Shown here in pieces: positions 1 to 64,000 of a stretch of 64,000 nt of DNA. The notes under the pieces are model-generated. The model was not told the DNA's origin. It searched no databases and saw only the letters and a program-made list of their open reading frames with translations. This stretch comes from Medicago truncatula. Its lineage: Eukaryota; Streptophyta; Magnoliopsida; Fabales; Fabaceae. The stretch is from assembly GCF_003473485.1 (NCBI RefSeq), contig NC_053044.1, forward strand, positions 24,673,591 through 24,737,590. The letters are read 5' to 3'. A program made the translations under genes and the position numbers. Every line of letters starts with the position of its first letter. The stretch's first letter is position 1.

Positions 1-138
1 TAATAAAGTAACGAAATAATAACGATGTAATCGATTTACTCAACAACAAAAAATGATGTAATCGATAACAACATGATGTAGACAATGAAATAATAAATTA
101 GCACTAGGGTTGTTACAAGTAGTAATAAAAGTTGTTAG

Positions 139-354
139 TGTTATAAATATTAATAGTGGATGTCCAAATAGCAAATGTGTTATTGGGCCATACTACTAGG
201 TTATTGGGCTTAGTTCATAAGCTACTCTATTTTCTTATAAATAGAGCTCATTTGTAACATTGGGATACACACATCAGTGAATAAGAATACTGCTCCTATT
301 CTCTCTTCTCCTTCTCTCTATTATTATCATCTCTATTTACTTGTATTCATAACA
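139..354 (+). repeat. 5' LTR of copia element 1
   Basis: A 216-bp LTR (TGTTATAAATATT...CATAACA). It contains a TATA box (TTATAAATAGAG, about 235-246) and a CT-rich 3' part typical of an R/U5 region. It is followed by CGTTATTAGCACG, which corresponds to CGTTATCAACACG after the 5' LTR of element 2 and sits at the expected primer-binding position. I could not assign the tRNA primer. Confidence 0.92.
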
Positions 355-719
355 CGTTATTAGCACGCCCTAACCAATTAAAAAGCTGGTGCATAACTCT
401 TCTTAATCTATTATAGTATCGATGATTATAGGCTATTATTACAATTCCATCAATTTGGAATCAAAGCCTTATAGATACTATTGCGGAAATTTGTTATTTT
501 TACACGTATGATATGAACTTGTGTATGTGATATGTTTGTTTTCATTCTTATGCGTGGTGTGACTATTTGATTTGTTAATCCCATACGTGGGTTTCATTCT
601 TGATTGTGCAAGTACCATTCGATTTGAAAAGAGCTTTGAACTTGACTCCACCTTGCGATGAAAACTCTTACAATGAGATTACATAAAATAATCAAATAAT
701 TAAAATGATGTTTTTTAAT

Positions 720-2250
720 TGTTGAATTTCTGAAGAATCTAATTTTTATAATGAATTCCTGAAGAGTTCAGTTGTAATGAATTTATAAAGAATTCAATCA
801 TAATGTATCCACGAAGGATTGCACATATAAATTGGATTGCACATACAAAATTTCTGAATGAATTCCTGAAGAATTCTATACTAGTTCATCCTTAAAGGAT
901 CAATTAAAAATAAATTTTTTATGAATTTCTGATGAATTCAACAGTAAATGCATCCCTGAAGGATTGAACAAATATTTTATCAAATTCTTGAAGAACTTAA
1001 AAACCAAATTTTATTCTATGAGTCCTTGAGGAATCATCATTGAAGGATTCCACGTAATTGATTTGATCGTGAATAATATTAGCCTTGAATTCTTGAAGAA
1101 TTCAATACAATATTAAGACCAAATAATCTCCGCTTGCGAGTGATTAGCATGTTAACGAAAAGTCGTAAAAAAATTGATTTTGGATTCAGTACATGAATTT
1201 GGCAATCAATTGATTTAAACTACAATTCAATGGATATTTTTCCACTAAACAAACTTGTTTGTTATCCGCTAACTATGAGAACAGCGATGTATTTGTTTAA
1301 AATGAAAGCATGACACAACGAATTCCATATAGATAGAGAATGACAGGTACAATTTTTTTAATATTAAAATTACATATGGTTTTGGTAGAAATCATGGATA
1401 GGAACAGTGTCATTCTTTCTTTCCGTGGATTTTTCCTCAAAATAGTATTATCCTTATGAGAATTAATTATACTCTTTATTCTTTAAATTAATAGGACATG
1501 TCGTCATACATGTGTTTCTTCTTGCATTTAAATAGCATCATTTGCTTTTCTATTAACAAATTAATAATGATGCAATCAAGTTCTTATAACAAAATAAGCG
1601 ATTTTGATGGAACCAATTCAATTACGAAAAAAAGAAGTTATATGGAACTTAGTTAATATGGAACTTAGTTAACAAACTCAATTCAAATAAACATGATCAA
1701 TCTGTTTAATTAATTTTCTGTTTTACTAATGAATGATCAATTTATTTTAAAGATTTGTGATATAGTTCTTGAAAAACTCAAAAATTTAAACATCCTTGAA
1801 GGAGTATTCAAAGTAATATTCTCAAACACCATCTACATTTTTGGTATAAATTCCTGAAGAATTAATAATGTAATATCAAGAATCCTTAAATGAATGCGAA
1901 AATTATGTTTATCTTTGATCATTGCTTAGAGAGATTTGTGACATTTTTTTTAGGAAATAAAAGATTTGTGACATAGTTCTTGAAGAGCTCACAAATTTAA
2001 TATTCAAGCATCTCGTAGGATCGTTCAAAATTGCGGTATAGTTCTCGAAGAACTAATGCTAAAAATTCTTGAAGGATTATATGTATAAAAAATAAATAAA
2101 TGTGTAATATAGTTCCTGAAGAATTAAGACTTTGATATAGATCATTTGGGACATGCTTCTTGAAGAAATAAAAGGATTGGTTGATGAAAGAATTGTTATT
2201 GGTTATCATTTATGATGATTTGATTGTGTGTTCTTGAAGAATTACACATT
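720..2250 (+). repeat. Array of near-palindromic TTCYTGAAGAA motifs in the copia leader
   Basis: Dozens of copies of near-palindromes such as GAATTCCTGAAGAATTC (860-876), GAATTCTTGAAGAATTC (1087-1103) and ATCCTTGAAGGAT variants recur every 25-60 bp, separated by AT-rich spacers. The same array follows the 5' LTR of element 2 (21430-21780). Each unit can form a short hairpin and also contains TTCnnGAA. Seen directly; the function is unknown. Confidence 0.75.
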
Positions 2251-4119
2251 CAAAACATGATAAAAATTTATAAGATCTATTTGATATGAAAGAAAGAAAA
2301 AAGAAAGGGAAAATATGAAACACTATGTGTATTTCTATACCACTCGAATATGCTCCTGAAGTAGCAAATAAGTTAATATCTTCAAGAATATTTTGTATGA
2401 TTAGTCACATTTGTAATTGAACAAAGAGTGTTTCTTGATTAAAATGGTGAAATGTCACATTGAATTTCATTCCCAGAAGTGAATGGCCCATACTATTTAT
2501 TTTATATAACAGATGTTGTGGTTATAGTAATTTATTTAGCAGAGATTACTATTAATCTGATAAAGTCAAGGTCATAAAATTTCATTAGTATAAACTTAAA
2601 TCAGTTGAAAAAAATAATAATCTTTGATCAAAGATTTTCTTGATACGATCATATTTCTGTTATATGTATTGAATCTTGCAAGATTGTTTATTTATTCTAA
2701 GACTTCTCTACATAAGACTTCTAGAAGGATTGAATTACAAGGTAAGCACAAATTCTTCTCTACATAATTCTTGAAAATATCTTCTATGAATTGACATTCT
2801 CTTATTGACTTCTAAATCATTCAAGATTATTATCTCATAAATATTACATGTTAGATATGTATATTTTCTTATGAAATAAATTTATTTGATCTTGATCTCA
2901 CTTGTAATTTTCATTTTGGAGTGATCGAACTTTGAAAAGATTTTTTTTTAGTTGCCTAAATACAACCTTGAATGAAAAACTTTATAATTTATAAACTTTA
3001 CTTGTTCGAGAAATTTGTGTGTAGTTTATTGATATATAACCATAGTAATGCAAAAGATAAATCAAGGTTTTAGAATGTTTATTATATAACTTCACTTGGA
3101 TATACTATTTTCTTGTTCATTGTTGTTTTCAAATGGATTAGAACAAATGAATCATATGTTATTGTAAATCAGAAGTTTACAAATCATGTTTTAAATGCTC
3201 ATTCTTGAGTGTATCAAACAACCACGAAAGGGTTGCTCAAATAATGATTTATCTTGATCATTTTTTATTTAGTTTTCGAAGAACTACATGATTAATGAAG
3301 GCTTCTGAAGAGCATGATTTTTTCTTTTGTTATTCGGTGAAATAATACTCTGAAGAAAATAAGTGTTGTGGAAAAGTTATTTTCCTCTGATTTGTATTAC
3401 ACTTATATTAGTGCAACGGAAGCACATATTATTGTAAACCAAAAGTTTACAAATTATATTAAGTTTGTAGTTGGCAATACCGGTTGGGTTATCCCGGATT
3501 CGTTATGATGCGAAAAATAAATAAATTTTAATGAATTTGTATTGAAGAGCCAGAAGATTCTTCAATAAAATACTTTTTGTGTCTTAACTATTTTTTTTTT
3601 CAAAGTAGAAAATTTGAGAATTTTGGTCTCTCAATATATGTAAATGCGTATAAGTTGATATTTGTGAATCAATACATCGAAAGTGTAGATGAACTAAATG
3701 ACATGTATGGTTATTATTAACCCACAAACCAAAAGTTTGTGTGATTATCTTGTCAACAAATTTGACAAAGAGTTTATTTTCTGAACTTTTCAAAAAAAAA
3801 AACATTTGATAAGTATCATTTATCAATTGAAATTGATATTAAACAACTTGTAGCATATGCTCATAAAATGGACTTGAAGATCCATTCTTTAGACGTCTAA
3901 AGTTAATTGTATGATCTATACTTATGAGACCATACCTTCAAAATTCTACTTTGGAAATAACCAATATGTTGAAATATTGATTCGCATCAAGCCAACAAGT
4001 TACCATATGTAAGTCCTCCCCTTATTTTATAATTTATATTTTGATTAAGAACTTAATATTTCTCACATAAGTAAATTTTTGGATGTGTTGTGTCTATCAC
4101 AATTACTCCAATATAATGC

Positions 4120-5480
4120 ACTTAGATTGAATATGATAGAATATTGGGAAAATCTATTTGATATGAATCTTCATCTATTATAAATTGTATTGAGCCAACT
4201 TGTTTACAGCCTAGTAGGCTGATTAGTTTTCCCAATATTAGGGGGAGAGAATAAGCAGCTGAAAATGTGAACCTGAAATTCAAATGAATTATTTGAAACA
4301 AAATATTATTGTCTCATCTTGATCCTCAAAATATAACTCGTTTGCAAAGTTAAACAAATAAAATAAGCAGCTGCTAATGCTCCAATCGAAATAGATGTCC
4401 CTGTTGATTATTGCAAATGAGTCTCAACTGCGCATGAAGCGTGGTAGACCAATCAGTTCCACATATAAAATCCTCAAACAATAAAAGGAGCTAAAAATAA
4501 AGATAACCCAAATAAGGATGTGTAAACTCTAAAAGAGTCATATGACATTTGATTTTAAGTTCCAGAAGAACCGACCAGGTACCTGAGATGTATGAAAAAT
4601 AAAGAGATCTCGATAAATGATGTCATGAATGGAATGAGGTGGAACAAAATTTAAAGTCAACGTTGACGATATTTTTGCTTATAACATAGCGCTATATGTG
4701 ATGAGTGTTAACGAGGATCATGGATTAAAACATGAAATCAAACTCGCTTTGTAAAGTCGAACTTTTTGGACTTGTGGTCCGCACACTTGAAGATGTGAAG
4801 TTAATTAGATATATAAGATTTTTCGCGCGAAAGAGAATTACATTGATAAAATACACATGTAAAGAGTTTGATATGTTCACCGGAAGTGAGATGATATATG
4901 TCGAACGTTTATGTTTAAGAGACATATTTACCTGAAGTGAATTCAAGAACTTTTTCTTGCTTGATTAAGTTTAGTATTACATGAAAGGCTCAATTTATAT
5001 GAAAGATGTGTTGCAATATAGTTGTATGACTCACGTGATAGTGATGAGTATATGAAACTCTCCGATAAAATTAATTTTCGTGAGATATTGAAGAAATGAC
5101 ATCATATGTCCATTCTAAATCTTTGAAAATGAATTTGTTATAATCATTTTAATGATGATGGTATAAATATTATTGAACTCCTGAAGAGATTCTAACATCT
5201 ATTGATTATAGAAATATTTGAAATTAAATATGTTTCATGCACAAAGTTTGTTTGGATTTGCAAATTTATTATTTAATTGAGATTTTGTGCATCAAGAAAC
5301 TTATATAACAAATGTATTTGATATGGACACATCTAGTTGACTGTGTACTATAATGATTGTGATGTCACTTGATATTAGTATAGATCATGTCCTCAAGAAA
5401 ATGATAAACAACTTGAATTGGTCCTGAAGTACCATATCTTAGTTCAAACGAGAACATCAATGTATTTTGTTAATGATATT
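4120..5480 (+). pseudogene. Decayed copia pol remnants (integrase C-terminus to reverse transcriptase)
   Basis: Broken-frame translation gives pieces matching the integrase/RT linker of copia polyproteins: a YESSSII-like block near 4160, a VNVDDIF-like block near 4660, HQETYI near 5283, and a GPEVPYL-like block near 5425 that also occurs in element 2. Stops and frameshifts are frequent and no catalytic domain is intact. The element cannot encode its own enzymes. Confidence 0.7.
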
Positions 5481-6018
5481 TATTGTGGTATTTTGGTTTG
5501 CCAATGTTAGTAAATACAGATATCAGAACAAAGGCAAGCATATATTTTGTATCTTAAAGAAGCAACATAATCAAGGAAGTGAAGAACACTCTTTTATCAA
5601 GGATGATGATTTTACAAGTACAAGAAACTTGTTGATTTCTTAAAGGGGGTCTTGCAACAACTCAATATGAAGAAACTTCTCAAGCACTACTAATTTGAAG
5701 AAGACTATGAAGATAAACCAGATATTTCAACAAAGTCGATGCAAGTAAACTTTTGAGTAACTAGAATAAATATTATTTGACTTTCTTCGTCTCATAGATG
5801 ATTGTCTTTATGAGGGGGAGACATAAATGTGTTCTGCACTCTTTTTCCCTTAACCATGGTTTTGTCCCATTGGGTTTTCCTGGTAAGGTTTTTAACGAGG
5901 CAGATTATCATACACAAGATATTGCACTCTTTTTCCTTCACTAGAATTTTTCTCCTATTAGGTTTTTCTCTAGTAAGGTTTTAACGAGGCATATCGTCAA
6001 TGGACATCCAAGGGGGAG

Positions 6019-6234
6019 TGTTATAAATATTAATAGTGGATGTCCAAATAGCAAATGTGTTATTGGGCCATACTACTAGGTTATTGGGCTTAGTTCATAA
6101 GCTACTCTATTTTCTTATAAATAGAGCTCATTTGTAACATTGGGATACACACATCAGTGAATAAGAATACTGCTCCTATTCTCTCTTCTCCTTCTCTCTA
6201 TTATTATCATCTCTATTTACTTGTATTCATAACA
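6019..6234 (+). repeat. 3' LTR of copia element 1
   Basis: A 216-bp LTR that matches the 5' LTR base for base by eye. It is preceded by a polypurine tract and followed by the target duplication GTTAG. Confidence 0.94.
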
Positions 6235-6239
6235 GTTAG

Positions 6240-6666
6240 AACAAAAAGTTGTTATACGATAATATAACCTAATAGTAATAAAAAATTGTTACAAGATAAT
6301 ATAACCTATAACATATAACCTAATAATAATAATAATAATATAATAATAATAATAATAATAAAAGTTGTTTTAAGAATAATATAACATAATTATTGATTAT
6401 AAGGATAATATTTAGATTTTAAATTAATCAAAGGATAATTTTGGCACTGCAATAAAATTTGTTCCTCTCTCCTTCTAAAAATTGAATCAAACACTTCAAA
6501 TTAAAAATCTTCCATCCCCTACCCCCTTCAAAACTCTCGAACCAAAGAGACCCTTAAACTTATCTATTATAAAATAGTTTTTATATGATTTGCATAAATA
6601 TTTCAACCAACATTTTTTTTAACAACAATTTTTTTATTAGTCATGAATATTTCAACTAACTACTAC
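6240..6666. other. AT-rich intergenic DNA with a (TAA)n microsatellite
   Basis: No gene seen. It contains an AAT/TAA trinucleotide tract at about 6325-6361 and otherwise unstructured AT-rich sequence. Confidence 0.6.
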
Positions 6667-6668
6667 TA

Positions 6669-6957
6669 CCTCCGTCCCTAATTATAAGATCCTTTTGAGA
6701 ATTTTTTTTGTCCCTTTTTATAGGACACCTTTGTTATTTCCAACTACATTAATTATTTCTTTACATACATGCCCCTATTTATTATACATCTTTTTCTTCA
6801 ATCAACAATAAATAACATGTTGAAAACATAAACCAACTCTATATCGTAAAGGATAAAATTGTCAAAACAATAGTAATTACAAACATATTTAATACAAATA
6901 TCCATTATCTTAATTCCCGTTATTTTTTCAAAAGGGTCCTATAATTAGGGAAGGAGG
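6669..6957. mobile_element. Stowaway-like (Tc1/mariner) MITE
   Basis: About 30-bp terminal inverted repeats: the left end reads CCTCCGTCCCTAATTATAAG and the right end is its near-complement ending GGAGG, with a few mismatches. It is flanked by a TA dinucleotide on both sides, as expected for mariner-type insertion. The 289-bp element has no coding capacity. Related ends occur at 37597-38007 and 45190-45478. Confidence 0.75.
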
Positions 6958-6959
6958 TA

Positions 6960-8222
6960 TGATATTTTATTAGTAAAAAAACTAACTGTTTTTTTTTTTT
7001 AGGAAAAAAAACTAACTTTATATTTCTAATAAATTTTTTAATTAGAAATTCATCTTATCCACTAAATGTTTCATGTAAATTTTTTAATTAATTTCTAATA
7101 AATTTTAGGTAGAACCAATTAATATCTAACTTAGGGTTCCCTTTAAAAAAAAATTAACTTAGGGCTCGTTTGTTACATATTAAAATAAAAGTGATTTTTA
7201 CATCAAATAATTTAGAGATTATATTTTAGAGATTTTATGATTATGATGCATAATCTATTTTGCATTTGTTTACCGTGATAAAAATCACTTTTTTTAAACA
7301 AATAATTTAGTTTGTGTAGGTACAACTATATAAAAGGAATTTTTTGTTACAAAATTAGTTTAATCTTTTAAAACATATTTTCTCTTCCCTCTAAGAAAGA
7401 TATATTTTTTGATAGACTACTTATAACAGCTTCTCATTTGAAGCTGTTTTTAGATTTTATTTTTTAAATTCTAATTTTTTTTTTAAAACTGTAACAAATT
7501 AATGTAAAACTCTTAAATTTCTCTTGATCTTAGCCTCAATCAGGTAGTATTCGAAACTGATTGTCAACTAGTTATGAATGTGTCCTTGGTAATAGCTCCT
7601 ATCTGAACGAGTTAAGAATTTTACTCTCTAATTGTAGGACTTTGTATTTTCTAATTCTAGTTATTCTCTAATTTATGTTAGGAGACAAGCTAATAGAGCC
7701 GCTCATAATCTTGATCGAGCATCTATATTACATGTAGTCTCATTACTTTCTATTGTCCTCCATATTACATTTACTCTATTATTGTGGATGAAATGAGACG
7801 AATTATCTTCCCCTAAAAAAATGTTATATAAAAATGTTTTTTTTTTTGTGCTTACAATCCTATTATTAAGCGAAGAGATCTTAATAATTTAGAGTTCAGG
7901 TCAGATAATTTAATTCTAATAAATTTTTTTTATACCCAACATCAAACTCAAATTGTTCCGAACAATCCATCCCTATTTTCCTCTTCACTTCGAAGTTGGA
8001 ACAGGTCCTCTTCCGCCACAGACATTTTCCATTAAGCCACTTTCAGGTAACACTGCTTCTTTTCTCTCAATTCATTTCTCCTCTTTTTCCTTCTTCCTCT
8101 TACATCTAATTGCTTTGCATACCCCCCTTAACCATTATTACTAACAAAAACACTCTCAATTTCATCTCCTTCTTCCACTTAATTTCACTCTAATTCAGAT
8201 TCACACCATTTCCTTTTCCACA
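6960..8222. other. Upstream spacer of the PPR gene
   Basis: AT-rich DNA with an internal inverted repeat (AAAGTGATTTTTA near 7189 against TAAAAATCACTTT near 7278) suggesting a decayed MITE. The last 300 bp are pyrimidine-rich and are probably the PPR leader. A plausible 5'UTR donor (TTTCAG/GTAACA, about 8046) and acceptor (AATTCAG, about 8199) suggest a leader intron, but this is unproven. Confidence 0.4.
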
Positions 8223-9986
8223 ATGCGAACAACAAGAACTTCAATCTCTTCATGTTATCTCCGTCTCAAAAACCATAACAACCTAACCTCTAACCTTCAC
8301 TTCTCCTCTAACGCCGTTAACAGCAACCCAACAAACACAAGAACCCATCTCTTAAACACCATAAGAACCCTCACAAACGTTAACACCGCCGTCACATTCT
8401 TTCACCAAATGCTCACACTCAAACCTCTCCCTAACATCAAAGACTTCAATCTTTTATTCACATTCATAACCAAAACCAAAAACTACACAACAACAATTTC
8501 ACTAATCAAACACGCGCATTCGTTTAACATCAACGCCGATACTTACACGCTCAACATTGTAATTAACTGTCTTTGTCATCTGGGCCATACTAAATTCGCA
8601 TTCTCTGTTTTGAGCCAGATGTTTAAAACAGGGTTAAAGCCGACAGTGGTGACTTTGAACACGATTGTTAATGGGCTTTGTGTTGAAGGTAATGTTGCAC
8701 GAGCGGTTTGTTTAACCCGCGAAATGGAGAATGCGGGTTATGAACCAAATGGTTACACATTTGGTGCGTTGGTTAATGGTTTGTGTAAAATTGGGGATAT
8801 GGTTAGTGCTGTTGGTTGTATTAGGGATATGGTTGAGAGAAACTATGAACCGAATGTTGTTGTTTATAATGCAATTATGGATGGTTTTTGTAAAGGAGGG
8901 TTTGTTTCGGAGGCTTTGAGTTTGTTTGCGGAAATGAATGAAAAAGGTGTTAAGGGTAGTTTGGTTACTTATAATTGTTTGATTCAAGGGGTTTGTAGCA
9001 TTGGTGAATGGAAAAAAGCGTATTTTTTGTTGAATGAGATGATGGAAAAGGGCGTAATGCCTGATGTTCAAACTTTTACGATTTTGGTGGATGGTTTTTG
9101 TAAAGAAGGGTTGATTTTGGAGGCTAAAAGTGTGATTAGTTTTATGGTGCAAATGGGTGTGGAACCTAATGTTGTGACTTATAATTCATTGATTGGTGGT
9201 TATTGTTTGATGAATGAAATAGATGAAGCTATAAAAGTATTTCGTTTGATGGTTTTGAAGAAGTGTTTGCCTAGTGTTGTGACTTATAATTCACTGATTC
9301 ATGGTTGGTGTAAGGTTAAAGATGTTGATAAAGCTATGTGTTTGTTGAATGAAATGGTTAATGAAGGTTTGTATCCTGATGTTGTGACTTGGACAACACT
9401 TGTTAGTGGGTTTTGTGAGGTTGGTAAACCTTTGGCTGCTAAAGAATTGTTCTTTACAATGAAGCAATATGGTATGGTTCCGACTCTTTTGACCTGTGCT
9501 GTTGTTTTGGATGGTTTAATTAAATGTCATTTTCGTTTTGAGGCGATGTTGTTGTTTAGGGCTTTGGAGGAAAGTGATTTAGATCTTGATATTGTGATTT
9601 ATAATGTTATGATTGATGGTTTGTGTAAAGATGGAAAGTTGAATGATGCAAGGAAGGTTCTTGCACGTTTACTGGTTAAAGGGTTAAGATTCGATTCGTA
9701 TACGTTTAATATCATGATTGGAGGTTTATGTAGAAAAGGGTTGTTGGATGATGCTGAAGACTTGCTTATGAAGATGGAAGAAAATGGATGTCAACCTAAT
9801 AAATGTTCTTATAATATCTTTGTCCAAGGATTGCTGCGAAAACGTGATGTTCTAAGGTCGAAAAAATACCTTCAAATAATGAAAAACAAAGGGTTTGCAG
9901 TGGATGCTACTACCACAGAGTTGCTTATAAGCATTTACTCAGATGATAAAGAAAGCGACACATTTCAAGAGTTGATGCAGAACTGA
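8223..9986 (+). CDS. P-class pentatricopeptide repeat protein, Rf-like
   Basis: An intronless 587-residue ORF. Residues 1 to about 40 are rich in Ser, Thr, Asn and Arg with no early acidic residues, consistent with a mitochondrial presequence. From about residue 70 to 570 the protein is roughly 14 tandem 35-residue PPR motifs, with recurrent phrases such as VVTYNSLIGG, PDVVTWTTLVSGFC and YNVMIDGLCKDGKL, and no E, E+ or DYW tail. This places it in the P class, and the phrasing resembles the Restorer-of-fertility-like group that binds organellar RNA in a base-specific way. The RNA target is unknown. The start codon follows a CT-rich leader. The frame is intact and ends TGA. The opposite strand carries a shadow ORF produced by codon bias. 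Confidence 0.93.
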   Translation: MRTTRTSISSCYLRLKNHNNLTSNLHFSSNAVNSNPTNTRTHLLNTIRTLTNVNTAVTFFHQMLTLKPLPNIKDFNLLFTFITKTKNYTTTISLIKHAHSFNINADTYTLNIVINCLCHLGHTKFAFSVLSQMFKTGLKPTVVTLNTIVNGLCVEGNVARAVCLTREMENAGYEPNGYTFGALVNGLCKIGDMVSAVGCIRDMVERNYEPNVVVYNAIMDGFCKGGFVSEALSLFAEMNEKGVKGSLVTYNCLIQGVCSIGEWKKAYFLLNEMMEKGVMPDVQTFTILVDGFCKEGLILEAKSVISFMVQMGVEPNVVTYNSLIGGYCLMNEIDEAIKVFRLMVLKKCLPSVVTYNSLIHGWCKVKDVDKAMCLLNEMVNEGLYPDVVTWTTLVSGFCEVGKPLAAKELFFTMKQYGMVPTLLTCAVVLDGLIKCHFRFEAMLLFRALEESDLDLDIVIYNVMIDGLCKDGKLNDARKVLARLLVKGLRFDSYTFNIMIGGLCRKGLLDDAEDLLMKMEENGCQPNKCSYNIFVQGLLRKRDVLRSKKYLQIMKNKGFAVDATTTELLISIYSDDKESDTFQELMQN

Positions 9987-12885
9987 GGTTCGTCTGAATT
10001 TTTCATATCATGTTTTGAGAGCCTTAATGATGAAATGGTATGCTGTAAAGGACAAGGGCGAGCACATTATGATGTTCGTATATGAAAATCCAAACTGGAT
10101 TATGACAATGATGGTGTTCTAAACGTTAACAGATCGAAGAGTTCAGAGCCGCAGCTTTTTTTTTTGCCAAGATATTAGTACAATTCAATGCAATCAAAAT
10201 GAAGGTCTTGCTTTGGCTTGATTGCAATTACATGAGTCTGGATGATATATAAATGTTTGTCTGATGTTCATACAAGGGAAGGTATGTTTCACATGACCTA
10301 GTCAAACAATATTTACCGTTTTCAAGTTTACCTTCTGGTATGTTAAAGTTACCTTTTGCGATTTGCAGTATGAAACATGCGTGGATAAGTTTGTTGCTCA
10401 TGATTTAGAAATTATTGCTTGAAGTTCTGTTATAAAACATTTTCTTGCCTAAACCTCTCATCTCCCCTCTTTGCTTTGCAATGAGGTTAAGATTTAAGAA
10501 GAAAGAGGGTAAAAAAGTGCATTGTTCCTTAATTCTTATTGCTTTTTGCTGTAACTTTAGAATAGGGAATCATGTGTTTTGGCCATTATTGTCAAATAGG
10601 ATAATAGCGCTATAGCATAGCGGGTTTTGATGAATTCGCAATGAAAACTGCAACATTATCCTAGTTTCGCTAATAGGGCAATAACATCTGCTATTCCATT
10701 TTCTGCTAGCGAGATGTAGAACTGTTTGGATGAAAAAATTACAAGAGCTTATGAGCTCCCCTTACAAGCTTATCAATTTGGGCCTATGAATTTTGGACAC
10801 AGAGCGGAAACACGGAACCGGTTCATTTTGCAAAACTCAATTCTCTCACCAGGGTTCTATCTTCGTTCTTTTCTTCTACCTCTTCTTGAACCAGAAACAA
10901 CGCTACATATCCGTTCTCTTCGACCTCTTCCTCTTAGTTCTCTTTGCTTGTTGTGCTATCTTCGTCTTCTTCATTCTCTGTAACTCAGGTACGCTAGGGT
11001 TTCTGAGTTTTTTGCTGTTGTTCCTTGTTGTGATTTTTACAGCCAATATTTGCTTATTCATGTTGACTTTCATTGCAATTGTTCCTGATTTGGTTGCTTG
11101 TTTCTCTGATTTTCTATTGATTTGATGCTGTATATCATTAGGCTTGGCTATTCAATTAGTTAGCTGAATTTAAGTATCAGATTGCTTATAACTTAGACAA
11201 ATAGATGTAGAACTTAGACAAAGAGATAGATAGATGTCGCTAATGTTAGCCTTGTTCTGTACGTCCCAAATTTTAGATTGATTATGGTTTTGCTTTGGTT
11301 TTGTTTCAGATTTATTCACTAATGCAGAACTTGCAATTGCTATAAACCTCTACTTAGCTCTACTCTTCAGCATACCTTTTGCTGAAGTCGTAAGGTATTT
11401 GTTTACTTGGTTGTATAATAGGTGACAGTAGATGAAAGAGGGTATGACAGACCTTTAATTTCGAACTTGGTTGGATTGAAATAGATGAAACTTTTGAATT
11501 TATATATAACTTTTCAATTATAATCTTTTTATTATAATTTTTCAGGATTAATAAAACAATCTCATTGCTATTTTCAAAATCAAACCGGAAGTTCTTACTA
11601 CCAAATCGGAACACATAATGTGATAGAGCAGAAACAGTAATAGAAGGAAAAATAAAAAGAGACTAGATGAAATAGTGAGTTTATTGATAGAAAATTCAGA
11701 TGAGAGATGACTCTCTACAACTGACCCAGAGTCCTATGACTCCTCAGAGAATATTTCTCTGTCCTCTCTTCTAACAGAATGTTTGCCTTGTTTACTTGCT
11801 CACTGCTTATAACCTCTCCCATAACAAACTGCCAGCTAAACATTTCCCTTAACGGTATCCTTCTCTCCCCTCTTTTTCTTCCTCTCATACACTCTCCAAA
11901 CTGTGGGCCTAGAATTCATAGGTGAGACCAACATAGCCTCATTTGGCCCAAGGGTAATTGGTGTCCTATCATAATGAGTGTGACCTGATTAATTGATGTA
12001 CCCATGTTACTGCGGTATCGATTGAGCTTCATAGTAGTCAATATTGTCAAGAGTTGTTTGAAATGTCGTTTTTGTCACTAGTAGGTGTTGTTGCTTTTTC
12101 CTATCCTATTGTGCTTGATGTTGCTGCATATTCTTAAGGTTGTGGCTCCAATTGAAAGTAAATCAAATCTAGCTCCTCTGTATATATATGTTTGATAAAA
12201 TGAAGAATGCCGCAATTTGAAAACAATTTTGTTTTCAAGCCTATGATTTTGATCATTAGTTTGTTTATTTCTGTTTGAGTGGGCGGGGAAGTTGGTGTTC
12301 ATGGATTTTCAGTTAAGATTCTTGACAAAGGGCACTGCTTTTTTGTAGTTTCTTGGTTTCCACTAGACTTCCTATTCAGTATAGTTCTGATTTCTGGACC
12401 TAAATTTATAGAAACATTTGACAATTCTTTGTGATATTTAGCATAACAATTTGTGTGACTTGTGACTTCTTTAAGTTTAACAATTCTGTGATGTTTGTAC
12501 AAGAGAACATGCTTTTATAGATTTACTGATGCATATTATCAATCTTTGCTTTTTCTCTCCTTTACTAATGACATTAATCTTGCTATGCATTATAATCTGA
12601 TATGACAAACTTTAAGCCCTTAATTCTCTTTCACTTATTTTAATCTGATATGACAAACTTTAAGGCCTTAATCTGATATGACATTAATCATGTTGCATGT
12701 GCTTGTAACAGGTACCTGTAACTGTTGACCTAACATAACCATTTTGACTTTTGTTTAGCAAAATTGCATGTTTTATTTTATGAGGCATACTTCGGCCTAA
12801 ACTGTTAAAAATGCATTTTCACTAGAAAGTAATAGAAGTAAAATTTCAACCTTTTCAATATTTAGTAAATCAAATTTATTATATG
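9987..12885. other. Spacer between PPR and EHD genes, no supported gene
   Basis: It begins with the likely PPR 3'UTR. A CT-rich stretch at 10840-10988 ending in a possible donor (AACTCAG/GTACGC) looks like a leader exon of a gene I cannot assign. The overlapping short ORFs there are hydrophobic and not convincing. 11620-12010 reads like a reversed solo LTR (CT-rich, polyadenylation-like), unproven. 12590-12690 holds three copies of AATCTGATATGACA in direct repeat. Confidence 0.35.
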
Positions 12886-13330
12886 TAAGGAATATCCTGA
12901 AGTTGCAATGTTCAAAGACAGGGAGAATATGTGCCGGAGCCGGAGATCCTTTTTAAGGATACTATGGCATCCAGCCATGGTAAATGGGCATGGTCTATAG
13001 ACCTAGAAATAAGGACTGAAGCAACTGGTGAAGATTATGGTGAGCATGTTGAGGAGTTAGTAGGGCAAGGTGAAGAGGTATCAAGTTCTTCTATTCAAAA
13101 GCCAAAAAGTAAAAAGGGTTGAAATTGATAACAAGAAAGGAGGTGCTGGTTCTCAAATGTGTGATCAATTTGATTGTATAGTTTAAAGTTTAAATAGTGA
13201 AAATACTTTTAATAGTGATAAAGCTGTTAATGTTTCTACAATTCTTTATTGTTTGGAGATGTTTAAACAATTGCCAGGGTTGGAGTATGAAATTGATACC
13301 CACCTTTTTAATATTTTAGACATATTTGAT
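12886..13330 (+). pseudogene. Short coding remnant, possibly Myb/SANT-like Harbinger-derived
   Basis: An ORF at 12931-13122 (63 codons) contains LFKDTMASSHGKWAWS and an acidic/Ser-rich stretch ending KKPKSKKG-like. After its stop, out-of-frame phrases resemble NVSTILYCLEMFKQLPG. The combination recalls plant L10-interacting-MYB/Harbinger accessory proteins, where a Trp-rich SANT-like part is followed by an LPG-containing segment. This is pattern memory only. The gene is clearly incomplete and probably transposon-derived. Confidence 0.3.
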
Positions 13331-14144
13331 CATTTTCTATTTTATATACATAATTTTTAATGATGATTTCATGATCCCCTAAAAAAATTGATTTTATGAT
13401 GATGGGTGAATGATGATATTTTTCTTTTTAAATTCTTATCATGATTTTAAATAATAGTTTTGTATTACAGTGATTGCAGATTTTGTGTCTATTTTTAGTG
13501 TAATACAAAAATATATATAGTCATCTAATAAAAAGATAAATATACCCAAGAACGCTTAGATGAGATGACACGTGTTTCTTCTAACTTCATCAAGATTCTG
13601 GGTTCGAATCCATCCTTACGCACGTGGCAGCGTTAAAACTCTCAGGAAGAGTTTGCCTTCCACTTGGATTCCACAAGACTCGAGAGATTAATATCTGTGA
13701 TTGCGCGTGCAGAGGGTATCCGGTTTACAACAAAATAAATGACAAATATATATATATATATAAATGGTAACCGGTGCCCGGACACTAGGAAGCAACTATA
13801 CACGTATTTCCAATGACTTGCATGTATAATTTTGCCAACCCAAACATACCCAAATTTAAAGCATAAAAAACACATGCACCTTTTATTTATTTTTTGGTGC
13901 AACACATAAACACCTTTTACTATATAACACGTGTCTAATTGTTAACAAAAATTCAAATTCCGAGATTAATGCATGTCATGTTTTAACGGTTTAACTCAAA
14001 TACAAGAACCATTTTTGCGCGAACTCTTTTGTTTTCAACAAGGGAACCCTTTCTTCTCCTTTGAACAATTAACATCTCTCTGCATTTTTGTAACCCCTCT
14101 TTGATTCTCTTTCACAAAAAACCAAATTTTCATTTTCATTGCTC
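13331..14144. other. EHD upstream region with TA microsatellite and tRNA-like box
   Basis: Contains a TA dinucleotide tract (about 13746-13762) and a B-box-like GGGTTCGAATCC (about 13600-13611) within a probable decayed SINE. The last 150 bp before the EHD start are CT-rich and probably the promoter/leader. Confidence 0.45.
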
Positions 14145-17100
14145 ATGCATGGTATGGAGATTGTCACGGTTCCAAATGATTCAAACTCGAAAGAGAATCT
14201 GACCCTTTATCAAGAGTGGTTCAATTATGCAGATGCAGGTTATTCTATAAACAAAATTTCATTTTTTTTTTTTTACTTTTGTGTAAATTAAAATTTATAG
14301 GATATTGTTTTTCACCATGTTTGTTATGATTATGAAGTTTTTGATATTTAACTTTTACTCTAATCTTTTCTATAAAGGGATATAATTATGCTACATGCTT
14401 GTGAAAAACTGCACACGTTGATGTAGCCTTGAATAAAGCTTTTAATGTATTCATATTCCCCTTTATGTGGTTTCTAATGCAATATTTTATATTTTTTTTT
14501 GCATCATTTTACTCTTTTGTGAAAACAATATGGTGATTGGAAATTTGTGTTTTTTATACAGATGGCGATGGTCGCTTTACCGGGACTGAAGCCACCAAAT
14601 TTTTTGCAATGTCGAATTTGTCTCGACAAGAGCTCAAGCAGGTTTCAATTTTTTTTATTTGGCTTGTGCATTGGAACAAGGTGTCTGTATAAATAGGAAT
14701 AATGTATGTGTTCATTAGGGTGGAAACCAGTCAATTAGTATTTTGAAGTAAAGGCTTGTTTCCTTTGGTAAGGCATCTCAAATTTGAGTTTTTATAATTT
14801 AGGTTTATTGGAAAAAATTAGAGTGCACATCGACTAGAGATGAGGTCTATACTCTATAGTGTTTATACATCGATTTTGTGGGGTTCAGCCAGACCTAAAA
14901 TCTAAGATGATATCAGAAGATTCGTAACCTATTCTAGATATGGTTGCAAGTCTTATCGACACATCTAACACTATCAACGAGTTATTAATATTATGCCACT
15001 CAATGAGGAATGAAATATATTACTCAAAGGCTATGGCATTTTATTGTTTACTACATAGTGACTATTACAATGATGATAGTGGATTACATTTGAATCGTGT
15101 AAAAGTTTTCTTTGATGCCATATTGTTTCCATTAGATGAAATTATATTGATTATTCAAGTTGCTGCTAGTTCCACACAGTCTCTTATTTTTCACTTTTTT
15201 ATCTTCCTTGTAACTAAATTGTTTCTTTGTTTCTCACCTTACCAAACTAAGGTGTGGGCTATTGCAGATTCAAAGCGAGAAGGGTATCTTGGTTTCAAAG
15301 AATTTGTTATTTCTATGCAGGTAATTCTTTTCATTAAAAAAAAAACTTTGCTTTATCAAACTTTAATGCGAATCATTTTTTCGACTTTAACCCATTTGAA
15401 TTGTAGCTTGTTTCTTTGGGACAATCTGGCCACTCAATAACACAGGATCTTCTGACTAGTGATCGTAAGTTCTGTATCTTTAGGTTTGTCCTCTATTGTA
15501 TGGTTGGATAACTCTACTCTCTACATATGTTTTAGTTAATGATTTTGCAACTATGCAGCCACGACACTCTAGATTGAAGTCGTGTCTAGGCGTCTGATGA
15601 CACCAACACATGTGGTTGGTTACATCCAATCACTTGCATTTTCTTAAATTATTATCTCCATTACATGTCGGTATTGATATTGATATCGCGTTTGATGTTT
15701 GTGTCAGTGCTTTATAGTTTTGCAATGCATATTTTTGTTACTTGTAAGTGCCTTTCAGATAAAGCTACCTAATAGAAGATTTACTTCGATTTCAGTTATA
15801 AAAAACGTAAAACCACCAAAAATGGAAGGTTTGGACGCATTAGTTGCAGTAAGTATTTCCATCTCAATGCTAATAGTTTATGTTGATTTAATCAAAGTGC
15901 TTATCCGTACCTAAATGGTTATGTATGTACAGAAGAAAAAGCGCAAACATAAAGATAAAGATAGGAGTGGTAATATATCTCATTTTATTGACTACGGTCA
16001 TTTACACTTTCACATTTATTTTCGTTGGTTTTTCAATTTCTTTCTTCTCTTCTCTTCAAATTCCAAGTTTGCGTAATTTGCAATAATGCAGTTAGTCCGC
16101 TGCCATCACCCTCAGATAAGTGGTTTTCTGCAAAGTCATCAAAAAAGGTACACATTTTGTTATTACTATTACTCTGAAATTTGATATTCTCTGGTTGTGC
16201 TACTTGCTTATTTTTTGCATTCATATTGATTTTCCACTTCAACATTTTGTGCATTATGTCCACAGATATCTGCTTCCTCTGTGACATCAATTATCGATGG
16301 TTTGAAGAGACTTTACATTCAAAAGTTGAAGCCTTTAGAAGTTGCCTATCGATTCAACGATTTCGTATCTCCTTTACTAGTCAGTATATGACTCTTGTTC
16401 TTTTGTGTAACTTTTTGATTAAGCTAACCGCGTTTTAAATATCGGAAAAAACATATTCACTTCTATATTGATTGATTGTAGACAAATAGTGATTTTGATG
16501 CCAAACCTATGGTTATGCTTTTGGGTCAATACTCAACCGGGAAAACAACTTTTATTAAACATATGCTTCAAAGTAGTTATCCAGGCAAGTAGTTTGATCC
16601 ATTCTCGATTTCTACTCGAGTAATATATATTTATGTCATTATTATATCTGTTAAACCGTACATGTTACTGATTTTATTTTCTTGTTTTTCTATTTACTTG
16701 TCATTAGGAGCTCATATTGGACCTGAACCAACAACTGATAGGTTTGTTGTTGTCATGGTATGTACTAAACCATTTACTCTCCATTACTAGTTACTACTGA
16801 TATGGTAGCTTTCTTCAGTTTTGAATTTGTATCTTAAATTGACATATGAGTCTATAGTTCGGTTCACGAAGGAAAACTTAACCGTTACAACAGTTTCGTA
16901 AAACTGAACCGTTCCAAGCTGGTATAAAAGTTCGGTGTACCGGTTTTGTGTTTATGTACCGTATCTACCTTCATAGAAAACTAAACTGTAACTTGGACCA
17001 AACTGATTCTTTGTCAACCGAACCATACCAAATTTTTATTATTAAGAGATATTAGAACTGTTAAGAAAAACAAAAACTGAACTAAATTGAATATTAGGAC

Positions 17101-19904
17101 TGTAAAAAAAACCAACTACCGAACTGCAACTCACCGAAAAGAACCATACTGTGAAAGATAGTTCATGAGCTGAACTGAATTGAACTAGTTCAGTTTGGTT
17201 TGTGAAGTTCCAGTCACAGTTTGGTCCTTTTCGGTTCAGTTCGGTTTTGACTTTTTTAACAGTCCTAGATATATGCTTGAACATCAAGCCTGTAATTGCA
17301 AACTTGGCTTAAGAATTTTCAAATTAATATATAACAAATGGTACATAGTCCATGACTGTTCAAATAAAATGAGGGAACATTGTTGTTGAGTTACAATAAA
17401 TAAAGCAAGCTTCACACTACAGGAACACTTGGTGATATCTTTCGGAATTTTTCACTGAAATACATTGCAGTCTTTGCAGGCATATATGTTAGTTCTGATC
17501 CTCGATATCGTTTAATTATATTTATGAGATATTGGTTGTGTTTTTATATTACTTTATTCTCTTCAAAATCTCTTATAGTTTAAGTTGTAATCATTTTAAA
17601 AAATGAAATGTGAAGTTGGCTTATAAGATTGCTGTGGGCATTTATGATATATGATTTTATGGTCATAGTAGTTTGAGTGCCAAGTATGATATCGTGAAGT
17701 GATTGTTATCTATGCAGTCTGGACCTGATGAGAGAAGTATTCCTGGTAATACTGTTGCTGTCCAAGCAGACATGCCATTTGGTGGTCTTACAAATTTTGG
17801 CTCCGCTTTTTTGTCAAAGTTTGAGTGTTCTACAATGCCTCATCCTGTAAGTTTTCTCTAGAAAAAAATTGGAAAAAAATTATTAGCAGATTTTAGTCGT
17901 TGAGTTTATTAACTATGCAATAACAACATAAAAAAAAGTTTTACACATGACCAATATTATCAACATAATTTGTGTCATAATATATTTTCTAAAATATCTG
18001 CAAATTCAATAAGGAGAAAAGCAACAATCACATAGATCATATGATTTTACCGTGCCAGTATATAGTAATTAAGTTTTTTCATTTTTGTAGCATTTGGAAC
18101 TAACTTTTTCTCATTTGTCCAAAGCTACTAGAGCACATTACATTTGTGGACAGCCCTGGAGTTCTATCAGGAGAAAAGCAACGATTAGAGAGATCATATG
18201 ATTTTACCGGCGTAACTTCTTGGTTTGCTGCTAAGTCTGATTTAATACTCCTCCTATTTGATCCTCACAAACTTGATATCAGCGACGAGTTCAAACGTGT
18301 GATAACATCCCTCAAGGGGCATGATGATAAAATTAGAGTGGTTTTAAACAAGGCAGACCAAGTTGATACTCAACAGGTAAGATAACATTAAACAATTCAT
18401 TTTGTATTTGTTTGCTTAGCAAATATTTTGAAACATAGTCGGAGAATATAATTTTATATATAATTGTGTGCCCTAATGTTTCAGTTAATGAGAATTTACG
18501 GTGCTTTAATGTGGTCACTTGGGAAAGTGCTCAATATTCCAGAAGTCACGCGGGTGTATATAGGGTATGCTACTCATATATGTCATGTGCACACATTCTC
18601 TACCATCAATCTTGAAATGTTATATTTGCCAATGCTTGGATAAACAATTTAATTATGTGCATATGGCATAGCCACTTATATATAAGTCTCTATAAATTTA
18701 GATGTGATTTAAATCTTATGACATTGACTTATATTGGCAGATCCTTCAATGACCAGCCTGTAAACAATGTTGTCAATGGTGTACTTGGCAATGAACTCTT
18801 CGAAAGAGAACAGGAAGACCTTCTTACAGATCTAAAAGATATACCAAAGAAGGCTTGTGATCGTAAAGTAAGGTTTTCATTTGATTAAATTTTTTAAGCA
18901 TAATGCTTTTCTCAACGTAAATACTACACACATGTGCAATTTTTTATATTAGCTAAATTCGTTGATGAGATTCATTTGTGGAGTAAGTAAAGGATGAACC
19001 ACAAAAGCTTGAAAGATAACTGGCATAGGGATGAAATAATAACGATTCGAGAGTACTTTTTAGTATATTTAGTGGGATAACATTAGTAAAAGGATTGACG
19101 TCCTTACCACATTAGTACCATGTTATGCAAATTTTTGTTGTGGTATTGACTTCATAGCTGTTGTGTATCCGATCTCTTGAATTTCAGCTTAAGTAACTAA
19201 TCATGTTTTCTTAAGAAATTAATATGGGAGGGGGGATGATATTATTTATTTAGTGCGAAGGGAGAGACACTTGGCCACATAGTCTCCAAATCGAACCTAA
19301 ATATGTCCTTTTATATTAAAAAGCCAAGCGATCACCGATGTGCTAGGGTCGCTAAGAGTTTGAACTGAACTATGCCTCTTTAGATTGCAAAGCTAAGCAC
19401 TAACCACTATGCTAACATCTGATATATTTTTATTTTATCTATTGAAGTTGCATCTTTTTGTAATTGAGATAACATTTGTACATAATGTAGATCAATGAAT
19501 TTGTAAAACGAGCTCGAGCTGCCAAAATACATGCATATATTATCAGTCATCTAAAAAAGCAAATGCCTGCCATGATGGGGAAAGCTAAAGCTCAACAAAA
19601 ACTCATTGATAACTTGGAGGGGGAATTCGCAAAGGTATATATGAATCCACCAACAACTCTGAATTGGTCACAAATTTACGATAAATAAGGATTGAAAATT
19701 GAAAAAAATGTATAACAGGTACAAAAGGAGTTCCATCTACCAGCAGGAGACTTTCCAAATGTTGAACACTTCAAAGATGTGTTGAGTGGTTATAACATCG
19801 ACAAGTTTGAGAAATTGAAACCGAAATCGATACAAGCCGTGGATGATATGCTTGCTCACGACATTCCTAATCTCTTAAAGACTTTTAGAAATCCATATGG
19901 TTAA
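14145..19904 (+). CDS. EHD: EH-domain-containing dynamin-like ATPase (plant EHD), 16 exons
   Basis: Exons: 14145-14238, 14562-14641, 15252-15320, 15407-15464, 15796-15848, 15933-15969, 16092-16147, 16266-16379, 16482-16584, 16708-16757, 17718-17846, 18125-18376, 18485-18564, 18741-18867, 19491-19634, 19719-19904. They join in phase to 543 residues, close to the roughly 545 of Arabidopsis EHDs. The N-terminal EH domain has a canonical EF loop (DADGDGRFTGTE) and a weaker second one. A Lys-rich linker (KKKRKHKDKDR) leads to the ATPase: P-loop GQYSTGKT (202-209), DSPG (290-293) and NKAD (356-359), then the helical domain ending NLLKTFRNPYG. EHDs tubulate and remodel endosomal and plasma membranes. 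Plant forms carry the EH domain at the N-terminus, as here. An in-frame ATG at 14154 is an alternative start. Intron 9 is GC-AG. Exons 8-16 are duplicated at 45.9-49.9 kb. Confidence 0.93.
16855..17270. repeat. CGGTT/AACCG-rich intronic repeat in EHD intron 10
   Basis: A block dense in GTTCGGTT, AACCG and GAACTGAA words with inverted-repeat character. A homologous block occupies the equivalent intron of the chimeric copy (about 46765-47110), so it was present before the duplication. A short related piece (CTCGGTTCAGGTAGG) lies at about 57570. Probably an old foldback/MITE family. Confidence 0.5.
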
Positions 19905-20785
19905 GTTTGCAAGAGCAATGTCAATGACAAAAGCATGCATGCATGTACAGGAATGTGCATGCTTTGTGATAAATATGTATCATGTGGTGCATATTATTAT
20001 CAATATAATGGCTTCACCATCATAGATAGATCTAATTGTTGAGAAGAAGGGATTTTTGTTGTGAAATGAAGATGCATTATTATCATTCTACAAAGATAAA
20101 ACTTGAAAAGAAATAGAGGTTGTAATTTTCTAAAAAAGATGTTACATTTGTTTGGACCTGTCACTAGTTTAGAGGTCTTCCACTTTCTCAATAATGGAAA
20201 CGGCCTTTTGTCAAAAAATGGAGATGATCGGTTTCTCACATAGTATAATATCAACTTTCATTTTAATCTTTATAAATTATATTCTTTTCAAACTTTCGTT
20301 CACAACATATTTTCTAGTTACCAATCTTAGCCATCACGTTAAATTATAGACACATGCTAAGAGAAGTTCATGTGGCAAGTGTCGCATGAACCTTTTATGC
20401 AAAATTTATCAGAAAATTACCGTTATCTCTTGATAGATGAATACTTTGGTTGAATATTTATACGGTACCTATAAGCAAAATTTACTCAAAATTTGAATTT
20501 TTTTTTTTACAAGCTCAAAATTTGAACTCATTTTAAAATAAATTTATATAAAATATACATGACATTAAAAGATTGAATGATTGATACATATCCAACCAAA
20601 CTCCAAAGTACTAAAGTATTCACCAGATTTTTCTCCTTCCATTTCTGATAGTTTTTTTTGAAAAACTTACTAAAAAAAGAAGGTGCTACCTCGGTAGTAA
20701 GAGTTTAGCCTTACAAAGTTCAAATTGTTGGGAGAGTACTTTGTTTAATACTTGTTCTTCCTTCCCTGATTCTTTTTAAACATCT
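19905..20785. other. EHD 3' region and spacer
   Basis: The first 90 bp are the likely 3'UTR, homologous to the 3' flank of the chimeric copy up to about 19996 (GTATCATGTGGTGCATATT). The rest is AT-rich with no gene seen. CATCT at 20781-20785 is the target duplication of the next element. Confidence 0.5.
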
Positions 20786-21001
20786 TGTTATAAATATTAA
20801 TAGTGGATGTCCAAATAGCAAATGTGTTATTGGGCCATACTATTAGCTTATTGGACTTAGTTCATAAGCTACTCTATTTTCTTATAAATAGAGCTCATTT
20901 GTAACATTGAGATACACACATCAGTGAATAAGAATACTGCTCCTATTCTCTCTTCTTCTCCTTCTCTCTATTACTCTCTCTATTTACTTATTTTCATAAC
21001 A
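20786..21001 (+). repeat. 5' LTR of copia element 2
   Basis: A 216-bp LTR, TG...CA, with the same TATA context (CTTATAAATAGAG) as element 1. It is followed by CGTTATCAACACG at the primer-binding position. Confidence 0.92.
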
Positions 21002-22560
21002 CGTTATCAACACGCTCTAATCACTGAAAAGGTATTCATATAATATATTCACTAATTCATAGTTTTTCGCTTTCATATAATTTACTTGTGTATATACGTG
21101 ATTGCATAGGAATATGATCATTAGAAATTGGTTTTTGGTTTTCTTTTGGTAATCAACCATGATAGTTATGAAATTTATGTGCCTGTTTAATTGCTGTTAT
21201 AAATTCATATAACATTATGACTCTTTTGGTGATAATCGTTTGTGTTTTTCAATCGGTTGCTTTAATTTGTTAAGAACGGACATGATGTTTTTGTATTCTA
21301 TCATCAAATAATTGTAATTTTGTATAGATGATTTTAGGTCACTGTTACAATTCCATCAATTGGAATCAGGACCTAATAGATACACATCATTGTTATTTTG
21401 CAAATTATATAGTGTTTATTTATTTTAATTCAACATACATGCATCCTTGAAGGATTCGCTTAAAAGTAAATAAAGAAACTCTAATGAATTCTTGAAGAAT
21501 TCAATACTAATGCATCCCAGAAGGATTGCACATATAAAATTTTCTTAATGAATTCCTGAAGAATTCAAGGGTAGTACTAATGCAAAATTTTCTTCATGAA
21601 TTCCTGAAGAACTCAACACTATACTAATGCATCCTTGAAGGATTCCACATACAAATTGATTTTTTAATGAATTCATGAAGAATTCAATACTAGTGCATCC
21701 CCGAAGGATCGCTTAAAAATCAATTTTTTATTAATGTATTCTTGATGAATTCAATCGTGATGCATCCTTGAAGGATCGCAAAAGTACTACAATTTTTATT
21801 ATTATTATTATCGTACGTTTGTGCATTTATCGTGAAATTTGAATAGCTACCATTTTAAAAGTTATGGTTGCATGAGTAATTGAATCCTCATCGTATGGAG
21901 GTACTAAAATCCTCATCTTATAATATAATATAAGTAATACACTTGTTTTTTTTATCCGATAAATATGGAACTATAACCTTAACGTGTAGCATTTTTTTCA
22001 ACTAATTATGAGAAGGATACTTCTATTTTTTTAAAATTGAAGAACACGTAGTCATTAGTCATCATGTGTTACACATCACCTAAGAAATAGCATTTTGTAG
22101 TAATTATCTTATAATTAATTAATATATCAAGAAGTGCTTATCAATAGCATTGATCCAATCAAGTTCATATGACGTAACTAGCATACATATTTAGGAACAA
22201 ATCAGCATTCTTTTTACAAACCGATGGCTGAAAAATATAACACAGATTTAATAGCATTCTTTTTCATTACATAGTCTGGTCAATTTTGCGAACCTTTTAT
22301 TTACTTTGATACAATCTTGCCATATTTTTTACAATATTCTACTTTTAGATTGTAGTGTAAAAAAAAAAAAAATATTCAACAACAAATAGTTCAATTTGTT
22401 ATAAATAAGCATGATCAATCTACTTAATTTTCTTTTCTTACTCGTTATATTAACTAATTTGATTAATCTTATAATTTGATGATAGTAGTAAGCATGTTAA
22501 ATCTCTCAAAACTTCACTTTGAGGCACTAAAAAATTTCTGAACACAACTATTTGACTTGG

Positions 22561-23448
22561 GCCGTAGATGAACAACAAAAAGAAAAAACATTGATATTCC
22601 TTCGTCACCATATTAATGAAGCACTTAAGAATGAATATCTCACTGTCAAAGATCCACTTGTGCTCTAGAATAAACTAAAAGAAAGATACGAGCACTTGAA
22701 AACCATTATCCTCCCAAAAGCTAGATATGATTGGATGCATTTGCGCTTACATGACTATAAATCTGTAACTGCCTATAATTCTGAAGTATACAAAATTACT
22801 TCTCAATTAGAATTGTGTGGTGAAAAGGTAACAGATGCGGATCTGTTAGAGAAAACATTTTCAACCTTTCATGCATCCAACATGCTCCTACAACAGCAAT
22901 ACCGTGAAAAGGGGTTTAAAAAATACTCTGATTTAATTTCTTGTCTTCTGGTTGCTGAACAGAACAATGAGCTTCTAATGAAAAATCATGAAGCTCGCCC
23001 TGCTGGTGTAGCTCCATTCCCTGAAGTGAATGCATCACAACACAACCATTTTGGAAAAGCTCGTGGTCGCGGTCGCGGTCGCGGTCATGCCCACAATCCT
23101 AATGGAAAATTCAAAACCCCATTTTTCCACCAGAAGTGGAAAAATATGAAAAGGAAAAAGGTGGACAAAATAGCAAAACAAATGAAAATATTTGCTATCG
23201 ATGTGGTGGCAAAGGTCATTGGTCTCGTACATGTCGTACTCCAAAGCATTTGGTTGACCTTTATCAGCAATCACTGAAAAACAAAGGAAAAAAAGGTTGA
23301 AACTCATTATGCTTATAATGATGGTGATGATGCTGATTATGATATTTATGGTGACATGGATACTACTCCTTTGGATATTGGTGATTTCTTTGAAGATCCA
23401 AATGGAAAAATTGATCACCTTATTGGAGATGGAACCGTGAAGAAATAG
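22561..23448 (+). pseudogene. Copia gag (UBN2-type) with zinc knuckle, disrupted
   Basis: Capsid-like Gag with typical phrases LPKARYDWMHLRL, LEKTFSTFHASN and LLVAEQNNELLMKNHE, then an Arg-Gly track and a CX2CX4HX4C zinc knuckle (CYRCGGKGHWSRTC, 23193-23234). Three lesions are visible: an in-frame TAG at 22666-22668 where Trp is expected, a frameshift between the RG track (about 23085) and the zinc knuckle, and another in the A-run near 23290. The longest intact piece is 22696-23277. Confidence 0.85.
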
Positions 23449-23605
23449 TTTTTTATGATAGTAATAAAGTCTTATGTTTTAGTGTGTTTTGAATTTCTCT
23501 ATGTTAAGTGTGTTTTTGAATTTCTCAATGTTATTGACAATAAAAGTTATTTTCTCGTCGTTTAAATAATTACTTATCATTCTTATTCTTCTTGTTTATG
23601 TATTT

Positions 23606-23905
23606 TTGTTCCTATTTTTTTATAGAATGAGTAGCTATGGAGAAATGTGTCTCGCTGATAGTGCAACTACCCACACCATTCTCAAAGATAAAAAATATTT
23701 TTCTTATCTATTAAAAGGAGAATCGACTGTTAATACCATATCTGGTACTACAAAGATAATTGAAGGCTCCGGAAGAGCTAATATATCATTATGTGGAGGG
23801 ACAAAATTATATATTAAGAATGCGTTGTACTCACCTAAGTCTCATAGAAATTTATTAAGTTTCAAAGATATAAAAATGACTCTGTTTGCCCATGTATTTT
23901 TATGA
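23606..23905 (+). pseudogene. Copia retropepsin fragment
   Basis: A 99-codon stretch with the aspartic protease site ADSATTHTIL and downstream LYIKNALYSPKSHRNLLS, which in intact elements leads into the pre-integrase domain. The frame then runs straight into RT-like sequence, so the integrase and N-terminal RT coding region is deleted at about 23870-23895. Confidence 0.8.
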
Positions 23906-24983
23906 AAAGATCTGAAAATGAATTTGCTATAATGTTGTCTATGTTGATGACATAAACATAATTGGGACTCTCGAAGAGCTTCCAAAAGCCATAGATTGCC
24001 TGAAGAAAGAATTCGAAATGAAAGATTTGGAAAAGACAAAGTTTTGTCTCGGATTGTTAATTGAATAAATAAAAAATTCTATTGTCGAACATTTAAATAA
24101 TGGAATTTTTGTGCATCAAGAAACTTACATAGCAAAAGTGTTAAAACGTTTCTACATGGACAAATCCCATCCATTGCCTACTCCAATGGTTGTTAGATCA
24201 CTAGACGTGGAGAAAGATCCTTTCAGACATCGAGATGAAGGTGAAGAACTACTTGGTCCTGAAGTACCAAATCTTAGTGCAATAGGAGCACTAATGTACC
24301 TTGCTAATTATACGCGTTCAGATATATCATTTTCTGTCAACCTATTATCAAGATACAGTTCTTCACCTACACAAAGACATTGGAATGGGGTCAAGCATGT
24401 ATTTCGTTATCTTCGAGGTACAATGGGTATGAGTTTGTTTTATCCTAAAGTACCCAAACTAGAATTAATTGGTTATGCAGATGCAGGTTATTTATCAGAT
24501 CCTCATCATGGGAGATCACAAACAGGTTATTTGTTTACAAGTGGAAATACAACAACTTCATGGAGATCTGTGAAACAGACAATAACAACAACATCATCAA
24601 ATCACACGAAACTTTTAGCATTACATGAGGCAAGTAGAGAATGTGTTTGGTTAAGATCCATGATTCAGCACATCCAAAAGAATTGTGGTTTATCCTCCGG
24701 AAGAATGGATGCAACAATAATTTACGAAGATAATACAACATGCATCGCTCAGTTGAAAGAAGGATACATTAAAGGAGACCGAACAAAACACATTTCTCCA
24801 AAATTCTTTTTCACTCATGATCTTCAAAAGGATGGTGATATCAGCATTCAACAAATTCGGTCGTGTGATAATCTTGCAGATGTTTTTACAAAGTCACTCC
24901 CAAGTAAAGTTTTTGAGAAACTTGTACTAAAAATTGGTCTTAGTCGTCTAAAAGATATTTGCCTTCATGAGGGTGGGAAATAA
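23895..24983 (+). pseudogene. Copia RT C-terminus and RNase H
   Basis: The RT catalytic YVDD is at 23940-23951. The same frame continues with one stop (TAA, 24066-24068) into an open 290-codon stretch, 24111-24983. This includes IGALMYLANYTR, the RNase H phrase YADAGYLSDPHHGRSQTG, and the C-terminal TKHISPKFFF...DNLADVFTKSLP signature of copia polyproteins. The RT fingers and palm N-terminus are absent. Confidence 0.88.
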
Positions 24984-25159
24984 ATGTGTTCTGCACTCTT
25001 TTTCCCTTCACCTAGGTTTTATCCCATTGGGTTTTACTAAGTTCACACTCAAAAGGATATAGTACTCTTTTCTTTCACTAGTTTTTTTTTTTTTCCATTG
25101 GGTTTTTATCTTAGTAAGGTGTTAATGAGGCATATCCTCAATGGACATCCAAGGGGGAG

Positions 25160-25374
25160 TGTTATAAATATTAATAGTGGATGTCCAAATAGCAATGTGT
25201 TATTGGGCCATACTACTAGGTTATTGGGCTTAGTTCATAAGCTACTTTATTTTTTTATAAATAGGGCTCATTTGTAACATTGAGATACACACATCGGTAA
25301 ATAAGAATACTGCTCCTATTCTCTCTTCTTCTTCTTCTCTCTATTACTCTCTCTGTTTACTTATTTTCATAACA
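25160..25374 (+). repeat. 3' LTR of copia element 2
   Basis: 215 bp. Differs from its 5' partner by about ten substitutions and one 1-bp deletion. Confidence 0.92.
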
Positions 25375-25389
25375 CATCTTATATTTTAA

Positions 25390-25770
25390 AATTATAAATT
25401 TTTTTTTGAACAAATCAAAATGGAATATATTACTCAAAGACAGAGTGATTCACCCCGCACAAGGTGTGCTAAAATGATGAATCCTCTAATATCTGTTACA
25501 ACACCACAACACCTAAACAAGATGCCACCACCTAAACAAAAATGTCCAAACACTTAAATCACACTCATACAATAAAGGGGATGTCTCCACCAATCGTAAA
25601 AGTAAAAAACAATAGGCTCAATATTCGAAGAAAGTCAAAGAAAAGAATTTAACTTAACTTTTTCAACAATATGTAACAGATCAATAATCGTATTATTGAA
25701 AACACGGTTGTTCCGCTCCTTCCATATTGCCCAAATACAAGCAAGCCAAATAACCTTAAAAAACACATGA
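25390..25770 (-). mobile_element. LINE (non-LTR retrotransposon) 3'-end fragment
   Basis: Read on the minus strand, about 25760-25640 encodes WAIWKERNNRVF followed by IIDLLHIVEKVKLNSF, the usual C-terminal end of plant LINE reverse transcriptases. The rest is 3'UTR-like, ending near a T-run at 25390-25403 (poly-A on the minus strand). It is 5'-truncated, as is usual for LINE insertions. A related end lies at 43503-43745. Confidence 0.75.
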
Positions 25771-25907
25771 TATGATTGCTTAAAAATTATGATTTACGTA
25801 CATTAAAAGTTATAAAGAAAAAGAAAATTAATTTAATAATAAATGATTGCTTAAAAATAAGTGCTTAAAAACTCACCACTCTTTTGATAAACCCATATCG
25901 CCGTAAA

Positions 25908-28234
25908 ATGCTTCCACAGCGAATGAAGAAAGCAGTCACCGATAACCCTAAAAAACTTGCGAACTTAATCGACCTCGTTAACCTTCCTTCCACTCTCAGA
26001 GACTTCGTTGGTCAATCTCAGACTTCTCGTTTATCTTGTTTCATGCGTGTTTGGTCCTACATCAAAACCAATAATCTCCAGGTTCCTTTTTTCTTTTCAA
26101 ATCAAACTCAATCATTTCTTGTTTACAATTTTGATTTTATCAAATTTATTAATAATATCAAAGTTACTTGTAATATATTATAATGATATGAATTTTTTTT
26201 AATTTTTAGTTAAAAAGATAGAAGGAAGATGTGGGTTTTATGCTAGGGGTTTACTTTGAAAGATAGCTTCAAATTCATATTTTTAGTTTTTTTTTTCACT
26301 TCTATGAAGCACAAACAAACTCAGACACTGATGACAGACATGGACATGTCGACACCAATAATAATTTCACAAGATGACATAAATCAATGTAATCATATGT
26401 GTTGGTGTTGTTTTGGTGTCAGACATGAAACATATCCATCAGGGACACGCCTAATCCGAGGAGCATTTGTGCTTCATAGGTTGGAATTAGAAATAATGGA
26501 AGGTTGTAATGGGGTTCTGATGAGGTACTTGAGCAATTTTGAATTGATAGACTTATAGTCTATGTTACACTGATAATTTAGATTGGACATGCCGTTTGGT
26601 GTTGGACCTCAACACAACACTGATGCATGTGGTTACATTCAATCACTTGCATCTTTTTTGAATTATTAGCGTTGTCTATGACGTATGTGTCAGTTCTAGT
26701 GTTGTGTCCAGTGACCCTGCATCGTTGCTTATAGCCTATGAAGCATGGATACGGACACGGACACCGGACACGACACTGACACGCCGACACAGCTAATAAT
26801 TTGAAAAAATCACACAATTCAGTGTAATTACTAGTGTCGGTGTCGGTGTCGGACACGACACATGTCGGTGCTTCATAGCTTATAGCTGATCTTTGAGTGT
26901 TACTTTTGCTGGTTGAATTCTTCGTTGTAATTTTATTGTTCTTATCAATCTCCAGTAGTGTCTGATCTCAAAAACACTAGTGAATTGTGATACCAAGAGG
27001 CAGCTATTTTGAAATTTGTATACAATTTATGTAATTTATACTATGTGCATAAAAAATCAACTAGTTGTTGTTGCTGATCGTGAGAAGGGTGAGAAATGAC
27101 AGGAAGAGTGAGACAGAGTGAGAGTGTAGAAGCCCCAACACTGTTTTGGTGTTTTTCATTGCAAAAATCCTAAAATATCTCAACCAAAACCCTATAATGT
27201 TTTAAATCTTTAAGGCTTTTTTGGAATTTTTTATTTCATTATGAGTTTTGGCGCTATCTAGCTTCAAAAACCCCGATATTGGTTGCTACACCAAACCAAA
27301 CCGCTCTACTATTGCGTGTCCTGTAGCGGTCAATGGTCGCTCTGCTACACCACCATAGTGTGCTATTGACTGCACTGATTGCACTAGTACTTCAAAAAAA
27401 ATGTTTTTCAGTAGTTAGCACTTAGCATTGTTTTAGGCTAACAAGAGCTCACTAGTTTGTCATCTGGATCTTGTTTGAGCCAAAGCACTATCAACCTAAT
27501 ATTCCAAAATAAAAGAGGTCTCTTTCTGATGTTATTGAGCTGTTATATGATTTTCTTATTTAACCATATTTGTGAAGTTGTGAATATATAAAATGCATGT
27601 GCCCATTTTTGAGTTGGGGCTACCGCCATATTTGCTATGATGTCTTATGGTTTTGGTATATTTCTTTTAGTTAAAACTGCACCAAAGATCCTTTAACTTG
27701 ATTTAAAGTTTCAAACACATCCTTTATTTTTATTTGTGTCAAACTAATTTCATATCTTTAAAAACATTTACGTCGGAACAACTTTAATTCTTAGTCTACT
27801 TCTGTTACAAATTTGTCATGTAATTTTGATGTTATCTTGATGAATTGAAGATGTAATTCACCTTTTGAATGGTCAAGTAAGACTTTTGGTAATATGCATA
27901 GATGAAAAATGGAGTTTGGTCCAACATTGTTGACAGTTTTAAACATAAAGGACTACTTTGACACGAAAAAACAGATAAATTACATGTTTGAAACTTTAAA
28001 TTTAAGTAAGACCACTCGTGCAATTTTGCCTTTATCTTCATATGCTGTTTGATATGTATGTTGAATAGACTGAATAAAAGATGAGTTGTTTCTTTGATAG
28101 AGCAGGATCCAAATAACAAGAATGTGGTAAACTGTGATGAGAAGTTGAAAGGCATTTTACTTGGGAAACCTCAGGTTGATTTAGCAGAACTTCCAGCACT
28201 TATCAAGCTGCATTTTCCGAAAGAGCCCAAGTGA
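25908..28234 (+). CDS. SWIB/MDM2-domain protein, two exons
   Basis: Exons 25908-26081 and 28106-28234 (intron AG/GTTCCT...AGCAG/GATCC) join in phase to 100 residues. Almost the whole protein is one SWIB/MDM2 fold: LPSTLRDFVGQSQTSR, VWSYIKTNNLQDPNNK, CDEKLKGILLGK, ending LIKLHFPKEPK. Stand-alone SWIB proteins occur in plant nuclei and organelles, and their nuclear relatives belong to chromatin complexes. Location cannot be decided here because the N-terminus (MLPQRMKKAVTDNPKK) is short and basic. An in-frame ATG 24 bp upstream (25884) would add eight residues, but the start chosen matches my memory of the family. The 2-kb intron is filled with MITEs. Confidence 0.88.
26302..26479. mobile_element. 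GACAC-rich MITE with 14-bp perfect TIRs
   Basis: Perfect terminal inverted repeats CTATGAAGCACAAA / TTTGTGCTTCATAG, with an interior rich in GACAC/GTGTC words. 178 bp, noncoding, inside the SWIB intron. No clear target duplication remains. Same family as 26736-26878 and 61148-61309. Confidence 0.75.
26736..26878. mobile_element. GACAC-rich MITE with 8-bp target duplication
   Basis: Ends CTATGAAGCA / TGCTTCATAG, interior of GACACGGACACC-type repeats, flanked by perfect 8-bp copies CTTATAGC (26728-26735, 26879-26886). An 8-bp duplication fits hAT-type insertion. An adjacent related fragment lies at about 26583-26700, and a similar internal piece is in EHD intron 4 (about 15577-15715). Confidence 0.75.
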
Positions 28235-29436
28235 TGTGTGTGATACAAATCAAAATGTTTGTCTGATTGGAAATGAAAGCTCACATACTCTTCCTCAAGA
28301 TGAGTCTCTCTACTGTTTCCTGCTCTGCTTTTCCCCCATAGATTCTGCAACAACATTAGTATAGGAATCTAGCACTTGAAACACCAAATTGGCAGTTTTC
28401 TTTGTGCTGTATGAATGGATTATTTTATTACATGTAATCCAACTTAAAACTGTCCTGTTTTGCTGCATGCTTTTGCGACTTTATAAATTTTGTATTTAAG
28501 AGCTTTTCTTGCTGGAGTTATGATTTTTTATGCATAAATTGTGCTTTTTATCATATACGCTGAGTCATTTTATCTTTCCTTAAAATCGGCCTCTGCAGCA
28601 GCTGCAGAACTGTTTCATCCAAATCTAAATTCAGTGAAGTAATGTTAAACTGCTTAATATCATCTTACTCCATACATATTTTCAAAATTTGACCGATGGA
28701 TTGTAAGTTAAAATCATTTAGATCATCTATAAATCTTTACATTGTTAATCTATAAATCTTTACGTAAATCTGACCCCAAACACTGCAAAAATACACCAAT
28801 ATCGAATAGAATCAGTTGTACAATAGAAATCAAAGCAAACATATTCTCAAATATTTGGGAACTTGAAAACAAAATCGACGAGATGATTAGTTTAAAGAGG
28901 ATTGAACCATGCTCTTAATGTCATATTAAAAATCTAGGATTTTAGAAAGAATAATAAAAAAGATGGCTCGGGTTTTGTAAGATTACAAGAGTAATTTGAT
29001 AAAGGTTGCAAGAAAATATTTAATAAAATCAAGGTTCTTATTCCCGTTGAAGGGATTTCTTACCCTTAAAATCCAAAATTCCATTGTTTAGACCAATTTT
29101 TCATATTCTCTGAAAAATCCGTATTTTTTGCATTACTTTTATTTTATTTCACACGTTTTATTATTTTTTAGTTTGTTTCTTGGTTGTTTTTAAAAGCAAA
29201 ATTCGAAACTGTTGAAATGAGAGAGATTTTGATTACTGATTATGTATAAGCATATTTCAGATTATATAGTCCGAACACATCCAAATGTGTTCGAATTTTA
29301 TAATCCAAAATTCTAAGATCATTTTTGTAAAAATTATAGGGCGCGTAAGAAGTAGTTAGGGTGGGAAAAGTAAAACACAAAATCTAATGGAGACACCTTT
29401 AATGAAGATGTCTTTTATCAAGTTATTCTATAAGCA
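28235..29436. other. SWIB 3' region and AT-rich spacer
   Basis: The first few hundred bases are probably 3'UTR. No further gene seen. From about 29380, AGACACCTT/AAGGTGTCT words flank the MULE-like MITE at 29446, suggesting an older host repeat. Confidence 0.4.
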
Positions 29437-29445
29437 TTTGCTAAA

Positions 29446-29614
29446 GAGAAATGATATTTGTACAACTTTTGTACAACTTTTTCTCTCATACTCACATTAT
29501 CTTCTTATTCTCTCTCTTCCTTTTTCTGTCTCTATTGTTTTTGACCAATGAGAAGAGAGAACAATGAGGTTGTCTCAAAAGTTGTATAAATAGGTTGTTC
29601 AAATATCACTCCTC
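29446..29614. mobile_element. MULE-like MITE with 9-bp target duplication
   Basis: Ends GAGAAATGATATTT / AAATATCACTCCTC are imperfect inverted repeats. The flanks are perfect 9-bp direct repeats TTTGCTAAA (29437-29445, 29615-29623), the length typical of Mutator-like insertion. 169 bp, noncoding. Confidence 0.75.
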
Positions 29615-29747
29615 TTTGCTAAAAGACACCAGCTAATTTTTATGAAGGTGTCTTTTAACAAAGTTATAACTAAAAAGTGGAAATGTGTGGATTGCTAAAA
29701 GACACCTTCATGAGTGGCTTCTAGCAAAACCCATATATTATCATATG

Positions 29748-30110
29748 TTAATGCTATATGTACGATTTGCATATGTTATATTATCATATTAGAAACTTGG
29801 TAAGTTGGGCATTACAACTGCAATAAGAAAGCCAGAAAGTATTGTCATGAGTAAGATAAGATGATGAAGAAGAAAACTGGGCAGCAATTGGCCGGAGGTG
29901 CAAGTCCACACACATCTGTCTACCAATTGGCAGCCTTACCACTAGTTAAGTTGGTGCCGGTGACGTTGTTATTTAATAATTTTGCCTGCACCATTCACAA
30001 ATGAAACAGGAAGAAATAGTAAGCAAATAATGTGTATAAATATGTGTCATCAACCTGCATGCTCATTCACAACTCATCAATACTATCAAAACTTAAGTAA
30101 ATATATCATT
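29748..30110 (+). promoter_or_regulatory. Lectin 1 promoter and leader
   Basis: TATAAATA at 30035-30042, 68 bp before the ATG at 30111. The upstream 250-300 bp (GCTATATGTACGATTTG, GGGCATTACAACTGCAAT, TGTCATGAGTAAGAT, GGTGACGTTG) recurs upstream of lectins 2 and 3. The TGACGT core may be a bZIP site. Confidence 0.7.
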
Positions 30111-30890
30111 ATGAGTATCATCATGTCTTCAAAATTACCATTTTATTTTCTTTCTGTTTCAGTAATAGTTGCTCTCTTGCTGGCAACTACTGAACCAGTG
30201 ACCTCTCAGAAAACAACTTCCTTCGACTTTCAAAAATTCACCTCAGGTCAATCTGATTTAATCATGCAAGGTAGTACTGAGATTTTTTCAAATGGGATAA
30301 TGGCACTCACCAACCCTTCTAAGCCTAATATTGGACGGGTGTTGTATTCAAATCCAGTGCCTATTTGGGATAGTACTACTGGACATGTTGCTAGCTTCGT
30401 CGCTTCCTTCTCCTTCACGGTTGAGGACATTCAAGATTATAATAAAGCCGATGGAGTCATCTTCTTTCTTGCACCACAAGATACCGTCATTCCTCCCAAC
30501 TCTGGAGGTTCAAATCTCGGAGTAGTTGATGCGCAAAATGCTTTCAATCAATTTGTTGGTGTAGAGTTTGACTCTTATGCCAATCAGTATGATCCCAAGT
30601 ATCCACATATTGGAATTGATGTTAACTCTGTAATTTCCTCCAGGACAACACCATGGAACAGGGTGAGTGGGTCATTAGTCAAAGTAAGTATAATTTATGA
30701 CTCTCTATCTAACACATTGAGTGTTGCTGCCACTGACAACAATGGTCAAATTTCAACTGTTGCTCATGCTGTTGATTTGAAAGCTGTTCTCCCACAGAAC
30801 GTTAGGGTTGGTTTATCTGCAACAGTTACATCTGGCGGCCGCCAATTGCAAAACATTCATTCGTGGTCTTTCACTTCTACCTTGGCATGA
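30111..30890 (+). CDS. Legume lectin 1, secreted
   Basis: 259 residues, intronless as legume lectin genes usually are. A signal peptide (hydrophobic SVSVIVALLLATTEP) is probably cleaved before QKTTSFDF. The mature part is one legume-lectin beta-sandwich. The metal-site segment VGVEFDSYANQYDPKYPHIG has the conserved E, D, aromatic, N, D and H. The sugar-binding Asp is in ADGVIFFLAP and the loop-B glycines in NSGGSNLG. The first strand has QKFTSG, so the NFT glycosylation sequon of copies 2 and 3 is absent. An in-frame ATG at 29982 is rejected because the TATA box lies downstream of it. AATAAA is at 31259-31264. Expected to bind sugar in a vacuole, protein body or the apoplast; specificity cannot be read. 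Confidence 0.95.
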   Translation: MSIIMSSKLPFYFLSVSVIVALLLATTEPVTSQKTTSFDFQKFTSGQSDLIMQGSTEIFSNGIMALTNPSKPNIGRVLYSNPVPIWDSTTGHVASFVASFSFTVEDIQDYNKADGVIFFLAPQDTVIPPNSGGSNLGVVDAQNAFNQFVGVEFDSYANQYDPKYPHIGIDVNSVISSRTTPWNRVSGSLVKVSIIYDSLSNTLSVAATDNNGQISTVAHAVDLKAVLPQNVRVGLSATVTSGGRQLQNIHSWSFTSTLA

Positions 30891-30922
30891 TTGGACTTCT
30901 ACGTTATGTATGCATGCATGGA

Positions 30923-31228
30923 GATTGTGATAATAACTAGTATGGCTAGCTAAACAAAAGACCATACTAGATTGTGATAATAACTAGTATGGCTAAACAA
31001 AAGTCCATATTAGATTGTGATAATAACTAGTATGGCTAAACAAAAGTCCATATTAGATTGTGATAATAACTAGTATGGCTAAACAAAAGTCCATATTAGA
31101 TTGTGATAATAACTAGTATGGCTAAACAAAAGTCCATACTAGATTGTGAATTTGTGATGATAACTAGTATGTCTAAACTAGATTGGATTGTGATAATAAC
31201 TAGTATGGCTAAACAAAAGACCATACTT
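30923..31228 (+). repeat. Hairpin minisatellite downstream of lectin 1 (about 7 units)
   Basis: About seven tandem units of roughly 43 bp (GATTGTGATAATAACTAGTA then TGGCTAAACAAAAGTCCATA). Each contains the inverted repeat CTAGTATGG...CCATACTAG around a loop of about 12 nt. Some units carry CCATATTAG, which would still pair in RNA through G-U. It lies between the stop and AATAAA, so it is probably in the 3'UTR. Confidence 0.85.
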
Positions 31229-31264
31229 GAATCATGTATATGTTTCGGTTTTTCTATAAATAAA

Positions 31265-32529
31265 GTCCATGCTTAACCTAATGTTACCTAAATAACCAAG
31301 TCATGAATACCTATCAATTTCTCAATAATTAACTAATATATACGTACCACTCCAAACACAAATATAAGAAAAACAAATTCAAGTTTAGTGGTATAAAATA
31401 TTAATAAATTTTAGGTTAAATATGTTTTTATCCTTATAAATATTTCAACTTTTTGTTTTAATTCTCTTAAAATTTTCTTTCGGCTTTAAGCCATGCAAAA
31501 GTTTTCTATCCACTTTTCTGGCCCCTACTTTGAACACATGTCATCTGTATCCTTTAAATTTTTTAATGGTTTTTTTTTTCTTTCAGAAATGCTTAGAATA
31601 TTATAAGAATCTCTCACAAAAATATTATAATTTTTTAACCAAACATGAATTAAATCTGAAATTTTAAGAGGTAAAATCATATTTAATTTATGTTTTGTTA
31701 AAAAATTCTATTTTTTTGGGGGGAGATTATAATAATATTATAATTATTCTTGAAAAAACTCATTCAAATTTCAAATGATACACGTTGACCGAAAAGCAAG
31801 GACCATAAGTGGTGATGGAAAAAGATCTTTCCGGGAACAGAGCTCAAGGATGACGCATTTATGGTGCTTGTGCTACACTGGAAGGTACGGTGGAGGAAGA
31901 ACTGTTGAGGATGACTTCTACAACGGTACCTGCAAAACACACACACTCCGACGCTCAAGCCAGTATTTGCTAGAGAGGGGGGGGGGGGGGGGGGGGGGGG
32001 GGACATCTATACGGCCAAGGTCATCCTGAGACCGTGTTCCCGTGTTGTGATGAGCATGGTGTAAGTGCCTTCGGAGGCGTTATGCCTGTTTGCTGAACTT
32101 GAGTTAATGGGCTATTGTTGGGTCGTTGCTAGGTTATTATTGGACCGTTGAGAATCTGAGATCTAGTCCGAAACAGTTTCCCCCTAATCTCTTATCGTCT
32201 TTATAACGTAAGGAGCTTGTTACAGGTTTGACAATTAGTGGCTGACCTCTTTGCTCTAAAGACGCCTTTATGCCAATTTTGTGCAGTGAGGATGGCTGTT
32301 GGGGAGCATTTAAGTATCAATTGAAGAGTTCTAAAAAGGGGTTGACGCAACACTCATTGCTATCAGACTGTAACGACCTTTTTGTCAAAAAAAAAATTAT
32401 GCGTGTCCCATGATTCCTTGGATTGAGGCGTCGCGTTTGATGATGTTTGAGTATGGTTCCATTCTCGAGACGCGATCTAGAACGTTGAACCATGCTCTTT
32501 CATCTTCTTGTGAATCTTGAATCGTTGAT
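31265..32529. other. Spacer with probable reversed LTR fragment
   Basis: No host gene seen. 31780-31976 read on the minus strand contains CTTGAGCGTCGGAGTG followed by TTTTGCAGGTACC, which I remember from legume gypsy LTRs, so a truncated LTR is possible. It is interrupted by the G-run at 31977. Confidence 0.35.
31977..32002 (+). repeat. 26-bp poly-G tract
   Basis: Twenty-six consecutive G residues. Extremely rare in plant DNA and able to form a G-quadruplex. The exact length is likely unreliable in assembly. Confidence 0.9.
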
Positions 32530-34190
32530 TAAACTTTCTTTATAAGGTTTTTGTTGAAATATATCATTATTATTATTATTTTTATTATCCTATTTATAGT
32601 TACTTATTTATCATTATATATCACTCATAAAATAAAGGAGTTGACTCTTGTATTTTCTCCTATTAAATGGATTCCCTTTTCTTCATAATAATATTGGGGA
32701 CTCTTGTTATTTTCTACAAGGCACGAGAGCCCCCAATTTTGGGGTTCGTACTTCCGCATAAAACCTATTGGTGGTCCTTACGATTTTGGGCGCCTTGTTT
32801 TCTATATTTTTTTTATCCTCACAGTCATTACGGTTTTATATTTTCTACAAGGAATCAGAGCCCTCGATTTTGAGAAGTGTTCACCTTGCCGACAATGTTC
32901 AGGGGAGCATTGTTCAATTCAACGACACTGTTCAAGCATCAATACTGTTCACGCATGCACACTTTTCACCACTGGAAAAAAAACTCCGAATTGTAGCTTG
33001 CTATTTTTTGAGTTACTCGGATCAAAAAATGAAGGGGATGAACAGACCTAAGCCTGGAAGAGAGGAGGCAAGGCAAAGGGTGATGATGCATAAGAAAATG
33101 TTCAATTCATCAATCGATGGTCGTGGGATCCAAGCTACTTATGATCAACATCCACAATCTTCCTTAAATGCATTACCATTCACCAAGGAACAACTAGATA
33201 AACTGTGCGTACTTAGCTTCTTAAGTCCCAAACACCTACCTCCTCCATAGCCTGTACAAGTAACTTCTCAAAATCATCCCACCTTAGTTTATTCATAATC
33301 ACACATGGAGTGTTGATTCTGGAGCCACCAATCACATCATCGGAGAATCTAGTTTATTTTTTTCATATACACCATGTGTAGGAAATTTCAAAATTAAGGG
33401 TGTTGACGACTCTCTTTGAGTCGTGGTAGGAAAATGTTATATTTGTTTAGTCTCCCCTATTAACCATCCATGATGTATTACATGTCCCAAATTTATTTAG
33501 CAACTTGTTATATGTTAGTAAGCTGACCAAAAATAAAAATTGTCAAGCTCATTTCTTTGATAATCAATGTGTATTTCAGAATTTGATCTCAAGGTAGATA
33601 ATTGGAAGTGCTAAGCATAGTGGTAGACTCTACTACTTTGAAGATGAACCAGAAACCAGACATCAATTTGGGCCAATATGTTTTTCTTTTGTTAAATCTT
33701 TTGTTGTTTCAAATAATTAGGGTGACATTATTTTGTGGAATTTATGGTTAGGTCACCTTAGTTTTAAATATTTATAGACATTGTTTCCTAAACTTTTTAA
33801 GGTGAAAGACATATCTCTGTTTCAATGCGAGGTTTGCGAATTTTATAAACTTCATCAAAATTCTTTTCCAATTCAAGCTTAGAAACCCTCAAAACCTGTG
33901 TCAATGATTCATAGCGATGTTTGGGGGCCTATTCAGACAAGTACTTCAACCAACAAAAAATAGTTTATCACCTTCACGGATGATAATAGTAGACTTTGTT
34001 GGGTATACTTGTTTAGAGAAAAATCAAAGGCAGATTAATAATTTTTTTATTTTTATAATTTGGTGCAGACATAATTTAACACTCAAATACAAGTGTTTAG
34101 AACTGATAATGAGACTGAATTTTGCAACAAAGTCATGTGAATTTGTTTTCTTGAGAATGAAATTGTGTGTCAAAGTTCATGTGTAAAGTC
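32530..34190 (+). mobile_element. Truncated Ty1/copia fragment (gag to integrase), second family
   Basis: Begins with LTR-like sequence ending TTTTCTACA and then AAGGAATCAGAGCC, resembling the initiator-Met primer site TGGTATCAGAGC. Broken frames give Gag-like LPFTKEQLDKLC (33160-33210), protease DSGATNH (about 33315), pre-integrase VLHVPNLFSNLL (about 33475), and integrase SDVWGP (about 33914) and TDDNSR (about 33977). Many stops. It is cut off at about 34190 with no 3' LTR, and differs from elements 1 and 2. Confidence 0.75.
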
Positions 34191-35219
34191 ACCCTAACAA
34201 AACGAGATTACATAGAGGAAAAATCGACACCTTAGTCTATATGATGATACGAAGAGTGCGCTAGAGGGGCACAAATAGTGTTTTTCGATTTTAAAAGAGT
34301 TTGAGAAAATGTGAGTTAAAATATGATTATGATTATTGAATTGTGCTTGATTATGATGATATGAGTAAAGCAATGAAAGGAAATATAGATTCAAATATGA
34401 ATGAGAAGTTCTCACTATTGAATCATATTATACAATTCAACAATCAATACACACATTCAAATCAATGAAATTAAACTATATCAAACTAAACCTATTAATA
34501 ATAAATAACACTAACAACTAATGAACACAAGGTATATGAAGTAATTGTTTGAAGTTAACTTTTAACTTTGATTGTGAGAAAATTGAATCGGTGAAATCTC
34601 AATTAAGAAAATTGAGATTAGGTTTCAGTAAATTGTAAATTCACAATCAAATAATGATCACTTCATACAATGAATTCATATACACAAATAGAATCCTAAA
34701 ATTAAAAGGATATGGAAGAGAAGAATACAAAGATTTATAAAGGTTCTCCCTTTTCGTCCTCGCTAGGGGTTCGCCCTCTCTTCATGATAGAAAACACCTT
34801 TATCATGGTCTTCTACTATGATGAAAAATGTTTACAAGTGTATGATTACAAAGATTCCTTGGATTTTCTATGCTAAGAAATCACAGAAGATCCAATCTTA
34901 AAGACCTCTTGAAATTGGACACCCATAAGGTTTTCAAATCTTAATCTTTCATTCAATCCTTTGAGATCCACGCGTATTAAATTTTACATGATGATAATTA
35001 AGTGTATCGAGACCGAACATGTTAGAAAAAAAAATTAATCAAAAATAATATTTTAGTTATTTTAGACCAATTTTAATTTTTAAATAAATTTGGATAAATT
35101 TGTTTGAGAACATCACCTTCCACTATTGACATGAACCTTCCCATGAAGTGTTTCAGGTGCAAAATTTCCAAACAAGAAGGATTGGTCATAGCCACATGTC
35201 ACTCCTTTAAGATTAAAAG
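34191..35219. other. Unassigned AT-rich spacer
   Basis: No gene seen. 34680-34990 looks like a retrotransposon LTR fragment (CCTCGCTAGGGGTTCG and CT-rich sequence), but this is not supported by a paired copy in the window. Confidence 0.3.
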
Positions 35220-36123
35220 CTGATTTTTAATAAAGTATGTTACTCCTTTAGGTTCTTTTTTCTACCACTAACCCAACTTTTTCTCTACCTCTATGCTATT
35301 ATGGGATTAAAATTGACTAACAACAATTGAAACTTTACAATCTTGGTGTATCTCAACATACACCATTAATCTTGGTAGTTTCAATCTTGGTGTATCTCAA
35401 CATACACCATTAATCTTGGTGTATAACCTTTGGTGTATCTCAAAAACTTAACAAATGATTTCATATTTTAGTAAAAAAATTACAAATGGTATATACGATA
35501 TAAATTTAGAATCTAGTGGTCAAATTTAAAAAATATGTATCGAGTAAAACGGTAAGTAATATTGGTGTAACGTTACATAAGTGTAGTTTAAGGTTCTCCA
35601 ACAAGCTGATCTTAGTTTTCTCTCTCTAAGTTTTCTCTTCCATATTCTTTATTGAGGAGGAAGTTTTCTGTCAATTTTTGACCTGAAATCACCAATCTTC
35701 ATCTTTTTCTCTCCATTTCAATCTAAATAAGTGACTTTCACGTAGATCTAAATTTCTAAGTGTGGTGGTATGTTGTTTGTCGTCTTGTGCGGCGTTGTTT
35801 GATTTCCCGTCTTCTTGCGGTGTTTATTTGATTCATATTGAAAAATCGATTATTCAATCAAAGATTTGGGCGTCAACGTTGTAGATCTGGAGGAGGCATG
35901 AGCATTCTAGTCACTTTAATTTTATCATATATTTTTGTAGGCATTATACTCTTATATGCTATTAACTTGAATACTGTGAGTTTATTCGCAGATTCATCCT
36001 TAAAATTTTTAGTGATGTTAAATGATATACTCTATTGATTTGAATAAATGAATATCATTTTATTTTTGTCAAAAAAAATTACATCAATGTAGTTTGATCT
36101 CTCATTGTGTGTGTATATATATG

Positions 36124-36458
36124 GTAATGCTATATGTACGATTTGAATATTTTATATTATTATTATATAATAAACTTGATCAGTTGGGCATTACAATTGC
36201 AATTTTCAATAAGAAAGGCCAGGAAGCATTGTCATGAGTAAGATGATGAAGAAGAAAAATCTGGTAATTGGGCAGCAATACCACTAATTAAGTTGGTGCT
36301 GGTGACGTTGCTAATTAAAAATTTAGGTTGCACCACTACTTCAGTATATTCTCCAAAGGAAAAGGAAGAAATAGTAAGCAAATCATTTGTATAAATATGT
36401 GTCATCAACATGCATGCTCATTCACAACTCATCAATACAATCAAAACTTCATACTATT
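36124..36458 (+). promoter_or_regulatory. Lectin 2 promoter and leader
   Basis: TATAAATA at 36390-36397, 62 bp before the ATG. Shares the conserved upstream block (GCTATATGTACGATTTG, GGTGACGTTG) with the other two lectins. Confidence 0.7.
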
Positions 36459-37244
36459 ATGAGTATCATCATGTCTTCAAAATTACCATCTTCTTTTCTT
36501 TCTGTTTCAGTAATAGTTGCTCTCTTGCTGGCAACTACTGAACTAGTGACCTCTCAGAAAACAACTTCCTTCGACTTTCAAAATTTCACTTCTGGTCAAT
36601 CTGATTTAATCATGCAAGGTAGTACCGCGATTTTACCAAATGGGGTAATGGCCCTAACCAACCTTTCTAAACAAAGTACTGGACGGGTGTTGTATTCAAA
36701 TCCAGTGACTATTTGGGATAGTACTACTGGACATGTCGCTAGCTTCGTTACTTCCTTTACCTTCACGGTTGAGGATTATCAAGGTTATAAACAAGCCGAT
36801 GGACTCATCTTCTTTCTTGCACCACAAGACACCGTAATTCCTCACAACTCTGTGGGTTCAAAACTCGGAGTAGTTGATGGGAAAAATGCTTTCAATCAAT
36901 TTGTTGGTGTCGAGTTTGATAGTCATGCCAATAAGTTAGTGTTTGATCCCAATTATGCACATATTGGAATTGATGTTAACTCAGTAATATCATCCAGTAC
37001 AACACCATGGAACAGGGTGAGTGGGTCATTGGTGAAAGTAAGTATAATCTATGACTCTCCCTCTAACACATTGAGTGTTGTTGCCACTAACAGCAATGGT
37101 CAAATTTCTACTCTTGCTGATGTTGTTGATTTGAAAGCTGTTCTCCCACCGAACGTTAGGGTTGGTTTTTCTGGAACAGTTACAGCTGTCGGCCGCCAAT
37201 TGCAACAGATTCATTCATGGTCTTTCACTTCAACCTTGGCATGA
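36459..37244 (+). CDS. Legume lectin 2, secreted, altered binding loops
   Basis: 261 residues with the same signal peptide and fold as lectin 1. Distinctive points: the metal/sugar loop reads FDSHANKLVFDPNYAHIG, so the conserved aromatic is His and there is a short insertion (about three residues) before FDP. Loop B reads NSVGSKLG instead of NSGGSNLG, losing one glycine. NFT (in QNFTSG) and NLS (in TNLSKQ) are potential N-glycosylation sites. Metal ligands E, D, N, D and H appear retained. The loop changes suggest altered or reduced sugar binding compared with its neighbours (inference). The upstream ATG at 36387 is rejected because it lies 3 bp before the TATA box. AATAAA at 37523-37528. Confidence 0.94.
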   Translation: MSIIMSSKLPSSFLSVSVIVALLLATTELVTSQKTTSFDFQNFTSGQSDLIMQGSTAILPNGVMALTNLSKQSTGRVLYSNPVTIWDSTTGHVASFVTSFTFTVEDYQGYKQADGLIFFLAPQDTVIPHNSVGSKLGVVDGKNAFNQFVGVEFDSHANKLVFDPNYAHIGIDVNSVISSSTTPWNRVSGSLVKVSIIYDSPSNTLSVVATNSNGQISTLADVVDLKAVLPPNVRVGFSGTVTAVGRQLQQIHSWSFTSTLA

Positions 37245-37284
37245 TTGGTCTCCTACGTACGTTATGTATGCATGCATGCATGGA

Positions 37285-37490
37285 GATTGTGATATATAAT
37301 AACTAGTATGGCTAAACAAAAGTCCATATTAGATTGTGATAATAACTAGTATGCCTAAACAATAGACCATACTAGATTGTGATAGTAACTTGTATGGCTA
37401 AACTCCCTCAAGAAAAGAAAAAGAAAAAAAAACTAGTATGGCTAAACTAGATTGTGATAATAACTGGTATGGCTAAACCAAAGACCATAC
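37285..37490 (+). repeat. Hairpin minisatellite downstream of lectin 2 (about 5 units)
   Basis: The same unit as downstream of lectin 1, with four to five copies, one disrupted by an A-rich insertion (about 37405-37430). The inverted repeat AGTATGG...CCATACT is kept in most units. Confidence 0.8.
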
Positions 37491-37596
37491 TTGAACCATG
37501 TATATGTTTCAATTTATCTATAAATAAATCCATGCTTAAACTAATGTTACCTAAATAGCTAAGTCATGAATCTCTATCATGCCTCAATAACTAATA

Positions 37597-38007
37597 CCCT
37601 TTCCGTCCTAAAATAGATGACCTATTTGAAAATGTGGACTATTGACCTAACATACTTTGACCGTATTTTTTTATTAATATACAAAGATAAATAATATGAT
37701 ATATAAGATGCACTACTAGAAAAAACAAAATTAGTGAGGGAAATCAATGACGGAAAAAATGAAATTTCTCACAAATTCCTTGGTCGCAAAATTTAGTGAC
37801 AGAATTAGAGAGGGATTTTACATTTTCCCTCACTAATTTTTTGTTTTTTTAGTAGTGATGTCTATGGATTCGTCTCGATGAATATTTTCAAAATATCAAA
37901 TTTTTATAATTTTTTTCTAATAGATTAGTAAAGTTATTTAAGATCAAAATTGTGCATTTGTATGTATGACAAGGTCAACTGTGTCATTTAATATGAGACA
38001 GAGGGAG
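37597..38007. mobile_element. Stowaway-like MITE carrying a nested mini-CACTA
   Basis: Ends CCCTTTCCGTCCTAAAATAG and its near-complement (GAGACAGAGGGAG), flanked by TA on both sides. It is interrupted by the CACTA-type element at 37711-37857. Confidence 0.7.
37711..37857. mobile_element. 147-bp CACTA-type non-autonomous element
   Basis: About 31-bp inverted termini starting CACTACTAGAAAAAAC and ending GTTTTTTTAGTAGTG, with a TTAGTGAGGGA block just inside each end. Flanked by the 3-bp duplication ATG (37708-37710, 37858-37860), the hallmark of CACTA/EnSpm insertion. Noncoding. Confidence 0.8.
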
Positions 38008-38651
38008 TAGTTACGTACCACTCCAATCTCAAATATAATTAAAGAAAAATATTAACTTGTGTCCTTAGAGCACATGTTAAGAATTCCACTAATATAAATT
38101 ATATATTGGAAATTGTGTTAATTTATTGTTCAAAATGTTTAATATTAAATATTTTTATTAAATTTTTACCATTAATATAATGAAATTAATGTTTAACATG
38201 TGTCATAACTGCACGAGTTAACATGACCCAGAATTAAAATATGAAAAATATTAACGAGTGCTCCCATGACACTCTTTAAAGCTTTTAAATGGTAATTTTT
38301 TTATGAAAATATGTGTCATCAATGAATTGAAAATTGAAATATTTGACTTTTTTACAAAAATAACTTCTTCTTTCGGAATCCCCTGCCCCGTTAACCCCGC
38401 CGTCCCACCGTCGGTTGTTTCCCCAGCCTCACCACCAACCTACACCTCAACTTGCCCAATTCTCACGCCTTTTTCTCCCTCCCCCTCGTCTGCCCATTCC
38501 CGTCGCGACCACACCCTCACCATTCCTCACACTTTTAACTCCCTCCCCTAGGACCCTCTCCGCCTCCTTCTTCCCTCGCACACCATCATCCTTACGCTTA
38601 ACAGGCTTTAGAAACAACCAGATGTTTTTTAATCAATAATAGCAAATCTAT

Positions 38652-38991
38652 CGTACCGTGTTTCTCTAGTCCAAACCTTAAGATGACCGAACCAAACATT
38701 GTTTAAAGCTTGAGATAACTTACTTGCATTCTTAACATTGGAGAAACGAACGAAACCATATATTTGTCCTCATGCGTTCCTTTGTCTTGCGATGAAAATG
38801 TCTGTCAGAATACCAAAAACTTCAAGCTGTTGTCTCAGAAGAAAAATAGGAAGACATTTCGGAATGTTGGTGAAATAATATGAAACCTTACCTCCCATTC
38901 TTGAAGTATCGAGGCCACGCTGATCAGAATCCACGAAATCGGAAACCTTACCCTCTCTATCAGTATGCACACCAGATGGAGTGTTGCGCAT
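38652..38991 (-). pseudogene. RRM-domain fragment, probable LINE ORF1 remnant
   Basis: From an ATG at 38991 on the minus strand: VSYYFTNIPKCLPIFLLRQQ, FGILTDIFIARQRNA, a stop (TGA where Arg is expected), then GQIYGFVRFSNVKNASKLSQ and WFGHLKVWTRETR. This RRM arrangement is common in the first ORF of plant LINEs and in LINE-derived legume genes. Nothing after it is open, so it is a dead fragment. Confidence 0.65.
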
Positions 38992-39957
38992 TCTTGTGCT
39001 ACATGTAGGTTGAGTCGCGTCCGCTGTAACCTTAGAAGACCGAAGAAGAATCGAATTACCATCCCTAGATACAAAAAACTAAGGGAAAATACGTTTATGA
39101 AAATACTTACATACTTTAAATACTTACATACTAGCATTAAATTGTATCATATACTTTTTTGTGGGGAGTGTATTATATACTTATATATTATATATTAGTA
39201 ATATGTCATTTTTTAGAGGCCATTTATGCGTTTATGAAAATTTAGAAAGGGATTTCTCAGAAAAAGAAAATTTAGAAAGGGTAAAATTTAGCAAAATCAA
39301 CTATGTAAAATATAATTTAGAAAATTAGGAATTTTAGAGATTGAGTCATCCGATTCAATCCAATTTAATATCTACATGAATTCAAAATAGAAACTGAGCT
39401 ATTTAACTGAGTTATCCGATCTAATTCAGTTTTATCATGCGGTTTAATCAATGATCAAGTGGTTCGACCAATGACTCAATGATCAAGTACCCTTGCCGAA
39501 TCAACCACTGATGCGGTTTTTAAAACTATGGTTGGGTAAATGCTCCACGCACACCATAGTTGAGCATGTTACGTTGCTCGAGATTGTTTCCCAACTGTTG
39601 GATCGTGACCTAATTTCTTTCAATCTAGGATGTTGGTTTGAACTTCCATAGACTATAAAAGGAGGAAAACTCTTTCTGCACATGTCACTCCTTTTTCCAC
39701 CACGAACCCAACTCTTTCTCTACCTGTAAGATTAAAAGCTGATTTTTAATAAAACATGTCGTTCCCTTTAAAAAAAAATGTCATTCCTTTTTTCAATAAA
39801 ATAAAATATGTTCTCACGCGCCTTAATTAGGTTCTTTTTTTCACCACTAACCCAACTCTTTCTCTACCCCTAAGCTACTATAGGATTAGAATTGACTAAC
39901 AACAATTGAAACTTCCAATCTTGGTGTAAGTTTGGTGTATCTCAACATTTAGAAACT

Positions 39958-40271
39958 TGATTTGCATATATATGTTATATTATTATATTAGAAACTTTTG
40001 ATCAGTTGGGCATTACAATTGCCATTTTCAATAAGAAAGGCCAGAAAGGATTGTCATGAGTAAGATGACGAAGAAGAAAACTCTGTCAATTGGGTAGCCA
40101 TACCACTAATTAAGTTGGTGCTGGTGACGTTGCTAATTAATAATTTAGGTTGCACCACTACTTCAGTATATTCTCCAAACGAAAAGGAAGAAATAGTGAG
40201 CAAATAATGTGTATAAATATATGTCATCAACATGCATGCTCATTCACATACTATCAAAACTACATAATATT
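39958..40271 (+). promoter_or_regulatory. Lectin 3 promoter and leader
   Basis: TATAAATA at 40212-40219, 52 bp before the ATG. Nearly identical to the lectin 2 upstream block from GATCAGTTGGGCATTACAAT onward, including GGTGACGTTGCTAATTAA. Confidence 0.7.
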
Positions 40272-41051
40272 ATGAGTATCATCATGTCTTCAAAATTACC
40301 ATCTTCTTTTCTTTCTGTTTCAATAATAGTTGCTCTCATGCTGGCAACTACTGAACCAGTGACCTCTCAGAAAACAACTTCCTTCGACTTTCAAAACTTC
40401 ACTTCTGGTCAATCTGATTTAATCATGCAAGGTAGTACCGCGATTTTACCAAATGGGGTAATGGCACTCACCAACCCAACTAACCCTAATACTGGACGGG
40501 TGTTGTATTCAAATTCGGTGCCTATTTGGGATCGTACTACCGGACATGTTGCTAGCTTCATCGCTTCCTTCTCCTTCGTCGTTGAGGATTATCAAGGTTA
40601 TATGCCAGCCGATGGAATCATCTTCTTTCTTGCATCACATGACACCGTCATTCCTCCCAACTCTGGAGGTAAATATCTCGGAGTAGTTGATGGGCAAAAT
40701 GCTTTCAATCAATTTGTTGGTGTAGAGTTTGACTCTTATGCCAATCAGTATGATCCCAAGTATCCACATATTGGAATTGATGTTAACTCTTTAATTTCCC
40801 GCAGGACAACAACATGGAATAAGGTAAGTGGGTCATTAGTCAAAGTAAATATAATCTATGACCCTCTCTCTAAACAATTGATGGTTGCTTCCACTAACAA
40901 CAATGGTCCAATTTCTACTATTGCTCATGCTGTTGATTTGAAAGCTGTTCTCCCAGAAAATGTTAAGGTTGGTTTATCTGCATCAATTACATCTAACGGC
41001 CGCCAAACGCAACACATTCATTCATGGTCTTTCACTTCTACCTTGGCATGA
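40272..41051 (+). CDS. Legume lectin 3, secreted
   Basis: 259 residues. Signal peptide, then QKTTSFDFQNFTSG with an NFT sequon. The binding segment VGVEFDSYANQYDPKYPHIG is the same as in lectin 1, with the conserved aromatic Tyr present. The carbohydrate Asp is in ADGIIFFLAS, and loop B reads NSGGKYLG. It is a mosaic: the upstream flank and N-terminus (ILPNGVMALTN) match lectin 2, while the binding region matches lectin 1. That could reflect gene conversion or simply retention in two of three copies. AATAAA at 41217-41222. Confidence 0.94.
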   Translation: MSIIMSSKLPSSFLSVSIIVALMLATTEPVTSQKTTSFDFQNFTSGQSDLIMQGSTAILPNGVMALTNPTNPNTGRVLYSNSVPIWDRTTGHVASFIASFSFVVEDYQGYMPADGIIFFLASHDTVIPPNSGGKYLGVVDGQNAFNQFVGVEFDSYANQYDPKYPHIGIDVNSLISRRTTTWNKVSGSLVKVNIIYDPLSKQLMVASTNNNGPISTIAHAVDLKAVLPENVKVGLSASITSNGRQTQHIHSWSFTSTLA

Positions 41052-41087
41052 TTGGTCTTCTATGTACGTTATGTATGCATGCATGGA

Positions 41088-41182
41088 AATTGTGATATAA
41101 TAACTAGTATGGCTAAACAAAAGTCCATACTAGATTGTGAATTTGTGATGATAACTAGTATGGCTAAAGAAAAGACCATACT
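41088..41182 (+). repeat. Hairpin minisatellite downstream of lectin 3 (2 units)
   Basis: Two units of the same repeat as behind lectins 1 and 2, before AATAAA. Confidence 0.75.
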
Positions 41183-41282
41183 TGAACAACTACGTGTATG
41201 TTTCAGTTTATCTATAAATAAAGTCCATGCTTAACCTAATTATAATGTTACCTAAATAACTAAGTCATGAATCTCTATCCAT

Positions 41283-42379
41283 TTCTCAATGACTAATATA
41301 TACCACTCCAACATGACCGTCTAAACTAATATTGTCGGAACACTAGTTAATTATAGTGGAAGTTGGATAGAAAAACACAAGGTAAAAACTAGTGTTTGAC
41401 TTAAAAATGTCTCACATTTGTGAGCCAAACAAACTAGCAACTATTTTATATAAGGGTGGGGTGACCTCCAAGAGGTACCCACTTTTGCGAGTGGATGAAC
41501 GCTTAGAAAAACAAATATATTACGCACGTGACAACGTCGCCGCCATCGGGCCGGGTCGGGTCAGTCCGAACTTGGGCTTGGGTCGGGTCAAAAATATATA
41601 TATTTTTTATCACTTGAAAATGATAAATTAATAATTAATTTAACGTATATCCAAAAGAAAACAAAACGCGTTTTGATTAAGCTGACTTAATCCAAGTCTC
41701 TCATTTTTTGTTACGAATTCTTCCTATAAAAGGAGATCTCGCCCCACTCATTCTTACCACCGAAATTCACAGTTGATGATTCATGTGCTTTTCCTCTCTT
41801 CTCCCTCCTTCGACTTGTGTTGACGAGTCCTTCTTCTTCTACTCCTTTCTGTCCCTTTCGGTTTCGATTTGAGTGATCTACGTACCATATAGAGTGGTTT
41901 TAATCGAACGATTTTTTGAGGTGTATATTCTCGAACAATTACATACTGTGCAATACGTAATTGAACAGTGAACTGAGCTGTTTTATCCCGGAGACGGCGC
42001 GGTTGTTAGTCTACCTTGCACAAACTTGGGTACTGTCGTGATACATCTTAAAGAGAGCGACCTGGTCGTGACTCAATCCAGTAATCCCTTCGGTAGTAGT
42101 TTCTGAATTTTTAAATACGAAATTAACAAATATTGAGGCTTAAAGCAACCTCTAAGAATGAAACCTTTTTAATAAAATTAATATGTTATGTAAATTATAT
42201 TTTTCATGCTTTTTGAAATGCAAAGTCATTTTTAAATATCGTAATCTATTTTATTTAATATTTAATTTTCAATGGATAATAAAGTCAAGCCAAGATATAA
42301 TTGTGAGACCGAGAGTATGTGATGAAAAGAAAGACCGTGCACTTAAAAAAGGAGTGTAAATTACAACTATAAACTTTAA
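41283..42379. other. Spacer with LTR-like sequence, no gene
   Basis: 41520-42110 contains a GGGTCGGGTC-rich block, TATAAAAGGAGATC (about 41727) and CT-rich sequence. It may be a decayed LTR, but no partner is present. No ORF worth calling. Confidence 0.35.
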
Positions 42380-42677
42380 GGCTTTGTTTGGAAGTTTGCA
42401 GAGGAAGGGAAGGAAGGGCTGTAAGGGGACAAAAATATAGGAAAAAAATTGAGAAATCTTTCACATTTTTTGCAAGTGATAAATTAATGCTTATGATTAA
42501 TATATTTTTCATTTTAAGAATATTATAACAACATATATTAAATTGGAAAAATCCCCCCCCCCCCCGAAGAAAAAGTAAGTTCCCCAAAAACCCCTCCTCC
42601 CAATTTCCTCTATTTTTTCCACTTACTCCTTCCTTTTTAATTTCAAACCCTTCCCCTCCAAACTCGCAGAAAAAGCC
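42380..42677. mobile_element. Tourist-like (PIF/Harbinger) MITE
   Basis: Inverted ends GGCTTTGTTTGGAAGTTTG / complement of GGCTTTTTCTGCGAGTTTG, flanked by TAA (42377-42379, 42678-42680). Contains a 13-C run at 42553-42565. Confidence 0.65.
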
Positions 42678-42680
42678 TAA

Positions 42681-43923
42681 GAGTATGTTTGATGATCACG
42701 ATAGGGAGACATGATATGATATATTAATCATATCTTGTTAAATCTCATGTTTGATGCACCAAATTGATAGGATAAAATAAACGATTTTTCTATCATATCT
42801 TGGCTTTCCTTTATGTTTTTTTGGCTGGGTTGGAAACTATTCTGGTAGGATTAACATATCATTCCTTATTTATTATCATGATATTCTGTCATTTTTAAAA
42901 TAATGATTTCATGTATTTGTTTTTGTCAAAAAAAAAAAATCTCATGTATTTGTTATCTATATTGTATATAAAGAAAACTACTCCCTTCAGCTCTTTTGGA
43001 TTAGCCTTTTCTTTTCGAAAATGCCCTCAATTTTCAATATAAATAACATATGTAACAAATAGATAAGAGTAAATTTAAATATTAAAACAAAATTGTAACA
43101 AACACAAATGTCCAATTTTTTACTTTATCATTTAAAAAGTGTAACAAACTAGATGAGTGTATCTATACATACATTTTATTAACCCAATTATACCCTTAAA
43201 CAACAACTTTTTCTATAATAAAGATTGTTGTTGGTGTCAGTAAACAAATAAGAATTTAGATTATATTTTTTGTTATATTGTTAGTTTCATTGAAATAGAT
43301 AATCATGATTAATTTGATTTGTTATAATTTGAAAGCAAAAAACATTTATATTTTTTCTTGTAATCAAAATTAAAATTTTATAAAAAACACTATTCATAAT
43401 TTTCAAATGTTAGCACAATAAAAAGAGTGAAAAGACGAATACGTGAGTGCCACTATTTTCACTAGTTATAATTAATTACATATGCCATTTTTACAATATT
43501 TATTTTTTAAACAAGCAAAAATGGAATATATTAGAAACACAAAAGGATCCTTAAGCACAAGGTGTGCTCAAGAAACCTCAAAAGTGCACAATTACAGAGT
43601 CCAAAAAAAGAGTACATAAAAACATGTTATCCAATGCCCACGCAAACAAAAGGGCTCGAACACCACATATGAAAATTAGGCCGAATTGAATTATTAGTAG
43701 CCTTCATCCACCAGAAAGAATGTAATTTGACTTTCTCTACCAACTAATGGATGATACTCTCATTTAATTATAAGAGAGTATTTTTTCATTTATTATAATG
43801 ATATCATGTGTGCATCAACATACATGATATGATTAATGCTTATCATGTCTCTATCATATCTTATGTATATCCAACTTCATATATTATCTTGTTTCTATCG
43901 TATCTTGACCATCAAACAAACTC
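42681..43923. mobile_element. Harbinger-like non-autonomous element with LINE insertion
   Basis: About 25-40-bp imperfect TIRs (GAGTATGTTTGATGATCACG at left, complement of GAGTTTGTTTGATGGTCAAG at right) flanked by TAA (42678-42680, 43924-43926). The left TAA is the same one that ends the preceding MITE. No transposase ORF. A LINE fragment is inserted at 43503-43745. Confidence 0.6.
43503..43745 (-). mobile_element. LINE 3'-end fragment
   Basis: The minus strand encodes VEKVKLHSFWWMKATN and then a 3'UTR with GCACACCTTGTGCTTAAGG, also present (as GCACACCTTGTGCGGGG) in the fragment at 25390-25770. Severely 5'-truncated. Confidence 0.65.
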
Positions 43924-44084
43924 TAATAGTAAAAAATTGCAATGTGTCCCAACAAACACATAGATATTAATTTAGTATTAACCATATTTACGGAGTTTGA
44001 ATCACAAAATTTAAACTTTAACGGAAACTGCAAATGTAAAAGAAAATATTGTTATTTGGTTATTGAATTATGTATACATATATA

Positions 44085-44575
44085 CAGTTGCGGAACCAGG
44101 GATGGTAAGAGGGAGCCACGGCCACCCCATCTTAATTTTTTTTTTTTTTATTTTTATAATCTGGTATTTTGGTAGAATTGTAAATGATACTTTAATAAAC
44201 CCATTTTTTTTTTGTCTAATACACTTAACTTTGCTTCCTTTGCCAATTTCAATGATTATTATTCATTACATATTGTTAAATTGAGAAATAAGATGAGACA
44301 TGAGTTTCTAGCAGATAACATGATAGTTTGTATTGAAAGGGAAATTAGTGTATGTGTTTCTTTCGAGTCAATTATTGATGATTTCACGTCACTCGAAAAG
44401 CGTAAAGTGTCACTTTAAGTATTTAATGATCGATTTTATATGTTATTAGTTTAAATTTTGAATGATCAATTTTTGGTTTATTAAAACTTAAATGTGTTGT
44501 ATGCAATATGATTTATATATTTTAGTTTATTTTGATGGCAGACATCCCAAACTTTTTTGTTTGGCTCCGCCACTG
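44085..44575. mobile_element. hAT-like MITE (CAGTGGCGGAGCC family)
   Basis: Ends CAGTTGCGGAACC and GGCTCCGCCACTG (inverted, two mismatches), flanked by perfect 8-bp duplications CATATATA (44077-44084, 44576-44583). 491 bp with no transposase. The 8-bp duplication and CAG start fit the hAT superfamily. Confidence 0.8.
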
Positions 44576-45189
44576 CATATATACAAGTTAAAAAAAATTA
44601 AAATTTCGGGCCTAAAGCAAGAGAGTTGCCTAATGGTTGAGACCTTGCACTCCAATAACAAATATGTGAAAACAAATTCAAGTTAGTGATATACAAACTA
44701 TGCATGACAATGACTTATGTAATCTATTCATTAGCATGGCCGTCTCTGGCAAGTGCAACATGTTTGAACCATTGCTCATGTATTTAACTACAAGTTAAAA
44801 GTCATGCATGTTTGAACCATTGCTCATGTATTATTTAACTACAACTTAATTATTTATCGCTATAAACAATGTTGGATTTTTTTTTCATTTCTTTTTATAT
44901 GAAAATTATCATGTTTGTAACCGGATCTCTGAATTATTGGGAACGGCCCTGAACATTAGAGGTAGTCTTAAAGGTGAGCGGGAGAGACGACAACCCAGAA
45001 CACCAACTATCAATCTTCTCTAAAATAAATTATCAATTTTTTTTATTAAGTAGCTTATTTGATAGAAATTCACTTCTTAAATTAAAAACAAGTGAATATA
45101 GAGTTTGAACACAATCTATATGACAACCTTCTTACCAACTATATGTGATAATTATGAAAACAATAATTAAATGACATAAGATCATATTA

Positions 45190-45478
45190 CCTCCGTCTCT
45201 AATTATAGGAGTATTTTATAAAAATTACGGAGATTAAGAAAGTTGATTGTAGTATTAAATTTGTATATAATTATTATTGTTTTTACAATTTTATCCTTAA
45301 GAGAGAGAGTTAATTTATGTTTTTAACATAATATTTATTGTTGATTGAAAAAAGATGCAAAATAAATAAATGTATGTTGGTAAAAAAAATAATTAATGTA
45401 CTTGAAAATACTAAAGAATTATTATAAAAAGGGATAATTTTTTTTCTTTCAAAAAGGACTTGTAATTAAGGACGTTCG
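45190..45478. mobile_element. Stowaway-like MITE just upstream of the chimeric gene
   Basis: Left end CCTCCGTCTCTAATTATAGG, right end the diverged complement (GTAATTAAGGACGTTCG), TA on both sides. It ends about 30 bp before the block duplicated from GrpE. Confidence 0.55.
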
Positions 45479-45499
45479 TATACAACCCTCGTATTCCCC

Positions 45500-45776
45500 C
45501 ACGACCCCGTCTAGTTTTCTTTCTTTCTTTCCAAGCAAATTTTCCATCATTTATTTTCCCCTCACTTTCTCTCCTCGTCGTTTCCATAAACCCTTTCATT
45601 TTCCTTCCAATTTCCTCTTAATTTCATCTTCAGTCATGTCCATCTACCGTGTACTTTCTCGATCTTCCAGAACCTTCACACTTCTCTCTTCTTCGCATTC
45701 TTTGCTGAAGCCACAACCCTTCTCCACCACTTTCTTCCATCAATTCAGTTCCTTTCCTCATCAATCACCAAATGAG
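45500..45776 (+). promoter_or_regulatory. Duplicated GrpE proximal promoter, leader and exon 1
   Basis: This block aligns by eye with about 51090-51393: TTTCTTTCTTTCCAAGCAAA, TTCCATCATTTATTTTCCC, CATAAACCCTTTC and TTTTCCTTCCAATTTC all recur in order. The chimera therefore carries its own copy of the GrpE core promoter and 5'UTR, with small deletions in the leader. Confidence 0.8.
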
Positions 45777-48700
45777 GTATCTTTCTTATAAAACTGAATT
45801 AATAAAAATGTAATTTTTCTGTGATTTTGTATTGTAGTTTTTTTTTTCTTTTTCTCTTTAACTTTTCAAAGCTTGTCAAATGCATTCATATAGATTTTTA
45901 AGTTCCAACATTCAGAAATTATCGATGGTTTGAAGAGACTTTACATTCAGAAATTGATGCCATTAGAAGTGACTTATCGATTCAACGATTTCGTTTCTCC
46001 TTTATTGGTGAGTACATTGTTAATCTCTGTCGTTTTCAATAATTAGTTTTTAGACTAATATTTACTCATTCGTCTGGATTTGAACTCAGACCTCCAACTC
46101 GTTATCCCTTAGCTCAAACTAGTTGAGCTATCAAAATCCAACCCCATGTTTTCGCTGTGTTTAAAATATCAACTAACATATTAACTATTGATTTTTGCAG
46201 ACAGATAGTGACTTTGATGCCAAACCTATGGTTCTGCTTTTGGGTCAATACTCAACTGGGAAAACAACTTTTATTAAACATATGCTTCAAAATAGTTATC
46301 CAGGCATGTGGTTTGATCCATTCTCGATTATTTATATTATTAATTTTTGGTCAAGTAGCCTAGTGGTTGGATTCGCACATTTAAGTGTGTAGAAGTGGGG
46401 AATCTAGGGTTCAGACCCTGTCCCATGCATATTATTGTCCTTGCGGCTATCAACTGAGTTGTACTAACAGGACATCTATTTTTGATTTCTGCTCGAGTAG
46501 TATATGTTTTTGTGGTTATCATATATGTTCAACAATATATGTTACTGATGTCATTTTTTGGTTTTTACTATTTGTTCATTAGGAGCTCATATTGGACCTG
46601 AACCAACAACTGATAAGTTTGTTGTTGTCATGGTATGTGCCAAAGCATTTACTCTTCATTACCCATCACTACTGATATGGTCTTTTATAGGGTAAAAAAA
46701 CGGTAGTTTTCTCACTTTTAAATATCCATATTAAATTTGCTTCTGTGCCATGACATGATGAGTTCATGGTTCGGTTAAGAAAGGAAGATCGAACTGAATT
46801 GTTAGAACAGTTTGGTAAAATTGAACCGAACTATTATAATGGTTCGGTGCACCAGTTTTGTATTTCCAAACTCAAACTACCTTCATAGAAGACCAAACTG
46901 CAACTTCTGATACCGAATTGTACTGAATTGTTAATATTAATGGATATTAGGATTGCAAAAAAACATAAAAACCGAACTGAATAAAAAACTGAACTGCACC
47001 GAAAAGAACCAAATTGTGACGGATAGTTCAGACTGAATTGAATTGGTTCAGTTTGTAAACTTCCTGTCACAGTTTGGATCTTTTTGGCGTGGTTTGGTGT
47101 AGGAGTTCCTAATATGACTGAACACCAAGCCTGTAATTGCAAACTTGGCTTAAGCATTTTCAAATTAAAATGCAAACAACAGTACATATTACCTCGCATG
47201 TTCAGATAAAATGAAGAACATTGTTGTTGACTTGCAATAAATAGTGTGAGCTTAACACTACAGGAAAACGTAGTGATATCTTTTTGAATTGCTCACTAAA
47301 ATACATTGCAGCCTTTGTAGGCAGGCTTATATGTAGTTCTGATCCAGGATATAATATAGTTATGTTTATGAGATGTTGGTTGTGATATTCATTTACATCA
47401 TTCATTTGGAAATCTCTTATAGTTTAAGAAATTGTAATCATTTAAGAAAATGAAATTTCATGTCAGCTTATAAGATTGTTGTAGGCATTTTGTGATATGT
47501 GGTTTTATGGTCACAGTAACTTGAGTGCAAAGTTTGATATGTTGCAGTGATTATTATCTATGCAGTCTGGACCTGATGAGAGAACTATTCCTGGCAATAC
47601 CGTTGCTGTACAGGCAGATATGCCATTCGGTGGTCTAACATCTTTTGGCACTGCTTTTTTGTCCAAATTCGAGTGTTCTACAATGCCTCATCCTGTAAGT
47701 TTCTCTAGAAAAAATTGGAAAAAAGATATCAATTGATTTTTGTTGTTGAGTTTAATAACAAGGCAATAAAGAAGTTTTACACGTTTGTTCAATCATATTT
47801 CACCAGTGTCGTGTCATAATATTATTTTGTAAAGTATCTCCAAATTCTATAAGGAGAAAAGCAACAATCACATTGATCATATGATTTTATCGTGTTAGTA
47901 TATAGTTATTTAATTCTTTTTGTTTTGTAGCATTTGGAACTCACTTTTTTTTCTCATTTGTCCGAAGCTACTAGAGCACATTACATTTGTGGACAGCCCT
48001 GGAGTTCTATCAGGAGAAAAGCAACGATTAGAGAGATCATATGATTTTACCGGCGTAACATCTTGGTTTGCTGCTAAGTCTGATATAATACTCCTCCTAT
48101 TTGATCCTCACAAGCTTGATATCAGCGACGAGTTCAAACGTGTGATAACATCCCTAAAGGGGCATGATGATAAAATTAGAGTGGTTTTGAACAAGGCAGA
48201 CCAAGTTGATACTCAACAAGTAAGATAACATTAAGCAATTAATCTTCTATTTGTTGGCCTAGCAATATTTTTGAAACATAGTTAGGAATTAGGATGAATC
48301 TAATTTATATAAAATTATGTGCCCTAATGTTGCAGTTAATGAGAATTTATGGTGCTTTAATGTGGTCACTTGGGAAAGTGTTCAATATTCCAGAAATCAT
48401 GCGGGTGTATATAGGGTATGTCACTTCATATATGTCATGTGCACACATTCTCTACCATAAATCTTGAAATGTTATCTTTGACCAATGGCATAGCTGCTAA
48501 TCATATAAGTGTCTATGTATAAGATATTTCTATAATTAAATATAAAATAAAGTCACTATTTTCGTATAAGCTTAAGTTGTTTTCGTAAACTATCTTTTAG
48601 AGCTTTTGGAAATAAGATGGTAGCAATTTATGGACAGGTCATACGCAAACAGTCTCATAAGTGCTTATGCCACTATTTATGCGCATATAAATCAATCCGA

Positions 48701-49945
48701 ACAGGCCCAAGATTTTCTTAATTATTATTGACTTTTCTCAGCTACTTTGTGCACATTCATATAAATTTATATGTGATCCAAATCTTGTGACATTGACTTA
48801 TATTGGCAGATCCTTCAATGACCAGCCTGTAAACAACATTGGTGTACTCGGAAATGAACTCTTTGAAAGAGAACAGGAAGACCTTCTTACAGATCTAAAA
48901 GATATACCAAAGAAGGCTTGTGATCGTAAAGTAAGTTTTTCATTTGATTAAAATTTTTAATCATAATAATTTGCTCAACGTAAATACTACATACATGTGC
49001 ATTTTTTTTAGCTAAATTTTCTTAAGAGATCATTTGTGGAATCAGTTTTAAAGTTGAGAATGAACCACAGAAGATTGAAAGATAATTGGCATGTGGATGA
49101 AATAATAATGATTTCAGAATACTTTTTTAGTTTATGTGGTGGGAAAACATTGATAAAAGGATAGATGTCCTTACCGCATTTAGTACCATGTTATGCAAAT
49201 TTTCGTAGTGTTATTGATTTCATAGCTGTTGTGTATCCAATCTCTAGAATTTCAGCTTAAAGTTAAGTAACTACTCATGTTTTGTTATGTAAAAAAAACT
49301 AATTATGTTTTGTTTTATCTATCTGTTTTCTTAAGAAATTAATATGGGAGGGGGAATGATATTTTATTCACTGTGAAGGGGTAGACAACCAATGTGCTAG
49401 CATCCATCAAAGTTTGAACTGAACTCTGCCTCTTTAGATTACATGCTAAGCAGTTACCACTATGCTAACATTTGATATTTTTATTTTATCTACTGAAGTT
49501 ACATTTCTTTGTAATTAAGATAACACTTGTACATGTAGATCAATGAATTTGTAAAACGAGCTCGAGCTGCCAAAATACATGCATATATTATCAGTCATCT
49601 GAAAAAGGAAATGCCTATCGTGATAGGGAAAGCTAAAGCTCAACAAAAACTCATTGATAACCTGGAGGTGGAATTTGCAAAGGTATAAATTCATCAACAA
49701 CTCTCTAATTTCTCACGTATTGTTATGATATTGATAAAGAATGAAAATTGAAACACGTGTAACAGGTACAAAGGGAGTTCCATCTCCCTGCCGGAGACTT
49801 TCCAAATGTTGATCATTTCAAAGAGGTGTTGAGTGTTTATAACATCGACAAGTTTGAGAAATTGAAACCGAAAATGATACAAGATGTGGATGACATGCTT
49901 GCTCATGACATACCTAATCTCTTAAAGACTTTTAGAAATTCATAA
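45636..49945 (+). CDS. Chimeric GrpE-presequence::EHD ATPase gene, 10 exons
   Basis: Exons: 45636-45776, 45894-46007, 46201-46303, 46583-46632, 47566-47694, 47968-48219, 48336-48415, 48810-48930, 49539-49682, 49766-49945. They join in phase to 437 residues with no stop. Exon 1 (47 codons, MSIYRVLSRSSRTFTLL...) is a copy of mitochondrial GrpE exon 1 at 51262: Arg/Ser-rich, no acid until Glu47, a textbook presequence. Exons 2-10 match EHD exons 8-16: P-loop GQYSTGKT (100-107), DSPG (188-191), NKAD (254-257), and the C-terminus NLLKTFRNS. The EF-hand/EH part is absent. Exon 2 uses acceptor ATATAG (45888-45893), adding IFKFQHSE from former intron. Exon 8 has a 6-bp in-frame deletion. Expected to be a mitochondrial EHD-like membrane ATPase (inference). 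A short form from the internal ATG at 45957 is possible. Confidence 0.8.
46329..46484 (+). mobile_element. SINE-like insertion in chimera intron 3
   Basis: About 155 bp absent from the equivalent EHD intron, which reads straight from CTCGATTTCTACTCGAG. It includes an A-box-like TAGCCTAGTGGTTGG and a B-box-like GGGTTCAGACCC. Target duplication short and unclear (GATT). Confidence 0.6.
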
Positions 49946-50042
49946 GTTTGCAAGATCAAAGGACTAGTACAAAAGTATGGATCCGGATCCATTTTAAAGA
50001 CATTCTAATCTCTTGTATCATGTATCATGTGGTGCATATTTT

Positions 50043-51013
50043 GCAAAACTATGCATGCAGGCACAATAATGTACTTTTTCAACAGACAACTCATTCAATG
50101 GTAACCAAAAAAACCTTTATATTTACAAATTACCCATATTTCTCTATATAATTTTCATTTTCGAAAGAGCTTAATGGCGAAACTCACATGTAAAATATTA
50201 AAAAGTGGGAAATTGCGGATTCAAACCTGCATCTTAACATATCAAATGTCTCTACAACTAATATCTAAGTTGAACTTACTAAGCTCATACTTCTCTATAC
50301 TAGTATAAAGGATGTTAGGCCAAGAGAGAATGTATATGTTGCTAAAATTGACTTTCTAAAAAAGAGGTCTATTATGACAATACTCATATATACACTTGTG
50401 ATGAAATATCATTTTATAAGCTACCATGTTATTGGTATGAAGTTTTCACATCCATTTATCTAATCTGTTTGAGAACCTTTGAAGCACACAAGTAGGATGA
50501 ACACACATCTATGACATTGCTTGTTAAAAAAAATTGTATATTTATTAATTATTGAGTAATATTTTAATAGTTTTCCAACTAAAAATGATGAGTTGCACCA
50601 CTAAAAATTATTAAATATTTTCCTGTGAAGAACTAAATGCTAAATCTTGTTTGAGACAACATAAAACAAATTTGAAATATAAGAGACACATACTGACCAA
50701 TTATAATTTGTAGATTTTGAATATCTTCAATTTTAAAGTTTCTATATTTTAACAGCTTAATATCAATTTGGTCCATAAATTTATCTAGTTGCCATCATAT
50801 TAATCTTTAGGCTTTAGCATATTCTTTAAACGATTAATACAAATAAAATTCGATAGAATAAAAGACTTTTTAAACTATTCATAAAGTAAGAAATCTATTT
50901 AAGAACACCCTATAAATTCTTTTTAAAAAAAACACCTTATAAATTCAAAAACTAAATTGGGGGTTTCTTCTAGAATTCTCCAAGGTTTAAAAACCCTATT
51001 AAACCCACAACAC

Positions 51014-51044
<31 letters not shown>

Positions 51045-51261
51045 TCGTTTCTAATTTTTTCCAACCACAAACACTTGCACACCGACTCTTAACCCGACCC
51101 GATACAGTTTTCTCTTTCTTTCTTTCCAAGCAAATTTTCCATCATTTATTTTCCCTTCACTTTCTCTCCGTTCATAACATTTTCCTCTATTTCATAAACC
51201 CTTTCCCTCTCCAATCCCAATTCCAACCCTAATTTTCCTTCCAATTTCTTCTTCTTCAGCC
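50043..51261. other. Spacer and GrpE promoter
   Basis: Homology to the EHD 3' flank ends at about 50040. 50190-50290 has a tRNA-like GGATTCAAACC box, probably a SINE fragment. A 28-A run lies at 51014-51041, about 220 bp before the GrpE start codon. From about 51090 the CT-rich GrpE promoter/leader is the block copied into the chimera. Confidence 0.55.
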
Positions 51262-54200
51262 ATGTCCGTTTATAGGGTACTTTCTCGAGCTTCCAGAACC
51301 TTCACGCTTCTCTCTGCTTCGCATAAGCCACAACCTCTTTCCACCAATTTCTTCCATCAATTCAGTACCTTTCCTCATCAATTGCCCAATAAGGTATCTC
51401 CCTCGTAATTCTGAATAAAAAAAATTAATTTTTCGTAATTTTGTGCTGTAGGGTTTTATTAGGGTTTTAGGGTTTAGTGAAATAACCTAAAACCCTAAAT
51501 TTTCCTTTTCTATTTTGTCAAATTCTGGCTATGAATTATTGAATTAAGTTTAAATTTTTTGCAGCCTAACTTATAATTTTTGTTTTTTGATGTTTTGGGT
51601 ATGAATTGTTGAATTAAGTCTAAAAGTGTTGTACCATAAATTCCCTTTATCTATTTTTTTGATGTTTTGGCTATGAATTATTGAACTAAGTTTAAATTTA
51701 TTGTTGATGTGGCACAAGTAGTAGATATTAGGTTTACTTAACTATTTGGTTGGCGTAGTTCGATCCTGGACGATGAGTATAAAAAACATACGCTGTGAGA
51801 TGTAAGCCTCGTTTTTTTTGCTGGTAGATAGCCGCAATGACAATAACCACTTGAAAACTCACACACAGACACACACACAAATAGGGGATTCCGGGTCACG
51901 GCGTCCAACCTAGGAATTTCGGCATTTGCCAATTGAGCTAGGACTTGTGAGATGTCAACCTCTTAAATGGATCCCAATAACATGAGGGACTCTGCTGTTG
52001 TCCACAGGATACCTTGATTTACCAAAAAAAAAAAAGAAGTATAAATTTATTGTTGCTTTTTAATCACTTTATTCCTAGATTGTGTATTGCCCCTCGATTA
52101 TTTGTCTGAGTAATTTTGGTTTTAGTTATGCATTGTGAAATTCTCATTTAAGTACTATGTGTGATTTCTAATGTTTCAGCTTATTCCGATTCAAGCCAAT
52201 TTGTTGTATTCTCCAATAAGTTCATCCTTGACTCCAAGATTTGGATTTTCTTCCTCGGCCTCACCTGAATCTTCAAGTGATGACCCTGCAAAAACAAGCG
52301 AAAAAGCCAAGGTAGTTGATCAGAATGAAGAAGATAAACGTGAAGGTCAAAGCAGTGAATCTGGTTAGTGTCTATTCAGAATCTTGTTTTCGATGTCAAT
52401 CTGACAAAAGACAACAGAAAGTGTGGAGTTTTTAAACTGAAATGTGTTTATTTTTTTATTCAGATTCCGATGTAGAGATTGAATGTGATCTATCCAGAGA
52501 TGAATTAATAAAGCTTGTTACTGAGAAGGAAGCACTTTTGAAGTTGAAGCACAAAGAAGTGGAGAAAATGCAAGATAAAGTTTTGCGCACCTACGCGGAG
52601 ATGGAGAATGTCATGGACAGGACTAATCGCAATGCGGAGAGTTCAAAAAAATTTGCTATACAGGTCTATATTTTGACTTTTTATTTGTTTTAAATCGCGG
52701 GGTATAAATCTTGCTCGTTTTCGACTCTTTGCTCAGTGTTTCTAATGTGAATGTAGAGTTTTGCCAAGAGTTTACTTGATGTTGCTGACAATTTGGGAAG
52801 AGCTTCTTCAGTTGTAAAGGACAGTTTTTCAAAAATTGAATCACCTAAAGAATCTGATCAAGCCGCACCACTCCTGAAAACACTTCTGGAAGGTGTTGAA
52901 ATGACTGAGAAACAACTTGCAGAGGTAGACTGTTCTACTTTGTGCTATAGATCTTTAGTTGTTAGGTTCAAAACTAATCTATGTCCATTCTTTTCAGAGC
53001 CATTTGTGTGATCAATTTTATTTTTGTTTCGTGTTCACCTTCCATTACATTTTTCCACATTTATATGGTTTTCTAGTTTAACGATAGAAAAATAAGTGGA
53101 TTCTGAAGGTTTGATTGTGTTTTTCTTTTCGTCTTTAGAAGTTAAGAAGAGAATAAAAGAAAACTAGGAAATTGCAAGTTGCGTTTGATTGTCTCATGCA
53201 TCCATGAACATAGCAATATGCTTTGATAATTTATTGATGTGATCATTCTATTTAAGAGAAAGTGTTTTGTTAGGAACCTTTCTTTTGGTATATGGAAAGA
53301 ATTCCCAAAACTGGGCAGAAATGAATAAACTGCAGAATAATTCTAGCTAGAATAAAGGTTGATCAACAAAATTGAGAAAAGAAGAATTATTTGAATATCT
53401 TTTTCTTACTACCAATATATTGGTATGATAGGATTGCAAGAGAAGATACGAAAGGTTTACAATGAAGATGATAACCTTGCACTCAAGGCTACCCCAAATG
53501 AGCACCGTCCTTTCACACTTTCATTCTATTCTCTAGTCACGAAACATATTTTTCAAATACTATCTTTCTCCTCTAGCCTTGAGGGCTATTTAAAAAAGAC
53601 TTCTAAGAATAACCAAAATAACAATTCTTTTCAACCACCTAGCATTAACTTCTTAGCTCCAATCCTAAAAAACAACCCTTTATTCTTAATCCTAACATTA
53701 CACTCATCCTCTCAACAACCTTGTCCTCATGGTTGTAATAGAGAAAGACTGATCAGGAGATAGAATCCGATGGAAAAAAGGTCGATGAACCGTATCTCCC
53801 TATAGGGTTTTTGCGAGTGGAAGTTATGCTTCAATAAATCTAGGGGCTTTTAAGCAAAACTTAGGGGGCTGTAGAGCAATTTCTTTTCCTGCTGCTGAAA
53901 CCCCACTTAGTGGGATATGGCTTGGTTGTTGTTGTTTTCTGCAGCTGAATCAATATTCCTAGTTGTTACAGATACAGTTGTTGATTTACTGTGGTACATC
54001 AATTTCTCCATGCGACCCCCTTGCATTAAACAATAAATTTGTATCTTTCCCTGTTCCGGTTTCTTACTAAGTGTCTGTCACCTTGGCATTACTTTCTGGT
54101 TCTTGAATGCCAAACCTTGAGATAATGTCAGCAATCTTGTTGATTGCAGATTGCAAATTGTCTAGCTTGCTTGAATGTTCATCCAGCTTGCCCTTGATTT

Positions 54201-55408
54201 TGCTGGCAGAAAGCTCCAATGTTGCCACCCATCATGTTTCCTATTAATCATCCTACAGATTTTGGGAATAGAATCATAATGTCAGTAGATTGATTGATAC
54301 TTCCCAAATATCTTTCGACAAATACAATACATGAAAACCTAAGATAAGCTCGTATATCTAATTACAAACCTTTTTTTTTTGGTGGGCCGGGGTTCAAACC
54401 CCAGACCTTGCATATTTTATGCATTGTCCATACCAACTGAGCTAAGCTCACGAGGACATCTAATTACAAACCATTACGAGTAGACCACAAATATGCAAGT
54501 TATTAAAATTACCTGTAGGAATGTAGATTGAAAAATATAGAATCAATTGAATTGACTGCATTGTTAAGCAAAAAAAAATTGTAAATAACAACAATCTAGT
54601 AAATTGATATCCATGCTTAGGAGAGTAGACTGGTTGCATTGCATTGCTTTTTTCTTAAGTAATGTGTTTCAATGGATAATGCCAGTGTTCAATCCCATTA
54701 TTCACGATTAACATCTGCTGCTTACAGGTACTTAAAAAGCACGGTGTTGAAAAATATGATCCTACAAATGAACCATTTGATCCAAACAGGCATAATGCCA
54801 TCTTCCAAATACCCGATGCTTCCAAGCCTCCAGGCACTGTTGGAGTTGTTCTCAAGGTACGTTGCATGATATTTTGTTCTTTGTACTGTCATTCATTTTT
54901 TCTTTTCTGATTTTAAAATTTGCTTTGACCTTCAAAACTATGTTTCTATATGGTCAATCCCTTTCAATACAAATTACAAAACAACATACCTTTAGTTCCT
55001 AAAGTACAAAACTACATGCTTTTAGTCCCTCTTTGCAGGAACTGAAAATTGGGCACCTAATAAGAAAAAATATAAATATTTTTTTTTTTTTGGTTGGTAG
55101 ACGAAATGGCAAAGCCATTATAAACTCACACAAGTGGAGGTGCCGGGTTTCGAACCCCGGTCAATCACACTTTTGGTCTTATTTTATGGTTAATTTATGA
55201 ACATAAAAAAGTGCTACTATTTGTCATTTCATTCCATTCATGATATTTCTCCATCTCATACCATCAATCTGAACACGACGTGTGTAAATAAAAAGGAATA
55301 CTTTGGTTATATTTGCAGGCAGGATATATGCTCTATGATCGTGTACTTCGTCCAGCAGAAGTTGGGGTTACACATGAAGTGGAGGAAGATAACAAAACAG
55401 ATGAATGA
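51262..55408 (+). CDS. MGE1: Mitochondrial GrpE nucleotide-exchange factor, 6 exons
   Basis: Exons: 51262-51393, 52180-52363, 52464-52663, 52757-52924, 54728-54856, 55319-55408. They join in phase to 300 residues. The N-terminus (MSVYRVLSRASRTFTLLS) is Arg/Ser-rich without acids, a mitochondrial presequence. An acidic low-complexity stretch precedes a long helix (LIKLVTEKEALLKLKHKEVE...) for GrpE dimerisation. The C-terminal beta-domain has the family signature: EPFDPNRHNAIFQIPD, GTVGVVLKAGYMLYDRVLRP. GrpE releases ADP from matrix Hsp70 during import and folding. Intron 4 is 1.8 kb and contains a SINE. The promoter and first exon were duplicated to 45.5-45.8 kb. Confidence 0.93.
51811..51945 (-). 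mobile_element. tRNA-derived SINE in GrpE intron 1
   Basis: On the minus strand: A-box-like TAGCTCAATTGGCAAATGCC, B-box-like GACCCGGAATCCC, and a short A tail (T-run at 51812-51819). Flanking 17-bp direct repeats (51794-51810 and 51946-51962) differ at two positions. Confidence 0.75.
54371..54457 (-). mobile_element. Very short tRNA-like SINE in GrpE intron 4
   Basis: On the minus strand: GAGCTTAGCTCAGTTGGTAT (A box), GGTCTGGGGTTTGAACCCC (B box), CCACC and an A10 tail. Perfect 15-bp target duplications ATCTAATTACAAACC at 54356-54370 and 54458-54472. The body is only 87 bp. Same family as 60801-60882. Confidence 0.9.
55080..55170 (-). mobile_element. SINE fragment in GrpE intron 5
   Basis: On the minus strand: GGGGTTCGAAACCCGG (B box), then GTGAGTTTATAATGGC and a terminal A-run (T-run at 55080-55091). 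The A-box end seems missing. Confidence 0.55.
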
Positions 55409-57406
55409 TTATGGCATAAAGAAATTCTTGAGTAATTGGATATTTTCCAATGGCTTTTTATGCAGTTCACACTCTAGTTCTCGTTTGCAGAGCTGTAATT
55501 TGTCAAATGCGGAAAGGGCTGATGTCTTCTCTTATATTTCTGGAGTTATTTTTTAATAATAATAACAAGAGTATATGGATTTGATTCCATGAGATTTTGG
55601 TTGTATTCATGCTACTTACTGTTTCATTATAGTTGACTCTATTGTAGTGGCTTTTCTACATACCCCACATTAAGTTCAGGAGCTCTCTAGTTTAGTTTTG
55701 TCCCTTTCTTTTTAGGAAATCATAATTTGTAAGAGCAAAGATCGATCAGTCCTTGTAAGATTTGAAGTTAAGTCTTGAGAGGATGCAACTGTTTTTATTT
55801 TCTAATTTAATTTATTTGGTGTGGCTCTTGAGTCTTGACCTTTCATTTCTATATTTACTTTTTTATATGTTACCCGAGAAGAACTAGGAACATTATCTTT
55901 CTAACACACTCTCTTATTGATTAAAATCATTGTGCGACTAACATTTTGAAAATGGGTTATACATAAAATGATGGGATTCAACATAGATTTCACTCAATAA
56001 GAGTGGATGTTAGTGAAATTGTTGAGAAGAGTATCCTTGGTTGTTATTTTGATTGATTTATATCATTTTAAAGGGGTAATGTCCAGGTTAGCTTGTTGGA
56101 GATTTCTACCAGACAGGGTAGTGTATGATTTCTCCTCATTACTACCAAAATATGTTTCAAGTTTTTGGAAGTGCACATCTGGACTGTACAAATTGTCTGG
56201 AAGCATGTTTTTAGAGAACACAATTTAGTGATATTTGGTGTAAGGGTTTGTGTAAACAAGGGTGAGGGATAAAACACAACCAATTGTTTTTTATTGATCA
56301 ATTCTGCCTTTTTGTATAGGTAAATGACCACCTATAGTGACGTTGAACGTGTTGCTTTTATTGAGCTCATATTTACGGTATTACTAAAAATAGGAAAAAT
56401 AATTTTGAATTTATGGTTTTTATTTTTCATCAATTCAATAAAGACAGAAGTAAATCGCAAATATTGGAGTAATGAGTCAAAGAGTTTGATAATGATGATT
56501 AAAAGACCGTACATGGACTTCAGAGATTCCGAGTTTAAGGAATGTAAATGTAAATTCTGTTGAAATAGTCCTCGTGAGCTTAGCTCAGTTAGTATAGACA
56601 ATACAAACCCCGGCCACCACAAAAAAAAAAAAAATTAAATTAAATTTCCCTTGAGATACTATCCCCTCACTCTAATTTTATTTTATTTTTTTTTAAAAAA
56701 AGGGGTGAAAAGTAAAATAAAAATAAGGGTATACTGAGTAAATTCTGGAGTCATCCTTAATTACAATCAAATGGCAACGGTGAGAAGCACATAAAGTTTA
56801 CTAATGATTAAACTGACTATTTTTTAGAAGAAATAGGGCTAATCCCAAATTAAGCTGATTTTTAATAATCCAAATAAGTAAAAAAACCCAGCCACTCTTT
56901 TATTAAGGAAGAAGTGACCCTATCCTAGTAATCAAGAATTCAATCATAATATAAGTTTAACTAATGCTTGTACTAAACTGGTTTGGTCTTTAACTGTCAA
57001 GCTCAACGACTTAGTTAAAAACAAAAGCTCCCCTTGAAAGAAAAAAAAAAGCTATATTTTTTCTTAGCTTTCATATTCCAAAACCAGAAAAGATGCAAAT
57101 ATAAGTGATACCATGAGTAGTGAAAAGCATATTAAGATTTTATATTTACATATACTACTACTGTCTACACTACAGGTACTAAACAGCCTCAAATCATGTC
57201 ACATAATGCAACTATGATGATCAACACTAGTTTCTGACGCTTCTGGCACTAGATAAGTAGTACTAAGTACTGACTATATACAAGATTCTGACTGACTAAT
57301 TAACTACATCTATGTAAATATAGGATCCCAACTGATATTATGATTTCAAAGACTCTTAGTTCATGGACCACCCACTGGATATTTTTCTTCTAAATGATCA
57401 TCACTT
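55409..57406. other. Convergent 3' regions of GrpE and the minus-strand gene
   Basis: GrpE 3'UTR to about 55700. A truncated tRNA-like SINE is at 56569-56634. The remainder is AT-rich with several A-runs and no gene seen. Confidence 0.5.
56569..56634 (+). mobile_element. Internally deleted copy of the 82-bp SINE
   Basis: GTCCTCGTGAGCTTAGCTCA and the A box, then a jump to AACCCCGGCCACCACA and an A14 tail. The segment between the boxes is lost. Confidence 0.65.
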
Positions 57407-60400
57407 CTAGCTGTTTTCACCATTGTTCCCTTGGAAGTCGAAACCAAGATCCAACTCATTCATGTTCGAGTCCTGCAACACCAATACATATTTGTAAGCC
57501 AGTGTTATTATTGATCATTATTATGTAAGCCAACAAAAGAAACAGCTTTTTCCTTTGAACTGTTCATGGCTCGGTTCAGGTAGGAAATTGAACCGAAGAT
57601 GAAAAATAGTTCACATGAAATGAGCAATGTAGTCAATTGCGGATTACGGAAAATAATGGTTTGTTAAAACGCCGCTACAGGGCAGTACTATAGCTGCTAA
57701 TTGACAACACTTCATACTAAATGGGTAACGCAAAACAGTTCTTTAAAATTCTGCTTCACTATAGCGCCAGTGTAGCTGCTAGTTGACAACCTAGGTAGTC
57801 AATCCCAGATAATTGCGTGGAGCAGCGAACCCAAAAGTGGGATAATGGGATAGCCGCCATTTGATTATTTTTTTTTTTTGGACAATTCATGACTAATACT
57901 ATAAACACACAGTTGATATAAAATTAAACAAATAACTAAACTTGTGAAATATTCATAACTAGCAAACGGAAAAATAGAAAAATATTAAAACAAAGCGTGC
58001 GAGAGAAATAAGCAAAACACAGGGAAACAAAAAAAAACGAGGAAGAAAAACTGAGTAGAAAAATGAGAATAAAAAACATAACACTGGAGAAAAAGACAAA
58101 GGGAAATGATTGGTCTATGCATTCACAGAGAAGACCATAGAAGTAGGGCTTGCTTGCAAAATACCCAGCATACCACTCAAACGTCTCAACTTTTAAGCCA
58201 AAATATGGTTTTACACACGATTATCACTATCGCGTACGAGATGCACTGCGGCGGTGCAACACCAACATGCTGTCTTCTTTGCAAACATGTCTGATGTGGC
58301 CGCTCCTGTAATACGTGACACAACTGGTCCTACAGTGGCAGCCAATAGCAGCTCTGCACCATCGCGATCGCGGCACTATTTCCCACAATTGACTACCTAG
58401 TTGACAACTCTGACTAAACCATATTGCTTACTTTTTATCCCAAACTGAACTGCTTTGTAAGTGTTCACTATCATCACATCATAATTATATTGTTTGTCTC
58501 TTTTAATTGTCCAACACAATCCTCCTCTTACATCCTAAATTTTAAATCTAAAGCAGATTACAAAAGAGTCAATGTATACATATACTGAATTGGAAAATTG
58601 ATTTCCTAACCATTTCTAAGTTCTTACGTCTTAGGCACAAATCATAGCAGTTCTTAGTTCTTACATGGTGTTGAGGTATAATGCATGAACATCAATAATC
58701 AATGCTCAATGTTAACTTAAGAAGAAATCAGAAGATCATAGCACAACCCTTGCATTTAGCATGCATGAAATACTATAGACTAATTTATAATTCATAAAAT
58801 GTGGAAAAATCACGTATTACAGGAGCGGCCACATCAGACATGTTTGCAGAGAAGATCATAATCTAATACAAACTGATAGCCAGACCAGAGGCCTAGCAAC
58901 ACAGAAATTAACTTATATTGCGGTGTTAAAAATTTAAAACGACACATCAGACATGTTTGCAGAGAAGATCATAATCTAATACAAACTGATAGCCAGACCA
59001 GAGGCCTAGCAACACAGAAATTAACTTATATTGCGGTGTTAAAAATTTAAAACGACACAAATATATTCGCTGGGATTGACATTTGATATTTAATTGGATA
59101 TGCAAAATTGAATGCCAATGGATGGTAACATGTGGCACTGTAAAAAGCATCGTCTTAGTAGGTGTCATATTTTTCCAGCAGTACTTTCTATGATACAATA
59201 CAATATTATGACCGCTTCATCCTCTTGAAAATCGATAGCAGTAAAATGTTAATTTACACAAGCATCAAACATCCATTTATATTTTGATAGAATATTCAAC
59301 GGTTGTAAAAAAAAGTAGAATTTAAGATCAGTTTGAAACAGGGATGCATAGGTATGGGTACGGTACAGGGTATGCGATATGTACTATTAAAATAAATCAA
59401 GATACAAGTACATCAATAAGAAAGCATGAGTAAATTTATATAATAATGTTCAGTTCACAATAAAACAGTTTGAAACAGGGATGCATAGGTACAGGTACGG
59501 TACTGGGTATGTGATACGTACTTTTATAATATTTTTCAGTTCACAATAAAACATCGCAATATAAGATTTAAAAGTTAAAAACTGTTTTTGGTTATGACAA
59601 CAAAAAAACTCAAGACACAAATAATAAGTGGTTAGCATTCTCCTATATTAATATATGAGAAAGCCACGAATTTCACTTGCAATGGAATAATGAGAAAAAA
59701 TGGAGTACCGACAAGTACCATACGGCGTACCGGATATGTACCCAGTAAGTGTACCTCACCGTTTTACAAGTACTCATGAGGCAAAGATTAAACGTGAAGG
59801 GCATAAAGTCTTGTTCCCACTTTCAAAGTCTAAAAATTGAAATCAGATAAATGTTCAAAACCATCCAAACTAGAAATGAAAAAATCACGTTACTTTACCT
59901 TTGTGTCCTCTGAAACTTCATTCATATTCAGCTTCCCATGCACCTCATGATTCACATTTGTCTGTCTAGCTGTCACTTGGTCACTCTCAATTGTAGATTC
60001 ATGTTCAACCTTTTCCACAGCCCCCTTTTTCTGTTCTTCTAGCGCAGCAATCTGTATCATGTCATGGCATTGATGATCAATCTCAGTTATAATAAAAAAC
60101 AGTTGTTTAACTTAAACCGTAACACACCAAAGGAGATGTAATTGATAAGACAATGCACGACATAGTTTTTCAACAAATTGTCTTGATTGTGAATTCTTTT
60201 CACAACTCCAAGTAAAGAAACCTGTAGTTGTTAACCCGATCCACCCACATACAAAACCATACGAAATAATGTCACATGACCTATGAATCACTAACACAGA
60301 CACGAACACCTGTCACAACACTGACATGTACACATACTAGACACTAGATATGCCTTCAATCTAAAGTGTCAGTGTTACATAGGATATAACCCCGTTTCTA

Positions 60401-61824
60401 CCCAACAACAAGTCAACAACCAAGCTGGGTTACCGAGTCAAACAATGTCATAACTGTTCTATCATAGATCATAGCTCTTTCTACCAAAAAAAACATGAAA
60501 AATTTAATGGTAAATCAAAATCTCCACTCGAATGAATTGAAGACCCAAACAACGTCGTGTAATAACCAAAAAAATTAAAGAAAGAGATAACAACAACAAC
60601 CAAGCCTTATCCCACTAAAGAGGCACGGAGAAAATTTCAATGAGGGATATATATAGATGATATAACAGACACAAACTCAAACCTCAGAAACCAGTTTATG
60701 TGTCTCAACCAGTTTATGTGTTTAGTTCTGCAAGGACAAAAATTGATTTTTAATGAATTGGTTTTAGTTAAAAGTGAGATGAATAATAAATTTGAGTGTA
60801 GTCCCTGTGAGCTTAGCTCAGTTGGTAAGGACAATGCATAATTTATGCAAGGTCTGGGGTTCGAATCCCAGCCACCACAAAAAATAAATTTGAGTGTAAA
60901 AATCACGTTTGGAGTCAAAAGCTACAAATCCTAGCTCTAAGTTAAAATCAATTCTACTTGAGAACATCCAAGCATGTTAAAATCAATTCTCCACCTCTAG
61001 AATCAATTTTCTCCATAAAAAATTGAAACCAAACATAATTCTAAATTGTGCTCACGGAACTGCAATTGTGACTGCAGTTCAAAGCGATATCACAACCGCA
61101 TTTTCCTGCATTTTGCAGAAATATCGAAGTTCATGGTGTACTATGAGCTATGAAGCACAGACACATACATAGACACAGACACCAGGACATGTCTAATTTG
61201 AGAAAATGACATAAAATTTAATGTAATCATGTGTATTGGTGTCGTGACGGACACTATACATATACAACACATAGACACGCCTAATCCAAGAAGTATCTGT
61301 GCTTTTTAGACTACGTGCCACAAATCCCAATTCAACCTACATGCATACATTGCAATACAATCCAATCCAACCCAACAACCCAAAAACTCTTGTTCACATA
61401 AAAATCATTGTTTCTCTTGAATTCCACAAACCCAACAAAAAAATTGACGCCAACAAACACATCAGAAGAAAAAATCAAACTTTTTAACCCCAAAATAAAA
61501 CCCTAAACCCTAAATATTCACTTCATTTTTCACAGAACAAAAAAAAAGGCAATAACATACAGGAGTATAACGAAACTTCCTTCTAGGTGGCTCATCAGAA
61601 ACATCCTCAGCAGAAGAAGAATTCGCAACCGGAGTCCAACGACGAAGAAGTAAACGAGATTTCTCGTTACTATTATCCTTATTATTTTTCTTGTTGTTGT
61701 TAAACGAAGAAGGTGAAACATGAACCCATTTCTTCTCCCATTTACGAACAGGACCATTGAACACTGCAGGTGCACCGTAGCGTGAAGATGCTCTACCCAA
61801 CCTCGTAGAACCCACTGTCTCCAT
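57407..61824 (-). CDS. Conserved plant protein of unknown function, 3 exons
   Basis: Exons in order of transcription: 61824-61561, 60051-59899, 57472-57407. They join in phase to 160 residues. The N-terminus METVGSTRLGRASSRYGAPA is followed by FNGPVRKWEKKWVHVSPS, an Asn/Lys-rich stretch, LLLRRWTPVA and EPPRRKFRYTP. Exon 2 begins IAALEEQKK and is Glu/Lys-rich, possibly a short coiled coil. The protein ends LDLGFDFQGNNGENS. I remember plant proteins with this SSRYGAP/RKFRYTP layout, annotated as unknown, but cannot assign a role. It has no signal peptide or membrane segment. Intron 2 (2.4 kb) and intron 1 (1.5 kb) are filled with repeats. Confidence 0.82.
58280..58848. repeat. 38-bp perfect inverted repeat in intron 2 of the minus-strand gene
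   Basis: 58280-58317 is the exact reverse complement of 58811-58848 (core GTCTGATGTGGCCGCTCC), separated by 493 bp. Pairing continues with mismatches past the inner or outer ends. The intronic RNA could fold back. Confidence 0.85.
58830..59059. repeat. Perfect 113-bp tandem duplication
   Basis: 58830-58942 is repeated without visible mismatch at 58943-59055, with CACA microhomology at the junction (continuing to 59058). It partly overlaps one arm of the inverted repeat. Recent slippage/duplication, or an assembly artefact. Confidence 0.88.
60801..60882 (+). mobile_element. 82-bp tRNA-like SINE with perfect 16-bp target duplication
   Basis: Body: GTCCCTGTGAGCTTAGCTCA, A box TAGCTCAGTTGGTAAGG, B box GGTTCGAATCC, then AGCCACCACAAA. 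Flanking 16-bp direct repeats AATAAATTTGAGTGTA (60785-60800, 60883-60898) are perfect, showing target-primed insertion. It looks like a tRNA, but the acceptor stem does not pair. Lies in intron 1 of the minus-strand gene. Confidence 0.9.
61148..61309. mobile_element. GACAC-rich MITE
   Basis: Ends CTATGAAGCACAGA / ATCTGTGCTTTTTAG, interior GACACAGACACC-type. Flanking octamers ACTATGAG and ACTACGTG match 6 of 8, a probable worn 8-bp duplication. Same family as 26302 and 26736. Confidence 0.65.
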
Positions 61825-62256
61825 TGTGTTGTTGTCGGTGAAATTGAATGGAACAGAACAACAAAATTGTAGCGTCTTCACTTTCTATATGTCTCTCTGT
61901 TTGTGAGTTTGACACGACAACAAAGAAGTACAAGTGAGAAAGCGACAAGTAAAATGTTCCTTGTTCAACAAGAGTGAATCAGTGTCGTCAATTTATTCAA
62001 GTCAAGTCAAGGTCCCTTCATGATCGATGGACTAAAGCAGAAGGGAGAAAAAGAAAAGAGATGAAAGATAAAATACGAGAGACTTGTCCAAATTTTAGTT
62101 TTAAAATGACTAGGGGTGTATATTAGTTGGCTCAATCCGGAAAACCAATCAAACCCATTTTAAAAACCACAAAAAAGTGGATTGTATTGGGGTAATTGAG
62201 TGAGTGTGGTTTAAAAAATGAAAAAACTCAGAAAATAACTGGAATGGAGTAAAATT
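61825..62256. other. Promoter side of the minus-strand gene
   Basis: 5' flank of the gene whose ATG is at 61824. Its leader is AC/GT-rich. No TATA box I would call. No other gene seen. Confidence 0.45.
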
Positions 62257-62258
62257 AG

Positions 62259-62546
62259 GAGATTAGTCACTTTAGTCTTTGAATATAAAAGAAGTCGTCA
62301 CTTTAGTCCCTGAATACAGATAAATTGTAAAATAGTCCTTGAATGTAGACTCTGTTAGTTAATTTAGTCCCTGAATGCGGACTTCGTTAGTCAATTTAGT
62401 CCTTGAATGTGGACTCTGTTAGTTACTTTAATCCATGAAATTGACCAATATAGTCTACATTCAGGGACTGTTTTGAAATTTATCTACATTCAAGGACTAA
62501 AATGACTACTCATTTCCAATTCAGGGACAAAAGTGACTAATTCCCC
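62259..62546. mobile_element. Foldback element built of TTAGTCCYTGAATG repeats
   Basis: Ends GGAGATTAGTCACTTTAGTC / complement of GGGGAATTAGTCACTTTTGT. The interior has about five direct copies of TAGTCCCTGAATGCGGACT-type units in the left part and their complements (CATTCAGGGACT) on the right. Noncoding, no clear target duplication. Confidence 0.65.
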
Positions 62547-62777
62547 AACTAAATTCAATCCCAATAAACTCACTTATCCAATAATACCAACATTTTTATT
62601 TTTATTTTCATTGAAAAGAAGGAGAATATAAAAAATTTGGTCGTAGATTAAGTCTAATTTTCAAAATTGACAAAAGACATTCTTTATATTGAAAATTAAA
62701 ACTAACGAGTTACAAATTCTGATGTTGCACTTTTTAGTTGTTTTGATACTGATGCAAAACAATATTCATTATTATTT

Positions 62778-63216
62778 GGCTTAATTACATAAATGATCCC
62801 TTAACTTATTTGTTGTTTTCGATTTGGTCCTTAACTCTAAAAAATTTCCGTTTGGTCCCTCATGTACACCTCCGTTGTGAAGTTTGTCTTCGCCGTTAAT
62901 TTTTTAATGTATAATATGTATAATGTGATTTTAACCACTTGATTGCAGGTCCATTGTATCTAATAGTGCACCATCACCACATAATTTTTTTCTTTTCATC
63001 ATCTCTATATTCTAACCATTCCCTTTTTGAAAAATAGATCAAATGGCTGGAATTAAAAAATTAATAAGGTATATGGTGGACCACCTACAATATTGATCCA
63101 CCTAATACATTTGGAGTTAAAGTTAACCGACAGAGATCAATTTGACTAACGCGGTGTACTTGAGGGACCAAATCGAAAATAAAAATAAGTTAAGGGACCA
63201 TTTATGTAATTAAACC
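62778..63216. mobile_element. MULE-like MITE with about 50-bp TIRs and 9-bp target duplication
   Basis: Inverted ends GGCTTAATTACATAAATGAT / complement of GGTTTAATTACATAAATGGT, continuing about 50 bp with few mismatches (through CGATTTGGTCC). Perfect 9-bp duplications TTATTATTT at 62769-62777 and 63217-63225. 439 bp, no transposase. Confidence 0.85.
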
Positions 63217-63225
63217 TTATTATTT

Positions 63226-64000
63226 TGATGCTAAAGTTAAGTAATGCAACTTTACTTTGTTGCAAGTATTTTATGATGAAATTCATTATTTGATATTATC
63301 ATTTTTTATTTTTTACGTTAAAATTTAGTGAAAATAGGTTTTACAACTTTTTTTTTAGAAAATAAAAAAGTTGAGTATTTGTACTCTTCTTGATATAATA
63401 CATCTCTATCAAGGACTTCCACTATTGTTGAAATTTGATTACAATGCTGTGATTACAAGAATTCCCTCAATTACCCTAATTCTCAATTCCTACGCAACCA
63501 CAACCACCAATCATCAAGTAGCTCTTGAAATTGGTGATTATCCAAGTTTTCGAATCCTTAAACTCATATACAATCCTTAAAGCTCTACATCTTGAACTCT
63601 TCTTTGCTATGTCTGGAGCTTGTATCCCCTTGAACTGAGGAAAATTAAAAAGAACCCCCAATCCCCTTGGAGGTTGAATGTAATTACTCTATTCTCTTTG
63701 AACCCTCGATTCCCAATCAAGTTCCTTGAATGAAACCAATATACGATGCCTATATCACTCTAGCAATATATGACTCTAAGATCACAAAGATTCTTAAAAA
63801 GTGTTTAATCTAAAGAACTAGTGGAAAGAGAAGTTTGAACACTTAAGAGAGATAGTTGCAATTGATTCAATATTTTTGGGCGTTGTGGGGATAAAGCTAT
63901 ATATAGAAATGAGTGACAAGTGTAAAAAATTTCACAAAAACAATGTATGATTCGAATCACCAAAAGTCTGATTCGATTCAGACAGACATATAGAAATAGA
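63226..64000. other. Unassigned AT-rich end of window
   Basis: No gene seen. The last 600 bp (CTTGAACTCTTC, TATATATAGAAATGAG, TGATTCGAATCA near 63950) may be the start of a retrotransposon LTR cut by the window edge. Confidence 0.3.

Follow-up and report, generated by a model that had tools for sequence, protein, structure and literature searches.

Between an EHD gene and a GrpE gene of Medicago truncatula lies a third gene that resembles both, and the question is what this gene is, how it arose, and whether its product could work. The window analyzed is a stretch of 64,000 nt (assembly GCF_003473485.1, contig NC_053044.1, positions 24,673,591–24,737,590 of the forward strand), and all positions given here are relative to it.

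Gene Model and Parentage

The gene occupies 45636–49945 on the + strand and was modeled with ten exons. The spliced model of 1314 nt has its sole stop codon at the end, which confirms the proposal of a first-pass annotation that the ten exons join in one frame of 437 codons. The intron borders are GT-AG, with the exception of one GC-AG. A GrpE-type exon 1 is followed by EHD_N, Dynamin_N, and DUF5600, and an EH domain is absent. The same annotation had equated exons 2–10 with EHD exons 8–16. The identity of 93.8% over 1149 aligned bp agrees with this assignment, apart from the opening 24 nt of exon 2 (45894–45917). The introns are 80.3% identical to those of the EHD gene over 2279 bp, and 356 of 382 residues are identical between the fusion protein and the parent EHD. 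The stretch 45515–45837, which spans exon 1 with leader sequence and the beginning of intron 1, is 77.5% identical to the GrpE gene. Because the similarity is so extensive, the homology to EHD and GrpE is not due to chance, and the fusion gene, flanked on either side by its intact parents, is almost certainly genuine.

Coordinates of the fusion gene, its surroundings, and its parents in the window
Feature	Position	Strand	Description
Parent EHD gene	14145..19904	+	16 exons, 543 aa, N-terminal EH domain
Multicopy element, MITE-like	45188..45474	.	just upstream of retained GrpE-type leader; copies in genome
GrpE-type 5' leader	45502..45635	+	134 bp, retained ahead of fusion, ATG-free
Exon 1	45636..45776	+	part of GrpE-type N-terminal presequence, 47 aa
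Intron 1 of model	45777..45893	+	GrpE intron 1 to ~45837; former EHD intron 7 from ~45881
Exon 2, first 24 nt	45894..45917	+	former EHD intron 7 and deletion scar; exonic only if AG 45892-45893 is the acceptor
Exon 2, remainder	45918..46007	+	homologous to EHD exon 8 (EHD_N helix), 88.9% identity
Exon 3	46201..46303	+	EHD exon 9; P-loop; GC donor common to EHD
Exon 4	46583..46632	+	EHD exon 10
Exon 5	47566..47694	+	EHD exon 11
Exon 6	47968..48219	+	EHD exon 12; DSPG, NKAD
Exon 7	48336..48415	+	EHD exon 13
Exon 8	48810..48930	+	EHD exon 14, minus 6 bp
Exon 9	49539..49682	+	EHD exon 15; helical-domain tip PIVIGK vs PAMMGK
Exon 10 and stop	49766..49945	+	EHD exon 16, minus 6 bp
Parent GrpE/Mge1-type gene	51262..55408	+	6 exons, 300 aa

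The EHD Module

The fusion protein passes the Pfam cut-offs for EHD_N (residues 59–91), the G domain (residues 96–256), and DUF5600 (residues 329–430), in the order found in the EHD family. The P-loop GQYSTGKT as well as the DSPG and NKAD motifs are present, and they are invariant among the fusion, the EHD, and a paralogous EHD on contig C5. In plant EHDs, the EH domain is N-terminal. Its profile PF12763 has no match in the fusion at E values up to 0.001, whereas the parent EHD has one, and the window contains no coding sequence for the EH part outside the parent EHD (14145–16147). Spliced model, profiles, and window search thus agree with the earlier claim that the three motifs are intact and the EH domain is gone. 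By its domain content, the predicted product is an EHD-type ATPase without an EH domain, which places it outside the EHD family sensu stricto.

Solved structures of six distinct sequences, of EHD4 and EHD2, match the fusion with E values of 5e-138 to 8e-141, covering at most residues 56–435. The fold predicted for the EHD part is clear because the parent is 93% identical and relatives have been solved. The tip of the helical domain is still hydrophobic (IVI versus AMM), but the MM pair common to the EHD loci C3, C5, C4, and C2 has gone, and the residue aligned to Phe-322 of EHD2 is an isoleucine.

The Junction and Its Splice Acceptor

The stretch 45881–45912 matches EHD intron 7 (16216–16246) with a score of 37. 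None of 1066 control pieces reaches this score (the best control scores 33), which rules out a chance likeness. GrpE intron 1 is ruled out as the source of 45838–45916, since its score is reached by 67 of 167 controls. A shuffle test of the junction agrees, as the GrpE score is reached by 114 of 300 shuffles and the EHD score by 2 of 300. In a global alignment, the fusion point had appeared to lie inside EHD exon 8, a placement that is superseded by the intron match. On these alignments, the fusion point is located between ~45837 and ~45881, within the modeled intron 1. The two parental introns at the junction, GrpE intron 1 and EHD intron 7, share phase 0.

A segment of 42 bp in the EHD gene (16247–16288), which contains the native acceptor along with the greater part of the ISASSVTS codons, is replaced by 4 bases in the fusion. 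The acceptor of exon 2 in the model is a new AG (45892–45893) within the former intron. With a crude matrix it scores 1.4, which corresponds to the 14th percentile of 29 true acceptors and exceeds 57% of 436 decoy AGs taken from introns. The native EHD acceptor, which belongs to the training set of the matrix, scores 11.5. Among ten AGs nearby, six break the frame and four keep it. The two with the highest scores, 45837 (9.6) and 45871 (5.8), give a stop after 54–56 codons, and use of 45837 would mean an intron of 61 nt. In-frame alternatives are found at 45902 (2.6) and 45935 (4.8). The splice junction between exons 1 and 2 is, on these scores, the weakest point of the gene model. We consider it somewhat probable that an in-frame fusion transcript is made today.

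The same junction could instead mark the death of the gene. It may have worked for much of its life until it was disabled when the native acceptor was deleted, and the 437-codon frame would then rest on the choice of a convenient AG. The loss of this acceptor with the first 24 exon nucleotides, the early stop produced by six of the ten AGs, including the two best, and a relaxed omega (see below) fit such a course. Were an EHD-like constraint followed by none, up to ~28% of the fusion branch could be neutral by an arithmetic estimate, and the probability of finding neither frameshift nor stop in that part is ~0.04. However, exons 2–10 and introns 2–9 show no stop, frameshift, or loss of a splice site, and the new AG is in phase, as four of the ten AGs are. 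A recently dead gene seems unlikely, although it deserves serious weight.

Exon 1, Its Leader, and the Predicted Address of the Product

Two segments of the leader are found again ahead of the GrpE gene: 45502–45574 is 90.7% identical to 51095–51169, and 45598–45619 is 95.5% identical to 51232–51253. Little of the GrpE leader is left (134 bp), and a repeat element lies directly upstream. All 40 scored genome matches to this element (itself included) are copies of the stretch, with a lowest identity of 87%; as these 40 were scored among 1476 candidates, the copy number is a lower bound. The element resembles a MITE.

Exon 1 had been described as a copy of GrpE exon 1 that encodes the presequence. 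The homology of leader, exon, and intron bears out the copy, while the presequence is probably represented by its front part only. GrpE exon 1 encodes 44 residues, and because the Pfam GrpE domain starts only at residue 126, this exon is probably just the front of the leader peptide; GrpE exon 2 is not represented in the fusion. That the donor of the leader exon encodes an organelle protein is judged from its membership of the GrpE family and from Arabidopsis Mge1/2 (PMC9695410). Arabidopsis Mge1 is able to reach plastids too (PMC9695410).

The 47 residues of exon 1 include three Arg, one Lys, one acidic residue, and 16 Ser/Thr. The amphipathicity (muH 0.57) is reached by 1.4% of 500 shuffles. 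It is only modest evidence, because exon 1 of the C5 GrpE gene is indistinct from its own shuffles (6.2%). Between exon 1 and GrpE there are eight synonymous and nine nonsynonymous differences (Ks 0.31), which are spread over two branches, and the exon is too short for a constraint test. With an N terminus that is GrpE-derived, amphipathic, and contains Arg, a mitochondrial address is plausible. Given an in-frame fusion transcript, delivery to mitochondria would be fairly likely.

The product might also be a functional EHD without an EH domain that acts elsewhere, as a cytosolic modulator of the parent EHD if translation starts at Met-69 or the short leader is ineffective, or in plastids or both organelles. 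Met-69 (45957–45959) is an in-frame ATG where EHD and C5 EHD have AAG, so that the change is specific to the chimera. A start there would yield 369 residues with a complete G domain, and of the GrpE leader no more than the front was kept. On the other hand, such a start truncates the EHD_N helix (Pfam match 59–91), the first ATG has none ahead of it in the 134-bp leader, and the frame of exon 1 is preserved relative to GrpE. We regard a non-mitochondrial product as quite unlikely.

Constraint on the Coding Part

With the changes on the fusion branch polarized by the C5 EHD, there are 18 synonymous and 19 nonsynonymous changes, which is below the neutral expectation (binomial p = 0.0013). A codon model gives an omega of 0.29 for this branch (p = 0.024 against an omega of 1). 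The branch omega of the EHD-derived part is about 0.29–0.34 and not near 1. The constraint is significantly weaker than on the other EHD branches (0.30 versus 0.07, p = 0.001).

The fusion and the EHD gene differ by two indels in 1149 exonic bp, in contrast to 47 in 2279 intronic bp, 33 of which are not multiples of three. A single coding indel of 6 bp had been counted at first; there are two of this size (exons 8 and 10), as well as a 9-bp indel in exon 1 versus GrpE that keeps the frame. If half of the intron rate falls on the fusion branch, ~8.3 frame-breaking exon indels would be expected in place of the zero observed (p ~0.0002); with only a quarter of this rate, p is 0.016. The probability of a stop-free frame under neutrality is 0.06. 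A constrained fusion gene is supported because the branch omega is below 1 and the exon frames were kept while the introns gained 33 non-triplet indels, in line with the first-pass annotation, which had suggested constraint since the fusion. The coding part has very probably been constrained through most of its history, and the EHD motor part appears to have been kept intact as if useful.

A duplicate that was neutral from birth would agree with a constraint weaker than in the paralogues, the damaged junction, and the shortened upstream region. It is very improbable, given that omega on its own branch is below 1 in both analyses, that no frame-breaking indel is found versus ~8 expected, and that 0 of 2000 neutral simulations yield 18 or fewer amino acid changes. 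A misassembly or false joining of the parental copies, to which tandem paralogues are generally prone, is practically dismissed by introns just 80% identical to those of EHD, by fusion introns 2, 3, and 7 that are longer than their counterparts by 91–218 bp, and by the Ks of exon 1; the 20% intron divergence likewise argues against an assembly duplicate.

Age and Proposed Origin

A second, paralogous EHD and GrpE pair is present on contig C5, and in the 30 kb read at that locus the fusion gene is absent. The fusion is therefore probably younger than the split of the paralogous pairs. Ks is 0.199 between the fusion and the parent EHD and 0.752 between the paralogous EHDs, which would put the age of the fusion at ~1/4 of that split.

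We propose that a tandem duplication with one end in EHD intron 7 and the other in GrpE intron 1 created a third gene between both parents. This single event would have set the GrpE leader and first exon ahead of EHD exons 8–16, and the fusion would have been in frame from the outset because both junction introns are phase 0. A later small deletion presumably took the inherited acceptor and the first eight EHD codons of the exon, after which splicing may have shifted to a neighboring AG that keeps the frame. The gene order and intron homology that the model needs are observed. The case for one tandem duplication is incomplete, because the spacers flanking the fusion share homology of only ~100 bp at each end. 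The C5 spacer, with two weak matches, adds no support, and none of the three C5 pieces read contains a match to the lectin ORFs.

The product would be an EHD-type dynamin-like ATPase with the front of a mitochondrial presequence in place of the EH domain. It would be imported into mitochondria, dimerize, bind membrane through the tip of the helical domain, and remodel it without the partners or the control of an EH domain. The full account, from tandem duplication to a mitochondrial ATPase, is tentative, and we give it somewhat less than an even chance. That mitochondria of this legume contain a working young ATPase of this type, one that escapes regulation by an EH domain and whose membrane-inserting tip is re-tuned, is rather unlikely. 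If true, an endocytic membrane-remodeling machine was re-addressed to the interior of an organelle through one duplication. A protein that is made and imported would be a young natural case of a trafficking ATPase sent to an organelle in one step, and a direct test of an EHD motor without its EH domain on a membrane foreign to its evolution. The comparison is ready, with both parents adjoining the fusion and an unfused pair on another contig.

Comparison with Known Systems

The product had been called a new type of protein. This is overstated, because its domain set is that of an EHD loss variant, sarcalumenin is a known EHD relative, and the capture of presequence exons is known. Such capture by exon shuffling is an established route, for example for organelle-derived genes that borrow a leader exon. 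As in those cases, a leader exon and part of its intron stand upstream of an unrelated coding region with matching phases; unlike in those cases, the recipient is a membrane-trafficking ATPase without organelle history, and the leader was taken only in part. Sarcalumenin has a lumenal address and is not known to have an EH domain. It belongs to an animal calcium-store (ER/SR) system and, unlike the fusion, is not known to have a mitochondrial presequence or to derive from a plant EHD. It has been described as an EHD relative set apart from the EH-domain clade (PMC7016017).

EHD1 of Entamoeba histolytica is similarly tied to a mitochondrion-related organelle, where it has a role at mitosome-endosome contact sites; a presequence fusion is not mentioned in the title and the start of the abstract (PMC9040739). 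Searches of open-licence PMC full text, including ones on Medicago that covered EHD together with GrpE or the EH domain, found no report of a GrpE-EHD fusion or of an EHD carrying a mitochondrial targeting sequence.

Like the plant mitochondrial GrpE proteins Mge1/Mge2, the fusion has a leader and exon 1 from a GrpE-domain gene, here the adjacent one. In contrast to them, it has no GrpE domain, and the common part is exon 1 only (44 residues in GrpE, 47 in the fusion). It differs from the EHD ATPases (EHD1–4, RME-1, and plant AtEHD1/AtEHD2) in the absence of the EH domain, an N terminus formed by part of a GrpE-type presequence, and the tip IVI instead of AMM, and it shares with them EHD_N, the dynamin-type G domain, and the DUF5600 helical domain.

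Structure of the Fusion Gene

The fusion gene and its two intact parents, EHD and GrpE, were rebuilt as gene models, and the model of the fusion has the exon number and length proposed in the first-pass annotation. All intron borders in the three models are GT-AG, except for one GC-AG intron common to EHD (at 16585) and the fusion (at 46304), which is also kept in the EHD paralogue on contig C5. The fusion contains the Pfam domains EHD_N, Dynamin_N, and DUF5600, the parent EHD has an EH domain in addition, and the third gene carries a GrpE domain. The EH-domain part of EHD, searched across the window, matches the parent EHD alone, in agreement with the removal of this domain claimed earlier. 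Six distinct solved sequences, of EHD4 and EHD2, match at an E of 0.001 or less, the best at 8e-141.

Genes and ORFs around the fusion, in window positions
Feature	Position	Strand	Description
EHD (parent)	14145-19904	+	16 exons, 543 aa, rebuilt model
Fusion	45636-49945	+	10 exons, 437 aa, rebuilt model
GrpE (parent)	51262-55408	+	6 exons, 300 aa, rebuilt model
Legume lectin (Lectin_legB) ORFs, three in tandem	29964-30890, 36378-37244, 40200-41051		left spacer, EHD to fusion

Probable Origin by Duplication

The segment 45502-45837 is a copy of the GrpE leader, exon 1, and the beginning of intron 1, as had been recognized for exon 1. From about 45881 onward, the sequence corresponds to EHD intron 7 and exons 8-16, including the introns between them, and also takes in a short stretch of 3' flank from EHD. 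The reported identity of fusion exons 2-10 with EHD exons 8-16 holds apart from the first 24 bases of exon 2, which are new. The order EHD, fusion, GrpE in one shared direction is the expected outcome if the interval between EHD intron 7 and GrpE intron 1 was duplicated in tandem, which would have placed the fusion between its parents. Judged from the spacers, a single such event is an incomplete model, because the left (25.6 kb) and right (1.1 kb) spacers have only ~100 bp in common at each end, the left one holding the lectin ORFs and the right one repeat fragments. The lectin ORFs are 73-82% identical to one another at the protein level and have no match within the 30 kb of C5 read. A 613-codon ORF with 11 PPR_2 stretches lies 5' of EHD (8145-9986).

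Contig C5 contains a second EHD and GrpE pair in equal orientation, ~14 kb apart, and the fusion is absent from the 30 kb read there. The adjacency of the parents is therefore probably older than the fusion, with loss of a fusion from C5 as a less probable alternative. For the fusion against EHD, Ks is 0.199. It reaches 0.752 for EHD against its C5 paralogue and 0.711 for the fusion against C5 EHD, which puts the fusion at about one-quarter the age of the paralogues.

The window covers 24673591-24737590 of contig C3. A whole-genome (430 Mb) protein search for EHD gave 49 matches (62 of 62 candidates scored) and revealed, besides the fusion, loci on C3, C5, C4, and C2, each matching the EH domain; C3 was modeled whole, C5 from exon 8 on, and C4 and C2 as tblastn pieces only. 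A lone piece of C2 (G000:C2:44334797-44334949) that is similar to EHD residues 139-189 (51%) contains two stops and is probably a remnant. The search with GrpE exon 1 found two places, GrpE and the fusion; it missed the diverged exon 1 of C5 GrpE, which was recognized by a separate analysis.

Intron 2 of the fusion is 193 bp long versus 102 bp for its EHD counterpart, and a multicopy repeat fragment lies within it (46034-46130). In intron 5, 45 bp (47845-47889) repeat part of exon 6 (48005-48049) at 87%. Since an intron of the parent EHD has a similar exon-like copy (18005-18052), this copy probably predates the duplication.

The Junction and the N Terminus

GrpE intron 1 and EHD intron 7 are both phase 0, so that the fusion would at first have kept the reading frame and used splice sites inherited from its parents. 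The inherited EHD acceptor is missing from the present-day gene. Positions 45881-45912 match EHD intron 7 (16216-16246), and next to this match 42 bp in EHD (16247-16288) are represented by 4 bp in the fusion. The lost stretch covers the acceptor at 16265 and most codons for ISASSVTS; SSVTS or SAVTS is found at this place in all four EHD loci. The acceptor AG chosen in the first-pass annotation aligns with TG in EHD; with this acceptor, the 24 lost bases are replaced by as many new ones (IFKFQHSE). Ten AGs occur within 45790-46008, of which four are in frame (45893, 45902, 45935, and 45950, scoring 1.4, 2.6, 4.8, and -0.4) and six lead to an early stop (9.6, 5.8, -0.1, -1.7, -2.2, and -2.3), compared with 11.5 for the native EHD acceptor. 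Because the acceptor matrix is small (29 true acceptors, with leave-one-out scores from -2.3 to 12.1), sequence alone leaves the splice choice undecided.

The N terminus of the fusion has three Arg, one Lys, and one acidic residue, with an amphipathic stretch of muH 0.57 (equaled by 1.4% of 500 shuffles). The values for exon 1 of GrpE and of C5 GrpE are 0.55 and 0.51 (2.6 and 6.2% of shuffles as high). In Arabidopsis, Mge2 goes to mitochondria, and Mge1 is dual-targeted (PMC9695410). Codon 69 (45957-45959) shows a chimera-specific change of AAG to ATG, an in-frame internal start with a predicted 369-aa product without the leader.

Coding Constraint and the Membrane Tip

The comparison of Ka/Ks with the parent, proposed at first pass, argues for constraint: pairwise omega (a Ka/Ks-type ratio) is 0.17 over 382 codons (bootstrap 0.10-0.28), and the codon model puts the fusion branch at 0.29, with omega 1 rejected (P 0.024). 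With C5 EHD as the outgroup, 18 synonymous and 19 nonsynonymous changes fall on the fusion branch and 19 and 8 on the EHD branch, with nine unassigned. On the fusion branch, nonsynonymous change falls short of the neutral expectation (binomial P 0.0013); the two branches do not differ significantly by counts (P 0.12), and the codon model rejects equality of the fusion branch with the others (P 0.001). Pairwise, unpolarized alignment to EHD shows 47 intronic indels in 2279 bp, 33 of them not multiples of three, and two exonic indels in 1149 bp, both of 6 bp, where a lone one had been reported. These results indicate that the EHD part kept being translated in its frame over most of the history of the fusion, as first claimed, under looser constraint than EHD; loss within the last one-quarter or so of the branch, which could be neutral, is compatible with these data.

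One of six windows reaches an omega of 0.78 (codons 256-319, two synonymous and six nonsynonymous differences), and it includes the tip loop. At the position of the membrane-inserting tip of EHD2, residues 357-359 (exon 9, 49539-49682) carry three adjacent replacements, AMM to IVI, which account for four of the 19 nonsynonymous changes of the branch. MM is present here in all four EHD loci.

Comparison with Known EHD Proteins

Because the EH domain is absent, the N terminus new, and the tip altered, the most likely product is predicted to be an EHD-type ATPase that lacks EH, is addressed to an organelle, and contacts membranes in an altered way, with a recently lost gene as the main rival. PMC13282721 places plant EHDs, which carry the EH domain N-terminally, at the plasma membrane and suggests that mammalian EHD1 influences mitochondrial fission indirectly, via VPS35. 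Entamoeba EHD1 is reported to be active at mitosome-endosome contacts (PMC9040739). Searches of open-licence PMC papers in full text found no description of an EHD that carries a presequence. The first-pass annotation spoke of a new type of protein; the parts and the route, a tandem-duplication chimera with a captured leader exon, are of known kinds, and their combination would be new.
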